A stretch of 64,000 nt of DNA from Thermaerobacter subterraneus DSM 13965 (lineage in GTDB: Bacteria > Bacillota > Sulfobacillia > Thermaerobacterales > Thermaerobacteraceae), in NCBI RefSeq assembly GCF_000183545.2, contig NZ_JH976535.1, forward strand, positions 572,840 through 636,839. Reading direction: 5' to 3'. Position 1 is the stretch's first letter, and every line of letters begins with the position of its first letter. This document shows positions 1 to 64,000 of this stretch, piece by piece. The notes under the pieces were generated by a model. The model ran no database searches, was not told where the DNA came from, and saw nothing but the letters and a program-made list of their open reading frames with translations. The position numbers and the translations under genes are program-made.

Positions 1-1
1 G

Positions 2-115
2 AAGAGTGGCGGCCCGCGGCCGGAGCCCCGGGCGGTGCAATGGCCCACGGTGGAAGTCGAGCGACGGTCTTTGAGCACCTACGAGGCTCTGGCCGAGGCG
101 GTGAGTCGGCGATGA
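2..115 (+). CDS. istA: IS21 transposase IstA, C-terminal end
   Basis: Only the last 37 codons are present, in the frame starting at base 2. They end with a TGA that overlaps the ATG of istB (ATGA), the usual translational coupling of IS21. The C-terminal stretch (VERRSLSTYEAL) closely matches the end of the IstA at 32568-33810 (VERRSLQVYEDL), which supports the call. The catalytic DDE part lies upstream of the window. Confidence 0.75.
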   Translation, partial: KSGGPRPEPRAVQWPTVEVERRSLSTYEALAEAVSRR

Positions 116-912
116 TCGCCCTGGAGAAGGCCCGGCAGTACCTGGAGCAGCTGGGCTTGAGCCACGCGGCGGCGGTTCTCGAAAGCCGCCTGGAGGCCGC
201 CGCCCAGAAGCAGCTCCCCTACCCCGACTTCCTCGTGGACCTGCTGGGCCTCGAGGCGGCGGCGCGCCGGGAGCGCTACCTACGGACACGGACACGACTG
301 GCGCATTTGCCCTTTCACTGCACCCTGGAGCAGTTCGACTTCGGGTTCCAGCCGTCCGTCGACGAGCGCCAGATTCGCGAGCTGGCTACCCTCGCCTTCG
401 TCGCCGACGCCGCCAATGTGATCTTCCTCGGACCACCCGGCGTGGGCAAAACCCACCTGAGTGTGGCTCTCGGGATCAAGGCGATCGAGGCCGGCTATGG
501 GGTGTACTTCGTGCGAGCTCACGAGCTGCTCGAAGACCTGCGCCGCGCCCAAGCCGAGCACCGACTCGACCGGCGCATGCGAGTCTACCTGGCCCCCAAG
601 GTGCTGATCATTGACGAATTCGGGGTCTGCCCCTACGACCGGGCGGCGGCGACCGCCCTGTTCGCCCTGATCTCGGCCCGTTATGAACGGGGCAGCATCA
701 TCTTGACCAGTAACAAAGGCTTTGCGGAGTGGGGCGAAGTGTTGGGCGATTCGGTGATCGCCACCGCCATCCTCGACCGGTTGCTTCACCACAGCCACGT
801 CATCAACATCCGGGGCGAGAGCTACCGGCTTCGAGAGAAGAAGCGGGCGGGACTGTTCGGCGGGACCCCACCCCGAAGGGAGGTGATGCCACAGGACGGC
901 TCTGCGGAGTAA
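112..912 (+). CDS. istB: IS21 helper ATPase IstB
   Basis: This 266-aa AAA+ ATPase partners the IstA transposase by selecting and presenting target DNA. The Walker A motif GPPGVGKTH is followed by a Walker B-type LIIDEFG, then by ILTSNK and ILDRLLHHSHVINIRGESYRLREK, all typical of IstB. The reading frame is open further upstream (to base 40), but the ATG at 112 overlapping the istA stop gives the standard IstB N-terminus (MIALEKARQYLEQLGL). The gene appears intact. Confidence 0.92.
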   Translation: MIALEKARQYLEQLGLSHAAAVLESRLEAAAQKQLPYPDFLVDLLGLEAAARRERYLRTRTRLAHLPFHCTLEQFDFGFQPSVDERQIRELATLAFVADAANVIFLGPPGVGKTHLSVALGIKAIEAGYGVYFVRAHELLEDLRRAQAEHRLDRRMRVYLAPKVLIIDEFGVCPYDRAAATALFALISARYERGSIILTSNKGFAEWGEVLGDSVIATAILDRLLHHSHVINIRGESYRLREKKRAGLFGGTPPRREVMPQDGSAE

Positions 913-965
913 GTGACCCGCAGGGGTGGGTCAGTTTCCAACCGGCGCCAAGTGGGTCACTTCTA

Positions 966-1270
966 GGTCGGCGATGACAGGGGCAAGGTAGCCTCGATCA
1001 ACTGCCGGCGCGGGGCTCTGGGAAGCCGCCGCTTTCCAGCATCGGGACCAACGCGGCCACTAAGATGCCGTGGGTCCGCTTGTCGGGCATAGAGCAGGTT
1101 TTTGGGCATGTTGTTGGGCGCATGCCATGTGGGCGTAATAAACGTCTAGTTCACAGGAAGTTGTAGCCAAGGGGGCGTAGTAAATGAGTGGCAGGTCCCA
1201 CGTTTCCATGGGGCCTGCCACTCATAGATGTCGCCCCCCCCCGGTACCTCGACCCGGTGATCCCACGATT
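966..1270. other. Intergenic stretch with a long hairpin
   Basis: No convincing gene is seen between the IS21 end and the acyl-CoA ligase stop. The only clear structure is the inverted repeat at 1184-1225. Confidence 0.5.
1184..1225 (-). terminator. Hairpin downstream of the fatty-acid operon
   Basis: A 12-bp perfect inverted repeat (atgagtggcagg / cctgccactcat) continues inward with near-perfect pairing around a short loop. It lies 45 bases past the stop of the minus-strand acyl-CoA ligase gene and is followed on that strand by TTTA. That fits a transcription terminator, although the T-run is weak; a small mobile-element scar is the alternative. Confidence 0.5.
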
Positions 1271-2875
1271 CTACCCCACCAGCTCCCGCCGCAACGCCAC
1301 CTTGTTGATCTTCCCCGCGCTGGTTAGCGGCAGTTGCTCGACGAAGACGAACCGGTCGGGGATCCAGAAGCGGGCAAGCCGCCCCCGCTCTACCGCCGTC
1401 GCGAGATGGGCCCGGAGGGACTCTTCCAGGCGCGCCCGGGCCTCTTCGTCCGCCAGACCCCCGCGGGGCTGCACCACGGCCAGCGGCCGCTCGCCCCAGC
1501 GCTCGTCGGGCCGGGCGATGACGGCCACCGCCGCCACGTCCGGGTGCTCGGAGATCAGCGCCTCCAGCACGCCCGTGGCGATCCACTCGCCGCCGCTCTT
1601 GACGGCGTCCTTCTTTCGATCCACCACGTAGAGGGTGCCGTCGGGGTTCATCACGCCCAGGTCGCCTGAGCGGAACCAGCCGTCCTCGTAAACCCCTCGG
1701 CTGCGTTCGGGGTCCTTGTAGTAGCCGTCCGGCAGCCACGGCGAGCGCACCAGCACCTCGCCGATGCTCTTCCCGTCGGCGGGGACGGGTTGGCCGTTGT
1801 CGCCCTCCAGCCGGACCTCGACCATGGCCAGCGGTAGCATGTTCGTCCGGAGCGCCTCCCAGGCCTCGGGCGTGCCCGGCTCGACGCCCCGGGGCACCAC
1901 CGAGATGGTGGCCGCCAGCTGGTCGGAGCCGCCGTAGATCACGCTGTAGGCGATGCCCCGCTCCCGGGCCCGCCGCGCCAGCCCCGAAGGCACCGGGCTG
2001 CCCCCGGTGAGGACCTTGTACCCCTTGAGCTCGCCGACCCCCGCCTGGTCCGCCGCCTCCAGCAGCATGTGCAGTTGGGTGGGCACCATGTTGGACCAGG
2101 TGACCCCTTCGTCCAGGATCAGTCGCAGCTGCTCGGCGGGCGTGGCCTTACCCGGCAGCACCAGCTTGGCGCCCAGGTACGGGACGAACAGGGCGGTGCC
2201 CCAGCCGTGGATGTGGAAGAAGGGGATGCAGGGCATGTACACGTCGCGGCTCCCGGCCGCCGCCCCTGTGGGATGGATGGCCAGGTGGTGGAGGATCCCC
2301 AGGGACGCCAGCAGCATGTCCCGGTGCCGGTAGAGCATCCCCTTGGGCCGGCCCGTGGTGCCGGTGGTGTAGAAGATGGAATACGGGTCGGTCTCGCGGA
2401 CCTTCTCTGCCTCGTCCGGGACCTCGGCCCGGCCCTCGTGGACGAGGTCCTCATGGGTCGGCGTGCCCGGCTCGGGCGACTCGTCGCCGTCCGTCAGCCA
2501 GACCCAGTTCCGGAAGAGCGGCCGCGCCTTGGCCAGCGGCTGCCGGAACCCCTCCCATACGAACATCCACTCGACGCCGGCGTGCTGGAGGCTATAGAGG
2601 AGGTCGTCAGGCGGCAGGCGGAAGTTGATGGTGTGCAACACGGCCCCCAGCATGGAACTAGCGTAGTGCAGCTCCAGGTACCGGTGGCTGTTGACGTCCA
2701 TGACCCCCAGCACGGTGCCCCGGCCCACGCCCTGCTTCTTCAGGCTCTGGGCCAGGCGCAGCACCCGCTCGTAGAACTGCTCGTAGGTGAACCGCCGCCC
2801 CCCGTAGACGATCTCGGAGTCCGGCCTGTTGTGCAGCGCGCTCTTCAACACCTCGTGGACGACCAGCTCGCGCAC
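1271..2875 (-). CDS. Acyl-CoA synthetase (AMP-binding, fatty-acid CoA ligase)
   Basis: This 534-aa member of the ANL adenylating superfamily activates a carboxylic acid, most likely a medium- or long-chain fatty acid, to acyl-CoA with ATP and CoA. Seen: the phosphate-binding motif YTTGTTGRPKG at residues 169-179, the GxxSGDLG core and the VDRKKD hinge after it, and a C-terminal TSAGKINK carrying the expected catalytic lysine. Length is normal for the family. It is the last gene of a minus-strand operon after a TetR regulator and an acyl-CoA dehydrogenase, which points to fatty-acid degradation. Substrate chain length cannot be read from the sequence. Confidence 0.9.
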   Translation of the reverse strand: MRELVVHEVLKSALHNRPDSEIVYGGRRFTYEQFYERVLRLAQSLKKQGVGRGTVLGVMDVNSHRYLELHYASSMLGAVLHTINFRLPPDDLLYSLQHAGVEWMFVWEGFRQPLAKARPLFRNWVWLTDGDESPEPGTPTHEDLVHEGRAEVPDEAEKVRETDPYSIFYTTGTTGRPKGMLYRHRDMLLASLGILHHLAIHPTGAAAGSRDVYMPCIPFFHIHGWGTALFVPYLGAKLVLPGKATPAEQLRLILDEGVTWSNMVPTQLHMLLEAADQAGVGELKGYKVLTGGSPVPSGLARRARERGIAYSVIYGGSDQLAATISVVPRGVEPGTPEAWEALRTNMLPLAMVEVRLEGDNGQPVPADGKSIGEVLVRSPWLPDGYYKDPERSRGVYEDGWFRSGDLGVMNPDGTLYVVDRKKDAVKSGGEWIATGVLEALISEHPDVAAVAVIARPDERWGERPLAVVQPRGGLADEEARARLEESLRAHLATAVERGRLARFWIPDRFVFVEQLPLTSAGKINKVALRRELVG

Positions 2876-2978
2876 CGGACGCTCCCCCTTTCCACGTGGT
2901 CGGTGATCGTAGGCGGCCGCCGGCGGGCCGGCCGGCGCAAACCGCCCTTGTGGACTTCTCGTCCTCGCGGGGCGCGGC

Positions 2979-4598
2979 TCATGCCAGCCCCCGGAACCCT
3001 ACCGGCACGTCGGCCGACCACACCTCCGACCTCTCCAGCGCCCAGGCCGGGTACTCCTCGCCCAGGAGGAACCGGCGGGCATACAGGGCTGCCAGGTGGG
3101 CGTAGCGGTCGCCCGCGGTCTCGGCCAGCTTGTACAGCAGGCCCACCTGGGCGGCGTCGGCCAGCCGGGCGGTGGCATCCTTGGCGTACCACTGGGCTTC
3201 CTCGGGCTCGCTGCCGGCCAGCCGGACCAGGGTGCCCTCGATGACCTCGCGGGCGGTCCGGGCCTCGGGCGTGCCGGCCTTCTCCAACATGGCGATGAAC
3301 TCGGCCAGGAAGGCCTCGTGGGCCCGCTTCTTGTGCATGGCCTCCAGCAGGTCCAGGGCCTGGATGTTGCTGGGCCCCTCCCAGATGGGCGTGATCAGGG
3401 CCTCGCGGTGCCAGCGGGCCACGGCGTACTCCTCCAGGAACCCGAGCCCGCCGAAGAGCTCCATGGCCAGCCGCGTCACCTCGGCAGCGTGATCGGCGGT
3501 GCGGTTCTTGGCCAGGTGGGAGAGGAACCGGGCGTAATGGTAGCGGGACGTGTAGGGCGGTAACTCGTCCCACGCCTTCTCGAAGAGGTCGGCGGCGTGG
3601 AAGCCCAGCACCAGGCCGCCGGCGATGCGCACGGCCATGTCGGTTAGGTCCCGGCGAATCAGCGGGTGGTCCACCAGCTGCCGGCCGAAGGACCGGCGGC
3701 GCCGCACCCGCTCCAGCACCTCCAGGTGCGCCTTGCGGGCGATGCCCATGCCGGCGATGGCGTTGGCCAGCCGGGAGACCGTGAGGACCTCGAGGGTGTA
3801 GTAGATCCCCTTCTCCGCCTCGCCCACCAGGAAGGCCTCGCTGCCGCGGAAATCCACCTCACCCGAGGGGACGGCGCGGGTGGCGCTCTTGTCCTTGAGC
3901 CGGCGGACGTGGTAGTTCAGCTCGCCGGCCCGGTTCATCCGGGGCACGAGGAAGAGGGCCAGCCCCTTGGGCCCGGCGGGCGCCCCTTCCGGCCGAGCGG
4001 TGACGACGGCCACATCGGTCAGGCCGGCGCCGCTGCAGAAGTACTTCTCGCCGTCGAGGCGCCAGGCGTCGCCGTCACGGGTGGCCTGGAGGGTGTTGGC
4101 GCCCAGGTCGCTGCCGCCCTGGACCTCGGTCATCCAGGTGGCGCCCCAGAACTCGCCGCGGAGCAGCTTGGCCTTCCACTCGGCGAACTCCGGAGCGTAC
4201 TTATGAATCACATAGGCGGTCTGGTTGGTGATGGTCAGGATGCAGTAGATCCCCGGGTCGGCCACCAGGTAACCCAGGGCGTAGTGGTGGTGCCAGCTCC
4301 CGCCCTCGTAGGGTGGCCGGTTCATGGGCGCCAGCTCCCGGAGGAGCGCCTGCTGGGCCGGTGACAGGCGCACCCGGTCCACCCGGTGGCCGTCCAGGTC
4401 GTGCATGACCAGCACCGGCGGGGCGTCGTGGTCCACGTGGTAGGCGACCTCGTAGACCTCCTTCCCCGCCAGGGCGCCGAAGCGGCGCAGCTCGTCCTCA
4501 TGGGCGGTGAAACCCGGCCAGTAATGGGCCAACACGTGGCGCAGGTCCGGGTCCCGCTCCCAGTGGTTCTGCTCGTAGGCGTAGGACTGGTACCTCAC
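2979..4598 (-). CDS. AidB-like acyl-CoA dehydrogenase
   Basis: A 539-aa flavoprotein of the acyl-CoA dehydrogenase superfamily, catalysing alpha,beta-dehydrogenation of acyl-CoA with FAD. The segment TWMTEVQGGSDLGANT (about residues 154-169) and the long C-terminal extension are like the AidB subgroup rather than short 380-aa dehydrogenases. WEGPSNIQ (about 406-413) supplies the glutamate at the usual catalytic-base position. It lies 3 bases after the tetR stop and upstream of the acyl-CoA ligase, in one operon. The context favours a role in fatty-acid beta-oxidation over the alkylation-response role named for E. coli AidB. The residue region GGSWHHHYALGY is intact and no lesion is seen. Confidence 0.88.
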   Translation of the reverse strand: MRYQSYAYEQNHWERDPDLRHVLAHYWPGFTAHEDELRRFGALAGKEVYEVAYHVDHDAPPVLVMHDLDGHRVDRVRLSPAQQALLRELAPMNRPPYEGGSWHHHYALGYLVADPGIYCILTITNQTAYVIHKYAPEFAEWKAKLLRGEFWGATWMTEVQGGSDLGANTLQATRDGDAWRLDGEKYFCSGAGLTDVAVVTARPEGAPAGPKGLALFLVPRMNRAGELNYHVRRLKDKSATRAVPSGEVDFRGSEAFLVGEAEKGIYYTLEVLTVSRLANAIAGMGIARKAHLEVLERVRRRRSFGRQLVDHPLIRRDLTDMAVRIAGGLVLGFHAADLFEKAWDELPPYTSRYHYARFLSHLAKNRTADHAAEVTRLAMELFGGLGFLEEYAVARWHREALITPIWEGPSNIQALDLLEAMHKKRAHEAFLAEFIAMLEKAGTPEARTAREVIEGTLVRLAGSEPEEAQWYAKDATARLADAAQVGLLYKLAETAGDRYAHLAALYARRFLLGEEYPAWALERSEVWSADVPVGFRGLA

Positions 4599-4601
4599 GG
4601 T

Positions 4602-5345
4602 TCATCCCCCCTGCCGATCCGGCCGGGCGGCCGGCCGTCCGTCGCCGCCGCCATGCGAGCCAGCGACCGCGCCCGTCGCCCGTTCGCCCGTCGAACGGGC
4701 CGATGAACCGGCGGGCGCGCCGGCTGCCCTGATGCGCTCGATAAAGGCCAGTAACTGGGCCTCGCGGTCCGCCCTCGTCCATTCCGACAGCTCCAGCACG
4801 GCGAACAGGTTGAAGGCGGCGCCCAGGCTCATCATCTGCCAGGCGATGGCGCGGGCCGGGACGTCGCGGCGGATTTCCCCCCGCTCCTGCCCCTGCCGGG
4901 CGACGTCTTCCAGGTACCGGGCGTACTGGCGGTAACTCTCGGCCAGGAACTGGCGGATCTCCGGGTCGCTGTCCTCGGAGACGGCCTTGAAGAACACCTT
5001 CAGGTCCTCGCTGTTCCGGTCCACGAGATCCAGATAGTCCTGCCCGATCCGCCGCAGGCAGGCCAGGCTCGACGTCTCGGACCGGCGGATGGCGTTCCAG
5101 CGCCCAAGGATCCGCCGGTTCACGTTCTCCAGCACCGCCAGGAAGAGGTGCTTCTTGGACGGGTAATAGCGGTAGATGAGCGGCTCCGAGACGCCCGCCT
5201 CGGCGGCGATCTCCGCCGTGGTGCTCGACCGGTAATTGGACCGGGCGAAGACCGACTTGGCCGTGAGGAGGATCTGCTCGGGCCGTTTCGTTCTCGCTCG
5301 CCGCGGGCTGATCTTCGACTCACCCCCCGTCCGGCTCGGACGCAA
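4602..5345 (-). CDS. TetR/AcrR family transcriptional regulator
   Basis: A 247-aa regulator with an N-terminal helix-turn-helix typical of TetR proteins (TTAEIAAEAGVSEPLIYRYY, then SKKHLF) and a helical ligand-binding C-terminus. It heads the operon with acyl-CoA dehydrogenase and acyl-CoA ligase and probably represses it, relieved by acyl-CoA, as FadR-type TetR proteins do (inference). The in-frame start is a TTG at 5345 without a good ribosome site. An ATG at 5370 with AGGGGA in front is one base out of frame, separated by a run of six G (coding strand), so the true N-terminus is uncertain. The last ~30 residues are low-complexity. Confidence 0.88.
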   Translation of the reverse strand: MRPSRTGGESKISPRRARTKRPEQILLTAKSVFARSNYRSSTTAEIAAEAGVSEPLIYRYYPSKKHLFLAVLENVNRRILGRWNAIRRSETSSLACLRRIGQDYLDLVDRNSEDLKVFFKAVSEDSDPEIRQFLAESYRQYARYLEDVARQGQERGEIRRDVPARAIAWQMMSLGAAFNLFAVLELSEWTRADREAQLLAFIERIRAAGAPAGSSARSTGERATGAVAGSHGGGDGRPAARPDRQGG

Positions 5346-5409
5346 GCCGCGGACTGTGTTTGTGGATCATGGAGTCCCCTAATGACGGTGTCCAGACTGA
5401 AAGAAAAAG

Positions 5410-5429
5410 TGAGTGATTACTAACTAACG
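5410..5429. promoter_or_regulatory. Putative TetR-family operator
   Basis: The imperfect palindrome GTGAGTGATTACTAACTAAC pairs at 14 of 20 positions with its own reverse complement. It lies about 65 bases upstream of the tetR start, in the promoter region of the fatty-acid operon. Size and symmetry match the operators of TetR-type fatty-acid repressors. It is inferred from position and symmetry only. Confidence 0.45.
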
Positions 5430-5637
5430 AAATACGCACGATGGCGTCACAATCCTCCTGCCAACTCTCCACCGTCCCGGACAATTCGCGACATGTGCAT
5501 CATACAGCGGTGATCCACGGGGGTTCCGCTGGCCGGCGCGTAAACGACGAAGGGGATGACAAAGGGAAGGGTATAGGACTGATCGGCCGCCACGGCCATC
5601 GCCTGTGGCCATGCACGCACGCTCTTGTGCGGTACCG

Positions 5638-6411
5638 TCATGTTTCACGCGCCCAGTCGATCGGCATTAACCGCACAGCGTGAGAAAGGCTGAGAAGGTC
5701 CCAGAGAAAGGGCACATGCTCAAGACCGACGGTGACCAGTACCCGCCCGCCCAGGTATTCTGCGCAGACATCGACGATGTTGGCGGCCATGCGCAGGTTG
5801 CGGGCCTGCCAGAGGCGCGCCTCTTGGACGGGAAGGGCTTGCTGTTGCAGACGATGCTTGACACGGATCACCTCCATCACCGCGGGATCGAAAAACGCCC
5901 GCACGCCGCACTCGGACCGCCGGATCAATTGGAGAAAAACGTCTGTGACCGCCTGCCAGGCAGTTTCCACCGAATCTTTTTGGGCCACGCCGCAAGAAGC
6001 AACGTATTCGCCGTCTTCATCGGTGCCACGGGATCCGGCCTGGGCTTCACCGCCGGAACGCTGATTCGATTCGGCAACGTCTTCGTCCCGGTAAGCGTCG
6101 ATGGGGCGAAAGGCAATGCCTCTTTCTCGGCACAAGGGCAGGATACATTCCCTGTATTCCACCGGGCCGCAGTAGCCCTCACGTGTGCCGCCGGCCGTGG
6201 CCTCCCAATCTTCCGGGCGAACCTCCCCACATATGCAGTCGGGGTCGAAGGTCAGGATCAACGAACGCAGGATGTTGTAGTCGTAATGGGCGAAGGCCGG
6301 GTCCTTGTGCAGATCGTGCAGGGTCGGCAGGATGGCCACGGTGCAGGTGGCGGCGCTCCCATGGCCACGGTCGCCACGGTGGATCACGCGACGGTCGTCA
6401 TTATGGGCCAC
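5638..6411 (-). CDS. Uncharacterised protein, possibly TraB/ChaN-like
   Basis: A 257-aa soluble protein with no signal peptide or membrane segment. The N-terminal VAILPTLHDLH, a CGEVRPEDW motif near residue 60, an arginine-rich helix (RNLRMAANIVDVCAEYLGG) and a C-terminal VLVTVGLEHVPFLWDLL follow the pattern of the TraB/TIKI/ChaN/EreA superfamily: N-terminal H, GE, then R..M, then VG..H. That assignment rests on motif shape alone. It stands alone on the minus strand upstream of the TetR operon. Start is an ATG with GAGGTTTCA just upstream. A signalling or hydrolytic role cannot be claimed. Confidence 0.6.
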   Translation of the reverse strand: MAHNDDRRVIHRGDRGHGSAATCTVAILPTLHDLHKDPAFAHYDYNILRSLILTFDPDCICGEVRPEDWEATAGGTREGYCGPVEYRECILPLCRERGIAFRPIDAYRDEDVAESNQRSGGEAQAGSRGTDEDGEYVASCGVAQKDSVETAWQAVTDVFLQLIRRSECGVRAFFDPAVMEVIRVKHRLQQQALPVQEARLWQARNLRMAANIVDVCAEYLGGRVLVTVGLEHVPFLWDLLSLSHAVRLMPIDWARET

Positions 6412-6738
6412 GCGTGAAACCTCCTCGCCGGCGATCGGTCTTCTATCTGGTGTAACTCATACGCTAACTCCCAGCAACCTCCAGGCGCGCGAACTCCTAA
6501 CTTCAGCCCTTAATCCGCTCCATCTGTTAAGGTTCCATTTTATTACCATACTGCTTGCGATGGCCGTTGTCAGGTCCCTTGACACTTACTGGACAGGCCG
6601 AGAAAGGTGCTGCTGGATTAGTGGACGAGTGCGGGAATCTGCACCCACCACCTCATTTCCCAACCGGCAAGTCAGGTCAATCTCGTCCTCGAACCTCTAT
6701 TGCATCCGCCACTTACACCGCAGAAAGGGTGATCCGGT
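6412..6738. other. Intergenic region upstream of truncated pfpI
   Basis: No gene is visible. The half nearest the pfpI start resembles the sequence upstream of the intact copy at 11864 (shared blocks around 'attaccatact' and the AAAGGGTG(G/A)TCCGGT ribosome site). The duplication of pfpI therefore included its leader. Confidence 0.5.
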
Positions 6739-6942
6739 GTGGCCAAGGTGCTCATCCTCACGGGTGACGCCGTGGAAGCGCTGGAAGTCTACTACCCCCT
6801 GTACCGGTTGAAGGAAGCAGGGCACGAGGCCCACGTGGCGGCACCGACGAAGAAGACGTTGCGGACCGTCGTCCACGACTTTGAGCCGGGCTGGGAGACG
6901 TTCACGGAGAAGCCGGCCTACCAGCTGCAGGCGGACCTCGCG
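6739..6942 (+). pseudogene. PfpI/DJ-1 family gene, 5' part only
   Basis: The first ~68 codons are almost identical to the intact PfpI-family protein at 11864-12430 ([30 protein letters not shown], then [15 protein letters not shown]). Similarity stops abruptly after the codons for QADLA, where IS256 sequence begins; a short chimeric tail (TSRQEV) leads to a stop. The part with the nucleophile-elbow cysteine is missing, so the gene is dead. Start is GTG with AAAGGGTGATCC upstream. Confidence 0.85.
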
Positions 6943-8320
6943 GTCACGTCCCGTCAAGAGGTGTAAAATTTCTCTCGCCTTCGGGTTGGAGGAATCACAC
7001 AGCCAGCGCCTTCAGTGCCGTCCTGTCGCCGGATCGCTGAGAGCCCTCGCGGGGTGGGTTCGCATCGATCTTGGCCATGGACTCCAGGCTGAAGTACCGC
7101 CGGGAGACCAGCCACTCATCCTGCTGCTCCTCCAGAAGAGCCCCCAGCAGCCGCAGGACCGCGGCCACGTTCGGGCAGATCCCCACCACGTTGCAGCGCC
7201 GCGCGAGCTCCCGGTTCAGCCGCTCCAGGACGTTCGTTGAGTGGATCCGCCGCCAGTGCTCGGCCGGGAACGCCATGTAGGCCAGCACGTCCTCCACGGC
7301 GTCACGGAGCAGAGCGGCGGCTTGGGGAAATCGCTGGTCCAGGTTAGCGGCCACATGTTCGAGTTGCTCCCGGGCGGATGCCAGGTCGGGCTGGGCGAAG
7401 ATCGTCCGCACCAGGGCCGCCACCATCGGCTGGGCGTGCTTGGGCACCCGGGCCAGCAGGTTCCGCATGAAGTGCACCCGGCACCGCTGCCAGCTGGCGC
7501 CCGCCAGCACCTCGCTGATGGCACGCTTGAGTCCCTCGTGGGCATCCGAGATGACCAGGCGAACGCCCTTGAGCCCTCGGGCCACCAGGCTGCGGAGAAA
7601 CGCGAGCCAGAACTCGTACGTCTCGGCCGCTCCCACGTCAAAGCCCAGCACCTCAAGCTGCCCGGTTCGCGTCACCCCCACGGCGATGACCGCGGCCATG
7701 TTCACCACGCGATGGTCCTGCCGCACCTTGATCGGTTTGGCATCCAGCCATAGGTAGGGGTACTCGCCCTCCAGGGGGCGGTTCCGGAAACGCTCCATCT
7801 GTTCGTCCAGTTCCGCACAAAGCCGGGAGACTTCACTCTTGCTGATGCCGTCCAGGCCCAACGCCCGGACCAGGTCGTCGACCTTCCGGGTACTGACGCC
7901 CTGCACATACGCTTCCTGCACCACGGCGACCAGGGCCCGTTCCGCCCGCCGGCGTGGCTCCAGCAGGCTGGGGAAGTCGCTGCCTTGGCGGAGTTTGGGG
8001 ATCCGCAGCTCGATCGTCCCCACACGGGTGTCCCAGGGCCGCGAGCGGTAGCCGTTGCGAGACGTCTTCCGCGTCTCCGTGCGTTCGTACCGCTGAGCGC
8101 CGATCCGCTCCCTGACCTCGAGCTCCATGAGCTGCTGAGCCAGCCAGCGCAATCCTTCCCGCAGGGCATCGACTTCCGGCTCCCCCTGGTATTTGCGCAA
8201 AAGCTCGAGAAGTGCCATCTTGAACTCAGCGGTCACCGGTGAGCGGACCTCCCTTCGAGCCGGTTCTTGTCCAACCCGAAGGGGAGCCGCCGGTGACCTT
8301 TCTTGTCAAGGGCCACCAGG
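6943..8320 (-). mobile_element. IS256-family element (type A)
   Basis: It contains an intact IS256 transposase. The left end (gtcccgtcaagaggtgtaaa) resembles the terminal repeat of the second IS256 at 26256 (ctcaaaaggtgtgtaaa). The right end is less sure: a degenerate match (acctttcttgtcaagggcc) ends near 8320, but sequence shared with the remnant at 27722-27950 continues to about 8372. No target duplication is seen, and pfpI does not resume on the right, so the insertion was followed by deletion or recombination. Confidence 0.7.
6995..8236 (-). CDS. IS256-family transposase
   Basis: A 413-aa DDE transposase of the Transposase_mut (MULE) type. It carries the YLWLDAKPIKVR segment with the first Asp, VISDAHEGLKRAI with the second, the CRVHFMRNLLARVP block, and STNVLERLNRELARR with the catalytic Glu. 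Length and all three acidic residues are intact, so it is probably active. It lies on the opposite strand to the pfpI fragment it truncates. Confidence 0.92.
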   Translation of the reverse strand: MTAEFKMALLELLRKYQGEPEVDALREGLRWLAQQLMELEVRERIGAQRYERTETRKTSRNGYRSRPWDTRVGTIELRIPKLRQGSDFPSLLEPRRRAERALVAVVQEAYVQGVSTRKVDDLVRALGLDGISKSEVSRLCAELDEQMERFRNRPLEGEYPYLWLDAKPIKVRQDHRVVNMAAVIAVGVTRTGQLEVLGFDVGAAETYEFWLAFLRSLVARGLKGVRLVISDAHEGLKRAISEVLAGASWQRCRVHFMRNLLARVPKHAQPMVAALVRTIFAQPDLASAREQLEHVAANLDQRFPQAAALLRDAVEDVLAYMAFPAEHWRRIHSTNVLERLNRELARRCNVVGICPNVAAVLRLLGALLEEQQDEWLVSRRYFSLESMAKIDANPPREGSQRSGDRTALKALAV

Positions 8321-8340
8321 GCCGAGCCCTATGGCTCGGC
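8321..8340. repeat. Perfect short hairpin at the IS256 right edge
   Basis: gccgagcc-ctat-ggctcggc, an 8-bp perfect stem with a 4-base loop. A similar GC hairpin followed by 'ccaccactacc' occurs at the equivalent place in the IS256 remnant near 27885, so the hairpin may belong to the element's end. Confidence 0.5.
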
Positions 8341-8654
8341 TATTCCCACCACTACCTGGGACGCTAACCCGGTATCCGCTATCCGCGCCGACTTAGACAG
8401 GCCGGCCTCTTAGCATGAACCGAGCTCTACTCCTTTGGGGGAATGGATTAGGGTTGGCTAAGGGGTCACCTTTCCTCTGGCCCTACGGAGTCAATCTACC
8501 CTCGGGGCCGACAACACGCACTCCGGTGTATACCAAACAGGCCTCTCCGCCGCCATGCCCTACGGTCCCGCCCAGGTAGGAATGGGCCAGCGTCACTTTC
8601 GGCCGATAGATAGCCTCCCTCAAGACCCCACCATATCCTTGCACCTTGATATTG

Positions 8655-8672
8655 GTAATAGTATCCTATTAC
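8655..8672. promoter_or_regulatory. Palindromic operator candidate before the AAA ATPase
   Basis: gtaatag-tatc-ctattac is a perfect 7-bp inverted repeat about 40 bases upstream of the ATPase ATG, in an AT-rich patch. A weak promoter can be drawn over it: TTGCAC, 17-base spacer, TATCCT. A repressor bound here would block transcription of the ATPase gene. No regulator gene is adjacent. Confidence 0.45.
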
Positions 8673-8712
8673 TAACCCTACATGGCCAAGACCATCCTCG
8701 AGGTGACAGTAG

Positions 8713-10995
8713 ATGATTGAAAAACTAATCGCCTTACGCGGAATTGGTCTGCTACATAATGCAGTTCCACAGCGAGCCGTAACCCTCAAGCCCATAACTG
8801 CCATATACGCCGAAAACGGACGAGGCAAGTCAACGCTAGCCTCTGTGCTTCGTGCCTTCTCGTGTGGCGACGCTACCGCCATCAACGCAAGGACAACCAT
8901 AGGCGGACAAAATGGACCGACTGTACACTTACGGCTGAACGGCAGAAACTATCAGTTTCGCGATGGCCAATGGACAGCCAGTTACGACAAAATCCTCGTC
9001 TTTGACTCGGAATTCGTTGATAAGAATGTATGTTCCGGAAGCCGAATTGAGCCCGCCCACCGTGAAAATCTTTTGGAATTCGCCCTAGGCGAAACTGGTG
9101 TTCGGCATAAAAGAACTATTGACAAGATTATTGAAAAGATCAGGCATATACAAAACACTCTTCGAGAATTGACGGCGGAAATTGCGCGACATTCAGGGCC
9201 ATACCAAGTAAGTGAGTTCGTGCAGCTCCAACCCGAACCCGATATAGAAAGTCGTTTGAAAGAGTTGAAGCAACGTTTGGCTGACGCAAAGCGAGTTGAT
9301 GACTTCCTGCATCGCCCGGTTCCACGGCAGCTACAGATGCCAGAGTTTGATATTGAAACGGTATCTACGATTCTCGGAAAGTCGTTGGAAAGCGTTGATA
9401 ATGATGTAGAGGAAATTGTGAAGGTACATATAGCGCGCCGCCTCGGAGGCCACGGTGAGCAATGGTTACGTGAAGGTTTGGCGTACCTGCGGCATGGAGA
9501 CGAGTGCCCGTTTTGCGGACAGGGACTACACGGGATTACTCTCGTAGAGGCATACAAGGTCTATTTTAACGCCGCCTATGAGGCATTGAAAAGGCAGATA
9601 GAAGTTGCACTGCAGGAGGTTCAGAAGACTTTTAGTCACGAGAACTGGAGTGCAATTAGCGAGATTTTTCAACTGAATGAACTGGCAGGCAGAATGTGGA
9701 GTGATCGCTTCGATTGTAATTTCGCCAAGATGGTGGATATAAATGCCCTACGGCGTACATGGGACGCTCTTCGTGATAATGCAATTGAGCTGTTACGACA
9801 GAAACTAGCCGCTCCGTTACGTCAACTTCATGCCCAAGAATTGGTTGCTGATGTAAAGACGAAATATCTGGAAATGCGAAAGCAGGTTGACGCATATAAC
9901 GAGGCAATAATTCGGGTTGTTAGGGACATCGAGGCGCTCCAAAGTTCTCTAAAGGTGGAGAATATGGACCGCCTCGAAAATGATATCGAATGCTTAGAAG
10001 CAGCACAGAGGCGATTGCTGCCGGAAGTCTCTAGGGTGTGTCAACGCTATCAAAGATTCGAAAATGCAAAAAGGTTACTTGAGCGTTGCAAGGATGAACT
10101 GCGTGAGCAGCTTCACGACTACACAGAACAATTGTTGGCCACATACAGGGACACTATCAACAACCTGCTGGACCGGTTTGGTGCTAATTTCTCGATTGTG
10201 GAAATCGGGGTGAGGCATACTGGCGGTAGGGCTCGCACTGAGTATCGACTGAGAGTCTTGGGTGAGACTATTCCAGTTGTCTCGCCGGGAGGAAGGAGTG
10301 ATGTTCCTTCCTTAGTTACTACGTTGAGTGAAGGAGATAAGCGGACGCTTGCTCTTGCGTTCTTCTTGGCGAGGGTAACCTTGGAGCAAAGTATGGAGGA
10401 TTGCATCATTGTAATTGATGATCCGGTTTCAAGTCTTGATATGGGGCGTCGACGTGCTACGCGAGATGCTTTGCTGAAGGTTGCCACACGGTGTTCTCAA
10501 TTGATTGTGCTATCACACGATGCTCTATTCTTACGCGATGCGTTGGAAAAAATTGCTGATGATGGAATATGGACGTGCCTACAGTTGACGAGGCGTGGTG
10601 ACTACAGTGTTCTAGAAGGGTGCGACATTCATCGCATATGTCGAGACGATTATTATCGGAGTTATGAATTGCTCTTGAATTATCTGACATCGGGTCCAAA
10701 TGGAAATGAAGCCGAGGTCGCTAGGACTATTCGGATATACTTAGAACATAACCTGCGGAATCGATATCCGGTTGAGCTGGAAGGGGCTAAGAACCTTGGT
10801 AAGATGATCGAACGCATTCGGAACGATTTGTCTAGGTTTGGGCAGCTGGCGGCCAGACTAGATGATCTCGTGCAACTTAATGACTTTTGTAGTCCGTTCC
10901 ACCATGGTACTGACGACCGGCCGCCTGATCCGACCGACAGTGAGCTACGCCCGATGGTAAGGCTAGCATTGGAAATTGGCAGGGGCGAGAGATAA
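8713..10995 (+). CDS. AAA_13-type ATPase with zinc-hook motif (PrrC/RloC-like)
   Basis: A 760-aa SMC/Rad50-style ATPase. Seen: a degenerate Walker A AENGRGKST (residues 33-41), a long coiled-coil region, a zinc-hook-like CPFCG (Cys265, Cys268), an ABC signature LSEGDKRTLAL (about 538), Walker B IIVIDDPVSSLD (about 569) and an LSHD switch. About 170 residues follow, ending in NDFCSPFHHG. This architecture is that of the AAA_13 family, which includes the anticodon nucleases PrrC and RloC and other defence ATPases. The C-terminal domain has R674-x3-E678 and His730/731, reminiscent of the PrrC R-x3-E...H triad but with wider spacing, so nuclease activity is only a guess. ATG with GAGGTGA upstream. 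Codon use is clearly AT-richer than in neighbours, a sign of transfer. Confidence 0.8.
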   Translation: MIEKLIALRGIGLLHNAVPQRAVTLKPITAIYAENGRGKSTLASVLRAFSCGDATAINARTTIGGQNGPTVHLRLNGRNYQFRDGQWTASYDKILVFDSEFVDKNVCSGSRIEPAHRENLLEFALGETGVRHKRTIDKIIEKIRHIQNTLRELTAEIARHSGPYQVSEFVQLQPEPDIESRLKELKQRLADAKRVDDFLHRPVPRQLQMPEFDIETVSTILGKSLESVDNDVEEIVKVHIARRLGGHGEQWLREGLAYLRHGDECPFCGQGLHGITLVEAYKVYFNAAYEALKRQIEVALQEVQKTFSHENWSAISEIFQLNELAGRMWSDRFDCNFAKMVDINALRRTWDALRDNAIELLRQKLAAPLRQLHAQELVADVKTKYLEMRKQVDAYNEAIIRVVRDIEALQSSLKVENMDRLENDIECLEAAQRRLLPEVSRVCQRYQRFENAKRLLERCKDELREQLHDYTEQLLATYRDTINNLLDRFGANFSIVEIGVRHTGGRARTEYRLRVLGETIPVVSPGGRSDVPSLVTTLSEGDKRTLALAFFLARVTLEQSMEDCIIVIDDPVSSLDMGRRRATRDALLKVATRCSQLIVLSHDALFLRDALEKIADDGIWTCLQLTRRGDYSVLEGCDIHRICRDDYYRSYELLLNYLTSGPNGNEAEVARTIRIYLEHNLRNRYPVELEGAKNLGKMIERIRNDLSRFGQLAARLDDLVQLNDFCSPFHHGTDDRPPDPTDSELRPMVRLALEIGRGER

Positions 10996-11863
10996 GGGTG
11001 GGCGAGAGCGGGACCGTGTAGTTGGATGAGCGAGATAGCGGGCTACTGCGTACGATTTGGAGGTACCAGGTAGGGATGATGTCTACTCGGGACAAGGGTA
11101 CTCCCAAAGGGGCGCCGTAAATGGCTTGCCACAAGGGTCCAACGTAGTAGCGTTGATGGGCAACTCGGTTCAATTGTGAACCTGTTTTGTGCGGTGAGAA
11201 GTGTTGGCATGATTAGGTTGGGCGTCCTCGTGAGGGCGTGTGGTTTCGCTTGGCCGCCTGCGAATTGGTTGTAGGAACGGTAGCCGGTGTTTTGGGATGT
11301 CGCCAAGCGCAGGATGTCGTAGTGCCCCAAGGCTGGGACCTTGTGTCGGTGGTGCAGGGTAGGTAAGGATAGCCGCGGTGCAGCTAACTACACCGTTATT
11401 ACGATAGTTGTGAGGGTGGCTCATCCGATGGATCCTTATCAGTGGCCAAGCCTGAAGCTTACTCATCGTCCATCAGCCATCCATCTGCACTGTCCGTACT
11501 GAGACAAACCACCAACGGCTTGAGCACGCCCAGATGCCCTGCCTTCATTGTCTGGCGCAGTTCATTGCCTCATGTTCCACATATTACCATACTACTTGTT
11601 ATTTCCGCCACCGCCAGGCCCCCCACCACTAGCGAAGCCGGAGAGGGAGCTGTTAAATTATTTGTTGGAACGACGTGGTTCGCTTCCGGCCTTACTCCCG
11701 CCGCACGGCGACCGGCTCTCGGTACGCGTCGGACCGCGCCGATTCGGATGTTTCGGATTCGGCGGGTGCGGGAGTGTCCACCAATCTCCTTAAAGTAGAT
11801 CCATCTCACCCCTCGCTCTTCTGTCGCACATGCCATTTACATACACGGAAAGGGTGGTCCGGT
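10996..11863. other. Gene-free region, about 870 bases
   Basis: No ORF with coding character is seen. The first part keeps the lower GC of the ATPase island. From about 11573 the sequence resembles the leader of the truncated pfpI (near 6534), so the duplicated pfpI segment probably begins there. Confidence 0.5.
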
Positions 11864-12430
11864 ATGGCTAAGGTGCTCATCCTCACGGGCGATGCCGCGG
11901 AAGCGCTGGAAGTCTACTACCCCCTTTACCGCCTGAAGGAAGCAGGGCATGAGGTGCACGTGGCGGCACCGACGAAGAAGACGTTGCGGACCGTCGTCCA
12001 CGACTTTGAGCCGGGTTGGGAAACGTTCACGGAGAAGCCGGCCTACCAGCTGCAGGCGGACCTCGCCTTTGCCGGCGTCAAGTCGGAGGAGTACGACGGG
12101 CTGATCCTGCCCGGCGGCCGGGCGCCGGAATACATCCGGCTGAATGAGCACGTGCCGCGCATCGTGGGCCACTTCTTTGAGGCCAACAAGCCCATCGGCG
12201 CCATCTGCCATGCCGCCCTGGTATTCGCGCGGCTGAAGGAGCACTTGAAGGGCCGGAAGTTGACGGCGTACACCGCCTGCCGGCCGGACGTGGAGTCTCT
12301 GGGCGCGTCCTACGTCACCGAGCCGCTACACGTGGACGGCAACCTGGTCTCCGCCCACGCGTGGCCGGATCTGCCCGGCTTCATGCGGGAGTTCCTGCGG
12401 CGGCTGGAGGAGTTCGCCGGCAACCGGTAG
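11864..12430 (+). CDS. PfpI/DJ-1 family protein (protease/glyoxalase-like)
   Basis: A 188-aa class I glutamine-amidotransferase-like protein. [17 protein letters not shown], then [11 protein letters not shown] with the nucleophile-elbow cysteine followed by His, then [13 protein letters not shown] are typical of PfpI/YhbO/DJ-1 proteins, which act on protein damage or glyoxals in stress defence. ATG at 11864 sits behind AAAGGGTGGTCC, giving the same N-terminus as the other copies; a longer frame upstream is not credible. A related copy is at 53449-54012 and a truncated one at 6739. A rho-independent terminator follows at 12493. Confidence 0.9.
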   Translation: MAKVLILTGDAAEALEVYYPLYRLKEAGHEVHVAAPTKKTLRTVVHDFEPGWETFTEKPAYQLQADLAFAGVKSEEYDGLILPGGRAPEYIRLNEHVPRIVGHFFEANKPIGAICHAALVFARLKEHLKGRKLTAYTACRPDVESLGASYVTEPLHVDGNLVSAHAWPDLPGFMREFLRRLEEFAGNR

Positions 12431-12492
12431 CGCAGGTGATGTGACGCCTGCGGCAACAGCCACCGGCAGTCCCGTGAAGGGCGACAACACAG

Positions 12493-12520
12493 GAACCCCC
12501 ACCCAGCCGGGTGGGGGTTC
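12493..12520 (+). terminator. Rho-independent terminator after pfpI
   Basis: gaacccccaccc-agcc-gggtgggggttc is a perfect 12-bp GC-rich stem with a tetraloop, followed by TTCC, 62 bases past the pfpI stop. Confidence 0.8.
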
Positions 12521-12599
12521 TTCCATGTCCGGTTCCCTACACTGGGCGTGCCGTTCAACCGCGATTCACCGGACCCTTCGCCGAGGCACCCCGCTCCCC

Positions 12600-12870
12600 C
12601 TACGCCGAGCCCATGCGCCGGACGCAGCTGGCCGCCAGCAGCTTCCCGGCCGCCTCCATGTAGCTGGCGACGGTGTCGCCGGGATCGGGGATATCCTCGA
12701 TGCCCAGGGCCATCGCCACCACATCGGTAAGGTCCTTCTGCCGGATGGGCGCCCCCATGGTCCTGGCGGTGCCCCGCGGGACCAGGGCCACCTTGTATTC
12801 CCGCGCCAGGGAGACCAGCTTGACGATCTCCTCCGGAGCACGTACTAGCAGGAAGGTCCAGCGCGCGCAT
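12600..12870 (-). pseudogene. 3' fragment of an unidentified gene
   Basis: On the minus strand an open frame with good coding character runs from about 12870 to a stop at 12600 (LVSLAREYKVALVPRGTART, then MGAPIRQKDLTDVVAMALGI and VASYMEAAGKLLAASC). Just upstream in frame is a TAG with no credible start, so it looks like the C-terminal end of a lost gene. A short protein from the GTG at 12791 is also possible. I do not recognise the family. Confidence 0.4.
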
Positions 12871-13125
12871 TGACACTAGGTTCGTATCCATGTGGAAACC
12901 TGGCGCATCGCGTACCTGGCGCGGGGACGGTGGCTGGAACCGTCGCGGGGATGGCTGCGGCTCCTCACGGCCCGAGGCCCGGCAGAGCGGGCTCTGAAAC
13001 ATCGAGGGGGTCGGCGCCCATCACTGCAGGGACTGTAACCGGTGGTTGACCCGGCTCGCCGAACTCGTTGGCGGTCGATTATGGCCGCCGGTTTCGGGAA
13101 ACCCTACCACAAAGGAGGTGCCACC

Positions 13126-13515
13126 ATGGAACACGGCACAGCGTTGTTGATCAAGTTCGCGGCCATTACCGCCGTACTGTATCTTGTCCTTCCCGTTGGA
13201 GGCGCGGCGTTGACCATGGGCCAGCTGCTAACCTTGTCCCTGGTCCTAACGGTTGTAGCCTACGTCCTTGGCGACCGCATGATCCTGCCAGCGGCCGGCA
13301 ATGCCGTCGCCGTCCTTGCCGACGGATTGCTGGCTTTCTTGATCCTCTGGCTGGCCGGCACTATGGTGGCGGCTATGGACCTGCGGTTCGGCGCCATCGT
13401 TCTGGCCACGTCGGTCATTGGGGTCGTGGAATTCTTCTTCCACCGGTACTTGATCTCGCGTGGCCTGGTGCAGCCGCCCGGCTCGGGCCAGTCCTCCGAC
13501 CGGCGAGAGGCCTAA
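13126..13515 (+). CDS. DUF2512 (YndM-like) small membrane protein
   Basis: A 129-aa protein with four predicted membrane helices (about residues 6-27, 29-49, 57-79 and 85-105). The pattern KFAAITAVLYLVLP, GDRMILPAAGNAVAVLADG, then FHRYLISRGLV matches the DUF2512/YndM family of Bacilli and Clostridia; the function is unknown. The start is clear: ATG preceded by AAAGGAGGTG. It is a single gene, convergent with metS. Confidence 0.8.
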   Translation: MEHGTALLIKFAAITAVLYLVLPVGGAALTMGQLLTLSLVLTVVAYVLGDRMILPAAGNAVAVLADGLLAFLILWLAGTMVAAMDLRFGAIVLATSVIGVVEFFFHRYLISRGLVQPPGSGQSSDRREA

Positions 13516-13544
13516 GCGACAACGGCCAGCACTCGCAGATGAAC

Positions 13545-13673
13545 CTAGCGCCGCCGCCTTTCCGCCCCTACAGCCAGGCTGATGAACAGGGCCAGTCCCC
13601 CGTAAAGCAGGACGACCCCGAAGGCCAGCATCGCAGCTGCACCGGGCAAGAGGCCCTGTTCCATGGGTGCCAT
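13545..13673 (-). CDS. metS: MetS-like small subunit of an NSS transporter
   Basis: A 42-aa ORF, MAPMEQGLLP then GAAAMLAFGVVLLYGGLALF, with a single membrane helix and a basic tail (GAERRRR). Size, the GGLA motif and position match the small MetS subunit of the methionine/alanine importer MetPS, in which MetP is an NSS-family carrier. It starts 4 bases after the ancestral stop (13678) of the NSS gene on the same strand. The small gene is intact although its partner is broken. Confidence 0.75.
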   Translation of the reverse strand: MAPMEQGLLPGAAAMLAFGVVLLYGGLALFISLAVGAERRRR

Positions 13674-14382
13674 GGGTCTAATCCCCCTCCCTTTCGGCCC
13701 GGGCTGTCGTGGCGTGGGCACTTGCGGCGTAGGCAGTCTCCCCGTTCAGCCGGAAACTCAAGTAGAGAGCCGCGGCCACCATTCCCAGCACCACCGTTCA
13801 GCCAAACACCAGGACCGCGCTCTGCGGGTAGCCGCCATAGGGCTGCTGGAACTCGCGGATCAGGTTGTTCAGGATGTTGTACCCCAGCAGGACCGGCGTG
13901 ACGTACTTGACCAGGACGTCCCACCAGCGTCCGACGGGAAAGTCCGAGAGCGGGTTTACGTGCGCCCGGATCTTCTCGGTGCCGTAGAGCCAGCCGAGGA
14001 CGACGGCCTCCAGCAGGCCCAGTACGGCGATGCCGTAGCTGGACACGAAGTGGTCGACGATGTCCAGGATGTGAACCCCTGCACCGGTGGTGTAGAGGCT
14101 GCTGACCAGGAAGCCCACGAGGGCCAGCTTGCGCAGCAGGTTCTTCCGGTCGGCGCCGGTGCGGTCAATCAGGGCCGAGGCGAAGGCCTCGAACATGGAC
14201 AGGCTGGAGGAAATGCCGGCCACCAGCAGCGCGAAGAAGAACATCAGGCCGAAGATGACCTGCGCCCAATAGGGCATGGGCAGCAGGCTGATGCCCTTGG
14301 GGAAGGCCACGAAGGCGACGCCGGCCCCGCTGGTCGCAATCTCTTCAAAAGGTACCCCGTTGGTTGTGGCGATGTACCCTAG

Positions 14383-15936
14383 CAGCCCGTGTTGGTAATG
14401 CCGTTGGCCCTCGAAGTCGCTGGTCTTTGAAAACGTCAGACGGCCGCGCCCAGGCATGGGAGCGGTCGGTACCCCTTGCTCAGGAGGTGGCGATCGCCTC
14501 CATCCGGCGGGCAAGCGCGTGGTGGCGCCAGAGCTTCATGAGGTTGAAAGCGGTACAACTGAAGAGCCACTCGAAGCGGGCTTTCGACAGCCCACGGAGA
14601 AGCAGCTGCCGGAGTCCCATAGCTTCTTTGAGGTGCCCAATGACCGGCTCCACCGAGCACTGGCGGAGTTTGTAGCGGCGGCGCCCCCGAACGGTTCGCA
14701 GTTTGCGGCGCATCCGGTCCCTGGCCGTCATGTGTTTTGGCATCCGCCCCCGGGGTGGCTGGCGTTGGCGCCATTCCGTATGACGGATCTTATCCGGCGG
14801 GATGAAGGCTTCGACACCCCGCTCCTCCAGAGCCTGGAGGTTGGCGTCGCTGTAATAACCGGCGTCGGCGGAAAGCTCCCTGGGGTGGCACCCGGTGTTG
14901 ACCTCGACTTGTTGCAGCTGGCCCAGGAGATGAGGCGCGTCGGCGGCCTGGTTCGTCAGGTCCGCCGCCACGATGACGTGCGTTTCCGCGTCCACGGCCA
15001 GTTGGGCGTTGTAACCCTGGATGAAGGCCTTGTCGGCGCTGCGCAGGATCCGCGACTCGGGGTCGGTGAAGTTGATTTGATCCTTGTCGGCCGGGAGGGG
15101 GTCGGACGGGGCTTGCTTGCGGCGGGAGCGGCGCCCCTTCTTCGCCGCCTCCGCCTCCCGCGCCGCTTCCTTGGCTTCGGCCTCGGCCCGGGCCCGCTGC
15201 TCCAGCCGGGCCTTGGCCGCCTGAATCGCCTTCAGCCGCTTTTCCGCCGTGGCCAGCTCGGGAGGCAGGCGCCAGCCACTGTCGGAGCCGTGTTCGTCAT
15301 CCTCCGCCCGGTCGTTGGCCTCAACCTCTTCCAAGTAGCGCCGGATCTCCTCCGTCAGGCGCCGTTCCTCCTCCTTCATCCGGCCGTAGCTCATGGCGCT
15401 GTGCTTGGAGGCGTAGGCCTTGAGCTTGGTCCCGTCCACCGCCACGTGCCGGAGCTTCACCAGCCCCGCCTCCTGGGCCAGGCGAACCGACTGGACAAAC
15501 AGCCGGGCCAGGGCTTCATGGTGCCGGCGCCGGAAATTCGACAGCGTCCAGTGGTCGGGCTGCTGATTCGCCGCAAGCACCCGGAAGCCCACGTCTTCGT
15601 ACAGGGCCCGCTCCAGGCGCCGTGAGGAGCGGATGCCCCGCATGTACGCGTACACCCACACCTTGACCATCATGCGCGGTTCGTAAGGGGGCTGGCCCCG
15701 GCGCTCGGTGTAGTCGTTGTAGACCGCTGACAGGTCGAACTGGTCGACCACCTGGCTGATGAAATGGACCGGGTGATCCTCCGGGAGCCACTCGTCCAGC
15801 GCAGGAGGCAGGATCATGAGCTGATGGGGTTGGTAGTCCCGAAACTTCTTCCTGTTCATAGTCTTTCTTCTTCGGCATGTCAGCCGAAAAATACTGCCCG
15901 ATCGCCTGGCTGATGCAGCGTTATTCACACGGGCTG
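14383..15936 (-). mobile_element. IS1182-family element (type A) inside the NSS gene
   Basis: The inverted ends cagcccgtgt...taa match each other, and both sides carry the palindrome CTAG (14379-14382 and 15937-15940), a 4-bp target duplication. Removing the element plus one CTAG restores the NSS frame exactly. Fragments of the same element occur at 58740-58872 and 60962-61026. Confidence 0.88.
14480..15859 (-). CDS. IS1182-family transposase (type A)
   Basis: A 459-aa transposase. The N-terminal DUF772-type region (LPPALDEWLPEDHPVHFI, then RGIRSSRRLERALYEDVGFR and ANQQPDHWTLSNFRRRH), a VAVDGTKLKAYAS block with the first Asp, ELSADAGYYSDAN and a C-terminal CSVEPVIGHLKEAMGLR are characteristic of IS1182. 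Between them is a charged, Ala/Arg-rich coiled segment. The true start is ATG 15859; the open frame continues upstream only because it fuses with the NSS gene. It appears intact. Confidence 0.92.
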   Translation of the reverse strand: MNRKKFRDYQPHQLMILPPALDEWLPEDHPVHFISQVVDQFDLSAVYNDYTERRGQPPYEPRMMVKVWVYAYMRGIRSSRRLERALYEDVGFRVLAANQQPDHWTLSNFRRRHHEALARLFVQSVRLAQEAGLVKLRHVAVDGTKLKAYASKHSAMSYGRMKEEERRLTEEIRRYLEEVEANDRAEDDEHGSDSGWRLPPELATAEKRLKAIQAAKARLEQRARAEAEAKEAAREAEAAKKGRRSRRKQAPSDPLPADKDQINFTDPESRILRSADKAFIQGYNAQLAVDAETHVIVAADLTNQAADAPHLLGQLQQVEVNTGCHPRELSADAGYYSDANLQALEERGVEAFIPPDKIRHTEWRQRQPPRGRMPKHMTARDRMRRKLRTVRGRRRYKLRQCSVEPVIGHLKEAMGLRQLLLRGLSKARFEWLFSCTAFNLMKLWRHHALARRMEAIATS

Positions 15937-16771
15937 CTAGCACGCTGAAGACCGCCAGCCCCGCCAGGAAGTCGAAGCTGGAATTGGCGAAGACGGTGAT
16001 GAAGGCGCTGTTCACCAGGTCCGACTTCCGGGGCAGATAGCTGGCGTAGGCGATCATCACGCCCACCGCCAGGGTGGCCGAGAAAAACACCTGACCGTAA
16101 GCCGCCACCCAGACCTGCGGGTCCAGGATCTTGGAGAAGTCCGGCTACAGGAAGAAGTTGAGGCCGTGGGCTGCGCCGGGCAAGGTGAGGCCCCGGATGG
16201 CGATGATCACCATCAGGATCCCCAGCGTGGGGGTCATCCACCGGCAGGCCGCCTCGATACCGGCGGAGATGCCCTTGATCGAGTAATAGTAGTTCACCCA
16301 CCAGATGACGGCGGTGGCGACGAGCAGGTGCCACCGGATCCCCTGGAAGTCCCACGGACCGGCCGACACGCCCAGGAATTGGCGGCTGAAGAAGGCACCG
16401 GGATCCGCACCCCAGGCCTGGGTGAAGGAGTAGATCATGTAATTCAGCGCCCAGCCGATGATCACGCTGTAATACGTGACCACCACGACCGGGATCATGA
16501 CCTGCCACCAGCCGATCCACTCCCACTTCCTAGAGAGGCGGCCAAAGGCGCTGATGGCAGCCGCCCGCATCTTGTGGCCGTAGCCGAATTCCAGGATCAT
16601 CAGCGGCACGCCGGCGGTGAGAAGGGCGACGAAGTACGGAAGAAGGAAGGCGCCGCCGCCGTTCTCATAGGCCATGAAGGGAAACCGCCAGAAGTTGCCC
16701 AGCCCCACCGCGGCACCGACGGTGGACAAGATGAAGCCGGCGCGGGATCGCCATTGATCACGCGCTTCCAC

Positions 16772-17198
16772 GACCGCCTGCCTCCTTGAGGCCCCAGAAA
16801 GGGCGCCGGGGTACTCCACCTTTGGCCGAGTTCCTGCCGCGGACCGAGTCTCGGCCGCGAGGTCCTCGCGTGCCGGCCGTCCTCGGTGCCGGCCGCACTG
16901 CTGAAGCCCCCACCGCAACGGCGGTGGGGGCTTCTGACAGCCGCCCGCCAGGGCAGGAGCGAGTGGCTGAACCATTCGCTGAAGAACGTACCACAGGAAC
17001 CGTAAAGAGCACCACGATGCCCCCGGAAACGAGATCCTGCCCCTCGCACTGGGAAGCCGCTGCAGGCTCGCACGCCATCCCCTGCCTCCACGCGGCCTGC
17101 CCCTTGCTTGGGAGTCGGCAGGCCGGCACCCAGGGCCCGCGGCCTGCCGGGGACGTGGGCGCACCCAACGACTGCGGCCAGCCAGGTGGAGTTGACCC
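16772..17198. other. Leader of the NSS gene
   Basis: About 430 bases upstream of the NSS start with no gene on either strand. It contains a strong terminator-like hairpin (16903-16934) ahead of the coding region, so transcription attenuation is possible. No SAM riboswitch or convincing T-box signature could be made out. Confidence 0.45.
16903..16934 (-). terminator. GC hairpin in the NSS leader
   Basis: gaagcccccaccg / cggtgggggcttc pair perfectly across a short loop, about 130 bases upstream of the NSS start. In the minus direction the stem is followed by AGCAG rather than a T-run. It may terminate an upstream transcript or act as an attenuator. Confidence 0.55.
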
Positions 17199-17274
17199 GG
17201 TTTCGTGGACGGGTTGAGGCTTATGCCACAATCCCTTCCTGGGGCTGAACCTTTCGCTCCTGCTTCCAACGCTC
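17199..17274 (+). repeat. 76-base dispersed intergenic repeat, copy 1
   Basis: Aligned without gaps to 38637-38712 it matches at 60 of 76 positions, starting ggtttcgtgga and ending caacgctc in both. Both copies lie between genes. The rest of this spacer (17275-17642) holds no recognisable gene. Confidence 0.7.
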
Positions 17275-17642
17275 CTATCTCGATGTTGTCGTCCCAAACT
17301 CGTTGTTGCTCTCTCTTTCTCAGCTTTTCGCGGTTCGCCTGGGTGAGTCCGTATACCGGACGGACAGAACTGTGGGTCCTTTCGCAGAGAGACAAATCAA
17401 GAGCGGTAGGGAAGAGCCTCGCTCGACTCTTCAGACATGGCCGGTATACTGCCGCCTGGACGGGTCCCACGTGTTCCGCCCCCGGCTACCCTATCATGTC
17501 TCCCGGGGTCTTGCCCTGAAAGTCCTTCGTCCTGCCTAATGGGGGCGGGTGGGGCACCAGGACTCGTATGCAGGGTCATGCCCTTAAGGAGCGTTTCGGT
17601 TTCCCCCACCCAAAGCGGCACATCGATTGGCACACCGCCTTC

Positions 17643-18893
17643 TCAGGCAGCGATACCTAGCTGCTGGGCTCGCCGGGCTCCCAGGATCTTGGCCGGGTCA
17701 TAGGTGCACTGCTTCTTGACCAGCGTAAACAGCACCCGCAACAGCTTGCACGCCAGTGCTACCAGCGCCTGCTTGCCCTTCAGCGGATTCTGCGGTCGGG
17801 TCTTGAAGTGCTCGTACAGCGCCTGGAGCTCCCGGTTTTTGGCGGCGGCCGTCATCGCCATTTGGTACAGGATCTGGCGCAGCCCGGGCCGGCCCCGTTT
17901 GCTGATGGGTGTCCGGCTGCGGCTCTTCTCCCCGGATGTGTTCTCCGTCAGGTTGTACCCCGCCAGCTTGCGGAGCTGCCGCCAGTCCTCGTACCGGCTT
18001 AGGTCACCTACCTCCCCCAGGAAACGGCAGCGGTCACAACTCCCACTCCCGGGACGCTCAGTAGGTACGGGGCAACCCGCGTCTTCTCCAGCGCCTCGGC
18101 CATGGCTGCCTCCGTCTCGGCCAGCCGTTCCTGCCAGAAGGTGACCTCCTGGAGGATCTGCCGGAGCCGTAGCCGGGCGGCGGCGAGCCCATAAGGTACT
18201 CCAACGGACCGGCGGGCTGCTTCCTGCAGTGCCTGCGCCCGCTTCAGGCCCACCCGCCGGTTGCTCGCAGCCCGCAGTTCGGCCGCAAGCTGCTCCACCG
18301 GCACCGCCAGCACGTCCGCGGGGAAGGGCCGGTGCTGCAGCACGTACAGGGACGCCTGCCCCAGCAAGTCGGCAAACACCTCCGGGTACTCCGGAAAGAA
18401 CTCGTCCAGCAGGGCTTGCAGCTGGTTCAAGGCGGCGTTCAGTTTGGTCCGGTGCTGCTGCCGGGCCTGGGTCAGGCTCCGCAATTCGGCATAGACGCCG
18501 TCAGGGAGATACGGCTCGGAGAAACGGCCCTGGAGGACCAGCTGGGCGATGACCCACGTGTCCTTCCGGTCGCTCTTGGTGGTTGACGATCACCACCGTC
18601 AAGTCGGCCTGCCGCAGGTACCAGGCCAGGGGCTTCCAGTAATGCCCCGTCGGCTCCATCCCCACCATCACCCGGGTGGCGCCGGTCTTCTCCTTCGCCC
18701 GGGCGATCTGGCCCAGTAGACGGTTGAAGCCATCCCTGCTATTCTGGAACGGGAACGGACCGCTCACGGGCAATTCCGTGAATCCGTCCACCACACAGGC
18801 CCAGTGCTTCCGCTTGGCGATGTCCACGCCCACAACCAGCGTGCGCTCGCCCCGGACCAGGGCCAGTTTCTTGGCTCGCTGCGGCATCTGCAT
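17643..18893 (-). pseudogene. IS110-family transposase, multiply frameshifted
   Basis: The N-terminus (LVVGVDIAKRKHWACVVDG) carries the RuvC-like first Asp, then GMEPTGHYWKPLAWYL. After VIVN about 15 residues are deleted and the frame changes (near 18590). The middle part (SLTQARQQHRTKLNAAL to LLSVPGVGVVTAAV) then ends early because one T is missing near 18022. The C-terminal Transposase_20 end continues in another frame (YEDWRQLRKLAGYNLTENTS, down to the stop at 17643). No full-length product is possible. Confidence 0.88.
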
Positions 18894-18904
18894 CGGGTTC
18901 CCTG

Positions 18905-18955
18905 ACCTCCTGGTACGTGGTGGTTGGTTCTGACGCCCCTACCGTACCAGGAGGT
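18905..18955. repeat. 12-bp inverted repeat next to the IS110 5' side
   Basis: acctcctggtac (18905-18916) and gtaccaggaggt (18944-18955) are perfect complements separated by 27 bases. They lie between the IS110 transposase start and the IS3 remnant. This may be the IS110 end or a scar of a lost insertion. Confidence 0.6.
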
Positions 18956-18966
18956 CTTTCCTTTGC

Positions 18967-19410
18967 TCAACCGCATCCTACGCCATCACAGGACTGCTCG
19001 TATTCGTCGGGCGAGAGGTAGCCAAGTGCCGAGTGACGGCGCCGCCGGTTATAGAACCCTTCGACGTACTCGAAGATCGCCATGCGCAGCTGATCCCGGC
19101 TCGCCCAGGTTTGCCGGTCGAGGAGTTCTGTCTGCAGCGTCGCGTAGAAACTCTCGGCCACGGCGTTGTCCAGTGCATCGCCCACCGAACCCATCGACCC
19201 GGCGATGCCGAGGGCCTCCAAGCGACGGGTGAACGCCAACGAGGTGTACTGTGCTCCGTGGTCGGAGTGGTGGATCAGGCCGGGCCCCGGCCGGCGACGC
19301 CGCACCGCCATGGTGACGGCGTCGACCACGAGATCCGCCACGGGCCGGTCGCCCATGGCCCAGCCCACCACGGCGCGGGAGAAGCCGTCCACCACTGTGG
19401 CGAGGTATAA
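18967..19410 (-). pseudogene. IS3-family transposase OrfB, C-terminal half
   Basis: The rve integrase core starts abruptly inside LYLATVVDGFSRAVVGWAM, exactly where the IS1182 copy begins (19411). It continues with IHHSDHGAQYTS (second Asp), DNAVAESFYATLQTEL (catalytic Glu) and YNRRRRHSALGYLSPDEYE to a normal end. The N-terminal half and OrfA are not found on the other side of the IS1182 element, so more than a simple insertion occurred. Confidence 0.85.
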
Positions 19411-21030
19411 GAGCCTGTTGCACCGACCCTGAGAGATCGGGCCTAGTGGGAACGTACCGGGTCGATTCGCTCATGTCACATGGGCTGACGGTCAGGACTG
19501 TGTAGGCCGGCGGCCCGATCGTGACCCTTCTACGCCAAGCCCGCCACCGTACATTCAAAGGGCAAGGTGGCGGATCGCTCCCTGACCCTCCGCCAGAGCT
19601 TCAGCAAGTTGTGGGTCAAGCAAAGCAGCTTCCACTCGCTGTCACACGCCGCCAGACCCCGACGGAGGAACCGGTCGGCGCCTCGCACGGCCTTGATCTG
19701 CCCGAACACCGGCTCCACGGTCTGGCTGCGCTTGGCGTAGATCGCCTGCCCTCGCCGGGTCCGCAGCTTGCGTTCCATCCGCTCCCGCAGGCTCAGCCCC
19801 TTGGGGATGCGGCCTCGCGGAGGGGGTGTGTCCTTCCAGGCTTGGCGCTGCTTCCACTCTTTACTCGTCGCCAGGAACAGTTCCGGCCCATCCGCCGGTG
19901 CCTGCTTCACGTTCGCCTCGCTCCAGTACCCCGCGTCGGCCACGACAGCCCGGATGGGCTCGTCCACGCCCGCGGCCCGCAGGTTGGCTTGCGCCTGCTG
20001 GAGCATCGGGTGCAGTTGGCCCACGTCGTTGGCGTCCTGCGTCACCGCCGCGGCCACGATGAGTTGGTCTCCGTGACCACCGCCTGGGCGTTGTACCCTT
20101 GCACAAAGCCCTGCCGGGTCTTGAGGATCCGGCTGTCCGGATCCGTGATGTTGGCCTTGGCTGCCGGATCCACCGAGGCATCCGGCGCCTTCGGCTTCCG
20201 CCCCTGCCGCTTCTTGCCGGTCGCCTGCTCCTGGGCTTTCCGCTCCTCGATGCGGGCCTGCTGCCGGGCCGCTTCCCGGGCCGCCTCGTCCTCCAGCCGC
20301 CGCTTGCATGCCTTCAGCCGCTCCAGCCGGCTCTGGCGGGAGCGCAGTTCCTCCGGCAACTCATCCCCACGGCGCCCGGGGCCGTACCGCTCATCTTCTT
20401 CCCGGTCCGTGGCCTCCGCTTCCCGGAGCATCTTCTCCACTTCCTGGCGAATCGCATCGTAGGTGCGGTTGGCCGCCAGCGAGGCGTTGGCCTTGACTTT
20501 CGTCCCGTCCAGTGCCACCACGCCCACCTTCCCCAGCCCCGCCTCCCGGCACAGCCGCAGCACCTGGGTGAACAGCGCGGCCAGCTCCCGTGCATGGCGC
20601 TGGCGGAAGCGGGCGATGGTCACGTGATCCGGCTTCTGGTTGGCGGTGATCACCCGGAAGGCCACGTCCTCGAGGCACAACCGCTCGATCCGCCGGCTCG
20701 ACCGCTCGCCGACGCAGTAGGCGTACAGCAGGAGCGTCACCATCAGGGTTGGGTCGTAACTCTCTCCGCCCCAACCGTCGGCGCGGTACTTCTCGTAAAA
20801 GGCCCGCAGGTCCATCTGCTCGACGGCGTCGATCAGAAACCAGGCCAGGTGGTCCTCGGGCAGCCCGTCGCGAAGGCTCGGTGGGAGCAGGTACAGTTGG
20901 TCACGGTTCACCGGGCGAAAGTTGTAGGCCATAGGGACACCTCGGGCGATGGCGAATGCGAACCAATGGCCTCACTTAAACCCACGTGGGTGCAATCCTG
21001 TGGAAATACCTGGGTTCGTGAAACAGGCTC
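19411..21030 (-). mobile_element. IS1182-family element (type B), copy 1
   Basis: It is bounded by gagcctgttgcac on the left and gtgaaacaggctc on the right. Length is 1,620 bases, one shorter than copies 2 and 3, which matches the single-base deletion in its transposase gene. No target duplication is evident. Confidence 0.88.
19530..20932 (-). pseudogene. IS1182-family transposase (type B), frameshifted copy
   Basis: Nearly identical to the 467-aa proteins at 24829-26232 and 59460-60863. It reads normally from MAYNFRPVNRDQLYLLPPSL to AVVTE, then one base is missing near 20069 (ggtctcc where the others have ggtcctcc or an equivalent in-frame codon). The rest (LIVAAAVTQDANDVGQLHPM onward) is in another frame. 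The copy should be inactive unless supplied in trans. Confidence 0.9.
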
Positions 21031-21452
21031 TACAGCCAGAGGTATAATTCAGGGAATGAGAAACACTCCCTCGGGGCCATGGGTCCGCAACTCCAGCACG
21101 TACGCCATCATGGTATCCTTACAGAGCCGGTGGTGGTTGACGGGATGGCACAGGCGCGCCTGCGGATGCAGCCTGAGGTCATTGGGGTGTTGGGTCAGCT
21201 AGCGATTGCGCCAACAGTAACTGGAAGCAATGTGGGCTATCGAGGAGCGCGACGGCTCGGTACTCCTTTCCTCAGGTTGCTCCATCGAGAACGTCCGCCG
21301 GGATTGGTTTGTTTTTCCTAACCAGGCTATATCCTGGTGCCAATACTCGATAACGAGGTGTCACTGCAAATCGTCATACGATGCGGCGGACAGGCCCGAC
21401 TCTCACCGAATATGTCACTACCTCCTATGACACAATCTATGGAGGTTCAAGT
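21031..21452. other. Leader region of the methylase fusion gene
   Basis: About 420 bases without a recognisable gene. GC falls towards the methylase start, and the last 100 bases, AT-richer, should hold its promoter. A small palindrome (caggcgcgcctg) lies near 21150. Confidence 0.45.
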
Positions 21453-24173
21453 ATGACGAACCTGAAGCACAGTCTTACGGCACAACAGATCGAAGCCCAC
21501 CCGTTGGTTCGTGAAGCTGTGGCGCGAGGTTTCATTAAATTCTCCAATAACCGAATCACTTATCATCTCAACCAAAAGAAAGAGTATAATTGGTTTGACC
21601 CTGAAGAATGGGTCCGGTGTCACGCCATTGCCTGGTTGATCATTGAAAAGGGTTATCCTGCTAACCGCATCCGAACAGAAGTTGCTGTTCCTCGCCGTGT
21701 ACCAGAAGACCACGCCGACATTGTGGTTTTCGAGGATGACCGCTGTCGTATTCCTTACCTGGTAGTTGAAACAAAAGCTGCTGGGCAAGGTCCTGCGGGG
21801 CGACGGCAGGGAATAGAACAGCTTTTCGGTAACGCCAATTCTCTCCGTGCACCCCTGGGATTATACGATGAATATACGGAGTCATTCTTCTATGATATTG
21901 CTAATTATCCACCAACTGAGCGTAATGACAATCTAAAGGGGTCGCGTGACGCTGTTCCGGATCAATACGGTCGCGTGCCTAAGTACACGTACATTGCGGG
22001 TTCTACGGTAGACATTAGGCCAGTGGATCCAGGGAGTCTCGAGACCAGAATTCGACGGGCTCATTCAATAATATGGGCCGGTGGCAAACGTGATCCCCTC
22101 ACCGCTTTTGATGAATGGAGCAAGCTTCTTTTTGCGAAGGTTCAGGATGAACGTACTACACCGAACGGAGAGCCTCGTAAGTTCCAAGTTGGCACGAACG
22201 AGACATCTGCAGCTGTTGCCAGCCGTATCCACAAGCTATTCGAAGATGCGTGTCAAGCAGATCCCACGATCTTTCCGGAAGGCGTCCGTATTGAGCTTTC
22301 TGATCGTAAGATTGTTGAAGTTGTTCGTGTGCTCCAAGACATTAGCATTACAGCTACGCACGTGGATAGCATTGGCAAGGCCTTTGAGAGCTTCTTCGGT
22401 TCAATTTTCCGAGGAGAGCTCGGACAATACTTTACGATGCGCCAGTTAGCTCGTTTCATTGTGGCGATGCTCGACATCGACCATAGGGATTACGTTATCG
22501 ATCCCACTGCCGGAAGCGGTGGATTTCTTCTTGAGGTCCTTTTGCAGGTCTGGCACAAAATTGATAAGGACTTTGCGGGTAGATCCGACTTGGAACGCCT
22601 CAAGATTGACTTTGCCTTACATAAGGTATATGGCATTGAGATACATCCGGTGCTAGCGCGCATTTGCAAGATCAATCTCCTTCTTCACCACGATGGCCAC
22701 ACGAACATTGAAGGAGACCGCAGCTGTTTAGATTCAATCTTCAATCTACCGCGTCTGAACCCGCCGACAGCAGGCCGATTTACTCGAGTTGTTGGTAATC
22801 CCCCTTTTGGGGATACAGTGAAGGAGGGAGACGAGGATCTCCTTGGACAAAATTCGTTATCAAATTTCCACGTTGCTGAGGGACGCACTCAGGTGCCCTC
22901 AGAACACGTTATTTTGGAACGCGCTATTCAGTTCTTGGCTGACGGAGGCAGGCTTGGCCTAATTATTCCCGACGGTATTCTGAATAACCCTGGCGATCAC
23001 TCGAATTGTCCACAGGTGAGACGTTTCCTTGTTATGAACGGTGTAATTGAAGCCATTGTATCCTTGCCAGACTATGCTTTTCGTAAGTCAGGTGCACAGA
23101 ACAAGACGTCGATCCTCTTTTTTAGGAAGTTTGAGCCGCATGAGCGTGTTGCCTTTAAAAATGCGTATGATGCGGCCCGAGAGGCCGGTAAGAATGAGGA
23201 AGAGGCGTTAATCGCCGCGTTGGAGGCCCTAAACTATCCTGTGTTCCTTGCTGAGGCCAATTACATAGGATATACGGCTACAGGTGTCCCTTCCGAGCGC
23301 AACGATCTATATCGTAGTTGCGAATATGGGATACTCAATGAAGATCAATCTGGGACAATACTTGGCGAATATCGGCGATTTCGTTCGAAGCCGGATTCGT
23401 ATGACGGACATCGGTTACCTGATTGTATGGCGGCAAGCATTGTAGACATCTGGCGCGCGCATGAGAGCCACAGGCTCGATCCCAAGTACCATCTATTTAA
23501 GCGCGAAGAACGGACGATTACACCAAAGGGGTGGATTCGACGTCGTGTAGCGGAGGTCATGCGACGACGCGAGGAAATAGTCCGTCCTCAGGATTCGCCC
23601 TATGAGCCTGTAGTCGTTATGACCATTTCCCAAACGGGTGAAATTCGCGCGCGAGAGGCGGGAAAGGGTAATAATCCTCCGGAATGGCTGGGCATGTATT
23701 TTGAAGATAGCTCTTCCGTATGGTATCGCGCACGGAAAGGAGACGTAGTTTTCTCGGCTATTGATCTTTGGAAGGGATGTATTGCAGTGGTTCCCGAAGA
23801 GTTTGATGGGGCACTTGTGACGAAAGAGTTTCCGATATACGAAATCATTGACGAGAGATTGGATCCAGAATTCCTTTCAACGCTCTTGCGTACTAGATAC
23901 TATCAACGGGCGTTTCGGGCAATTACTACGGGCCACAGTAATCGACGGCGCACTCAAACATCAGATTTCGAGGCACTTGAAATTTGCTTTCCACCGGATC
24001 GTCGGTCGCAGACCGAGATTATTGCCGATATACTGAGAGCGCGGCAGTTGCAAAGAGAAGCCAACAACCTGCTTCGACAGGCCATGCTGCGATTTAGCGA
24101 CCTTATCGATGGACGGGGAGATATGGAATACATCGTGCCCGTCGATGACGATGAAAATGATGAGAACGAATGA
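21453..24173 (+). CDS. Single-chain restriction-modification protein (nuclease-N6 methylase-specificity fusion)
   Basis: A 906-aa protein. The N-terminus is HsdR_N-like with a PD-(D/E)xK pattern: Asp89 in HADIVVFED, then Glu106-x-Lys108 in LVVETKA. The centre is an N6-adenine methylase with DPTAGSGGFL (about 350-359) and NPPFG (about 449). The last ~200 residues look like an HsdS target-recognition unit (RKGDVVFSAIDLWKGCIAVV, then TTGHSNRRRTQTSDFEALEI). Together this resembles a type IIG-like enzyme that cleaves and methylates with one chain. Start ATG 21453 has GGAGGT nine bases upstream. Codon use is AT-rich compared with the IS elements and operons around it, indicating transfer. No helicase (HsdR motor) gene is nearby. 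Confidence 0.85.
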   Translation: MTNLKHSLTAQQIEAHPLVREAVARGFIKFSNNRITYHLNQKKEYNWFDPEEWVRCHAIAWLIIEKGYPANRIRTEVAVPRRVPEDHADIVVFEDDRCRIPYLVVETKAAGQGPAGRRQGIEQLFGNANSLRAPLGLYDEYTESFFYDIANYPPTERNDNLKGSRDAVPDQYGRVPKYTYIAGSTVDIRPVDPGSLETRIRRAHSIIWAGGKRDPLTAFDEWSKLLFAKVQDERTTPNGEPRKFQVGTNETSAAVASRIHKLFEDACQADPTIFPEGVRIELSDRKIVEVVRVLQDISITATHVDSIGKAFESFFGSIFRGELGQYFTMRQLARFIVAMLDIDHRDYVIDPTAGSGGFLLEVLLQVWHKIDKDFAGRSDLERLKIDFALHKVYGIEIHPVLARICKINLLLHHDGHTNIEGDRSCLDSIFNLPRLNPPTAGRFTRVVGNPPFGDTVKEGDEDLLGQNSLSNFHVAEGRTQVPSEHVILERAIQFLADGGRLGLIIPDGILNNPGDHSNCPQVRRFLVMNGVIEAIVSLPDYAFRKSGAQNKTSILFFRKFEPHERVAFKNAYDAAREAGKNEEEALIAALEALNYPVFLAEANYIGYTATGVPSERNDLYRSCEYGILNEDQSGTILGEYRRFRSKPDSYDGHRLPDCMAASIVDIWRAHESHRLDPKYHLFKREERTITPKGWIRRRVAEVMRRREEIVRPQDSPYEPVVVMTISQTGEIRAREAGKGNNPPEWLGMYFEDSSSVWYRARKGDVVFSAIDLWKGCIAVVPEEFDGALVTKEFPIYEIIDERLDPEFLSTLLRTRYYQRAFRAITTGHSNRRRTQTSDFEALEICFPPDRRSQTEIIADILRARQLQREANNLLRQAMLRFSDLIDGRGDMEYIVPVDDDENDENE

Positions 24174-24730
24174 TGTAGGGTTAGACATGCTGGCCTACAC
24201 TTTCATGCGGTAGACCGTTGGCGAGAACCGGACAAGACACTCAGTAGGAGCTGGGGGTGGTTAAGAGCCGTCTTGTGTAGTGGGTGCTCTTAGTTGGAGT
24301 TTCGTGCTCCATGGGCAGGGGTAGGGAGGTTGTCCTGGGCGTTGCGGAGGTGAGATGGGGGGTGTCCAGAAGACCTGGTTTAGGGGAGGAGGTACGTCCG
24401 GAAAAGAATGAGGTTCCAGGTTTATGCGCGTGGGTCCGGCGATTCGTAGCAAGACTCGGGATAGTAGGGCGTACAGGGCGTCGAGGTCGGCGCGCTGATC
24501 ATGGGAGGGCACGTCCCGACCGGCCGGCAGTTTCCGTTTCTCGTCGATCCCTTCTGCCTGGCGATTCCGCCAAGGACCCTCACCAGCCTACGCGCCGAGG
24601 ACACGGGCCGGCTACTTGCTCGGTGTTCACGAGCGCCGGGAGTGGGTCTGGGCGGTGGGTTCACGCATGAGCCAACGCCGGTGCCACTCCACCGCCCGCT
24701 GTCAGTTCATCTGTCAACGCCGACTTAGAG
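24174..24730. other. Gene-free region after the methylase
   Basis: About 560 bases with no coding signal I trust on either strand. Its 3' edge (cgccgacttaga) directly abuts the IS1182 copy 2 end, and the same 12 bases occur near 8387. Confidence 0.45.
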
Positions 24731-24828
24731 GAGCCTGTTTCACGAACCCAGGTATTTCCACAGGATTGCACCCACGTGGGTTTAAGTGAGGCCATTGGTT
24801 CGCATTCGCCATCGCCCGAGGTGTCCCT

Positions 24829-26232
24829 ATGGCCTACAACTTTCGCCCGGTGAACCGTGACCAACTGTACCTGCTCCCACCGAGCCTTCGCGACGGGCTG
24901 CCCGAGGACCACCTGGCCTGGTTTCTGATCGACGCCGTCGAGCAGATGGACCTGCGGGCGTTTCGAAGCAAGTACCGCGCCGACGGATGGGGCGGGGAGA
25001 GCTACGACCCCGCCATGATGGTGACGCTCCTGCTGTACGCCTACTGCGTCGGCGAGCGGTCCAGCCGGCGGATCGAGCGACTGTGCCTCGAGGACGTGGC
25101 CTTCCGGGTGATCACCGCCAACCAGAAGCCGGATCACGTGACCATTGCCCGCTTCCGCCAGCGCCATGCACGGGAGCTGGCCGCGCTGTTCACGCAAGTG
25201 CTGCGGCTGTGCCGCGAGGCGGGGCTGGGGAAGGTCGGCGTGGTGGCACTGGACGGGACGAAAGTCAAGGCCAACGCCTCGCTGGCGGCCAACCGAACCT
25301 ACGATGCGATTCGCCAGGAAGTGGAGAAGATGCTCCGGGAGGCGGAGGCCACGGACCGGGAAGAAGATGAGCGGTACGGCTCCGGGCGTCGTGGGGATGA
25401 GTTGCCGGAGGAACTGCGCTCCCGCCAGAGCCGGCTGGAGCGGCTGAAGGCATGCAAGCGGCGGCTGGAGGACGAGGCGGCCCGGGAAGCGGCCCGGCAG
25501 CAGGCCCGCATCGAGGAGCGGAAAGCCCAGGAGCAGGCGACCGGCAAGAAGCGGCGGGGGCGCAAGCCGAAGGCGCCGGATCCCTCGGTGGATCCGGCGG
25601 CGAAGGCCAACATCACGGATCCGGACAGCCGGATCATGAAGACCCGGCAGGGCTTTGTGCAAGGGTACAACGCCCAGGCGGTGGTGACCGAAGACCAGCT
25701 CATCGTGGCCGCGGCGGTGACGCAGGACGCCAACGACGTGGGCCAACTGCACCCGATGCTCCAGCAGGCGCAAGCCAACCTGCGGGCCGCGGGCGTGGAC
25801 AAGCCCATCCGGGCCGTCGTCGCCGACGCGGGGTCCTGGAGCGAGGCGAACGTGAAGCAGGCACCGGCGGATGGGCCGGAACTGTTCCTGGCGACGAGTA
25901 AAGAGTGGAAGCAGCGCCAAGCCTGGAAGGACACACCCCCTCCGCGAGGCCGCATCCCCAAGGGGCTGAGCCTGCGGGAGCGGATGGAACGCAAGCTGCG
26001 GACCCGGCGAGGACAGGCGATCTACGCCAAGCGCAGCCAGACCGTGGAGCCGGTGTTCGGGCAGATCAAGACCGTGCGAGGCGCCGACCGGTTCCTCCGT
26101 CGGGGTCTGGCGGCGTGTGACAGCGAGTGGAAGCTGCTCTGCCTGACCCATAACTTGCTGAAGCTCTGGCGGAAGGTAACGAAGGGGTCCGCATCCTCAC
26201 CCTTTGGTTGGATGGCGGCCGCGTTGGCGTAG
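24829..26232 (+). CDS. IS1182-family transposase (type B), intact
   Basis: A 467-aa transposase. The N-terminal LPPSLRDGLPEDHLAWFLID and SSRRIERLCLEDVAFRVITA, VALDGTKVKANASLAANRTY with the first Asp, a charged coiled segment, a VVADAGSWSEANVKQ block (the sister copies have GYWSE) and the C-terminal SQTVEPVFGQIKTVRGADRF with the catalytic Glu are all present. The nested IS256 lies 23 bases after the stop codon, so the frame is complete and may still be active if the element's ends are. Confidence 0.92.
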   Translation: MAYNFRPVNRDQLYLLPPSLRDGLPEDHLAWFLIDAVEQMDLRAFRSKYRADGWGGESYDPAMMVTLLLYAYCVGERSSRRIERLCLEDVAFRVITANQKPDHVTIARFRQRHARELAALFTQVLRLCREAGLGKVGVVALDGTKVKANASLAANRTYDAIRQEVEKMLREAEATDREEDERYGSGRRGDELPEELRSRQSRLERLKACKRRLEDEAAREAARQQARIEERKAQEQATGKKRRGRKPKAPDPSVDPAAKANITDPDSRIMKTRQGFVQGYNAQAVVTEDQLIVAAAVTQDANDVGQLHPMLQQAQANLRAAGVDKPIRAVVADAGSWSEANVKQAPADGPELFLATSKEWKQRQAWKDTPPPRGRIPKGLSLRERMERKLRTRRGQAIYAKRSQTVEPVFGQIKTVRGADRFLRRGLAACDSEWKLLCLTHNLLKLWRKVTKGSASSPFGWMAAALA

Positions 26233-26255
26233 AAGGGTAACGACCGGGCCGCCGG

Positions 26256-27617
26256 GAGGTACCCTCAAAAGGTGTGTAAATGGCGAAGGCGGTGTACCCT
26301 CCTCTTGGTGAACAACGAGGGCTTGGAAGCCCGGAGGGAGGAGAGCCACCGCCATGCACCAGCGGACCACGTCGGGGAACCTGACGTCAAGCCCCACCTG
26401 GGAAGGACTGCACGAGTGGCTGCGGAACGCGATCCAGGCGCTGATCCAGGAGGCGCTGGAGGCCGAGGTGACCGAGCTTTTGGGCCGGGTCCGCTACCAG
26501 CGGCGTGCCGCCGTCGATGCACCGGCCGGGTACCGGAACGGGTACGGCAAGCCGCGGAAGCTGACAACCCCCATGGGCACCCTGACCCTGCGGCGTCCCC
26601 GGGTGCGGGGCCTCGAGGAGCGGTTCGAGAGCCGGATCCTGCCTCTGTTCGTTCGGCGCACGAAGGAGGTCTCGGAGCTGTTGCCGGAGCTGTACCTGCA
26701 CGGGCTGGCCGAGGGGGACTTCGACCTGGCCCTGCGGGGGCTGCTCGGTGAAGAGGCGCCGCTTTCCGCCCGGACGGTGGCGCGCCTGAAGGAGCGGTGG
26801 CAGGCGGAGTGGGAGGCCTGGCGGACGCGGCGGCTGGATGAGCTGCAGGTGGTCTACCTGTGGGTGGACGGGGTGTACGTGAAGGCGGGGTTGGAGCGGG
26901 AGCGGGCGGCGCTGCTCGTGGCCGTGGCGGGCCTCGTGGACGGCCGCAAGGAGGTGGTGGCGGTTGTGCCGGGCTACCGGGAGTCGGTGGCGAGCTGGTC
27001 GGAGGTGCTGCGGGACCTGCGGGACCGTGAACGCGCCGCGGCTGGTGATCGGGGATGGGCACCTAGGGATCTGGGGCGCGCTGCGCAACGTCTGGCCGGA
27101 AGCGGAGGAGCAGCGCTGCTGGAACCACAAGGTGCTCAACGTGCTGGAGCAGCTGCCGCGCCGGCAGCAGGCCGTGGCCAAGCCCATGCTCCGGGCCATC
27201 GCCTACGCCCCGACCCGGGCGGAGGCGGAACGGAAGCGCAAGGCGTTCGAAGCCTGGTGTCACCGGCACGGCTACGGGAAGGCGGCGGAGACGATGGGGC
27301 GGGACTGGGAGCGCATGGTGACGTTTTACCGGTACCCCAAGGAGCACTGGCGCCACCTGCGGACCACAAACGTGGTGGAATCCCCCTTCGCCGCGCTGCG
27401 GCTGCGTACGGACGCGGCCAAGCGGTTCAAGAAGGTGGAGCGGGCCACGGCGGTGATCTGGAAGATGCTGATGGTGGCCCAGACCCGCTTCCGGCGGCTA
27501 AGCGCCCCGGAGTTGCTGGCCAAGGTCTACGCCGGGGCGCGGTACGAAGACGGCATCGAGGTCGCGGAGAGGGGGGTCGCCGCCTGAGCGCATTTACACA
27601 CCTATTGACGGAAGCTC
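26256..27617 (+). mobile_element. IS256-family element (type B) nested in IS1182
   Basis: Flanked by the 8-bp direct repeat gccgccgg (26248-26255 and 27618-27625), the duplication size typical of IS256. Its ends are imperfect inverted repeats sharing aggtgtgtaaa. Without it the host IS1182 end reads through continuously. Confidence 0.93.
26354..27587 (+). pseudogene. IS256-family transposase (type B), frameshifted
   Basis: The first part (MHQRTTSGNLTSSPTWEGLH to WSEVLRDLRDR) holds YLWVDGVYVKAGLE with the first Asp. The second part (NAPRLVIGDGHLGIWGAL to ERGVAA) is in another frame and holds the second Asp, CWNHKVLNVLEQLP and TTNVVESPFAALRLR with the Glu. The join near 27030 is best explained by loss of about 5 bases from the common DRGMNAP stretch. 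Inactive as it stands, although the insertion is young enough to keep a perfect target duplication. Confidence 0.88.
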
Positions 27618-27721
27618 GCCGCCGGCCTACCCCGTCCTGACCGTCAGCCCACGGGACATGGCCGAATCGACCCGGTACGTTCCCCCAGTTCTGATCTCGT
27701 CAGGATCAGTGAAACAGGCTC

Positions 27722-27950
27722 ATGGGACCTGCCTTCTCCATCCGCTCGTCGAGTTCAGCACAGATGAGCGAGCCAACGAAGGCCTTCGCGCAAGGCGTCG
27801 CGCTCCGGCTCGCCTTGGTGTTTGCGGAAAAGTTCGAGAAGTCCACCCTAAAGTCAGTGGTCACCGGTGCATGGGTCACCAGGGCCGGCCGGTCCGGCCG
27901 CGAACTTTTCCACCACTACCCGGGACTCTAGCTTCCTCGCACGGGTTGTA
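27722..27950 (-). pseudogene. IS256 (type A) remnant, 5' end
   Basis: On the minus strand this matches the beginning and upstream end of the 6995-8236 transposase gene (for example the segments around gcggaaaagttcgagaag and gtcagtggtcaccggtg), including the following GC hairpin and ccaccactacccgggac. Everything downstream in the transposase is gone, replaced by IS1182 copy 2. Confidence 0.7.
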
Positions 27951-28045
27951 AGGGTTCTTCCACGCGGTGCTTTTGCGAACATCCGATGTACTTCAGAAGC
28001 CTCAGCACCGGCTTACTCAAGCCGATGCCAACCCAGGAGCTTTCA

Positions 28046-31000
28046 TCAATCCTCCGCCTCTTCCTCCCGGAGAACACTCGCTATCCCCTTGAGTGCTTCC
28101 CGGGGCCTCTCGTCCCCAACGGTCGTTTGCGCATCCTGCACCCGATTGAGGGCTTCCACCCGGATCGATTTCTCTAAACCTGTGACAAGAGCCCTGCGCT
28201 TTTCAAGCAGCTTGGCGAACCACTCAAGCTCCGTCTGGGAAAACCGCGTAAGGGCGTTCGGAAGCCAGGTCACCAGCAGATGCTTCAGGTCCTCGACACC
28301 CACTTCCTCAGCGCCCTCCACGACCACCTCTCCGACGGCTCCTAGGAACTTCTCCGCGCCCCAGTCCCTGTACTCTACGAGAAGCCTCGAGACGCTCCGG
28401 GCCATCCGCGCGGAAAGGTTTTTCCGCGCGTCTGCGGTCAGGAACTCTAGATAGGCCCGAATGGCCGTCGGGTCGTACGCCGCTTCATCCTCAAGGAGGG
28501 CCGTCGCACCCTCCTCAAGGGCGTCAGCGAGCCTGTGGTCCAGTTCAACCGGGAAGCCCCGTCCCCGAAGCTCTCGGAGGCGGGCCAGTGCGTCCGAGCC
28601 ACAACCCTCTTTCAGCAGGTGTGACCAGTCACTCTTTTGCAGCCCCTTCAGCCCTTCGCCTAAGAAATGTATAAACGCCTCCGCCGGGCCGTCCGCGGCC
28701 GCCCTGAGGATTCTGCGGTAAGCAGGGAGGAGGTTCAGGGCAAACCCCCTTGACTGGGCCGCTTCGACGATTTCATCCTGCCGCCTCCGGCACATCGCTT
28801 CGAAGGCCTCCTCCCCCAGGAGCTCAGAAAGATCCTTGCCATGTTCCAGCAGGATCTCCGGGGAGAACACCTCAGGGTAGGCCTCCTTGAGGTGGTCGAG
28901 GAGGGTGGCCACAAGTTCTTTTGCTTGGGGATTCCTTTTGACAGCCTTAATGACGCTCTGAACGGAGAAGTCGGTTTCCCTAGATTCCGAGAGCTCTGCC
29001 AAAAGTTCAGCCATGCCCTGGAGATCGACCCCTTTGGGGTTTTGGAGAAAGCCGGCGTATCTCTGGGCCCCCTGGCTCGCTCCCCCTCCTAGGGGCTGCG
29101 ATTGGCCGGTGGGATTATAGATCAGGAGGGGCAAGAGGAGGGTCCCTAGGGTCTTCCCGTCATTCGCATAGGCCAGGTGGTGCAAAAGAAACCAACTGGT
29201 GGCCAGGTCTCTCAGGGCATTCCTGGCCTCCTCGCTGATGGGCTCCAATTGGAGCAGGGCGTAGATTGCAGCCCGGACCTCCTCATCGGTGTAGCGGTTG
29301 CCTGTGGCCAGGCGGCCCCGGAGGCTGTTGACCAGACCCTTCCAGTCCCACCCCTGATCGATGTAGGACAGGGCGCGGGTTGCCAGCGCCTCGGTCATCC
29401 TAAACTCCCCTCGCCCAACGCGGGCGACCAGCTCGCCAAGCACTTCCGGCGGCTTCCGGGGTGTAAAGGCCTTCTGTACCTCGTCCTCTAGCTCCCAGAA
29501 GTCCAGGGCACTGAGGACAAGGATCCAGTCGGCGGGTTCCTGGACCGGGAACCGGAAATCTTCGGGTACACCCAGGTCGAGTTCCCGCTTGACCCGGTCT
29601 AGGAAATCCGCCAAGCCCTTGGCAGCATCCTTGATAACCTCGTTTCCGGAAGGAGCCTCCGCCCCTCGCAGGATGACCCCGATAAGCCTGCACCGCTCTT
29701 CCGCGCCCGGGGCCGAGGCAACGAGCACCATTAGACCCTGGACCACCTCATCGTCCCCCATCTTCCACCCCCCGGCCGAGGTGGCCCTTGAGCGGAGGAG
29801 GCCCAGGGCCTGTCTCTGATCCTCCTCCGGCAGAAGGCCCCCTACCTCCTTGATGGCAAGCGCCGCCTTAGCAAGAAGCTCGGGGGCCTTCTCTGCCCAC
29901 TCCCCCGCCTCCTCCAAGGCCTCGAGGACCAAGGTACCCAAGGCCTCCGGCCGGACCTGCCGGGCAGTCTCCCTGAGGACGGGGCTCCCCGGGGCCTCGA
30001 GGCCCTTCCGGATCTCCTCTAAGAAGAGAACCTGGAGGGCCTTGTTCGGCTCGACGTTAAAGTGCTGGGCCAGCAGATAATCCTTCCACTTCTCCTCTTC
30101 GGGGAAGAGCTTTTTAACCTCCGCCTCCCTCTTGGAGAGGGCCACGCGTGGGTTTTTGGCGAGCTCCTCCTTAAGAGCCACATACAGAGCCTGCATGGGC
30201 AGGGGAATCGCGTCCTGCCAGATGCGGTGCTGACTTCCCACCAGGTTCACGAACTGCTTAAGCTCTCGGGGAGCCGGCTGGCCATCGCCCCTAAGGACAA
30301 GGTTCCTGTAGACCCTGTAGACCGCATACAACTCCTCCTGGTGGTGTCGGGGAAAGGCCTCGCGGAGGCGCTTGAAGAGGAAGGATTTCCAGTCCGACAG
30401 TACCGGCGGGGGAACATGAAGCCTGGTCTGAAAGAACTTGGATATAAAGACCTCCGTGAGATTTTCTCCGTCGCTCTGCACATTTCCCCAGAGGTGGCAA
30501 ATGGCCGAGGGGTCGAAGGGCACGATGAGCCAGATCTTTTCGCTCCAGGCAGCCCCACGAACATCAAAGAAGGTGCGCATCGTGGCCCAGACGGAACGGG
30601 CCTGTTCCGCGGGGAGGCGGTCCAGGTTATCCACGACGATGACTAGGCGTCGGTCATCGGTCACGGCTCTGTCCAGAATGTCCTTGAACCTTGCCTCGAA
30701 CTCCACGGAGGTAGGCTCGGGGGTGCGAAGGGTGGAAGTCCTGGTTTCGGTGCGGTTCTGACCAACCAGGCTTGGGAACTCAAATCTCCCCTCAGCCCTG
30801 AGACCACGGATCATGAAGTATAAGGCAACGAAGAACGGTGAAAGAAGGGCCGCGACGCCAAGGACGGAAAACCAGAGAGGAGCTTGGTATATCGGCTGGC
30901 TGCTCAGTAGGGCCGTACCCAGGGGGATCCCCAGGGTGAGAAAGAACCCGATCCAATAGCCCTCACGGGTCATGACCGGAGAGGTCTGAGAATAAACGCT

Positions 31001-31396
31001 CTCCTTCCGGCAAGCCAGCTCGTCCATTTGGTTGTTGATCTGCTCCAGGGCCTTTCCCTTAACCCAGCCAGTCTCCGCGAGGAAGGCTGCGAGCCGCTCG
31101 AGAAACGACCGCCGAAGCGGGTCGCCCTCGTGGCTCCACGCGTCGAAGACAAAAACCCGCACCTTATCCGAGTTCCGTTCTACTGCCTGCTGGAAGAGCC
31201 TGACCACGGTGGACTTCCCGCTGCCCCATCCCCCGAGTAGGGCCACCGCCTTTCCGCCACTTGAGTTCAGGACAAGATCCACCAACGCCCGCGCTGTTAA
31301 CTCGTGACCTCCGCCCAAAGCGTCCTCCGCGCTCGGATCGTCTGCGAGTAGGTAGGTTGGGCAGATTTCTCGCTTCCTTGCAATTTCAGCTTCCAT
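28046..31396 (-). CDS. KAP-family P-loop NTPase, membrane-anchored
   Basis: A 1,116-aa protein. Walker A GGWGSGKST (residues 55-63), the KAP signature FVFDAWSHEGDPLRRSFLERL, two membrane helices (about 148-165 and 174-197) inserted within the ATPase as usual for KAP proteins, and Walker B LVIVVDNLDRL (251-261). The C-terminal ~700 residues are helical and show no known domain. KAP NTPases include the phage-exclusion protein PifA, and they commonly occur in mobile or defence regions. This one stands alone between IS elements. A defence role is inference. ATG 31396 is the first in-frame start; composition is closer to the host than for the other two defence candidates. Confidence 0.85.
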   Translation of the reverse strand: MEAEIARKREICPTYLLADDPSAEDALGGGHELTARALVDLVLNSSGGKAVALLGGWGSGKSTVVRLFQQAVERNSDKVRVFVFDAWSHEGDPLRRSFLERLAAFLAETGWVKGKALEQINNQMDELACRKESVYSQTSPVMTREGYWIGFFLTLGIPLGTALLSSQPIYQAPLWFSVLGVAALLSPFFVALYFMIRGLRAEGRFEFPSLVGQNRTETRTSTLRTPEPTSVEFEARFKDILDRAVTDDRRLVIVVDNLDRLPAEQARSVWATMRTFFDVRGAAWSEKIWLIVPFDPSAICHLWGNVQSDGENLTEVFISKFFQTRLHVPPPVLSDWKSFLFKRLREAFPRHHQEELYAVYRVYRNLVLRGDGQPAPRELKQFVNLVGSQHRIWQDAIPLPMQALYVALKEELAKNPRVALSKREAEVKKLFPEEEKWKDYLLAQHFNVEPNKALQVLFLEEIRKGLEAPGSPVLRETARQVRPEALGTLVLEALEEAGEWAEKAPELLAKAALAIKEVGGLLPEEDQRQALGLLRSRATSAGGWKMGDDEVVQGLMVLVASAPGAEERCRLIGVILRGAEAPSGNEVIKDAAKGLADFLDRVKRELDLGVPEDFRFPVQEPADWILVLSALDFWELEDEVQKAFTPRKPPEVLGELVARVGRGEFRMTEALATRALSYIDQGWDWKGLVNSLRGRLATGNRYTDEEVRAAIYALLQLEPISEEARNALRDLATSWFLLHHLAYANDGKTLGTLLLPLLIYNPTGQSQPLGGGASQGAQRYAGFLQNPKGVDLQGMAELLAELSESRETDFSVQSVIKAVKRNPQAKELVATLLDHLKEAYPEVFSPEILLEHGKDLSELLGEEAFEAMCRRRQDEIVEAAQSRGFALNLLPAYRRILRAAADGPAEAFIHFLGEGLKGLQKSDWSHLLKEGCGSDALARLRELRGRGFPVELDHRLADALEEGATALLEDEAAYDPTAIRAYLEFLTADARKNLSARMARSVSRLLVEYRDWGAEKFLGAVGEVVVEGAEEVGVEDLKHLLVTWLPNALTRFSQTELEWFAKLLEKRRALVTGLEKSIRVEALNRVQDAQTTVGDERPREALKGIASVLREEEAED

Positions 31397-31719
31397 AACT
31401 CAAGATCGCTCTGCCTTTCCTAGCATACTTCCTGGCCAATTTTCGTTCGGCATGCACCCAGAGGTGCGGGGGACCCTCGGTGCATACTGACCCTAGGAAG
31501 GTGTGGCGCTTCGAGAAGCTCGGCCTCTTGGTGTCAAGGGGCCACCGCATGCCCATGTAAAACGGCAGCGCCTCCTCTGGCCGGACACACGGGCCCGCGC
31601 CAGTCCCAACCCCTTGGTCCCCACCTACACCAGAGTGCCGTAGTACATCAATGGGTGTCAATCAATGGCATACCGTCCCCGTAAGAAACCCAAGATCCTG
31701 GTTGGGGCGCCCTTAAATG
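31397..31719. other. Leader of the KAP gene
   Basis: About 320 bases between the KAP start and the IS21 left end. No gene or clear signal is seen. Confidence 0.45.
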
Positions 31720-31791
31720 TGTCAAGGCCGGTTGAATTTTGACCCACTTCAGCCGGTTGAAAAGTGACCCACCGGAACTTGGCAATCTGGT

Positions 31792-32571
31792 TCACTCATC
31801 CTGCTGTGGTTCGACCGCACTGCGAAGGACACCCGAACGGCGCTTCTCCCGGAGTCGGTAGCTCTCGCCCCGGATGTTGATCACGTGACTGTGATGCAGC
31901 AACCGGTCGAGGATGGCCGTGGCGATGACCGGGTCACCGAACACCTCCCCCCAGTCGGCGAAGGTCTGGTTCGATGTGAGGACGATGCTGCCGCGCTCAT
32001 ATCGGGCCGCGACGAGTTGGAAGAACACCGTGGCGCCCACCTTGTCGAGGGGCAGATGGCCCAGTTCGTCGATGATCAGGAGCTTGGGCGCCAGGTAGAT
32101 CCGCATCCGTCGTTCGAGCCGGCGCTCCTCGTAGGCGTTGCGTAGATCCTCAATGAGGCGGTGCATCGGCGTGAAGTAGACGCCATATCCCCGGTCGATG
32201 GCGGCTAAACCGAGCGACACGGCCAAATGGGTTTTGCCGACGCCCGGTGGTCCCAGAAAGATCACATTCTCGGCGTTGCCCAAAAAGCGGAGCGTGGCCA
32301 GCTCCCGAATCTGGCGGGGGTCGATGGAGGGTTGGGCCTCGAAGTCGAAGTCCTCCAGCGTTTTCCGGAACGGGAGCCGCGCCAGCTTCGTCCGTGTGTC
32401 CAGGTAACGCCGGCGCCGGACCGCGAGTTCGGTTTCCAGCAGATCCACAAGGAAGTCGGCATAGGTTACGTCCTGCTTCGCGGCGCGTTCCAGACGCGCT
32501 TCCAGGACCTCCGCCGCATCCTTCAGCCCCAGGGCCAGCAGGTGCTGGCGGGCCTTGTCCACCGTGATCAC
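31792..32571 (-). CDS. istB: IS21 helper ATPase IstB
   Basis: A 259-aa AAA+ ATPase with Walker A GPPGVGKTHLAVSLGL, LLIIDELGHLPLDK, IVLTSNQTFADWG and ILDRLLHHSHVINIRGESYRLREK, the standard IstB set. The GTG start at 32571 overlaps the istA stop (GTGA). It appears intact, so it could serve other IS21 copies even though its own istA is broken. Confidence 0.93.
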   Translation of the reverse strand: MITVDKARQHLLALGLKDAAEVLEARLERAAKQDVTYADFLVDLLETELAVRRRRYLDTRTKLARLPFRKTLEDFDFEAQPSIDPRQIRELATLRFLGNAENVIFLGPPGVGKTHLAVSLGLAAIDRGYGVYFTPMHRLIEDLRNAYEERRLERRMRIYLAPKLLIIDELGHLPLDKVGATVFFQLVAARYERGSIVLTSNQTFADWGEVFGDPVIATAILDRLLHHSHVINIRGESYRLREKRRSGVLRSAVEPQQDE

Positions 32572-33810
32572 CGGCGTTCACCTGCCAGAAGAAGGTCTTC
32601 GTAGACCTGGAGCGAGCGGCGCTCCACCGCCGGGCCGACGACCTGCTGGCCTTGGGGCGGCTCGGGACGTTGGGTCCCACCCAAAGCAAGGCCGTGGTAC
32701 TGCTCAGGAAGGGGGATCGTCAGTCCGGGCAGCAAGGCCCGAGGGTGCCGGGCAATCACCCGGTCCCCGTCGCGGATCTCGACCTCCGTTTCGGTCGCGA
32801 ACACCGTGACGTACCGGCCGCTATAACGCCAGGGCACACCGTAGCGGCTGCCCGCATACTGGACGTAGCCATCCCGACTCACCCGGCGTTCTTCGTGCAG
32901 GAGCGACGTGAAAGCCGCCAAGGGCCGAAGGGGCGCCAGATGGGCCTGCTCTTCCACCAGCCGATCGGCGGGGCGCTGCCCGGTGGTCCCGTGGATGCGG
33001 CGATTCGCGACCTCGGCCACCCACGCCCGCACCTGCCGGTTGAGATCGGCCAGGTCGGTGAACTGCACAGCGGGCCAGAAGTGCCTCTTGAGATAGCCGA
33101 TGGCTCGCTCCACCCGGCCCTTGGTCTGGGCCCGATACGGCCGGCACACCCGAGGGGCAAACCCGGCAAGCAACGCAAAGTCAAGCATCCTTGGGTCTTG
33201 GGTGGTAATCCACCTCCGCACCATGGCGGCGAAGGACGACGGTCTTCATGTTGTCGTAGAGGATCTCCTTCGGGACACCCCCCAAGGCCGTGAAGGCGTG
33301 GAGGTGACATCGTAAGAGGGTGCTCAGGTCCTGCTGTTCCCCAAACTCCACGTACATCGCCCGCGAGTAACTGAGGACCATGACAAACCCGTAAACCTTC
33401 CGCCGTCGTCCCTGGAGGTCGGTGTAGGCGAACTCCCCCCAGTCGACCTGCGCCTGGGTCCCCGGCGGGAGCTCGAAGCGCACCACGGCGCGTGGGACCC
33501 GGGGCGGGCGATGGGGCCGAAGGAACTCCTTGAGAATCGTCTTTCCGCCGGTATAACCCTGGGCCCGGAGCTCCTGCAGGAGACGATTGGCATTGAAAAC
33601 CCCTTGGGCCATTCGTTGCTCGAGGTACGGCTTAAACGGATCCAACTTCGACGCCTTGGGCGGCCGCGGCTTGTACCGGGGTGGCGCAGGTTGGCGCAGG
33701 TACTTCCGCACCGTATTCCGGGACAACCCCGTACGGCGGGCAATTTCCCGAACGGACAGGCCTTCAGCCTTCAGCCGCAGAATATCCATCAACGACCCAC
33801 CTTTCGGCAT
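32568..33810 (-). pseudogene. istA: IS21 transposase IstA, disrupted by a 7-bp duplication
   Basis: Start ATG 33810 with GGAGG seven bases upstream (MPKGGSLMDILRLKAEGLSV, helix-turn-helix REIARRTGLSRNTVRKYL). The rve core holds TQAQVDWGEFAY (first Asp) and EILYDNMKTVVLRR (second Asp). Then a 7-base tandem duplication (acccaag acccaag, 33190-33203) shifts the frame. Deleting one unit gives DYHPRMLDFALLAGF in frame and joins YRAQTKGRVERAIGYLKRHF with the Glu. The C-terminal half is otherwise intact. Confidence 0.9.
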
Positions 33811-33910
33811 GAACCGGCCTCCATTCCTGGGAAGGGAATGGGACTCGGTTCGGCGGGGTGGGTCAAAATTCATCCGACCCTACTGGGTCATTTTTGCACC
33901 GGCCGTGACA

Positions 33911-34131
33911 CCGCCTGGCGAATGATGCTCACGGGCGAGCCTTATCGTGGTGAGAGGCCTTTGGCCACCCAGCGCAAGCTCCGGATGATCCGCCGTCGAG
34001 CTTCCCAGGCCCGCGATGGGGAAGCGATCATCGCCACGGAGCTAGGCTTTCCGTACGCTGTTGCCCCGGAGGGCCATCCGGATGAAAACTCCACGCCAGA
34101 GGAATGGAGGCAAACACCCGTTCCGGCTTGA
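33911..34131 (+). pseudogene. IS110-family transposase, C-terminal fragment
   Basis: AWRMMLTGEPYRGERPLATQ corresponds to AWRMLLTGQPYRAAKPTLVA at the end of the neighbouring IS110 transposase (34171-35301), but on the opposite strand. It begins exactly at the IS21 right end, so the rest of that IS110 copy was lost there. The two IS110 copies are tail to tail, 39 bases apart. Confidence 0.82.
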
Positions 34132-34170
34132 CGTCCAACAGGAGTGTGTTCGAAGTCAAGCCCCCAGCGA

Positions 34171-35301
34171 TCAAGCCACTCTTCGCCGACGGTGGCGATC
34201 CTCGAGGCTGTCCGGCCAAAGGGCCTCGGCGACCGCGTCCCAGTCGGTCACGGCTTGGGCGACCTCAACCAGACGCCGTTGCTTTTGGGCGACAAGCGTG
34301 GGCTTCGCGGCTCGGTAGGGCTGGCCTGTAAGAAGCATGCGCCAGGCGACGATGAGGAGCTTCCGAGCCAAGGCCACGACCGCCTTATGATGCCCGATTT
34401 GCTGCTGCTTTCGGTGGAAGAACTCACCGAAGGGGCCCTGATCGTGACGCGCCACCGCGTGAGCGGCCTCGACCAGCGCGGTGCGCAACAGCTTGCTTCC
34501 GTTCCGGCTGATCCGCCCCCGGTGGTCCTGCTCACCCGATTGGTGGACCGATGCGTCCAGGCCGGCGTACCGCGTCACCTGCTTGGCCGTACGAAAGCGG
34601 GTTGGATCCCCGAGGTACGCCCAGATCGTGACCGCGGTGATGAGCCCCACCCCGGTGATCGTCAGCAAGAGCTGAACGCCCGGCTGGTCGGCCACCTGCC
34701 GCGCAATCTCCGCCTCCACGGCGTGAAGATCGGCGTCCACCGCCTCCAGCTGCCGGATCGCGCTCAGGAGGATGACGCGTTCGGCCTGCGGCAGCCGGTT
34801 CACCTCGTCCCGATCCAGCCACTGCCGCGGGTCGACCTTCCAGGGGATGGGGAGCCCGTGGCGCTGGAGGACCGACTTGGCCTGCGTCCGATACCGCCGC
34901 CGGTTCCGGACCAACCGGTCCCGGTATTGCAAAAGGTACCGAACCTCGCGCACCGCCGGCGGTGGCACCCACACGGCCGGCATCATCCCCAGGGCCAGCG
35001 TCTTGGCGCGGCGTTCGGCATCCTTGCGATCCGTGTGCCGGCCCGGCCCCAAGCGCTTGAGCTCCAGGGGGTTGGTCAGCAGGACCTTGCCGGCATGGGG
35101 CGAAAGCAGGTCGTGTACGGCAAAGGCATTTCCGGTGACCTCCAGGGCCACCTCGTCATCGGCATGCAGTTGCTGGACGAAGGTCGCCCACCCGGCTTCG
35201 GTATTGGGGAACCGGAAATGCCTTCCCTTATGTTGGTCGACCTGCCATTCGTAGCCGTGGACGTACCGTTTATGGAGGTCGAGCCCGAAATACCGTGGCA
35301 C
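34171..35301 (-). CDS. IS110-family transposase
   Basis: A 376-aa DEDD recombinase. The N-terminus YFGLDLHKRYVHGYEW gives the first Asp, VALEVTGNAF the Glu, and RKDAERRAKTLALG the third acidic site. The C-terminal Transposase_20 part has LLTITGVGLITAVTIWAYLG, RFRTAKQVTRYAGLDASVHQ and SRNGSKLLRTALVEAA. The length is normal and no lesion is visible, so it is probably functional. IS110 elements are guided by a bridge RNA from the non-coding end, and the 270-base non-coding flank at 35302-35573 is the place to look. Confidence 0.92.
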   Translation of the reverse strand: MPRYFGLDLHKRYVHGYEWQVDQHKGRHFRFPNTEAGWATFVQQLHADDEVALEVTGNAFAVHDLLSPHAGKVLLTNPLELKRLGPGRHTDRKDAERRAKTLALGMMPAVWVPPPAVREVRYLLQYRDRLVRNRRRYRTQAKSVLQRHGLPIPWKVDPRQWLDRDEVNRLPQAERVILLSAIRQLEAVDADLHAVEAEIARQVADQPGVQLLLTITGVGLITAVTIWAYLGDPTRFRTAKQVTRYAGLDASVHQSGEQDHRGRISRNGSKLLRTALVEAAHAVARHDQGPFGEFFHRKQQQIGHHKAVVALARKLLIVAWRMLLTGQPYRAAKPTLVAQKQRRLVEVAQAVTDWDAVAEALWPDSLEDRHRRRRVA

Positions 35302-35573
35302 GGCGTTGTTCCCCCTCTCACGGGCTCTGGGGGCGCAGACGGCGATCGCAGCGCACTCACCTGTCCGGGCTATCGGCCAGAGCCGCGCCCATGTAGGCGG
35401 TTCGCAGGAGGGGGCCGACCAGACAAAATTCCGAGCTCAAGGCCCACGACCCACCGCGGCCGCCCTCCTGCCTGCGCCCGCCAAGGGGCCGCCTACGGAT
35501 CTGCACCCACCCTTACCGAGGCGGCCACGCTTGTCCTGCCGCCCGCTGGGGGCTTGCACTTCGATCATGCCGA
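35302..35573 (-). other. Non-coding flank of the IS110 transposase, possible bridge-RNA region
   Basis: About 270 GC-rich bases upstream of the transposase start with no gene but many short complementary segments (for example ggcggttcgcaggaggggg against later ccccctcctgc-like stretches). For IS110-group elements the guide (bridge) RNA is encoded on this side. This rests on position only; no fold was computed. Confidence 0.3.
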
Positions 35574-35595
35574 CAAAATTCAACCGGCCTTGACA
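35574..35595. repeat. Perfect inverted copy of the IS21 left end
   Basis: These 22 bases are the exact reverse complement of 31720-31741, the IS21 left terminus. They lie 1.7 kb beyond that element's own (imperfect) right end. Together they bracket a 3.9-kb block containing the IS21, an IS110 fragment and an IS110. Confidence 0.85.
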
Positions 35596-35601
35596 TTCGC
35601 G

Positions 35602-35971
35602 CTGGGTGTATCGGTGACGGTGGCGGAGCTGGTCACCGCGACCGTACCTCGGAACCATTGGACTCATGACGCGCGCCGAGCTACCGGTGACCCAGTGGTT
35701 GCCGATCCTCCTCCTTTACAACGTGATGTTCGTGATGCCGCCCATCACGCTGATGCTGGCCTATCGCGCGACGGATCGGCATCTGAAGCCGTACTACGAG
35801 CGGCTCGGCCGGTGGATCTCACTCAACGCTCGTGAGGGCCTAAGCTGGATGCTCGGGGCGGTCGGTTTCCTCATGATGGTGGATGCCGCGGTGTACTTCG
35901 AGTTCTTCGGTCTCATCGACTTCTTTGGTCTCATCGACATCCCGCAGTTCCCGCCGAACGGGGCACGCTGA
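35602..35971 (+). pseudogene. 3' remnant of a multi-pass membrane protein
   Basis: The open frame reads YLGTIGLMTRAELPVTQWLP, then LLLYNVMFVMPPITLMLAYR and SWMLGAVGFLMMVDAAVYF, the last three membrane segments of a GAP/LysE-like transporter or thiol/disulphide-related membrane protein. The upstream part stops at the mobile-element boundary at 35595, so the gene is 5'-truncated. A 101-aa product from ATG 35666 is conceivable but unlikely to work. The family guess is weak. Confidence 0.5.
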
Positions 35972-36313
35972 CAAGCCGTTGTGTCAGTGCCGCGAACAGC
36001 GGCGCATTCAGCCAACGAGGCAGGTGCCACGTCTACCCCGCCCCGCCGCGCCTTCCTACTACGGGGGGATGACGGCGTTCTTCCCGAGCCGTCACGAGTC
36101 CCACCGTTAGATGCGGTCACGGGCCCGTGCGCTCAGCGGATTAGGGGTTGGTGCCAGATGCCATCGGGGGCGCAACCACGTGCACTGTGTTCCGGCCCTT
36201 GTGATTGAAGTTCGAAAGGATCTCGTCCGTCCAGAGCGAACCAATGGGGACCTAAGAGTGTGATCGAAACGAGCTGCTACTCACGGACGGCCGAGGGAGG
36301 GAGTTGAACGAAA
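35972..36313. other. Spacer before the PTS genes
   Basis: About 340 bases without a gene I can support. It should hold the promoter of the PTS operon. CGAGGGAGGGAG at 36292-36303 is the ribosome site for the EIIA gene. Confidence 0.45.
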
Positions 36314-36781
36314 TTGGAACTGAAGGACCTCCTGGCTCCCCAGCTGGTCCGTCTGGGGGTCCGGGCCGGCGACTGGCGGCAGGCCGTCATGGAAGCGGGG
36401 CGTCTGCTGGTCGCCGGGGGCATCGCGATGCCCCGATACGTCGAGGCCATGATCCGGACCGTCGAGAGCCTGGGGCCGTACATGGTGATCGCTCCGGGCA
36501 TCGCCATGCCCCATGCCCGGCCGGAGGACGGGGTGTCCCGCACCGGGCTGGCGTTCGTCCGGCTCGACGTTCCGGTCGCGTTCGGTCATGGTGCCAACGA
36601 TCCGGTGGACCTGGTGATCCCCTTGGCCGCCGTGGACCACGACGCCCACGTCATGGCCATGGCCCAGCTTGCGGAACAGCTTGCGAAGGCGGAGACGCTG
36701 CGCCGGGTACGGGAGGCCAAGACGCCTGACGAAGCCTGGCGAGCGTTGACGGGTGTCGAGGACCGCACGGAGAGGGTGTGA
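36314..36781 (+). CDS. PTS EIIA component (Fru/Mtl/Asc type)
   Basis: A 155-aa cytoplasmic EIIA domain that accepts phosphate from HPr on His67 (APGIAMPHARPE) and passes it to EIIB. Length and motif match the ascorbate-type (UlaC) and related EIIA proteins. TTG start at 36314 behind GGGAGGGAG; no better start exists. It is followed by EIIB and EIIC genes, so the three separate proteins form one permease. Confidence 0.88.
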   Translation: MELKDLLAPQLVRLGVRAGDWRQAVMEAGRLLVAGGIAMPRYVEAMIRTVESLGPYMVIAPGIAMPHARPEDGVSRTGLAFVRLDVPVAFGHGANDPVDLVIPLAAVDHDAHVMAMAQLAEQLAKAETLRRVREAKTPDEAWRALTGVEDRTERV

Positions 36782-36939
36782 GACGAGACTACATCGGTAA
36801 TGTGCATGCTTCGAGGGTGTATAACTAAACTATTACTACGTTGTACTACGTTGATGCATAACCGCTCCAATCGAAATAATCGTTATGGATCCTGTAGTGG
36901 CGAAACGGGCATACATTAGGTGTTGCAGGGGGAATGTAA
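36782..36939 (+). promoter_or_regulatory. AT-rich spacer between EIIA and EIIB
   Basis: This 158-base gap is much more AT-rich than the flanking genes and contains a direct repeat of tactacgttg (near 36833-36853). An internal promoter or mRNA-processing site for the EIIB-EIIC pair is plausible; nothing more specific can be seen. Confidence 0.3.
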
Positions 36940-37215
36940 GTGCGCGTTCTGACCGTTTGCGGCATGGGCCTTGGCAGCAGCTTGATCTTGCGGATTCACG
37001 TGGAGTCCGTCCTTAAAGAACTTGGTATCCAAGCTTCGGTGGAGGTTTCCGACATCACATCTGCCAGGTCAACACCAGCGGATCTAATAGTGACGTCTAG
37101 CCAGCTCGCAGAGGTCTTGCGCCGAGATGACGTACCTATTGTCACGGTCATGAACTACCTCGATCGTGAGGAAATCCGGTCGAAGATCCAAGCGGTTGTG
37201 GGGAAGGATGGGTGA
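36940..37215 (+). CDS. PTS EIIB component (ascorbate/UlaB type)
   Basis: A 91-aa EIIB protein. The phosphocysteine lies in CGMGLGSS (Cys8), the classic P-loop of the ascorbate/galactitol EIIB group. GTG start with GGGGGAATG upstream. It is 3 bases from the EIIC gene, so the two are translationally linked. It transfers phosphate from EIIA His67 to the sugar bound by EIIC. Confidence 0.9.
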   Translation: MRVLTVCGMGLGSSLILRIHVESVLKELGIQASVEVSDITSARSTPADLIVTSSQLAEVLRRDDVPIVTVMNYLDREEIRSKIQAVVGKDG

Positions 37216-37218
37216 TCC

Positions 37219-38595
37219 ATGGCGATTCTCGGCCAGTTCGTCAAGGACGTGCTGAGTCAACCCGCCGTCCTCGTGGGCCTAATAGCACTCGTGGGGTTGA
37301 CCGTGCAACGCAAGCCGGTAGGTGACATCATCACTGGGACGGCCAAGGCCGTCCTCGGCTTTGTTATCTTGGGTGCCGGTGCCAACACACTAGTGAGTAG
37401 TCTCGATAAACTCTCTCCTCTACTTGAGGCCGGGTTCGGCGTTCGTGGGGTCGTACCCAATAATGAAGCCATTGTCGCTATTGCCCAGAGTACGCTAGGC
37501 AGTGAAACCGCCCTGATCATGGTTTTCGGCCTCATTGCGAACCTGATCATAGCACGACTTACGCCGCTCAAGTATGTGTTTCTGACCGGGCATCACACTT
37601 TCTTCATGGCTGCTTTGCTGTCTGCTGTTCTCGGTACCGTCGGTTTGAAGGGTGCCGCGCTCGTCCTGGTGGGTTCGTTCGTGCTGGGGGTTCTCATGGT
37701 CGTGATGCCTGCCATGGCCGATGCATACATGTCGCGCGTGACCGGTGGCCAGGCCATTGCCCTGGGGCACTTCGGCACCCTAGGTTATTGGTTAGCAGGC
37801 TTCATTGGGTCAAGGGTGGGTAGGGCAGAAGACTCGATCGAGCAGTACCGCCTTCCGTCTTCACTGTCCTTCTTCCGTGATTCCCTAGTGGCCACTGCAG
37901 TCGTCATGCTGGCCGTTTTCGTCATAGCGGTTTTGGCCGCGGGGAATAAGGCAGTGGAACTTGCGGGCGACCAGAGTGTCTGGGCATTCGCTTTGATGCA
38001 GGCCCTCACCTTTACTGCTGGTGTAGCTATCATACTGCAGGGCGTTCGTCTCATTATCTCCGAAATCGTTCCTGCCTTTCAAGGGATTTCGGCACGTATC
38101 GTTCCGGAAGCTCGTCCGGCCCTAGACTGCCCCGTCACCTTTCCCTATGCTCCTACCGCGGTACTGGTCGGGTTCATTGCAAGCTTCGTTGGAGGCATCT
38201 TGGCCATGCTCGGATTGGCGGCCATCGGGCTCCCCGTCATCGTGCCCGGTCTCGTGCCACACTTTTTCGTTGGTGGTACCGCCGGCGTATTCGGCAATGC
38301 AACCGGAGGACGTTGGGGATGTGTCGTGGGCGCCTTTGCCAACGGAATCTTGATCACCGTGGGAGCCGCTCTGTTGCTGCCGACATTGGGTGACTTGGGG
38401 TTCGCCAACACCACGTTCGGAGACTCCGACTTTCAGTGGGTAGGGATCCTGATAGGGGGCGCGGGAAAGGTGTTCGGGCATTCACCTGGAACCCTTGCTG
38501 GGGCTGTGATCGTTTTCTTCGGTCTTCTACTTGGCTTGAGTGCTGTCGTCAAGCGGCGACGAGGCGCCGTGAGCTCGACCGGCATGGCCGGCTAA
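37219..38595 (+). CDS. PTS EIIC component (ascorbate/UlaA type)
   Basis: A 458-aa polytopic membrane protein with about 11 hydrophobic segments. FLTGHHTFFMAALLSAVLG, the ALGHFGTLGYWLAGFIGS stretch and VPGLVPHFFVGGTAGVFGNA match the UlaA/SgaT family that imports L-ascorbate or an unknown sugar acid with phosphorylation. In this cluster the substrate is uncertain: no ascorbate-6-phosphate lactonase (UlaG) or decarboxylase (UlaD) genes are present, so another sugar is likely. Confidence 0.9.
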   Translation: MAILGQFVKDVLSQPAVLVGLIALVGLTVQRKPVGDIITGTAKAVLGFVILGAGANTLVSSLDKLSPLLEAGFGVRGVVPNNEAIVAIAQSTLGSETALIMVFGLIANLIIARLTPLKYVFLTGHHTFFMAALLSAVLGTVGLKGAALVLVGSFVLGVLMVVMPAMADAYMSRVTGGQAIALGHFGTLGYWLAGFIGSRVGRAEDSIEQYRLPSSLSFFRDSLVATAVVMLAVFVIAVLAAGNKAVELAGDQSVWAFALMQALTFTAGVAIILQGVRLIISEIVPAFQGISARIVPEARPALDCPVTFPYAPTAVLVGFIASFVGGILAMLGLAAIGLPVIVPGLVPHFFVGGTAGVFGNATGGRWGCVVGAFANGILITVGAALLLPTLGDLGFANTTFGDSDFQWVGILIGGAGKVFGHSPGTLAGAVIVFFGLLLGLSAVVKRRRGAVSSTGMAG

Positions 38596-38636
38596 ACAAA
38601 AGGATTTGTTGGGCGACAGCTCTTGGGAGTCGTCGC

Positions 38637-38712
38637 GGTTTCGTGGATGGGTTGAGATTTACACGACGACCCCTTCCCGTGGCTAAACATTTCGTTCCCG
38701 GATCCAACGCTC
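38637..38712 (+). repeat. 76-base dispersed intergenic repeat, copy 2
   Basis: Pairs with 17199-17274 (60 of 76 identical, no gaps). It is followed by three or four near-copies of actcgta (38715-38747). The rest of the spacer up to 38912 shows no gene. Confidence 0.7.
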
Positions 38713-38912
38713 TCGTAACTCGTACGGCGACTCGTAACTCGTAACTGGTAAGGCGAAGATTGTCCTTCGCCCGACGGAGGGTACTCCCCCGCCCATTGCG
38801 GCACACCGACCGGGATCCTGGACAGTCTCGGGACCCGTTCTTCTCCCACGTCGGTTTCGTGGTGGAAGGGGGCATTGTGAACTTCCGACCGTGCCCGTCT
38901 CTGCCTGACACG

Positions 38913-39674
38913 TCACGTGAGTACCACTTCCTTACCTAATTGCCGAAGACAGGCGACGGCATCGGCGGGCGCGAGCTGGTCGGTGATGACGGTATGCACC
39001 TCCTCGATGCTGCTGATCCGGGAGAGAGAGACTCTGCCGAACTTGGTGTGGTCGGCGACGACGATCACCTTGCGCGCCCGGCGCAGCATGGTGCGGTTGA
39101 CCACAGCCTCGTCCAGGTTCGGCGTGGTGATGCCATGCTCGACGCTGATGCCGTCCACTCCGAGAAACGCCTTGTCCACAAACAGATCGGCCAGGTTTTG
39201 CAGGGCCAGGGGCCCTACCAGGGCCAGCGAACGGTTTCTCAATTGCCCGCCCACGATCAGCATGCGAATGTCCGGATTGCCGGCCAGCGTGCGGATGACC
39301 GGGAGGGAATTGGTCACTACGGTGATTTCCCGGCGAGTGGTAAGCAGGCGCGCGATGGCCGCCGTCGTCGACCCAGCATTGAGGGCGATCACGTCGCCGT
39401 CGTTGATCATGCTGACGGCAGCGGCCGCAATCCTCTGCTTCTCTTCGGCCTGGCGCCCTTCCTTGGCCGTGAGTGCCGGTTCCTCCAGGAGATCACCGAT
39501 GGCGATGGCTCCGCCTCGAGTCCTGGTCAGAAGGCCCTGTTCTTCCAGTTGTGCCAGGTACCTGCGCACGGTCACAGCTGACACACCGAGGGAGGCGCTG
39601 AGCTCCGCCACCGTGGCGAAGCGAACGCGTCGCACGTGCTCCAGGATCGCCTGGCTCTTGCTGCTGGTGGGCAT
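38913..39674 (-). CDS. DeoR/GlpR-family sugar regulator
   Basis: A 253-aa repressor. The N-terminal winged helix reads FATVAELSASLGVSAVTVRR, and the sugar-phosphate sensor follows with DVIALNAGSTTAAIARLL, VVTNSLPVIRTLA and FLGVDGISVEHGITTPNLDE, as in AgaR/GlpR proteins. It lies between the PTS operon and the divergent isomerase-kinase-ABC operon and probably controls one or both in response to a sugar phosphate. Confidence 0.92.
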   Translation of the reverse strand: MPTSSKSQAILEHVRRVRFATVAELSASLGVSAVTVRRYLAQLEEQGLLTRTRGGAIAIGDLLEEPALTAKEGRQAEEKQRIAAAAVSMINDGDVIALNAGSTTAAIARLLTTRREITVVTNSLPVIRTLAGNPDIRMLIVGGQLRNRSLALVGPLALQNLADLFVDKAFLGVDGISVEHGITTPNLDEAVVNRTMLRRARKVIVVADHTKFGRVSLSRISSIEEVHTVITDQLAPADAVACLRQLGKEVVLT

Positions 39675-40005
39675 GACGCTCCGATCCTCCTGGCGGTCTC
39701 GTCCTCGACTCTATCATGTTTCGTTACCAATCGGACCCCGCCGCATCGTCCAGTACAGCTGATGGCTACGCACTGGAGCGGAAGTGTCGCGAACTCGTAA
39801 AGAATCCGCTCCCAGTAGCCTTCGGTTTTGTTCAAGGTGTCCGCATATCCTGCTAACACATGAAAGGATATGATCGATTCCGAAAGGAATCGGCTCCCCT
39901 TACGTCGAATGCCATGCCAGCGTGCCGGGCAAGCCGGGCAAGACCGTCGCCCTGGCCTGGCAGTCCCCAGCCCAGGAGCTGCATCGGAACGAGGAGGTTG
40001 GCCTG
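39675..40005. promoter_or_regulatory. Divergent promoter region deoR / sugar operon
   Basis: About 330 bases serve both the minus-strand regulator and the plus-strand operon. It contains tttcgttacc near 39720 and, nearer the operon, the palindrome at 39875-39892 (cgattcc-gaaa-ggaatcg). DeoR-type operators often contain such GAAA/TTTC repeats. This is inference from position. Confidence 0.45.
39875..39892. promoter_or_regulatory. Palindrome, candidate DeoR operator
   Basis: cgattcc-gaaa-ggaatcg, a perfect 7-bp inverted repeat about 115 bases upstream of the isomerase start. Confidence 0.45.
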
Positions 40006-41094
40006 GTGCCAGGGATGCCCGTGGACCTCGATGATCTCGACGCTCTCAGACGGCTGGATCGAGCAGGTGCCCTTTCCTTGGTGGATGACTATACGCGACA
40101 GTTCCGGGAGGCGTGGGGCCGAGTGGAGCAGGCGGACCTGGCAGGCATCCCTATGCCGGACCACGTACTCATTCTCGGTACCGGCGGCGGGTCCGCCACT
40201 GCGGCGACCCTGCTGCGAACCTATCTTTACGATCGCTCCGAGGTGCCTATCGAGATCTGCCAAGCCTACCAACCGCCTGCATACCTACGGCGCACCACCC
40301 TCGTTGTGGCCGTGAGCTACTCAGGCAATACCCAGGAGACGCTGCAGGCCTACGAACAGGCCGCCGCATCCGGTGTTTCGGCCGTCGTCATCACCGCCGG
40401 TGGCGAGCTGGCGGCGCGTGCGCGGAGCTATGGCCACCCGGTGATCCATGTGCCGGGGGGTACGCCGCCCCGCATGGCCATCGGTTACCTTTTTATGGCC
40501 CTTCTCGGGGTTTTTCATAAGTTGGGGTTGGCGGGCAACACAGGTGTCGAGCTTGCGGAGCAGCTGGGAGAGCTCTACGCGGTTCTCGCCGAAGGGGCTC
40601 GCCGGTGGGGGACGGCCATGCCGGTTACGGATAACGAGGCAAAGCAGCTCGCCCTCGCGTTGCGCGGTCACATTCCCGTCGTCTACGGCTTGAATCCGAA
40701 TACAGGTGCTGTTGCGGAGCGGTGGAAGCGGCAATTCGGTGAGAACGCTAAGGTCATGGCTTTCGCCAACCTGCTTCCAGACGCCCATCACGACGAGGCC
40801 GTCGGGTGGGAGATGGAGCGGGAGTTGTTTGGTCGCTTCTTCTTCATTCTTTTGACCGATGACCAGGCGCCCCGAGTGTTGCAACAGCGTGTCGCCGCTA
40901 CCGTCGAGGTGCTGCGGGAGCGCGCGGGAGGGGTTCGGGTCGTACAGGCCCGTGGCAGGGGACGGCTGGCCCGGTTGTTCTCTCTCGTCCACCTCGGGGA
41001 CTACGTGAGCCTGTACCTCGCCCTCCTGCGCGGGATCGATCCCACGCCCGTTCCCATGATCGAGCACTTCAAGGCGGTGCTATCCCGATCATGA
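40006..41094 (+). CDS. SIS-domain sugar-phosphate isomerase (PGI/PMI-like)
   Basis: A 362-aa protein with two SIS domains. The first has ILGTGGGSATAATLL and VVAVSYSGNTQETLQAYEQA; the second region has HIPVVYGLNP, RWKRQFGENAKVMAF, NLLPDAHHDEAVGWE and IDPTPVPMIEHFKAVL. This layout matches bifunctional phosphoglucose/phosphomannose isomerases. GTG 40006 sits eight bases after GAGGAGG and is preferred over the longer frame from 39922. The first gene of the operon, it overlaps the ROK kinase by 4 bases, so it probably isomerises the sugar 6-phosphate made by that kinase or the PTS. Confidence 0.87.
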   Translation: MPGMPVDLDDLDALRRLDRAGALSLVDDYTRQFREAWGRVEQADLAGIPMPDHVLILGTGGGSATAATLLRTYLYDRSEVPIEICQAYQPPAYLRRTTLVVAVSYSGNTQETLQAYEQAAASGVSAVVITAGGELAARARSYGHPVIHVPGGTPPRMAIGYLFMALLGVFHKLGLAGNTGVELAEQLGELYAVLAEGARRWGTAMPVTDNEAKQLALALRGHIPVVYGLNPNTGAVAERWKRQFGENAKVMAFANLLPDAHHDEAVGWEMERELFGRFFFILLTDDQAPRVLQQRVAATVEVLRERAGGVRVVQARGRGRLARLFSLVHLGDYVSLYLALLRGIDPTPVPMIEHFKAVLSRS

Positions 41095-42053
41095 CGAAAG
41101 GCGACGGTGTGCTTGCGGGTGTGGATGTGGGTGGCACCAACTTGCGCGTCGGCTTGGTGTCCACCGACGGCAGGGTACTATGGAGGGACGTTCTGCCCAC
41201 ACCGCGGCGTCGTGGGCCTGACACGATTGCCGATCTCATCGCCCGGCTCATTGAACGAGGTCTGGCGCGGGTTGGGGTCGAGCGGGAGCACCTTCTCGGC
41301 GTCGGGGCGGGCGTCACTGGTCCGGTGCGCAGGCGAGACGGGATGGCACGGCTTGCTCCAAACTTTGGCTGGCGTGACGTCCCCTTTGCCGACCTTTTGC
41401 AGGCCCGTTTACCGGAAGGAGTCCCGGTGTGGATCGACAATGACGTGCGCGTCGTCATGTATGGCGAGTGGCGATTCGGCGCTGGGCGCGACGCCACCGA
41501 TCTCCTTTGTGTCACCCTGGGCACCGGCGTAGGCGCTGCCCTCATTCTGGACGGGAAGCCGTACTACGGTAACGACGATGCCGCTGGCGAGATCGGCCAC
41601 CTCGTCCTTGACCCCGACGGCCCTCCATGCGGTTGCGGCAATCGCGGTTGCATCGAGCAGTATGCTTCCGCATCCGCCGTCGAACGTGCAGCAACACAGG
41701 CCGGCCTGTCACGGGAAGGTGGGGGGCCACCATCGGCAGCCGACGTAGCCGAGGCGGCCCGCGCCGGTGAACCTCGGGCCCGGGAGATCTTGGAGCAAGC
41801 GGCGCACGCCCTCGCTCAAGGACTCGCCGCTGCGGTGAACCTGGTGGCCCCGGAACGGGTTGTGATCGGTGGGGGATTGTCACGGGCGGGCGAGGCCTTT
41901 TGGGACCCCTTGCTGCGTGAAGTCTCCCAGCGCGTCATGCCCGTCCATCGCGTCAGGGTGCGGCTGGTACCAGCTGCGCTGGGCGACGATGCGGGAATCC
42001 TTGGCGCCGCATGGCTCGCGGGTTGGCAAGGTGGTTTTATCCGGGAACGATGA
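41091..42053 (+). CDS. ROK-family sugar kinase
   Basis: A 320-aa kinase. The phosphate-binding loop is LAGVDVGGTNLRVGL, WIDNDVR carries the catalytic Asp, and GEIGHLVLDPDGPPCGCGNRGCIEQYAS carries the ROK zinc-binding cysteines. It phosphorylates glucose or a related hexose or amino sugar with ATP. ATG overlaps the isomerase stop (ATGA), so the two are coupled. Specificity cannot be fixed from sequence. Confidence 0.92.
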   Translation: MTKGDGVLAGVDVGGTNLRVGLVSTDGRVLWRDVLPTPRRRGPDTIADLIARLIERGLARVGVEREHLLGVGAGVTGPVRRRDGMARLAPNFGWRDVPFADLLQARLPEGVPVWIDNDVRVVMYGEWRFGAGRDATDLLCVTLGTGVGAALILDGKPYYGNDDAAGEIGHLVLDPDGPPCGCGNRGCIEQYASASAVERAATQAGLSREGGGPPSAADVAEAARAGEPRAREILEQAAHALAQGLAAAVNLVAPERVVIGGGLSRAGEAFWDPLLREVSQRVMPVHRVRVRLVPAALGDDAGILGAAWLAGWQGGFIRER

Positions 42054-42263
42054 GGCGCGGTAGCGGCGATCAGCAAGGCTCAAGGCCGCGACGAGAGGGG
42101 AGGTGTCCGGCGGTGTCGTGCGGGCGTCTGCCGCGGCGGGTGCGGGCAAGGGACCCAGCATCCTGCCGGAGTCCGCAATGAGCGCGTACAGTGCTCGTCT
42201 TGGAGAAGTTTCCGGTAGTAGCCTGTGGGAAGCGACCAAGCCATGACGCGGGAGGGGAGCAAA

Positions 42264-43577
42264 GTGCGTCAGTGGCGCACGATGGTGGTAACACTCGTGG
42301 CCGCTCTCATACTGGCGGGCTGCGGCCAGCAGCCGGCACAGCCCGCGGCCGAAAGGCAGGCACAGCAAGGAAACCAGCAAGCTGGGACCACCAGTGAGCA
42401 AGCCGTTGAGATCTTCAGCTGGTGGACGGGAGCCGGCGAAGAAGCAGGCTTGCTGGCGTTGATCGACTTGTTCAAGAAGCAGAACCCCGGCATCGACGTC
42501 ATCAACGCCGCCGTTGCGGGAGGGGCGGGCACCAATGCGAAGGCGGTCCTCGCAAGCCGGATGCAGGCGGGCAATCCGCCCGATACCTTCCAAGTTCACG
42601 CCGGGCGCGAGTTGCTGGACACATGGGTTGCCGCCGGCAAGATGGAACCACTGAACTTCCTGTATGACGAGGAAGGGTGGCGGGACAAGTTCCCGAAGGA
42701 TCTCATCGATATGTTGAGCAAGGACGGCCAGATCTATTCCGTGCCCGTCAATATCCATCGTGGCAACGTTCTCTGGTACAACGCAAAGGTCTTCGATCAG
42801 CACGGCTTGAAACCGCCCAAGACGTTCGATGAGTTCTTCCAGGTGGCCGATGCGTTGAAGTCGAAGGGCGTCACGCCCCTCGCCCTCGGCGACAAGGAGC
42901 CGTGGACACTGTTGCATCTCTGGGAGGACATCCTACTGGGTGTTGCCGGCCCGGAGGGCTACAAGGCGCTGTTCACGGGGTCAAAGCCGTGGAACGGTCC
43001 TGAAGTTCGGCAGTCCCTGGAGATCCTGGGCCGCATGCTGCAGTACGTCAACGTGGATCACGCCGCCAGGAACTGGCAGGACGCCGCGAAATTGGTGGCG
43101 GATGGCCAGGCAGCGATGAACGTGATGGGGGACTGGGTCAAGGGGTATTACACCGTCGACCTCAAGTTGAAGCCTGAAGAAGACTTCGGATGGGCCCCCA
43201 CACCCAATACGGAAGGCAGCTTTATGGTGGTCTCCGACACCTTCGGCTTGCCGGTTGGTATCAAACACCGCGACGCGACCATTAAGTGGTTGAAGCTTCT
43301 GGGTTCCGTGGAAGGGCAAGACACCTTTAACCCGCTGAAAGGGTCGATTCCTGCTCGTCTCGACGCGGACCCCAGCAAGTATGACGCTTATGGGAAGTCA
43401 ACCATGGAGGACTTCAAGACCAACGAGCTAGTTCCCAGCCTGGCTCATGGCAGCGCCGCACCTCCTGCTTTCGTGGAGCAGGCGACTCAGGTGATCCGTG
43501 TCTTCGCAACGACAGGAGACGTCGATACCGCCTTGCAGGGGCTCGCATCCGCGGCCAAGCAGTACCTGGATCAGTAA
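42264..43577 (+). CDS. ABC sugar transporter, substrate-binding lipoprotein
   Basis: A 437-aa lipoprotein. The N-terminus (VRQWRTMVVTLVAALILAGC) is a lipoprotein signal peptide with lipobox LAGC. The rest is a family-1 extracellular solute-binding protein (EIFSWWTGAGEEAG, NAKAVLASRMQAGNPPDTFQ, YSVPVNIHRGNVLWYNAKVF, MNVMGDWVKGYY). GTG 42264 is chosen because GGGAGGGGAG lies just upstream and the signal peptide then has normal length. It captures a mono- or oligosaccharide for the two permeases downstream. A GC hairpin follows and could favour its higher expression. Confidence 0.92.
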   Translation: MRQWRTMVVTLVAALILAGCGQQPAQPAAERQAQQGNQQAGTTSEQAVEIFSWWTGAGEEAGLLALIDLFKKQNPGIDVINAAVAGGAGTNAKAVLASRMQAGNPPDTFQVHAGRELLDTWVAAGKMEPLNFLYDEEGWRDKFPKDLIDMLSKDGQIYSVPVNIHRGNVLWYNAKVFDQHGLKPPKTFDEFFQVADALKSKGVTPLALGDKEPWTLLHLWEDILLGVAGPEGYKALFTGSKPWNGPEVRQSLEILGRMLQYVNVDHAARNWQDAAKLVADGQAAMNVMGDWVKGYYTVDLKLKPEEDFGWAPTPNTEGSFMVVSDTFGLPVGIKHRDATIKWLKLLGSVEGQDTFNPLKGSIPARLDADPSKYDAYGKSTMEDFKTNELVPSLAHGSAAPPAFVEQATQVIRVFATTGDVDTALQGLASAAKQYLDQ

Positions 43578-43630
43578 CGTGCCTGGGTAGGTTCAGTAGG
43601 GCCGATGTCGGCACAGTCCGATGCGGGGGT

Positions 43631-43660
43631 GGGGCCGGGGCGTGATCTTGCCCCGGCCCC
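43631..43660 (+). promoter_or_regulatory. Intercistronic stem-loop after the binding-protein gene
   Basis: ggggccggggc / gccccggcccc pair perfectly (11 bp) around an 8-base loop, between the binding-protein stop and the first permease. Such stem-loops often stabilise the upstream mRNA or partly terminate transcription in ABC operons. Confidence 0.6.
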
Positions 43661-43684
43661 GGGCCCCGTTGGGGGTCGATCGTC

Positions 43685-44617
43685 TTGAAGTCCAGCCTTC
43701 ATGCTGATCGGGTTTTGCCTATTGTGTTACTCTTGCCGTCTCTTCTCGCGGTTGGCGTTTTCGTCTACGGCTTCATCGGCTGGACGGGCTACGTATCCCT
43801 ATCACGCTGGAATACTTTCGTCCGTGACCTGTCCTTTATAGGCCTGGAGAATTACAGGGCGCTCTTCGAGGACTTCCGATTCCGGGCTGATATTCGCAAT
43901 ACCATTGTGTTCACGGTCATTTTCACCGCTGCTTGCCTGGTGGTCGGTTTGGTCCTCGCTCTCTTGTTAGACCAGCGCCCGCGCGGTGAGGCCTTCTTCC
44001 GAAACCTGTTTCTATTCCCTATGTCACTGTCCTTTGTGGTCACCGGGGTTGTGTGGCAATGGTTGCTAAACCCGACTACTGGTATAAACCTCTTGATCAA
44101 AAAGATAGGTATCTCGGCGGTTCCGCTGTGGTATGTAGATACTCGCGTGCTGCCAGGTTTATGGTCTTGGGGGCAAGTGCCGTTGGGCGTACCTCTCGCC
44201 ATGATTGCCGTCGTCCTGGCGGCCGTCTGGCAGATGTCCGGGTTTGCCATGGCCATCTTCCTTGCCGCCCTCCAGGGTATCCCCGATGAAGTCCGTGAGG
44301 CGGGCCAGATCGATGGGGCTACCGGGTGGCGACTTTACCGGCACATCGTCCTACCGTTGCTGTGGCCGGCAGCCGTCACCGTGACCATCGTTCTCGGTCA
44401 CGTGTCCTTGAAGGTGTTCGACTTGATCTACGCGATGACGGGGTCCGGCGCCGCCTATGTCACGGACATGCCAAGCGTATACATGTTCGAAACGACATTC
44501 CGCGGCAACCGGTTTGCTCAAGGCGCGGCGATTTCCATGATCATGCTCCTACTGACGATGGCGATCTTCATCCCGTACCTGATATGGCGGGAGCGGCGGG
44601 GTGAAATGAGTGGCTAG
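43685..44617 (+). CDS. ABC sugar transporter permease (MalF type)
   Basis: A 310-aa membrane protein with six helices. The coupling motif EVREAGQIDGATGWRLYRHIVLPLLWP is the EAA loop that docks the ATPase. It forms a heterodimer with the next gene product. TTG start at 43685 is supported by the first helix beginning soon after (VLPIVLLLPSLLAVGVFVYG). It overlaps the next gene by 8 bases. Confidence 0.92.
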   Translation: MKSSLHADRVLPIVLLLPSLLAVGVFVYGFIGWTGYVSLSRWNTFVRDLSFIGLENYRALFEDFRFRADIRNTIVFTVIFTAACLVVGLVLALLLDQRPRGEAFFRNLFLFPMSLSFVVTGVVWQWLLNPTTGINLLIKKIGISAVPLWYVDTRVLPGLWSWGQVPLGVPLAMIAVVLAAVWQMSGFAMAIFLAALQGIPDEVREAGQIDGATGWRLYRHIVLPLLWPAAVTVTIVLGHVSLKVFDLIYAMTGSGAAYVTDMPSVYMFETTFRGNRFAQGAAISMIMLLLTMAIFIPYLIWRERRGEMSG

Positions 44618-45419
44618 GCGCGTATTGATGTACATTGGCCTGGTCTTGTTTTCCTTGGTTACCCTAACTCCCGTGTGCGTTATGATCTTGACCTCGCTGA
44701 AGACGGCGGCGGAAGCATCGCTCGACCAGATGTGGAATCTACCGCATAATCCGAATTTGGACAGCTTTCGTATAGCGTATGCAAAGCTTGGCCCTCACTT
44801 CCTTAATACCTTCAAAGTGGTTGTGCCGGCAACCGTGGTCTCGGTCCTGATAGGGTCGATCAACGGATACGTCTTGGCGAGGTGGAGGTTTCGTGGTGCA
44901 CAGGCGTTGTTTACCATCTTGCTTGTCGGAATGTTTATCCCATACCAAAGTGTTCTTATTCCGCTAATTACGACACTTCAGGCGATGGGCTTGTACAACA
45001 CACTGACCGGTCTGGTCATCGTACATGTCGTCTACGGTATACCGATAACGACCCTTATATTTCGAAATTTTTATGCTAGCATACCCAACGAGATTACGGA
45101 GGCTGCCTTGCTGGACGGTGCAGGTGTGTTGCGGCAATACCGGCACATCATCGTGCCCTTGTCAGCACCGGCTGCGGTGGTGGTTGCGATTTGGCAGTTT
45201 ACATCCGCGTGGAACGATTTTCTATTTGCAGTGGCTATCACGGGGCCGGACCGGCAGCCCGTGATGGTCGCGTTACAGAACCTCTCCGGAAGTCAGATCG
45301 TCCAGTGGAATGTTCAGATGGCGGCTGCATTTCTTGCCGCCCTACCCACCTTGCTCGTGTACGTTCTTCTGGGTCGGTACTTCGTAAGGGGTTTGCTGGC
45401 GGGAGCCCTCAAAGGATGA
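44610..45419 (+). CDS. ABC sugar transporter permease (MalG type)
   Basis: A 269-aa membrane protein with six helices and EAA loop NEITEAALLDGAGVLRQYRHIIVPLSAPA. It starts with GTG inside the end of the MalF-type gene. No ABC ATPase gene is in the operon, so a shared MsmX-like ATPase encoded elsewhere is expected, as in many Bacillota. Confidence 0.92.
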   Translation: MARRVLMYIGLVLFSLVTLTPVCVMILTSLKTAAEASLDQMWNLPHNPNLDSFRIAYAKLGPHFLNTFKVVVPATVVSVLIGSINGYVLARWRFRGAQALFTILLVGMFIPYQSVLIPLITTLQAMGLYNTLTGLVIVHVVYGIPITTLIFRNFYASIPNEITEAALLDGAGVLRQYRHIIVPLSAPAAVVVAIWQFTSAWNDFLFAVAITGPDRQPVMVALQNLSGSQIVQWNVQMAAAFLAALPTLLVYVLLGRYFVRGLLAGALKG

Positions 45420-45520
45420 GATGGAGGCGACCCTGGTACTTGAGACATGGGCGGCCCTCTTGTGGGCGTGTCGTTCGGGTCTGAGCGTCGGCAGACGCGA
45501 TCCGGAGGGTGGGGAGTCTC

Positions 45521-46384
45521 ATGCCCCTGGTGGATGCGCGCGAGGTCTTGCGGCGGGCAGCGGCGGAGGGATACGCCGTGCCCGGCCTGAACTTCCACAG
45601 TCTCGATATGGTCCCGGCCTTGCTGGAGGTGGCGGAGGCCGAGCGGTCACCCCTGATCCTCCAGGCCTCGGCGGGGACGATCGCCTTCCTCGGCTTCGAC
45701 GCCATCGAGGCGGTCGTGCGGGCATCGGCCCGCCGGTGCCGGGTGCCTGTGGTCCTGCACCTCGACCACGCACGCGATTACAAGCTCGTGCTCGGGGCAT
45801 TGCGTCACGGGTTCACCTCCGTGATGGCGGACGGTTCTTCGCTCCCCTTCGAGGACAACGTGTCCTTTACGGCCAAGGTGGCCGAGGCCGCCCACGCTGC
45901 CGGGGTGGCGGTCGAAGGGGAATTGGGATACGTGCCGCGGGCGGGGGATCCGGCAAACACAGGTGTGGCCGGTGCGCCGGAGGGGTATGAGTTCACTCTT
46001 CCCGAGCAGGCGGAGGAGTTCGTGGCGCGCACTGGCGTGGACAGCCTGGCGGTCGCGGTCGGCACCGTGCACGGGGTCTACCGGGAGGCACCGCGACTCG
46101 ATCTCGAGCGGTTGGCGGCCATTCGCGCCCGGGTGCCGGTACCCCTGGTCTTGCACGGGGGCTCGGGTCTGACGGCCGAGATGTTGCAAGCCGCCATCGC
46201 GTGGGGGGTGGCCAAGGTCAACTTCGCGACCGAGCTCAAGCACGCATGGGCTGGCGCACTGCGGGCCGCTCTGTCGGGCAACCATGAGACGGATCCGCGC
46301 AGGCTGCTCGCGCCGGCGCTCAAGGCGCTGCAGGACGAGGCAGCGCGGAAGATTCGCCTCTGCGGGTCCCAGGGGCGGGCGTGA
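45521..46384 (+). CDS. Class II fructose/tagatose-bisphosphate aldolase family
   Basis: A 287-aa zinc-dependent aldolase. VVLHLDHARDYK, EGELGYVP, VAVGTVHGVY and VLHGGSGL supply the expected metal ligands and substrate-binding glycines, as in FbaA/GatY/KbaY. It splits a ketose 1,6-bisphosphate into DHAP and glyceraldehyde 3-phosphate. ATG 45521 has GGGGAG seven bases upstream and is preferred to the longer frame. It is paired with a PfkB kinase 66 bases downstream, giving the last two steps of a fructose- or tagatose-6-phosphate route. Confidence 0.9.
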   Translation: MPLVDAREVLRRAAAEGYAVPGLNFHSLDMVPALLEVAEAERSPLILQASAGTIAFLGFDAIEAVVRASARRCRVPVVLHLDHARDYKLVLGALRHGFTSVMADGSSLPFEDNVSFTAKVAEAAHAAGVAVEGELGYVPRAGDPANTGVAGAPEGYEFTLPEQAEEFVARTGVDSLAVAVGTVHGVYREAPRLDLERLAAIRARVPVPLVLHGGSGLTAEMLQAAIAWGVAKVNFATELKHAWAGALRAALSGNHETDPRRLLAPALKALQDEAARKIRLCGSQGRA

Positions 46385-46450
46385 ACGAATGCCACCGGGA
46401 GGCAGGTGCGAGTCGTGCCGGTGAACCGGTGCGCAGGGGGCGGGGGGCGA

Positions 46451-47656
46451 GTGCTGGCGATCTGCCTGAACCCCGCCCTCGACATCACCTACGAGGTCGA
46501 TCTCCTCCGCCGCGGCACCACGCATCGCGTGCGCCGGGTGCACATGCGGGCCGGCGGCAAGGCGGTCAATGTCGCCCGGGTCTTACAGGGGCTGGGCGCG
46601 CCCGTGGCGGTGGCCGGTTTTGCCGCGGGCGCCACGGGCCAACGTCTGGCCGAAGAGCTTGCGCAAGCGGGGTTGGAAACCCGCTGGGTCTGGGTGGAAG
46701 GGGAGACCCGGCGCTGCCTCGCCGTCTTCGAGCAGGATGTCGCCCAGTCGACCGAGTTCAACGAGCCCGGGCCCGAGATCTCCCCGGGAGCATGGGAGGA
46801 ATTCGTGCGCTCGTTTGCGGAGTGGGTGCGGCGGGACGAGTTCGCGGCCGTCGTCTTGTCGGGAAGCCTTCCGCCGGGTTTGCCTGGAGACGCCTACGCA
46901 TGCCTGATCCGTCTGGCCCGTTCGGCCGGCCTGCGCACCGTCCTGGATACCAGTGGCGAGGCCTTGCGGCACGGGCTCGTTGCGGCTCCCGACATGATCA
47001 AGCCCAACCTGCGTGAACTGGAAGAGCTCATGGCGGGTGAACTTGGTAAAGGTGAAGCACTCATGGCCCGGACCGGCAGGGGCGCCGTCGTCCCCGGCAG
47101 ATGGCGGCGCCGTGCCGCCAGTTCCGAACCGCGGGTACAGCCCGAGGGTAGGCCGCCGTTACCGCCCGAGCCTAGGCCCCTGAACGGCGAGGGAACACCC
47201 GCTGCGCCCCCCAGCGCCCCGCCGGCCCCTTGCGACCGCGCCGCCGACCAACCCTTACCCTCCGTGGAGGAGATCCTGGGAGACGCCGGTGGGGTCGGCG
47301 GAGCATCGCCCCGGCTGCAAGAGGTCAGGAGAGCCGCGGAGGCCCTGCAGCGTGCGGGGCCGGCCGCGGCGGTGATCTCCATGGGGGCCGGCGGCGTGGT
47401 GGCCGCGACGCCCGCTGGGACATGGTGGGCGCAGGGACCGGTGGTGCGCGGGAACCCGGTGGGCGCTGGGGACGCGCTGGTGGCTGGGCTCGTGGACGGC
47501 GCGCTCCGTGGCTGGGCGTGGCCGGAATGCCTCGCCCATGCCGTGGCCGTCGCAGCGGCCACCGTGACGTCGCCGGTGGCCGGCCGGTTCGAGGCCGATG
47601 CCTACGCCTCCCTGCGCCCGCAGGTTCGGGTGGTGGCCCTTTCGCCGAGAGCGTAG
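46451..47656 (+). CDS. PfkB-family sugar-phosphate kinase (1-PFK/tagatose-6-P kinase type) with insert
   Basis: A 401-aa kinase against about 310 normally. The N-terminus LAICLNPALDITYEVD, RAGGKAVNVARVLQGLG, VVLSGSLPPGLPGDAYACLI and the C-terminal GNPVGAGDALVAGLVDGAL (catalytic Asp) match the 1-phosphofructokinase/LacC group. Between IKPNLRELEELM and AAAVISMGAGGVV lies an extra ~75-residue Pro/Gly/Ala/Arg-rich, probably disordered segment (about 47060-47290). GTG 46451 fits the family N-terminus; a GTG at 46406 would add 15 residues. It probably phosphorylates the aldolase's substrate precursor. Confidence 0.88.
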   Translation: MLAICLNPALDITYEVDLLRRGTTHRVRRVHMRAGGKAVNVARVLQGLGAPVAVAGFAAGATGQRLAEELAQAGLETRWVWVEGETRRCLAVFEQDVAQSTEFNEPGPEISPGAWEEFVRSFAEWVRRDEFAAVVLSGSLPPGLPGDAYACLIRLARSAGLRTVLDTSGEALRHGLVAAPDMIKPNLRELEELMAGELGKGEALMARTGRGAVVPGRWRRRAASSEPRVQPEGRPPLPPEPRPLNGEGTPAAPPSAPPAPCDRAADQPLPSVEEILGDAGGVGGASPRLQEVRRAAEALQRAGPAAAVISMGAGGVVAATPAGTWWAQGPVVRGNPVGAGDALVAGLVDGALRGWAWPECLAHAVAVAAATVTSPVAGRFEADAYASLRPQVRVVALSPRA

Positions 47657-47838
47657 CACCCTCCCGCTGATCTTCCGGGTGAGGTGCCGCACCCTCAGGC
47701 AAGGGCCGATTGGCGAACAATGAAAGAGGCCCTTGCCGGTGGGGGGTCGCAACGACTCGCCGCGATCCAGGAGTGAACGCCTACGACCGTGGACAGAAGT
47801 GCAAGTCACGACCAGGAAGAGGACGAGGAGGAACACCC

Positions 47839-49059
47839 ATGCCCGCACCCGCCCCTCCAAATCAGCCATCCCCACCCCGCACCGCGGCCGGGGTCTTCCT
47901 CGGGGCCGCGTTCCTCATGGCGACCTCCGCCATCGGTCCCGGGTTCCTCACCCAGACCGCGGTCTTCACCGAGCAGTTCAGGGCCAACTTCGCCTTCGTG
48001 ATCCTCGCGTCGGTGATCCTCGACATCGGCGCCCAGCTCAACGTGTGGCGCATCATCACGGTGTCGGGGTTGCGCGGGCAGGACCTGGCGAACAAGGTGC
48101 TGCCGGGGCTGGGCTACTTCATCGCGCTCATCGTGGCCCTCGGTGGGCTGGCCTTCAATGTGGGCAACGTCGGCGGCGCGGCGCTGGGGCTCAACGTCCT
48201 CTTTGGCCTCGACGTGAAGTGGGGAGCCATCGCCTCGGCGCTCATCGCCTTCTACGTCTTCCTGTCCAAGGAGATGGGCCGGGCGATGGACAACTTCGCC
48301 AAGATCCTCGGGGTCGTCATGCTGGTTCTGACCCTCTATGTAGCCGTCGTCACCAAGCCGCCGCTGGGCGAAGCGCTCCTGCGCGCGGTCGCACCTACGC
48401 ACGTTCCGTTCCTCCCCATCCTCACGCTCTTGGGGGGGACGGTGGGCGGGTACATCACCTTCGCCGGAGCGCACCGGATGCTGGATGCGGGCATCCGCGG
48501 TCCTGAGCACCTGCAGGAGGTCACGCGGAGTTCGGTCACGGGGATCTTGACGGCCTCCCTCATGCGCGTGCTCCTCTTCCTCGCCGTGTTCGGTGTCGTT
48601 GCGGCCGGGGCCAGGCTCGACCCCCAGAATCCGCCGGCTTCCGCGTTCCAGATCGGCGCCGGCATGCTGGGTTACAAGATCTTTGGTGTGGTCCTCTGGG
48701 CCGCGGCCGTCACCTCCGTGGTCGGGGCGTCGTATACGTCGGTCTCGTTCTTGCGGACGCTGCACCCGTCCATCGAGAGGCACCACGCCAAGTGGATCAT
48801 CGGCTTCATCGCCGCGTCGACGCTGCTCTTCGTCACCGTGGAGAGGCCGGTGGCGCTGCTCATCCTGGCCGGATCCCTCAACGGCCTGATCCTCCCGATC
48901 ACCCTGGGCACCGTGCTCCTGGCGTGCCGCCGCAGGGACATCGCGGGCGACTACCGGCATCCGGCCTGGATGACCGCCTTCGGGATCATCGTGGTGGCGT
49001 TGGCGGTGTACGCGGGCATCCAGTCCCTCCAGGGCATGGCTGCCCTCTGGCGGCGGTGA
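47839..49059 (+). CDS. NRAMP-related transporter (YcsG-like)
   Basis: A 406-aa membrane protein with about 11 helices of the LeuT-fold NRAMP superfamily (SAIGPGFLTQTAVFTEQFRA, GGYITFAGAHRMLDAGIRGP, LSLNGLILPI-type end). The DPGN metal motif of helix 1 is replaced by IGPGF and the MPH motif of helix 6 by GAHRM, so it is unlikely to carry Mn2+ or Fe2+ like true NRAMPs. Together with PxpABC and the DUF1445 gene it mirrors B. subtilis ycsG. A role in importing the cluster's substrate (5-oxoproline or a related acid) is inference. ATG 47839 follows GAGGAGG. Confidence 0.82.
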   Translation: MPAPAPPNQPSPPRTAAGVFLGAAFLMATSAIGPGFLTQTAVFTEQFRANFAFVILASVILDIGAQLNVWRIITVSGLRGQDLANKVLPGLGYFIALIVALGGLAFNVGNVGGAALGLNVLFGLDVKWGAIASALIAFYVFLSKEMGRAMDNFAKILGVVMLVLTLYVAVVTKPPLGEALLRAVAPTHVPFLPILTLLGGTVGGYITFAGAHRMLDAGIRGPEHLQEVTRSSVTGILTASLMRVLLFLAVFGVVAAGARLDPQNPPASAFQIGAGMLGYKIFGVVLWAAAVTSVVGASYTSVSFLRTLHPSIERHHAKWIIGFIAASTLLFVTVERPVALLILAGSLNGLILPITLGTVLLACRRRDIAGDYRHPAWMTAFGIIVVALAVYAGIQSLQGMAALWRR

Positions 49060-49404
49060 CGCTTGCCCAGTTGGTAGGGTGACACTCGAGCTCCTTGGGC
49101 GACGCAGGGACGGTACGGATGCGTGAGGGCTGCCCACTTGGTGACGTGACACCCCGGTCGTCGTGGCCGCACTTGCGGGATCCGCCGCCGGTGGGATCAT
49201 GGTAGTAGCCGATGTTCGCAGGCTCCCCGTCATCGCCTGTGGGCCGCGACCAGCGCCCTTCCGCTTCGGTATTGGGTGGGCGACGGCATCAGCCTCCCAG
49301 CCTCCGGCGGGGTGGGATGGTTGCAGTTCCGATCGCGGCGGGCGGTGACGGCCGCCATGCCAGCATGGTCGAACCAGAACCATGGAACCGATGGGGGAGC
49401 GTCC
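49060..49404. other. Spacer with two similar short repeats
   Basis: About 345 bases without a gene. tgcccagttggtagggtgacac (near 49065) and tgcccacttggtgacgtgacac (near 49131) are imperfect direct repeats, 66 bases apart, which could be regulator sites for the pxp genes. Confidence 0.4.
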
Positions 49405-50298
49405 ATGGACCAGCCAGCCGGGTTCCAGGCACCCCGGTTCGACCCGAACCCGTCCAGCCAGCCTGACCGAGCCGGCGGGTCGGGGGATTCCGTTCGCCAG
49501 TCCGGACCATCCGGTCGCCGAGAAGTCGAGCCCGCCGTGCACCAACACGAAGTCGAGGGATTCGACCGCCCCGTCCGCTTCCTGCCCGCCGGGGACCGGG
49601 CGCTCGTGGTCGAATTCGGCAACGAGATCTCGCCCGCCATCCACGCCCGTGTGCGAGCGTTGACGCAAGCCTTGCAGGTTCGTCCGATCCCGGGGGTCAT
49701 GGAGGTGGTTCCGACCTACCGCTCGGTCCTGGTGTACTTCGATCCGATGCAGGTGGCGCCCGCGGCGCTGGAGCAGGGGCTGCTGGATCTCGTCCGCAAC
49801 CGGGAGGCGTTGCAGCTCCCAGCGCCCACCGTGACCGTGATCCCCGTCTGCTACGGGGGCGAATTCGGCCCCGACCTTCCCTTCGTCTGCGAGCACACGG
49901 GGCTTTCCGCGGACGAGGTGATCCGCATCCACACCGGCCGGGACTACCTGATCTACATGTTGGGCTTCACGCCGGGCTTCCCCTATTTGGGCGGGATGGA
50001 CGAGCGGATCGCCGCGCCGCGCCTGGAATCGCCGCGCACGAAGATCCCTGCGGGGTCCGTGGGCATCGCCGGCAAGCAGACCGGGGTCTACCCCGTCGAG
50101 AGCCCAGGCGGCTGGCGGATCATCGGGCAGACGCCGATCAAGCTCTACGACCCCTACCGGCAACCGCCGGTGCTCCTGGCCCCGGGCAACTACGTCCGCT
50201 TCAAAGCGGTGACACGGGAGGAGTACGAGGCCATTGCCGCCCAGGTGGCGACCGGCACCTATCGCGTGGAGGTCATGCCCAGGGTTGCCGAACATTGA
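49405..50298 (+). CDS. pxpB: 5-oxoprolinase subunit PxpB (KipI family)
   Basis: A 297-aa protein. The AHS1/KipI domain starts at VRFLPAGDRALVVEFGNEIS and includes YLIYMLGFTPGFPYLGGMDE and GSVGIAGKQTGVYPVESPGGW. PxpB with PxpC and PxpA forms the ATP-dependent prokaryotic 5-oxoprolinase that opens 5-oxoproline to glutamate. The first ~55 residues are an extra Gly/Pro/Asp-rich segment. ATG 49405 has GGGGGAG upstream. Confidence 0.9.
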   Translation: MDQPAGFQAPRFDPNPSSQPDRAGGSGDSVRQSGPSGRREVEPAVHQHEVEGFDRPVRFLPAGDRALVVEFGNEISPAIHARVRALTQALQVRPIPGVMEVVPTYRSVLVYFDPMQVAPAALEQGLLDLVRNREALQLPAPTVTVIPVCYGGEFGPDLPFVCEHTGLSADEVIRIHTGRDYLIYMLGFTPGFPYLGGMDERIAAPRLESPRTKIPAGSVGIAGKQTGVYPVESPGGWRIIGQTPIKLYDPYRQPPVLLAPGNYVRFKAVTREEYEAIAAQVATGTYRVEVMPRVAEH

Positions 50299-50466
50299 GC
50301 CCCGACCCATCGGCGAGTCCCGTCCCATCGCCGTGTCCCGGCCCATCGGAGGCGGCACAGCGTGGAGGCCCGGCGGCGGTCAGGGCGGTTGGGCGGCGGG
50401 AGGGTCGAGAAAGTTGGGCGGCGGCAGGGGCGAGAAACCGGACCCGGGTGGAGGTGGGCATCGCGG

Positions 50467-51510
50467 ATGGCGGAGGTCTTCGAGGTCGTCGCACCGGGAC
50501 TGCTCACCACGGTGCAGGACCGGGGCCGGCACGGCTACCAGGCCTTCGGCGTGCCCGTGGCGGGGGCGGTGGACGAGTACGCCCTCCGCGTCGCCAACCT
50601 CCTGGTCGGCAACGACGAGAACGCGGCGGGCCTCGAGATCACCCTGCTCGGCCCGACCCTCCGGGTGCTGGCCCCGACGGTCATCGCCGTCACGGGCGCC
50701 GACCTGGGGGCGACGCGGAACGGCCAGCCGCTCCCGCTCTGGGAGGCGGTGGCGGTGGAACCGGGCGACGAGATCCGCTTCCGCGGCGTGAAGCAGGGGT
50801 GCCGGGCCTACCTGGCCGTGGCGGGCGGCATCGACGTGCCGCCGGTCATGGGGAGCCGCTCGACCTATCTGCGGGGCGGGATCGGCGGGATCGGCGGTCG
50901 AGCCCTCAAGGCCGGGGATGTCCTCAAGGCGGGGGGCCTCTTCCGTGCGGACGAACCGGCGACGACCCGCCGGCCACGGGCGGCCGTCCGTGGCCGGTCG
51001 GGGGACGCCGGTGGTTCGGATGCGTCGCCGGGGGAGGTCGCCCGCCAGATCGCCGGCCGGCGCGTCCCGGACGAGTTCGTCCCCCGTTATGGAAGCCCCA
51101 TCACCCTGCGGGTGGTGCTCGGGCCGCAAGACGACCACTTCACGCCGGCCGGGGTCGCGACGTTCTTGAGCGCCGAGTACGTGGTCACGGTGGAGGCGGA
51201 CCGCATGGGCTGTCGCCTCGACGGGCCGACGATCGAACATGCCGGGCCGGCGGACATCATCTCCGACGGGATTCCGCTCGGCGCGGTGCAGGTGCCGGGA
51301 CACGGGCGGCCCATCGTGATGCTGGCCGACCGCCAGACGACGGGTGGCTACCCGAAGATCGCCACGGTGATCAGCGTCGACATCCCGCGCATCGCCCAGG
51401 CCAAGCCGGGGGACAGGGTACGGTTCGCGGCGGTGAGCCGCGACGAGGCGGTCCGGCTCTACCGGGAGCGGGAGGAGGGGCTGCGGCGCCTGGCGCAGCG
51501 CCTCGCGTGA
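50467..51510 (+). CDS. pxpC: 5-oxoprolinase subunit PxpC (KipA family)
   Basis: A 347-aa protein with the AHS2/KipA domain: VVAPGLLTTVQDRGRHGYQA, GLEITLLGPTLRVLAP, YLAVAGGIDVPPVMGSRSTY, VVLGPQDDHFTPAG and MLADRQTTGGYPKIATV. Biotin-carboxylase-like urea amidolyase homologues share this domain. ATG 50467 follows GGAGGTGGG. A short Arg/Gly-rich insert lies around residues 165-190. It works in complex with PxpB. Confidence 0.92.
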   Translation: MAEVFEVVAPGLLTTVQDRGRHGYQAFGVPVAGAVDEYALRVANLLVGNDENAAGLEITLLGPTLRVLAPTVIAVTGADLGATRNGQPLPLWEAVAVEPGDEIRFRGVKQGCRAYLAVAGGIDVPPVMGSRSTYLRGGIGGIGGRALKAGDVLKAGGLFRADEPATTRRPRAAVRGRSGDAGGSDASPGEVARQIAGRRVPDEFVPRYGSPITLRVVLGPQDDHFTPAGVATFLSAEYVVTVEADRMGCRLDGPTIEHAGPADIISDGIPLGAVQVPGHGRPIVMLADRQTTGGYPKIATVISVDIPRIAQAKPGDRVRFAAVSRDEAVRLYREREEGLRRLAQRLA

Positions 51511-51643
51511 GGTGGCCGCGTTCTTGAGTGGCCGTGTCAGCGCCGGTTGCGCCTTCAGCGGCCCTTGCTTCTGATTCGTTCGTCTCCGACTTCGCCAGGG
51601 CACGTTTTCCGGGGCCACGGCTTACCGAGGGGGAGGGACGGAC

Positions 51644-52420
51644 ATGGTACCGCGGGTCGACCTCAATGCGGACCTTGGCGAGAGCTTCGGCGTCTACCGG
51701 CTGGGGTTGGATGCCGAGGTCTTGCGCCACGTCACCTCGGCCAACATCGCCTGCGGGTTTCACGCCGGCGACCCCATGGTGATGGCCCGGACCGTCGCGA
51801 TGGCGGCGGAGAACGGCGTGGGCATCGGGGCGCATCCGGGGCATCCCGACCTGCAGGGGTTCGGTCGCCGCAGCATGGAGCTCACGCCGGAAGAGGTGAA
51901 GAACCTCGTCATCTACCAGGTCGGGGCGCTCACCGCCTTCGCCCGCGCCGCGGGTCGCCCGCTGCAACACGTCAAGGCCCACGGTGCGCTGTACAACATG
52001 GCGGCGAGGGACCTCCGGCTCGCCCGGGCCATCGCCGAGGGCGTCAAGGCCGCGGCACCGGACTCCATCTTGCTCGCCCTGGCCGGTTCGGCCATGGTCA
52101 GGGCGGCCGAGGAGGTCGGGTTGAAGGTGGCCCAGGAGGTCTTCGCTGACCGTGCCTACAATGCCGATGGCACGCTGGTTCCCCGTTCGCGACCGGATGC
52201 GATGATCCACGATCCGGAGATCGCCATCCCCCGCGCCGTGCGGATGGTGACCGAGGGCAAGGTCACGGCGATCACGGGGGAGGAGGTCCCCATCCGGGCG
52301 GACAGCATCTGCGTACACGGAGACAACCCCGAGGCGATCGCCTTCGTCGCCCGGATCCGGCGGGCGCTCGAAGAGGCGGGCGTGGAGGTCGTGCCGCTGG
52401 CGCAGGTGGTCGGCGGGTGA
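51644..52420 (+). CDS. pxpA: 5-oxoprolinase subunit PxpA (LamB/YcsF family)
   Basis: A 258-aa protein of the LamB/YcsF family. VDLNADLGESFGVYRLGLDA, VTSANIACGFHAGDP, VGIGAHPGHPDLQGFGRR, HVKAHGALYN and EVFADRAYNADGTLVPRSRP are the family's metal- and substrate-site motifs. ATG 51644 follows GAGGGGGAGGGA. It is the third PxpABC subunit, so the complete enzyme is encoded here. Confidence 0.94.
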   Translation: MVPRVDLNADLGESFGVYRLGLDAEVLRHVTSANIACGFHAGDPMVMARTVAMAAENGVGIGAHPGHPDLQGFGRRSMELTPEEVKNLVIYQVGALTAFARAAGRPLQHVKAHGALYNMAARDLRLARAIAEGVKAAAPDSILLALAGSAMVRAAEEVGLKVAQEVFADRAYNADGTLVPRSRPDAMIHDPEIAIPRAVRMVTEGKVTAITGEEVPIRADSICVHGDNPEAIAFVARIRRALEEAGVEVVPLAQVVGG

Positions 52421-52508
52421 AGGCGGATCGACATACCAGCATGACGGTGGTGGCCACGGGTGAGGCACGAGCGCAGGGTGTCCTGGCCGAGGAGGGGGCG
52501 GATCAGGA

Positions 52509-53297
52509 GTGGACGTTCGCCATCTGTCCCTGCCCGAACTGCGAGAGGTCATCCGCCGCGGGCAGTACACGGGGCCGACCCCGGGCCTGGCGCCCGGCTA
52601 CGCGCAGGCCAACGTGGTGATCCTACCCCAGAAATACGCCTTCGACTTTCTGCTCTTTTGCTTTCGCAATCCCAAACCGTGTCCGCTGCTCGACGTGACA
52701 GACGTCGGCTCACCGGTTCCGCGCATGGTGGCACCGGAGGCCGACCTGCGAACCGACGTTCCCCGCTATCGCATCTGGGAGAACGGGGTATTGAAGGCCG
52801 AGGTGACGGACATCCGCGACTACTGGCGGGACGATCTCGTCGGATTCCTTCTCGGTTGCAGCTTCACGTTCGAGGCGGCTCTGCTCGAAGCCGGCATCCC
52901 CGTCCGTCACATCGAAGAAGGATGCAATGTCCCCATGTTCGTCACGAACCGTCCGTGTACGCCGGCAGGTGTCTTTCACGGGCCGATGGTGGTGAGCATG
53001 CGCCCCATCCCCCAGGAGCAGGTGGTGCGGGCGGTGCAGGTGACGTCACGTTTCCCGGCAGTCCACGGGGCACCGGTTCACATCGGGGACCCAGAGGCGC
53101 TGGGGATCCGTGACCTGGCGAAGCCCGACTTCGGGGACCCGGTGACGATCAGGCCGGGGGAGGTCCCCGTCTTCTGGGCATGCGGGGTCACCCCCCAGGC
53201 CGTGGCGATGAGCGCCAAGCCGGAGTTCATGATCACCCATGCGCCAGGACACATGTTCATCACGGATCCCAAGGACGAGGAGCTGGCCGTGCTCTAG
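52509..53297 (+). CDS. DUF1445 protein, putative hydro-lyase (YcsI-like)
   Basis: A 262-aa protein. GLAPGYAQANVVILPQKYAF, DYWRDDLVGFLLGCSFTFEA, the NVPMFVTNRPC segment and FWACGVTPQAVAMSAKPEF plus HAPGHMFITD are typical of the DUF1445/D-glutamate cyclase-like family. Some members convert D-glutamate to 5-oxo-D-proline, so its place beside PxpABC makes sense: it could feed or balance the 5-oxoproline pool. GTG start at 52509. Last gene of the cluster, followed by a terminator. Confidence 0.9.
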   Translation: MDVRHLSLPELREVIRRGQYTGPTPGLAPGYAQANVVILPQKYAFDFLLFCFRNPKPCPLLDVTDVGSPVPRMVAPEADLRTDVPRYRIWENGVLKAEVTDIRDYWRDDLVGFLLGCSFTFEAALLEAGIPVRHIEEGCNVPMFVTNRPCTPAGVFHGPMVVSMRPIPQEQVVRAVQVTSRFPAVHGAPVHIGDPEALGIRDLAKPDFGDPVTIRPGEVPVFWACGVTPQAVAMSAKPEFMITHAPGHMFITDPKDEELAVL

Positions 53298-53332
53298 GGG
53301 TCGACGGCGACCGCAGCCTTGAGCCGAGCACA

Positions 53333-53363
53333 GGAGGCCCCACCCGGCTCGGGTGGGGCCTCC
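53333..53363. terminator. Bidirectional terminator between DUF1445 gene and pfpI
   Basis: ggaggccccaccc-ggctc-gggtggggcctcc, a perfect 13-bp stem, lies between the convergent genes ending at 53297 and 53449. No strong T-run on either side. Confidence 0.7.
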
Positions 53364-53448
53364 CATGCGCTGCATCGACCGACCGCGTACCCGCTCCGCA
53401 GGCGACGTGCTGCTCGCGGCTCCCCCTCGCGCCTCAGCGCGATCTGCC

Positions 53449-54012
53449 TCACCGCTTCAGGTACTCGTCGAGCCGCCGCAGGAACTCGCGCATGAAGCCC
53501 GGAAGATCCGGCCAGGCGTGGGCGGAAACCAGGTTCCCGTCGACGTGGAGCGGCTCGGTCACATAGGTGGCGCCCAGCGACTCGACGTCCGGCCGGCAGG
53601 CCGTGTAGGCCGTGAGCTGCCGCCCCTTGAGGTGGTCCCGCACCCGCGAGAAGATCAGCGCCGCGTGGCAGATGGCGCCCACGGGCTTGTTGGCCTCGAA
53701 GAAGTGGCCGACGATGCGCGGGATGTGCTCGTTGAGCCGGATGTACTCCGGCGCCCGGCCGCCGGGCAGGATCAAGCCGTCGTACTCCTCCGGCTTGACG
53801 TCGGCGAAGGCCAGGTCCGCCTCGAGCTTGTAGCCCTGCTTCTCGGTGAAGGTCTCCCAACCTGGCTCGAAGTCGTGGACGACGGTCCGCAGCGTCTTCT
53901 TAGTGGGGGCTGCCACCTGGACCTCGTGGCCGGCTTCCTTCAACCGGTACAGCGGATAGTACACTTCCAGGGCTTCGACGGCATCGCCGGTGAGGATCAA
54001 CACCTTGGCCAC
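53449..54012 (-). CDS. PfpI/DJ-1 family protein, third copy
   Basis: A 187-aa protein closely related to the one at 11864-12430, including [20 protein letters not shown] with the active cysteine and [16 protein letters not shown] start behind AAAGGGGGATCC, the same leader pattern as the other copies. Substitutions are spread along the chain, so the copies are not a very recent duplication. Likely role in repair or removal of glycated or damaged proteins. Confidence 0.9.
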
Positions 54013-54299
54013 GATGGATCCCCCTTTCTCGATCGTCTCCGACCGCGTCGCCCCGGTCGCGTCGCGGCGGGGCCGGACGGCGCACCCAGGCCGCGACGCC
54101 GGGGCCCAGCCCCAACTCTAGCCCAGACCACCACCCGGCCGACCACCCGCCGTCCGTCCCGCACGAGGTCGACCGGTTGCGCCCCGCAACGAAGCGTGGT
54201 GGAACAAGCAAGATAGAACGAGGGCCGGCGCCTCCTGCCGCGAAACGTTCTTCCGGACGGAATTCGGCCAGCCATACGCCGAAGAGGGGGCTTGGAGGG
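54013..54299. promoter_or_regulatory. Divergent promoter region pfpI / msrA
   Basis: About 290 bases between divergently oriented stress genes. No specific operator could be singled out. Confidence 0.35.
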
Positions 54300-54973
54300 A
54301 TGGAGGCGATGGACGGGCAACGCTCCGATCGTCGACGGCCGACCGCAGAACCCGGTGAACCCGCGAAGACCGTGCCGCCAGACGACGTCACGGCGGAATC
54401 GAGAACTACAAGATCCACGGACCCGGCGCCCAGCGGGCGCCGCTGGGAGACCGCCACGCTGGGAGGCGGCTGCTTCTGGTGCCTCGAGCCCATCTTCGCG
54501 GAGCTCGAGGGGGTCGTCCGGGTCGAACCCGGCTACGCCGGCGGCCACGTGCCGAACCCCACGTACGAGCAGGTCTGCACGGGTGCGACGGGCCATGCCG
54601 AGGTCGTCCAGATCACCTTCGATCCGGAGGTGATCAGCTACCGCGATCTGCTCTTCGCGATCCACGACCCGACCACGCCCAACCGCCAGGGGCATGACGT
54701 CTGCCCCAGTACCGGTCCATCATCCTGTACCACTCGCCGGAGTAGAAGGCGGTGGCGGAGGCGACGATCCGCGAACTCGAGGCCAGCGGTCGCTGGAAGG
54801 ATCCCATCGTCACGGAGGTCGTGCCGTTCACGGCGTTCTACCCGGCCGAGGAGTATCACCGCCGGTTCTATTGGAAGAACCCGGATTACCCGTACTGCCG
54901 GGTGGTCATCGACCCCAAGGTGCGCAAGTTCCGCCAGCGGTTCGCCGGACGGTTGAAGCCGGTGACCTCGTGA
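54300..54973 (+). pseudogene. msrA: Peptide-methionine (S)-S-oxide reductase MsrA, decayed
   Basis: The frame from ATG 54300 has [20 protein letters not shown] with the catalytic Cys, [20 protein letters not shown] and [14 protein letters not shown]. One C is missing near 54706 (expected [10 protein letters not shown] after the NRQGHDV stretch), and in the restored frame a TAG (54743-54745) replaces the usual Gln before KAVAEA. The C-terminal part ([20 protein letters not shown], then [15 protein letters not shown]) is otherwise intact. Two lesions argue against sequencing error. Before decay it repaired oxidised methionine. Confidence 0.85.
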
Positions 54974-55113
54974 TCCCACCACGTCCGCGACGGGCTGAGC
55001 GGCGGCGGCACGATGGAATGTATGACGCGGTTCTTCTGAGCGAGCCGGTTCGTCTAACGCGGTCCGGGCATCAGCCGGGGGGCGACCGGCCGCCGGACGC
55101 CAGGGGGCCCCTG

Positions 55114-56571
55114 TCAAGATGCCGTGGGAGGCGCCTGGGCGAACCGCTCGGGTCGCAACGCCTCCAGCCAGTGGGCCGGGATGACGGCCTCCCCGCTCCC
55201 GGGGAGCGCGGAACGGCCGGAGGCCTTGCCGGCGCAGAGCACCGCGACGATCCGGGCCGTCAGGGGCGCCAGCAGGATCCCGTTGCGGTAGTGACCCGCC
55301 GCGACCAGGGCGTTGACGAACCCCGGCGCCCGGCCGATGATCGGCCGCTTGTCCGGCGTCCCCGGCCGCAGCCCCGCCCGGGCCTCCAGCCACCGGGCCC
55401 CGGCCAGCTCCGGCAGGAGGCGTTGCGCCGCCGTCGCAAGCCGGCCGACGGCCCCCAGGGTGATGCCCGTGTCATAGCCCGCTTCCGGTTCCTCCGTGGC
55501 GCCGATCAACAGACGCCCGTCGCGTCGGGGCACGAGGTATACGCTCCCACCGAACACCGGCACCTGCCCGCGGACGAACGCAGCCACAGGTGCCGGCGGC
55601 TCCACCGCCAGGATCTGCCCCTTGACCGGCACCACCGGCAGGGAAAAGCCGGCCTGGGCAGCCAGGGTGGCGTTGTAGACCCCACCCGCCAGGACGAACC
55701 AGCTGGCGCGGATCTCGCCGGCCGTGGTCAGGGCGGCCACCAGGCGGCGGCCGCCCGGGGCCGGTTCGTCCCGCCAGCCGTGGACGCGGGTGCCGGGGAG
55801 CAGGGTCACGCCCGAGGCGGCCAAGGCGGCTGCGAGGGCGCGGACGGTCGCCACCGGGTCCACGTGGCCCCCTTCGGGGAAGAACAGGGCGCCGCAGGCC
55901 CCGGGGAAGACGGCCAGGTGGGCCGGGAGGTCCTCGCGGGCAAGCCACACCGGATCGCGAAAGCCCCCATCCGACAGTTCGACGCCGCAGCCGGCGTCCG
56001 AGAGCTCGACGCCGCTCCCCGCACGATGCGGTGCGGGGTCGGCGGGGGCCAGCCCCGTCTGCTCGGCGCGGCGGATCGCGGGACCTGAAGCCCCCGTCCC
56101 CGGAGCCCCTGCACCGGGTCCCGGGGTTCCGGCTCCCTGCGAGGAGGGGTCCGGTCGGTCCGGCGGTGGAACCGCCCGTTCCGAGGCCCGGGCCGCCAGT
56201 TCGTCCGCCTCCCCGGGGTCCGTGGCCAGGACGGCGATCCCGCGTCCCACGTAGCCGGTCGTCAGGCCGGAGACGCGCTCCACCGCCTTGGCGAAGGACG
56301 GCCACAGCCGGTGGCTGTGCAGACCGAGTTCCCGCAGCAGCGGGTCGGCGTGGGCCTCGTGCCCGGGCGCCAGCATCCCTGCAGCGACGGTCGAGGCGCC
56401 GCTGCCAGGGCGATCGGCCTCGACGACGACCACCCGCGCGCCGTGCCTGGCCAGCTCGAAGGCCGCGGCCAGGCCGACGACCCCGGCGCCGGCGATCGCC
56501 ACGTCATACGGGCCAGACCCGCCGTGGTCGGTGATGGGCGATGGGGTGGGCGATGCAGTCCCGCTGGGCAT
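55114..56571 (-). CDS. thiO: Glycine oxidase ThiO
   Basis: A 485-aa FAD enzyme, about 110 residues longer than usual. The Rossmann motif VAIAGAGVVGLAAAFELARHG, GASTVAAGMLAP, LPVVPVKGQILAVEPP and RLLIGATEEPEAGYDTG belong to ThiO, which oxidises glycine to dehydroglycine for thiazole synthesis. A Pro/Gly/Ala-rich insert lies at about residues 133-205 and includes a doubled GVELSD. Third gene of the thiE-thiSG-thiO operon. Confidence 0.88.
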   Translation of the reverse strand: MPSGTASPTPSPITDHGGSGPYDVAIAGAGVVGLAAAFELARHGARVVVVEADRPGSGASTVAAGMLAPGHEAHADPLLRELGLHSHRLWPSFAKAVERVSGLTTGYVGRGIAVLATDPGEADELAARASERAVPPPDRPDPSSQGAGTPGPGAGAPGTGASGPAIRRAEQTGLAPADPAPHRAGSGVELSDAGCGVELSDGGFRDPVWLAREDLPAHLAVFPGACGALFFPEGGHVDPVATVRALAAALAASGVTLLPGTRVHGWRDEPAPGGRRLVAALTTAGEIRASWFVLAGGVYNATLAAQAGFSLPVVPVKGQILAVEPPAPVAAFVRGQVPVFGGSVYLVPRRDGRLLIGATEEPEAGYDTGITLGAVGRLATAAQRLLPELAGARWLEARAGLRPGTPDKRPIIGRAPGFVNALVAAGHYRNGILLAPLTARIVAVLCAGKASGRSALPGSGEAVIPAHWLEALRPERFAQAPPTAS

Positions 56572-56592
56572 GGGTGATCGCTCCTCGGCGCC

Positions 56593-57786
56593 TTACCCGC
56601 TCCCACCCGGGGCGGCGATGCCTTGCAGCTGCGGCACTCCTCGCACCGGGCTCGAGGCGCTGGCTTCCCGCTGCGGCGGCATGCGGCCGGCCAGGAAGGC
56701 CTGCCGCCCGGCGATGACACCCCACCGGAAGGCCTCGGCCATGAGCGGCGGGTTCTTCGCCCGGGCGATGGCCGTGTTGACCAGCACGGCACTGGCCCCC
56801 ATCTCCATGGCGATGGCCGCATCCGACGGGACGCCCAGCCCGGCGTCGACGATCACCGGCACCGAGACCCGCTCGATCACGCGCTGGATGCCGACCCAGT
56901 CCTGCATCCCCTGCCCCGTGCCGATGGGCGCCGCCAGGGGCATCACCGCGGCGGCCCCGGCGTCCTCCAGCCGCAGACAGGTCACCAGATCGGCGGTGCA
57001 GTACGGCAGGACGACGAATCCATCCCGCACCAGCCGGCGCGTCGCCTCCAGCGTGCCTTGCAGGTCGGGCAGCAACGTGCGGGGATCGCCGATGACCTCG
57101 AGCTTGATCCAGTTGGTGCCCAGTGCCTCCCGCGCCAGGTGGGCGATGCCGATGGCCTGCTCCGCCGTCGTCGCCCCGGCGGTGTTGGGCAGCAGGTGGT
57201 AGCGGCTGCGGTCGATGTGGGCGAGGATGTCGCCGCCGGCCGGGTCGTCCGGGTCGATCAGCCGCATGGCGACGGTGACCATCTCCGTGCCCGAGCGCTC
57301 CAGGGCGGCGACCATGGTGGCGGGATCGGCGTACTTGCCGGTGCCGAGGAAGAGCCGGGACCGGAAGGTGCGCCCGGCGATGACCAGGGGATCCGTGGCG
57401 GACGAACCGGCCTGCGGCCCGTCCGAGGGTGCGGGCGCCTCCGGCGCTGCGGGCTCCGGGCCCGGGCTCGTCGGCCGGCGGTGCAGCGGTCCATCCGCAG
57501 GTACCGGCCCTTGCGGGCCTGCGGGCGCGTCGGGGGCCGGGGCGCCCCCGGCCATGGCCTTGACCACCTGCACCCGGTGGGTCTCCCGCAAGACGAACTC
57601 GGCCCACTGGCGCCTCGGGACGACCCGGCCGTCGACGGCCACCGCGACGGGGGCATCGGCGGAGTAGCCCATCTGGGCCAGCAGGTCGACCAACGTGGGG
57701 CCGTCGCCCGCAGGACGACCGGACACGGCCACCGGCTTCCCGTTGACCAGCACCGTCACCGTCGGCACATCGGAGACGGCCATCAT
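56593..57786 (-). CDS. thiSG: ThiS-ThiG fusion: sulfur carrier plus thiazole synthase
   Basis: A 397-aa protein. Residues 8-81 are a ThiS ubiquitin-like fold ([13 protein letters not shown], then VVKAMAGG ending in Gly80-Gly81). A Pro/Ala/Gly-rich linker (about 82-131) leads to a complete ThiG ([49 protein letters not shown] with the Schiff-base Lys, [20 protein letters not shown]). ATG 57786 follows AGGAGG and overlaps the thiE stop. Free ThiS needs a C-terminal Gly-Gly to be adenylated and thiocarboxylated, which a fusion blocks, so processing or another mechanism is required. Confidence 0.9.
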
Positions 57787-58490
57787 CCTCGTCCTCCTTC
57801 CCGGAGTCGCAGCGGGGTCTCCTGGTCCGAGATCGCAATGCACCGAGGTCTGGGGAATGGGTGGCGCGGCCGGTGGGCCGAGGCTTCCATACGCTCCCGC
57901 AGCCGCGCCGCGGCCGCCGCCGGGTCGGGGTCGCCCTGGATGGCGGAGATCACGGCGATGCCCGCGACCCCGGTGGCGAGCACCGCCTCGACGTTGTCCG
58001 GCGTGATGCCGCCGATGGCCAACACGGGGACGGGGACGGCATCCACCACGCGCGCCAGTTCATCCAGACCCGCCGGCTGCTGGCCGGGGTGGGAACGGGT
58101 GGGGTACACCGAGCCGAAGGTGACGTAATCGGCTCCCTGCTGCACCGCCTCCTGGGCTTCCGCAAGCGAATGCACGGAGGCGCCGAGCAGCATGGGGACG
58201 GGCAGGATGCGCCGGGCGGCAGCCACCGGCAGGCTCTTCCGGGCCAGGTGGACCCCGTCACACCCGGCTGCCACCGCCACATCCATGCGGTCGTTGATGA
58301 GCAGGCCGGCGCCCGCGGCCCGGCAAACCGGCGCCAGCCTCTGGGCCAGGTGGAACAAGTCCAGAGCGGCGGCCGTCTTGTCGCGCAACTGGACCCATTG
58401 CACCCCACCCGCCACCGCTGCCTGGACGACGGCGACGAGGTCGGGCGCGGCCTTGCGATCCGTTACCAGATGCAGAACGCCCCCGGCCAC
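57783..58490 (-). CDS. thiE: Thiamine-phosphate synthase ThiE (or TenI-like)
   Basis: A 235-aa TIM-barrel protein. [71 protein letters not shown] and [13 protein letters not shown] match ThiE. It joins the thiazole phosphate with HMP-PP. GTG 58490 with GAGAGGAGA six bases upstream fits the family; the frame continues to 58595. It carries an extra ~30-residue C-terminal tail. A TenI aminase paralogue is the alternative. No TPP riboswitch could be recognised in the 250 bases upstream. Confidence 0.85.
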
Positions 58491-58739
58491 CGGGATTCTC
58501 CTCTCCCATCCGACAGCCCGGAAAGCAACGCCCGACCCCATCGTGCCGGGGGCCGGGCGGTGACCTACTCCGTCAGCCGCAAGCGTCGGCTCCACAATCG
58601 AACTGCGAATTGATGCGCGGCTTCGTTTTGCATTGTACCACTCTGGCTGGTATGGGGATCACCCTCACTGGGGCTTACGTCCCAGGTATCGGGGTGTCCG
58701 TCCCCTAAACCGGGCAAAGTCCATCACTGGGAACGACCA

Positions 58740-58872
58740 TTCCGCTTCCCGCGCCGCTTCCCTGGCTTCGGCGTCGGCTCGGGCTTGCTGCTCCAGCCGG
58801 GCCTTGGCCGCCTGAATCGCCTTCAGCCGCTTTTCCGCTGTGGCCAACTCGGGCGGCAGTCGCCAGCCGCGG
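58740..58872 (-). pseudogene. IS1182 (type A) transposase fragment
   Basis: This stretch is nearly identical to 15158-15290, the coiled middle part of the type-A IS1182 transposase (ATAEKRLKAIQAAKARLEQ). The rest of that element is gone except for its end at 60962-61026, in the same orientation. Confidence 0.85.
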
Positions 58873-58916
58873 AAGATGGACCTGGCCCTTCCGTGAAAGG
58901 GGCGGGAATGGTTGCC

Positions 58917-59340
58917 CTATAGTCTCTCAAACCATCGCTTGATCCGGAGCGCCATCAAGCGGCGACGCTCAGCCAGGAACGAATCATAATCCGGTACATC
59001 GCCCTCCAGCACGGCCAGGGGGATGCAATTTTCCTCAAGATTCGTCCTCAGTGTCTCGGGATCTGTGATGCCACCGTACTTCTTGGGGCCGCCGTTGACC
59101 TGGTTCGACAACTCCTTGAAGTAGATGTGGGGCGGGGTATCGCCGATGGCAATATTAATCTCACTCTGGGCGATGACGAAGTTGGCGATCTGGTTGTAGC
59201 GGCCCCGGCTCAGCCCGAGCTGCTGCAGGTACTTCCTCGGGAAGATGTGATGATGATCACCATGATTGAGGAGAAGATCCCGAACCGTGATGTTGGTGGA
59301 AAGAAATCCCCTGTCCCCGAGGCAAACTTGCGCCGCCTTA
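58917..59340 (-). pseudogene. DUF262/DUF1524 HNH protein (GmrSD-like), C-terminal part
   Basis: One continuous minus-strand frame enters from the IS1182 edge at 59340 and ends at 58917. It contains an HNH-type [16 protein letters not shown], then [20 protein letters not shown] and a C-terminal [20 protein letters not shown], characteristic of DUF262-DUF1524 proteins of the GmrSD type IV restriction group. The DUF262 NTPase part is missing, cut away at the IS1182 copy 3 end, so it is a dead defence gene. Confidence 0.72.
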
Positions 59341-60961
59341 GAGCCTGTTTCACTGACCCTGACGAGATCAGAACTGGGGGAACGTACCGGGTCGATTCGG
59401 CCATGTCCCGTGGGCTGACGGTCAGGACGGGGTAGGCCGGGGGCCCGGTCGTTACCCTTCTACGCCAAGCCCGCCTCCGTACATCCAAAGGGCAAGGTGG
59501 CGGATCGCTCCCTGACCCTCCGCCAGAGCTTCAGCAAGTTGTGGGTCAAGCAAAGTAGCTTCCACTCGCTGTCACACGCCGCCAGACCCCGACGGAGGAA
59601 CCGGTCGGCGCCTCGCACGGTCTTGATCTGCCCGAACACCGGCTTCACGGTCTGGCTGCGCTTGGCGTAGATCGCCTGTCCTCGCCGGGTCCGCAGCTTG
59701 CGTTCCATCCGCTCCCGCAGGCTCAGCCCCTTGGGGATGCGGCCTCGCGGAGGGGGTGTGTCCTTCCAGGCTTGGCGCTGCTTCCACTCTTTACTCGTCG
59801 CCAGGAACAGTTCCGGCCCATCCGCCGGTGCCTGCTTCACGTTCGCCTCGCTCCAGTACCCCGCGTCGGCGACGACGGCCCGGATGGGCTTGTCCACGCC
59901 CGCTGCCCGCAGGTTGGCTTGCGCCTGCTGGAGCATCGGGTGGAGTTGGCCCACGTCGTTGGCGTCCTGCGTCACCGCCGCGGCCACGATGAGTTGGTCC
60001 TCCGTGACCACCGCCTGGGCGTTGTACCCTTGCACAAAGCCCTGCCGGGTCTTCATGATCCGGCTGTCCGGATCCGTGATGTTGGCCTTGGCTGCCGGAT
60101 CCACCGAGGCATCCGGCGCCTTCGGCTTCCGCCCCCGCCGCTTCTTGCCGGTCGCCTGCTCCTGGGCTTTCCGCTCCTCGATGCGGGCCTGCTGCCGGGC
60201 CGCTTCCCGGGCCGCCTCGTCCTCCAGCCGCCGCTTGCATGCCTTCAGCCGCTCCAGCCGGCTCGCACGGTGGCGCAGCTCCTCCGGCAACGCGTCCCCA
60301 CGACGCCCGGAGCCGTACCGCTCATCTTCTTCCCGGTCCGTGGCCTCCGCTTCCCGGAGCATCTTCTCCACTTCCTGGCGAATCGCATCGTAGGTGCGGT
60401 TGGCCGCCAGCGAGGCGTTGGCCTTGACTTTCGTCCCGTCCAGTGCCACCACGCCGACCTTCCCCAGCCCCGCCTCACGGCACAGCCGCAGCACCTGGGT
60501 GAACAGCGCGGCCAGCTCCCGTGCATGGCGCTGGCGGAAGCGGGCGATGGTCACGTGATCCGGCTTCTGGTTGGCGGTGATCACCCGGAAGGCCACGTCC
60601 TCGAGGCACAACCGCTCGATCCGCCGGCTCGACCGCTCGCCGACGCAGTAGGCGTACAGCAGGAGCGTCACCATCAGGGTTGGGTCGTCACTCTCTCCGC
60701 CCCAACCGTCGGCGCGGTACTTCTCGTAAAAGGCCCGCAGGTCCATCTGCTCGACGGCGTCGATCAGAAACCAGGCCAGATGATCCTCAGGCAGCCAGTC
60801 GCGAAGGCTCGGTGGGAGCAGGTACAGTTGGTCACGGTTCACCGGGCGGAAGTTGTAGGCCATAGGAACACCTCAGGCGATGGCGAATTCCAACCGATGC
60901 CTTCACTTAACCTCCCGGGGCTGCAGTCCTGCGGAAATACCTGGGTTCGTGAAACAGGCTC
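59341..60961 (-). mobile_element. IS1182-family element (type B), copy 3
   Basis: Ends gagcctgtttcac and gtgaaacaggctc; length 1,621 bases. It joins the DUF262 remnant on the left to a solo end of the type-A IS1182 on the right. Confidence 0.92.
59460..60863 (-). CDS. IS1182-family transposase (type B), copy 3, intact
   Basis: A 467-aa transposase with the same blocks as copy 2 (LPPSLRDWLPEDHLAWFLID, VALDGTKVKANASLAANRTY, VVADAGYWSEANVKQ, SQTVKPVFGQIKTVRGADRF). In the last block Lys replaces the Glu of VEPVFGQ that sits at the expected catalytic position, so this copy may be catalytically dead despite its full length. Start ATG 60863. Confidence 0.92.
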   Translation of the reverse strand: MAYNFRPVNRDQLYLLPPSLRDWLPEDHLAWFLIDAVEQMDLRAFYEKYRADGWGGESDDPTLMVTLLLYAYCVGERSSRRIERLCLEDVAFRVITANQKPDHVTIARFRQRHARELAALFTQVLRLCREAGLGKVGVVALDGTKVKANASLAANRTYDAIRQEVEKMLREAEATDREEDERYGSGRRGDALPEELRHRASRLERLKACKRRLEDEAAREAARQQARIEERKAQEQATGKKRRGRKPKAPDASVDPAAKANITDPDSRIMKTRQGFVQGYNAQAVVTEDQLIVAAAVTQDANDVGQLHPMLQQAQANLRAAGVDKPIRAVVADAGYWSEANVKQAPADGPELFLATSKEWKQRQAWKDTPPPRGRIPKGLSLRERMERKLRTRRGQAIYAKRSQTVKPVFGQIKTVRGADRFLRRGLAACDSEWKLLCLTHNLLKLWRRVRERSATLPFGCTEAGLA

Positions 60962-61026
60962 ATGTCAGCCGAAAAATACTGCCCGATCGCCTGGCTGATG
61001 CAGCGTTATTCACACGGGCTGCTAGG
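60962..61026 (-). repeat. Solo end of IS1182 type A
   Basis: These ~65 bases (atgtcagccgaaaaatactg ... cacgggctgctag) are identical to 15876-15940, the 5' end of the type-A IS1182 including the terminal CTAG. This is a leftover of an older insertion interrupted by IS1182 copy 3. Confidence 0.88.
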
Positions 61027-61250
61027 CCGTGGGCGCCGCCCAGGGCAGGAGGGGCAGGAAGCGCCCGCAAGCGAGCGGCGCCTACACGAGCAACGTTCAC
61101 AAAGCCTTAGCGAAGCCTCGAAGTGCCTTTAACCTGAGCGGACGCTCGCCGCGCTACCCTGAAACAGGACGGGGAACGGGGAAGACCCCCGGTCGCGGCA
61201 GGCTCCCCCACGGCTCTCCCCGGCGACCGGCGAAAGGAGCGGCGAGTGGC

Positions 61251-62309
61251 ATGGCGCATAGCCGGGTCGAACAAGAACAACCCGCACTGCAGGCCTTGGC
61301 CCGAGGTAGGCGGCAGGCCGCGGGCAACATGGCGCTGGTGAACGTGGCCACCATCGCCCAGATCACGGCGAGGAACCGCAGGACGACCGCGAGGGCTGAA
61401 GGGCGTCGAACCAGGCCCCCGTCCCCGCTGGCCACCGCGCGGGGGGATGGCGACAAGGTCCGGCTGGTGATCTTCGACCTGGACGGCACCCTGTATGACG
61501 ACCTTCTCTATACCACCGCTTACGCCCGTGCCCTGGCCGCACGCCTGCCCGTGCAGAAGCGAAGCCCCTTCCTGAGGGACGCCTTTCCGCTGGCCCCGCT
61601 CAACCGCCGCCTCCGGCTGGGCATGATTTTCGATCGCGAAACCGACACCCTGCTGGGGCACCCGTTGCTGGCACTGGGCAGCGCCTTCTCCTGGGACGGC
61701 GCGGTGCGCCGGCCGTGGCAACCCGCCCGGCCCGGCGGGCACGTGGGCGCGGGGGACCGCTACCTAACCCTCGGCGACGCCTGGACCCTGATCACCGCCG
61801 CCGCCCTGCGCGGTGGCCTGACCATGGAGGACTGTGTGGCGGCCATGGCCGAGACGCGGTCACGGGTCACCCTGCCACCGCCCGAGTCCTATCACCGGCA
61901 CGTCTTCTTTGGCCGGGGGGAAGAGCCCGTTCGTGTCCTGGTCACCAACGCGGGCCGTGAGCACGCGGAAAACATGCTGCGGCACCTGGGGCTGGAGCAA
62001 GCCTTCACCTATCGCTTCAGTGAAGCGGAGAAACCGCGGGGTTGGCGCCGGATCATCCCCCTGCTGGAGCGGCAGACGGGAATCCCGCGCAGCGCCATGG
62101 TGGCCATCGGCGACAACCTGCTCAATGACATCCTGCCCGTCCTGGAGATGGGGGTGCGGACGCTCTTGATCGACCGGTACGGATTGTTCACCCGCTTCCG
62201 GGGGCCGGGCTGGAGATGCGCCCGCTCCCTGGAGGGAGCGCTGGCGAGCCTGTCCACCCGTTCCCCCGTGAGGTCGTTGATGAGGGCTCGTTCCCGCGAG
62301 CGGGGTTGA
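61251..62309 (+). CDS. HAD-superfamily hydrolase
   Basis: A 352-aa protein. Motif I is VIFDLDGTLYDDLLYTTAYA with the nucleophile Asp; motif II is VLVTNAGREHAENML; motifs III/IV are KPRGWRRIIPLL and VAIGDNLLNDILPVLEMGVR. It is a phosphatase or related phosphotransferase with unknown substrate. About 75 residues precede motif I and are basic and low-complexity. ATG 61251 has AAAGGAG upstream. The following gene is a secreted 5'-nucleotidase, so a nucleotide or sugar phosphate is a possible substrate. Confidence 0.82.
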   Translation: MAHSRVEQEQPALQALARGRRQAAGNMALVNVATIAQITARNRRTTARAEGRRTRPPSPLATARGDGDKVRLVIFDLDGTLYDDLLYTTAYARALAARLPVQKRSPFLRDAFPLAPLNRRLRLGMIFDRETDTLLGHPLLALGSAFSWDGAVRRPWQPARPGGHVGAGDRYLTLGDAWTLITAAALRGGLTMEDCVAAMAETRSRVTLPPPESYHRHVFFGRGEEPVRVLVTNAGREHAENMLRHLGLEQAFTYRFSEAEKPRGWRRIIPLLERQTGIPRSAMVAIGDNLLNDILPVLEMGVRTLLIDRYGLFTRFRGPGWRCARSLEGALASLSTRSPVRSLMRARSRERG

Positions 62310-62364
62310 CCGGTGACGCGGCCAGGCAACCAGGTTGAGAACCGGTGCGAAGGGGGTTGCGCGC

Positions 62365-64000
62365 ATGCGGCGCATGAAGAGGTGGATCCGTGCCGGCGTG
62401 CGCCGGGTGGGCCGGCTGCCGGCATGGTTGCTGCCGGTGGTCTTGGTGCTCTTGCTGGTCTCTCCCGCCGTCACCTCGGCGGAGGGCGCGGGGAGCCGCA
62501 CCGTGCGCCTGCAGCTGCTGGCCATCAACGACTTCCACGGGGCGCTGCAGTCCCGTACCCTGGGCGGGCGGCCCATCGGCGGCGCCGCGGTGCTGGCGGC
62601 CTACTGGGACCGCTGGGAGGAGGAGGCCAAGAAGGACGGGTTCACCACCCTGCGGGTGGGGGTCGGCGACCTGGTGGGGGCCAGCCCGCCGGTCTCGGCC
62701 CTGCTCCAGGACGAACCGACCATCGAGGCCCTGAACCGAATGCACCTCCTGGTCAGCGCCGTCGGCAACCACGAGTTCGATGAGGGGGTGGCGGAGCTCA
62801 GGCGGCTGCAGGAGGGCGGCTGCCACCCCGTCACGGGTTGCTTTGAAGGAGCCAAGTTCCAGTACCTGACCGCCAACGTGGTCGACGCCAAGACGGGGGA
62901 GCCCCTCTTCCCGCCCTACGCCATCGTGCGGGTGCGGGGCATTCCGGTGGGCTTCATCGGCGTCACGTTGAAGGAGACGCCCACCATCGTGACCCCGACG
63001 GGCGTGGCGGGCGTGCGCTTCCTGGATGAGGCGGAGAGCGTCAACCGCTACGTGGCCGAGCTGAAGCGGCAGCGCGTCGAGACCATCATCGTGCTGCTGC
63101 ACCAGGGCGGCGATGGCGACCGCCGCGGCGGGCCCATCTCAGGCGCCATCGTGCCCATCGTCGAGGCCATGGACGATGAGGTGGACGTGGTCCTTTCGGG
63201 CCACACCCACCGGGGCTACTGGGGCATCATCGACGGCAAGCTGGTCACCCAGGCCTATTCCAGCGGCACTGCCTTCGCCGATGTCGATCTGGTGCTGGAT
63301 GGGGCCACGGGCGACGTGATCGACAAGCGAGCACGGATCGTCGATACCTACGCCGACGTGCCGCCGGGCACCGAGCCCGACAAGCAGATCGCCCGCCTGG
63401 TCGCCCGGGCGAAGGAGCAGGTGGAGCCCATCATCAACCGGGTCGTGGGCACCGCCGCCGACGACATCACCCGCCAGCAGACGCCGGCGGGCGAGTCGGA
63501 ACTGGGCAACCTGATTGCCGACGCCCAGCGCTGGGCCATGGGCACCCAGGTGGCCTTCATGAACCCGGGTGGCATCCGGGCCGACATCGCCGCCGGTGAG
63601 GTGACCTGGGGCGAGCTCTACGAGGTCCAGCCCTTCGGCAACGACCTGGTGAAGATGACCCTGACCGGCGCCCAGATCGAGCGGCTGCTCGAGCAGCAGT
63701 GGCTCAACCAGCCCTATCCCCGCATCTTGCAGGTGTCGGGCCTGGACTACAGCTGGGATCCCCGCAGGCCGGTGGGCGACCGGGTGGACCCGGCGGACAT
63801 CCGCATCGGCGGGCAGCCCCTGGATCTGAACGCCCGCTACACCATCACGGCCAACAGCTTCCTCGCCGCCGGGGGCGACAACTTCAGCGTGTTCACCGAG
63901 GGCCAGGACCGGGTGGTGGGGCCGGTGGACATCGACGCCCTGGTGCGCTACGTCGAGCAGCTGCCCCAGCCCTTCAACGCCCGGGTGGAGGGCCGGATCA
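62365..64000 (+). CDS. Secreted bifunctional metallophosphatase/5'-nucleotidase (partial)
   Basis: At least 545 aa, running off the window. A Sec signal peptide (basic start, then LPAWLLPVVLVLLLVSPAVT) leads to a calcineurin-like phosphatase domain: LLAINDFHGAL, GVGDLVGASPP, VSAVGNHEFDEG, LLHQGG and VVLSGHTHRGYW, all metal-site motifs. The C-terminal 5'-nucleotidase substrate domain follows (GESELGNLIADAQRWAMGTQ, MNPGGIRADIAAGEVTWGEL, ANSFLAAGGDNFSVF). It hydrolyses extracellular nucleotides. ATG 62365 has AAGGGGG eight bases upstream. Confidence 0.92.
   Translation, partial: MRRMKRWIRAGVRRVGRLPAWLLPVVLVLLLVSPAVTSAEGAGSRTVRLQLLAINDFHGALQSRTLGGRPIGGAAVLAAYWDRWEEEAKKDGFTTLRVGVGDLVGASPPVSALLQDEPTIEALNRMHLLVSAVGNHEFDEGVAELRRLQEGGCHPVTGCFEGAKFQYLTANVVDAKTGEPLFPPYAIVRVRGIPVGFIGVTLKETPTIVTPTGVAGVRFLDEAESVNRYVAELKRQRVETIIVLLHQGGDGDRRGGPISGAIVPIVEAMDDEVDVVLSGHTHRGYWGIIDGKLVTQAYSSGTAFADVDLVLDGATGDVIDKRARIVDTYADVPPGTEPDKQIARLVARAKEQVEPIINRVVGTAADDITRQQTPAGESELGNLIADAQRWAMGTQVAFMNPGGIRADIAAGEVTWGELYEVQPFGNDLVKMTLTGAQIERLLEQQWLNQPYPRILQVSGLDYSWDPRRPVGDRVDPADIRIGGQPLDLNARYTITANSFLAAGGDNFSVFTEGQDRVVGPVDIDALVRYVEQLPQPFNARVEGRI

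Follow-up and report, generated by a model that had tools for sequence, protein, structure and literature searches.

A candidate stand-alone RloC-type anticodon nuclease with a long-spacer R/E/H triad in Thermaerobacter subterraneus

Is a solitary, low-GC gene of Thermaerobacter subterraneus DSM 13965 that encodes a zinc-hook ATPase a repair gene of the Rad50 kind, or does its product carry an RNase that cuts tRNA? This question arises in a 64,000-nucleotide stretch of the genome (contig NZ_JH976535.1), here called the window, to which all coordinates refer. The original prediction, made from the single sequence, was that the C-terminal part of the protein recalls the catalytic residues of the anticodon nucleases PrrC and RloC. 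RloC was defined by PrrC-like ABC motifs, a coiled-coil insert with a CX2C hook and a C-terminal Arg-X3-Glu-X36-52-His set, in proteins of 658 to 897 residues (Davidov and Kaufmann 2008, PMC2610378). Mutating any residue of the triad abolished tRNA cleavage by Geobacillus kaustophilus RloC (PMC2610378), and linear DNA or double-strand breaks switch on both this enzyme and the RloC of Acinetobacter baylyi (Klaiman et al. 2013, PMC3874168). The activity that marks RloC is cleavage of tRNA at the anticodon, or excision of the wobble nucleotide. Judging from sequence and conservation, we consider the protein to be probably a stand-alone RloC-type anticodon nuclease, with a probability of about 75%. 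Most likely it is an ordinary RloC protein, from a family already known, and does not represent a new system.

Architecture of the ATPase and zinc hook

The gene (8713 to 10995, plus strand) starts with ATG and encodes 760 amino acids of a Rad50-like ABC ATPase that matches the Pfam family AAA_13 (E=1.4e-37). A plausible ribosome-binding site, GAGGTG, was read directly at 8700 to 8705 on the same strand. All further features of the protein also lie on the plus strand. Walker A, ENGRGKST, occupies residues 34 to 41 (8812 to 8835; GRGKS is residues 36 to 40). Two coiled-coil arms follow, at residues 114 to 256 (9052 to 9480) and 277 to 488 (9541 to 10176), both of them helices in the predicted structure, with the zinc hook CPFC (residues 265 to 268, 9505 to 9516) between them. 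The ABC signature LSEGD (residues 538 to 542, 10324 to 10338) and Walker B, IIVIDDP (residues 565 to 571, 10405 to 10425), were recognised in the sequence, and the switch histidine H602 (10516 to 10518) lies within LSHD at residues 600 to 603. Upon checking of the residue numbers, the Walker motifs, coiled coil, hook and signature were all present as first described.

To assess conservation, we aligned 65 homologues with 18 to 32% identity to the query. The ATPase residues N35, G38, K39, S539, D569, D570, S574, D576 and H602 were invariant, as was C268 of the hook; C265 was kept in 64 of the 65 homologues. W251 and F551 were likewise invariant. Together with R674, E678 and H731 of the C-terminal domain, the invariant columns number 15. 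An AlphaFold2 model built with the same homologues had a mean pLDDT of 90.7, the hook tip being its least certain part, and presented a head of the Rad50/SMC type with SMC and Lamassu structures among its fold matches. Sequence comparison of the protein with solved structures returned only Rad50/SMC and other ABC heads.

An invariant triad in a C-terminal HEPN-like domain

The C-terminal region was originally given as a 170-residue domain. In the predicted structure it is smaller, at about 115 residues (helices 646 to 757), and residues 585 to 640 belong to the ABC head. We therefore place an all-helical, HEPN-like putative RNase domain at residues 646 to 760 (10648 to 10992), on the evidence of the model, Foldseek and a profile match. 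Modeled in isolation, the domain had a pLDDT of 93.2, a pTM of 0.86 and six helices; R674 and E678 share one predicted helix and H730/H731 end another. When this model was compared with the PDB by Foldseek, HEPN proteins dominated the top ranks, but the best E-value was 0.44 and none was significant. The HEPN entries among the top matches included 2q00, 2hsb, 8pe3 (Csm6'), 1o3u and 1ufb, with TM scores of 0.47 to 0.62; 2hsb gave a probability of 0.97 and a TM score of 0.62. Of these, 2q00, 2hsb and 1o3u are HEPN proteins according to PMC3710099, in which the RNase domains of RloC and PrrC are also classed as HEPN. The fold comparison points to HEPN, at E-values that are not significant.

The HEPN motifs agree in part. 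E678-x3-R682 fits the Ex3[KR] motif described in PMC3710099. For the Rx4-6H motif, no Arg lies 4 to 6 residues ahead of H730/H731; the residue closest to that position is N723, and the conserved Arg sits in R-x3-E instead. No Pfam family recognises the domain, a sequence search of solved structures with it gave nothing useful, and a search of a viral fold library gave nothing convincing. We regard a HEPN fold as likely, though not proven.

The proposed catalytic residues were found where they had been predicted: R674 (10732 to 10734), E678 (10744 to 10746) and the pair H730-H731 (10900 to 10905). By itself, an R-x3-E...H pattern in a single sequence is weak evidence. When we searched the last 180 residues of each of 369 unrelated neighbour proteins, R-x3-E-x36-52-H occurred in 86 (23%). 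The evidence becomes strong only because the residues are conserved across homologues. R674, E678 and H731 were kept without exception in the 82 homologues whose sequence extends to the C-terminus, and they were the sole invariant columns in an alignment of the isolated domain (61 sequences). Homologues lacking these residues had been named beforehand as counterevidence; close and distant relatives alike keep all three. Of the two His named in the original prediction, both are present and H731 is the invariant one, H730 being found in 73 of the 82 homologues with Ser, Asn or Lys in some of the others.

Since H731 is the triad His, the spacing from E678 is 52 residues (E-x52-H). The original prediction had counted about 51 and treated this as a caution, taking the 31 residues of PrrC as its yardstick. 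That caution falls away, as x31 applies to PrrC alone and x52 fits the x36-52 published for RloC.

Relation to RloC, PrrC and PDC-S06

In layout, the protein resembles RloC in having an ABC ATPase interrupted by a coiled coil that bears a CX2C hook, in its length of 760 residues within the 658 to 897 range, in R-x3-E-x52-H within x36-52, and in belonging to a horizontally mobile group usually unlinked to restriction-modification (R-M) genes. It differs in having His-His rather than Ser-His at the catalytic His, and in a spacer that lies at the upper limit of that range, which most of its clade exceeds. These two differences divide the relatives. Most of the distant ones combine Ser-His with x37-44, in agreement with the published description of RloC. 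In a tree of 84 sequences, 8 such short-spacer relatives stood apart, with a support of 0.93, from a branch of 76 sequences that contains our protein. This branch is mostly His-His with x50-58, commonly x54, and so runs slightly past the published RloC range.

We then compared the C-terminal domains of the two groups by hhalign, the short-spacer RloC-like set coming from a class-wide sample that leaves out the G. kaustophilus and A. baylyi RloC sequences. The long-spacer domain matched the RloC-like domains at E=2.8e-4 with a probability of only 41%, and R, E and H were in register; identity to the short-spacer proteins is about 20%. Two of four tested short-spacer RloC-like proteins clearly matched the PrrC model through their C-terminal region, and so extend the chain of matches to PrrC. 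Conservation among homologues and this profile tie together support the PrrC/RloC-like reading of the triad, and turn what was a single-sequence hunch into an assignment backed by conservation.

In PrrC, too, the ABC ATPase comes first and a nuclease domain with R-x3-E...H comes after it. It is a protein of 341 to 416 residues with no coiled-coil or hook insert, has x31, and is invariably linked to type Ic R-M (PMC2610378). In PADLOC, the PrrC profile matched our protein at residues 539 to 607 only, the ABC signature region. With its hook and x52, the protein is not PrrC proper, and HSDR_N (PF04313) had no match anywhere in the genome.

If the protein acts as the characterised RloC enzymes do, it would dimerise through its ABC heads and zinc hook, and its Rad50-like head would detect linear DNA ends left by damage or by an attacking phage. 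Hydrolysis of ATP would then free the C-terminal HEPN-like domain from restraint, and R674, E678 and H731 would cut host tRNA at the anticodon in a metal-free manner. Cleavage of tRNA would in turn halt translation and phage spread. We propose this whole mechanism by transfer from the RloC proteins of G. kaustophilus and A. baylyi (PMC2610378, PMC3874168), and it is by this analogy that we infer an RNase activity, a tRNA target, a DNA-end trigger and an antiphage role.

The main rival keeps the RloC architecture and switch, and with them a Rad50-like, DNA-end-sensing HEPN RNase, and lets it cut mRNA or rRNA in place of anticodons. HEPN domains have varied RNA targets (PMC3710099), and the clade has its own spacing, His-His for Ser-His and a place in the tree separate from the short-spacer RloC-like proteins. 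Set against this is the invariance of the full R-x3-E...H triad, which G. kaustophilus RloC needs for tRNA cleavage (PMC2610378), and we judge a different RNA target to be unlikely.

In PADLOC, the best profile for the protein was PDC-S06 (E=2.7e-76, residues 1 to 703), an unpublished PADLOC label for a candidate defence class. All 65 aligned homologues match a PDC-S06 model, and this includes the short-spacer RloC-like proteins, which do so at E-values down to 1e-284. Since these proteins are covered, PDC-S06 seems to contain RloC in a broad sense rather than to compete with it; a broad candidate class is thereby found to include proteins of the RloC type in which the nuclease triad is complete. 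With 76 of the 84 tree sequences, the long-spacer His-His branch is large, and we found no biochemically studied member of it. Testing one member would show whether the DNA-break-triggered tRNA cleavage of RloC reaches this branch.

Among the 25 PADLOC matches listed there was no Septu PtuA and no retron ATPase, both of which had been suggested for comparison. LmuB profiles did match (E=2.8e-20), and with SMC and Lamassu structures among the fold matches this raises the alternative of an ATPase of the Lamassu or SMC kind that depends on a separate effector, its C-terminal domain having a structural role only. LmuB and our protein are alike in their SMC-like ATPase and differ in the extra triad-bearing C-terminal domain of the latter. 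The LmuB matches span the coiled coil and ATPase only, and PDC-S06 scores far better. There is no apparent LmuA- or LmuC-like gene adjoining, the neighbours being an insertion sequence (IS) transposase and a PfpI-like gene, and an invariant C-terminal R/E/H set would be unexpected in a structural appendage. We hold this alternative to be very improbable.

Genomic setting

The gene is horizontally acquired. The AT-rich composition noted at the outset was borne out: its GC is 0.48 and its GC3 0.47, whereas the core metabolic genes closest to it have 0.70 to 0.71 and 0.94 to 0.95. Positions 1271 to 6941 of the window have a collinear counterpart in a congener, at 92 to 96% identity. At 6942 a Mutator/IS256-type insertion element begins (to 8371, end approximate; Pfam Transposase_mut), with its transposase on the minus strand at 6995 to 8236. 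This element cuts a PfpI-like gene at 6941; the same PfpI gene is intact in the congener, which carries a homologue of the element elsewhere. The order is thus a truncated PfpI-like gene, the insertion element, a low-GC segment with the RloC-type gene, and a second PfpI-like copy at 11832 to 12413. The PfpI-like genes that flank the low-GC segment are the truncated one at 6708 to 6941 and the intact one just given, and a third copy lies on the minus strand at 53449 to 54012. Within the 20 kb of the congener that were compared, collinearity is not regained ahead of 26255, where there is an IS-type match. At 14480 to 17470, a DDE transposase gene apparently interrupts a sodium:neurotransmitter symporter-like gene; the ORF of the transposase gene starts with a symporter remnant. 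An IS1182-like element is present in three copies at 95 to 96% identity (19410 to 21030, 24731 to 26255 and 59340 to 60961).

In such an IS-rich, rearranged region the gene could be a copy that has decayed or fallen silent and now serves no function. Its frame is full-length, all ATPase, hook and triad residues are intact and it is preceded by a plausible ribosome-binding site, which leaves decay with only a slim chance. Least probable of all is a housekeeping DNA repair ATPase of the Rad50/SbcC type, which would share the ABC head, coiled coil and zinc hook, since Rad50 and SbcC are without the extra HEPN-like C-terminal domain (PMC2610378), no Mre11/SbcD-type nuclease gene adjoins, and the gene is absent from congeners and sits in a low-GC segment among IS elements.

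The original prediction had also noted that there are no adjacent hsd genes. This holds for the immediate neighbours, but the same strand carries an R-M-like fusion at 21381 to 24173, 10.4 kb downstream. It joins HSDR_N_2, N6_Mtase and type I specificity-like parts in a single chain of 930 residues, and is a possible, unproven partner. The missing hsd genes had been offered as a caution, which loses its force, as RloC is normally unlinked to R-M (linkage to type I or III systems in 8 of 73 cases, PMC2610378). The fusion is the genome's only match to PF02384 (N6_Mtase) and is flanked by IS1182-like transposases. With a GC of 0.49 and a GC3 of 0.47, its composition matches that of the RloC-type gene, and composition and proximity alone make a shared origin of the two possible. 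A more far-reaching idea is that the long-spacer His-His clade is a functionally distinct RloC branch that cuts a tRNA or other RNA of its own or answers to a trigger of its own, and that its member here once partnered the R-M-like enzyme; both genes would have entered the genome together and later been separated by IS insertions. We offer this tentatively and regard it as unlikely. Elsewhere in the window, a gene at 28046 to 31396 encodes a 1116-residue P-loop NTPase of the KAP family whose PifA/QatA-like matches are weak; it is possibly a defence gene.

Distribution of homologues

Relatives that match over the full length, with an identity of about 30%, occur widely, both on plasmids and on chromosomes. 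In a sample of the host phylum, relatives were present in 2 of 399 genomes, one of these being the genome itself, and the gene was absent from the three congeners in the sample. A search of genome contigs and viral contigs with the single protein returned no relatives, and an alignment-based query did find relatives. Phage records yielded just two weak partial matches, and hence give no evidence of phage carriage.

We also inspected 81 homologue loci. About 11 had a DNA methylase within 5 kb, a count in which one locus was included only for its similar layout. The homologues are therefore normally solitary, in line with the published account of RloC. The R-M-like fusion downstream of our gene gave no more than weak general matches to the methylases that adjoin homologues, and we therefore claim no conserved pairing. 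At three loci (L009, L053 and L055), a recurrent methylase-type gene pair of about 583 and 1020 to 1050 residues is divergent from the homologue, and pair and homologue may possibly form a conserved R-M plus RloC-like module.

What the first reader, a model, noticed from the sequence alone, without database searches (positions are those of the whole stretch)
21453..24173. Nuclease, N6 methylase and specificity unit in one 906-residue chain
The order HsdR_N-like PD-(D/E)xK (D89, E106, K108), methylase (DPTAGSGGF, NPPFG) and HsdS-like C-terminus makes a compact restriction-modification enzyme without a helicase motor. It is related to type I parts but organised like type IIG.
Basis: partly seen in the sequence, partly recalled or inferred. 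Interest (0 to 1): 0.5.

Follow-up and report, generated by a model that had tools for sequence, protein, structure and literature searches.

The report
One-chain type IIG restriction-modification enzyme
This gene most likely makes a single protein that both tags its own cell's DNA and cuts untagged foreign DNA; the design is already known, but this version seems to have moved between distant bacteria while keeping the same target sequence.

Summary
ORF 21453-24173 (+) encodes 906 aa: an HsdR_N-type PD-(D/E)xK domain, a gamma-class N6-adenine methylase and a half-HsdS (one target-recognition domain, TRD, plus one helix), with no helicase hit. The closest solved relative is RM.BsaXI (type IIB). 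Four BsaXI residues needed for cleavage align with E76, D89, E106 and K108, identical in 12 of 12 intact one-chain proteins (this one and 11 relatives). Nuclease-domain dN/dS is 0-0.04 in six of seven close pairs and 0.22 in the other. The host has no hsdR match and no second N6_Mtase gene. I read it as a stand-alone one-chain type IIG enzyme organised like HaeIV (R~M~one TRD), probably a homodimer on a symmetric split site: a known kind.

Less ordinary: relatives at 49-70% identity lie in records from several phyla (8 of 9 genome-collection hits are MAGs) and in two viral contigs. Unlike related two-gene systems, whose presumed S genes diverge fast, the recognition part here is about as conserved as the catalytic part, which predicts one shared recognition sequence. 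Activity, oligomer and target sequence are untested.

The parts
21453..24173 (+). One-chain restriction-modification gene (R~M~half-S), 906 aa
21441..21445 (+). GGAGG, likely ribosome-binding site 7 nt before ATG 21453
   Evidence: sequence; by eye
21600..21896 (+). Nuclease domain HSDR_N_2 (residues 50-148) with E76, D89, E106, K108, Q123
   Evidence: strand and helix order in the model
22365..23195 (+). N6-adenine methylase domain (residues 305-581), motifs DPTAGSGGF and NPPFG
23511..24110 (+). Half-HsdS: one TRD (about residues 687-850) followed by one long helix (858-886)
19507..21030 (-). Left copy of a transposase element, inverted relative to the right copy; its reading frame is split (20042-20932 and 19530-20309). 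Context, not part of the enzyme
   Evidence: named from its likeness to the right copy
24731..26255 (+). Right copy of the transposase element, intact DDE transposase ORF 24829-26232 (467 aa). Context, not part of the enzyme

Best explanation
A stand-alone one-chain type IIG restriction-modification enzyme of the BsaXI/HaeIV sort, acquired horizontally. Shown here: homology, domain order, conservation of the catalytic residues, and absence of an hsdR match or a second N6_Mtase gene in the host genome. Inferred: two chains pair through the C-terminal helix, so that two identical TRDs read a symmetric, split recognition sequence; the methylase puts m6A on both strands; unmodified sites are cut at a fixed distance by the HsdR_N-type nuclease with Mg2+ and without ATP. 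Also inferred: the members of this one-chain family share one recognition sequence.
For: RM.BsaXI is the best PDB match by sequence (E 6e-28), by profile (E 1e-89 over profile 11-677) and by fold (8w0p_A Z 29.9, 609 aligned, rmsd 8.6, model 8-647). BsaXI E73/D90/E105/K107, whose alanine mutants lost cleavage (PMC11997821, passages), align with E76/D89/E106/K108 (residues counted by me). These are identical in 12 of 12 intact one-chain proteins, the window's own included. Nuclease-domain dN/dS: 0.02-0.04 in 5 of 7 close pairs, 0 in one, 0.22 in one (six of the seven pairs are among four near-identical Clostridia copies). The C-terminal model covers one half of HsdS 5ybb_D (model 38-239 on 5-199 of 390, Z 14.9, 191 aligned, rmsd 6.2). 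The host genome (99.96% complete) has 0 hsdR matches (TIGR00348; the control search rings in 10 of 14 genomes) and only this one N6_Mtase gene (PF02384). In the flanks of 13 loci, up to 4 kb but as little as 0.2-0.9 kb on some sides, a motif search for other methylases gave one hit, a DPPW in L022 in a frame that overlaps other genes. TRD conservation against a control. HaeIV precedent: PMC3874165, passages and section 40.
Against: No activity, methylome or oligomer data. The motif QxxxY, with Y in 56 of 76 aligned rows of the wider set, reads QxxxN in 12 of 12 here, so the nuclease is not standard in every respect. Some more distant viral relatives lack the full site: of 65 rows, 55 read D-E-K and 49 read E-D-E-K (a rough automatic alignment). 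Dimerisation is inferred from the single TRD and the helix only. In PMC11997821 (section 29) all modelled single-chain type IIB enzymes but one carry two TRDs, so the one-TRD form is the less usual one among characterised enzymes.
Confidence: 0.75

Rival explanations
1. MmeI-like mode: a monomer binds an asymmetric site, methylates one strand only, and cuts after two molecules meet.
For: One RM and one TRD per chain, and no second N6_Mtase gene in the host genome. PMC3874165 section 41 (read) describes MmeI-family enzymes as lone-strand modifiers without accompanying MTases.
Against: MmeI_Mtase Pfam score is below cut-off (20.3 against 27). The TRD matches HsdS halves best, and BsaXI is a much closer RM relative than MmeI (E 1e-89 against 6.5e-4).
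Confidence: 0.2
2. Orphan or regulatory methylase with a dead or repurposed N-terminal domain.
For: A related M~S protein without a nuclease domain exists (Thermus L040). Some viral relatives have altered nuclease residues.
Against: E76/D89/E106/K108 in 12 of 12 intact one-chain proteins and low dN/dS in the nuclease domain in six of seven close pairs.
Confidence: 0.08
3. Part of a larger defence system (MADS- or BREX-like) rather than a stand-alone enzyme.
For: Sub-threshold hits to MAD2 (205 bits) and to PglX/BrxX.
Against: Scores lie far below the NCBIfam cut-offs (205 against 720; 20.5 against 400). The flanks of 13 loci, compared by blastn, share no common gene; blastn would miss a partner that has diverged.
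Confidence: 0.05

Closest known systems
RM.BsaXI (type IIB), PDB 8w0p/8w2p/8w2q
   Same: PD-(D/E)xK nuclease, helical connector and gamma m6A methylase in the same order; the four cleavage-essential residues align
   Different: BsaXI uses a separate two-TRD S subunit in an (RM)2S assembly; here one TRD is fused to the same chain. The BsaXI knob and paddle were not looked for
HaeIV (single-chain type IIG/IIB)
   Same: Organisation R~M~[one TRD], suggested to act as a homodimer on a symmetric site (PMC3874165)
   Different: HaeIV sequence not compared here; family membership untested
AloI, PpiI, TstI, CjeI
   Same: All functions in one chain, parts related to type I
   Different: AloI and CjeI are about 1250 aa with two TRDs; here 906 aa with one TRD
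HSDR_N~N6_Mtase plus a second gene on plasmids and prophages (L034, L035, L037, L038, L039)
   Same: Same nuclease and methylase domains, 22-29% identity
   Different: Specificity apparently in a second gene (annotated S in 3 of these 5) that diverges much faster
Thermus thermophilus plasmid N-6 DNA methylase WP_244455037.1 (L040)
   Same: Methylase fused to one Methylase_S domain
   Different: No nuclease domain found

Membership tests
Type IIG (type IIC) R-M enzymes | N-terminal PD-(D/E)xK cleavage domain on a gamma-class MTase in one chain | tested here: met
Type IIG (type IIC) R-M enzymes | Recognition domain in the same chain (single-chain forms) | tested here: met
Type IIG (type IIC) R-M enzymes | No ATP-dependent motor | tested here: met
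   No helicase family among 5 Pfam and 7 NCBIfam hits at E up to 1; 0 hsdR matches in the genome
Type IIG (type IIC) R-M enzymes | Cuts at a fixed distance from an unmodified site and methylates it | not testable with these tools
   needs enzyme assay and methylome
Type IIB (BsaXI/BcgI) | RM chain homologous to RM.BsaXI with its four catalytic residues | tested here: met
Type IIB (BsaXI/BcgI) | Two-TRD specificity part (separate S or TRD1-CR1-TRD2-CR2 tail), as in most members | tested here: not met
   One TRD plus one CR-type helix
[quoted passage not shown]
   needs enzyme assay
HaeIV subtype | Sequence homology to HaeIV | not tested
   HaeIV sequence not fetched; only the review's description was read
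Type I R-M | HsdR with SF2 motor and separate M and S chains | tested here: not met
   M and S are in one chain; 0 hsdR matches in the genome
MmeI family (type IIL) | MmeI_Mtase model above cut-off | tested here: not met
   20.3 bits against 27
MADS (MAD2) | NCBIfam MAD2 equivalog cut-off | tested here: not met
   205.3 bits against 720

The most novel reading that the evidence does not exclude
This is a one-gene restriction-modification unit with a frozen specificity: a rare, mobile, HaeIV-like enzyme that has spread between distant phyla and phage contigs while every copy keeps the same recognition sequence, opposite to the fast specificity turnover of its two-gene relatives. A single-TRD homodimer, in which one domain must read both half-sites and serve both activities, could be why specificity does not drift.
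Probability: 0.5. Interest if true: 0.5.

Novelty: new member of a known kind. Interest (0 to 1): 0.33.

Why it matters
The enzyme type is known, so the gene is mainly a sound annotation. The useful part is a clean prediction: methylomes of several unrelated hosts should show the same m6A motif, and in this host the gene is the only N6_Mtase-type candidate for it. If borne out, the family is a natural test of why some restriction enzymes diversify their targets and others do not, and of how a single gene can enter a new genome without killing it.

Tried and rejected
Start codon 21381 (930 aa): rejected in favour of 21453 because of the GGAGG and the relatives' N-termini. A conserved toxin-antitoxin partner: L021 and L022 have two small genes (ParD/ParE-like by eye, recalled, not searched) directly upstream, and L023 has an annotated RelB/DinJ antitoxin ending at the base before the start, but I recognised nothing of the kind among same-strand upstream ORFs of at least 50 aa printed for the other intact loci (by eye; L027 has only 212 bases upstream), so it does not look like a family trait. 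Pfam Methylase_S on the C-terminus: no hit. The TRD alone as query in viral contigs found only the two contigs already known; in plasmids it found 13 records, 1 covering at least 80% (Collinsella). In the phylum of the host, 2 of 398 genomes drawn matched at E up to 1e-60: the host itself and one at 35% identity. A paper search on MADS gave nothing usable. A paper search for at least 4 of type IIG, isoschizomers, horizontal transfer, target recognition domain and phyla gave 3 papers, of which I saw the listing only; I make no claim that the family is unpublished. REBASE was not available.

Rows dropped and limits: L031 (Granulicella MAG) is broken between frames and was left out of the 12. Eight of the nine genome-collection hits are MAG contigs, and the ninth is a 9.9 kb draft contig, so single host names could be binning errors; the window's genome and the Collinsella replicon are the firmest. 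Of 80 viral loci, 65 went into and 31 into the structure alignment A3 (42 rows). L023 was left out of both structure alignments because the tool admits only certain loci. In the two-gene control (40 loci: 35 viral, 5 plasmid or prophage) the downstream ORF of at least 350 aa was taken as S without a family test in most cases; for L035 and L037 the record does not call it S, and Pfam found nothing in the three that were scanned (L035, L037, L039). L041 (annotated methylase plus S) was not included. Pairs are not independent. In one search the list of fused relatives was made by length and included two loci (L083, L106) that have a second gene downstream, so that comparison is only rough.

Full report
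Observation. The frame 21453-24173 (+) is open and encodes 906 residues. A longer start at 21381 exists, but the ATG at 21453 is preceded by GGAGG at 21441-21445 and matches the N-termini of relatives. Pfam gives HSDR_N_2 at residues 50-148 (E 7e-12) and N6_Mtase at 305-581 (E 4e-30), with weaker Eco57I, UPF0020 and sub-threshold MmeI_Mtase hits, and no helicase. The host genome has one copy, no other N6_Mtase gene, and no match to the hsdR model (the same search rings in 10 of 14 control genomes).

Nuclease. With a profile of 10 sequences (A2), RM.BsaXI is the best of 29 PDB sequences (E 1e-89); with the single sequence it is also the best, of 13 (E 6e-28). BsaXI positions E73, D90, E105 and K107, whose alanine mutants lost cleavage (PMC11997821, passages read), fall on E76, D89, E106 and K108 of this protein; I counted the residues along the printed alignment. 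In the 12 intact one-chain proteins (the window's and 11 relatives, four of them near-identical Clostridia copies) all four are identical, as are E52 and Q123. In 65 more distant viral relatives aligned, 55 keep D-E-K and 49 keep E-D-E-K. In seven close pairs nuclease-domain dN/dS was 0.03, 0.22, 0.02, 0.03, 0.04, 0.04 and 0; the 0.22 comes from a pair with dS of only 0.09, and the first pair has dS above 1. The site therefore appears to be kept by selection. The RecB-like QxxxY motif of some Type I nucleases (PMC4454674, passages) reads Q123xxxN127 here in 12 of 12, whereas Y is found in 56 of 76 aligned rows of the wider set.

Methylase and specificity part. The motif order DPTAGSGGF then NPPF marks a gamma-class N6-adenine methylase (established knowledge, not a call). 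The AlphaFold2 model (mean pLDDT 85.4, pTM 0.77, 42 sequences) matches BsaXI over residues 8-647 (8w0p_A Z 29.9, rmsd 8.6, 609 aligned). The C-terminal 241 residues modelled alone (pLDDT 78.6, its first 33 residues mostly below 50) match HsdS chains: 5ybb_D Z 14.9 (191 aligned, rmsd 6.2, model 38-239 on chain 5-199 of 390), PacII S 7vru_C Z 14.3 (175 aligned, rmsd 3.0) and BsaXI S 8w0p_C Z 12.6 (208 aligned, rmsd 3.9). This is one TRD plus one conserved helix, that is, half of an S subunit. By sequence, a profile of this part finds two PDB sequences at E up to 0.01, both HsdS (E 5e-7 and 2e-6).

Relatives. One genome scan with two patterns from the nuclease and connector regions (not the TRD) gave 9 loci out of 50 pattern matches, all covering nearly the whole query at 56-70% identity, in records named Nostoc, Clostridia/Oscillospiraceae (5), Oceanicaulis, Planctomycetota and Granulicella. 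Eight of the nine are MAG contigs, so single host names may be wrong; the count is a lower bound. Two viral contigs (68-69%) and one 0.9 Mb Collinsella replicon (49%) complete the set of 13 with the window; L031 is broken. In L021 and L022 the gene lies between genes that I read by eye as terminase and portal. Gene GC is below flank GC in 10 of 11 loci measured, by more than 5 points in 9; in the window it is 49.4% against 65.2%, and two copies of one transposase element lie inverted on either side (19507-21030 and 24731-26255, 95-96% complementary). The Collinsella copy has an IS1595-family transposase gene upstream and an IS256-family one downstream. Flanks compared by blastn share nothing beyond the phage pair, about 200-340 bp upstream in four Clostridia loci, and matches of 32-74 bp. 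This looks like horizontal movement of a single gene.

Fixed specificity. In the one-chain family, at 60-70% identity of the RM part, the S part is 59-70% identical (mean 62.9, 29 pairs); in related two-gene systems at the same RM identity the presumed S is 24-56% (mean 40.8, 35 pairs). In the 70-90% bin it is 68-76% (7 pairs) against 27-59% (23 pairs); in the 50-60% bin 43-62% (22 pairs) against 22-50% (54 pairs), where the ranges overlap (58 of the 66 one-chain pairs fall in these bins). The TRD proper (700-850) is often more conserved than the RM part, e.g. 79 against 72% for the window and L021. Among other viral relatives taken as fused by length, the C-terminal part is often the less conserved one, e.g. 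56 against 29% and 77 against 49%, although some pairs keep it (88 against 87%) (rough). The simplest reading is that the members recognise one sequence. It is an inference from protein sequence, from pairs that are not independent.

Mechanism and filing. The review PMC3874165 (passages; sections 35, 40 and 41 read) describes type IIG enzymes as gamma-MTases with N-terminal cleavage domains and gives HaeIV as R~M~[one TRD], suggested to act as a homodimer on a symmetric site. With one TRD, a C-terminal helix and no second N6_Mtase in the genome, the same scheme is the best guess here. Against it stands that in PMC11997821 (section 29) all but one of the modelled single-chain type IIB enzymes have two TRDs. 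It works like a type IIG/IIB enzyme. As a member, it meets the sequence criteria of type IIG and fails the two-TRD feature of most type IIB enzymes. It is not type I, not MmeI-family by the Pfam cut-off, and not MAD2 by the NCBIfam cut-off. The novelty is a new member of a known kind, with the shared-specificity prediction as the point of interest.

Noticed in passing
8713-10995 (+): 760-aa AAA_13 ATPase with low GC3 (0.47) matching PADLOC candidate defence family PDC-S06 (E 3e-76): a second foreign-looking, defence-like gene about 10 kb away.
   Followed up: partly
28046-31396 (-): 1116-aa KAP-family NTPase near transposase genes; weak PifA/QatA-like hits over its N-terminal P-loop region only.
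   Followed up: no
14480-16108 (-): One ORF with a short piece of a sodium:neurotransmitter symporter (SNF) domain at its start, running in frame into a DDE transposase, which suggests an insertion that broke a transporter gene.
   Followed up: no
59460-60863 (-): A further DDE transposase ORF of 467 aa that begins like the one flanking the R-M gene.
   Followed up: no
L021:1354-2046, L022 about 4300-4953: Two small toxin-antitoxin-like genes (ParD/ParE by eye) between a terminase-like gene and the R-M gene; the second one's stop overlaps the R-M start by one base. In Collinsella L023 an annotated RelB/DinJ antitoxin abuts the R-M start.
   Followed up: partly
L025:5640-5985 and the upstream regions of L026, L027, L032: About 200-340 bp upstream conserved at about 80% or more, containing what looks by eye like the start of a divergent transposase helix-turn-helix gene.
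   Followed up: partly
L034-L041: Of eight plasmid or prophage relatives looked at, five (L034, L035, L037, L038, L039) have an HSDR_N~methylase gene followed directly by a second gene (annotated S in three); seven of the eight are annotated just as 'N-6 DNA methylase'. The D-E-K nuclease residues are present in 9 of 10 rows of alignment A2, which includes three one-chain proteins.
   Followed up: partly
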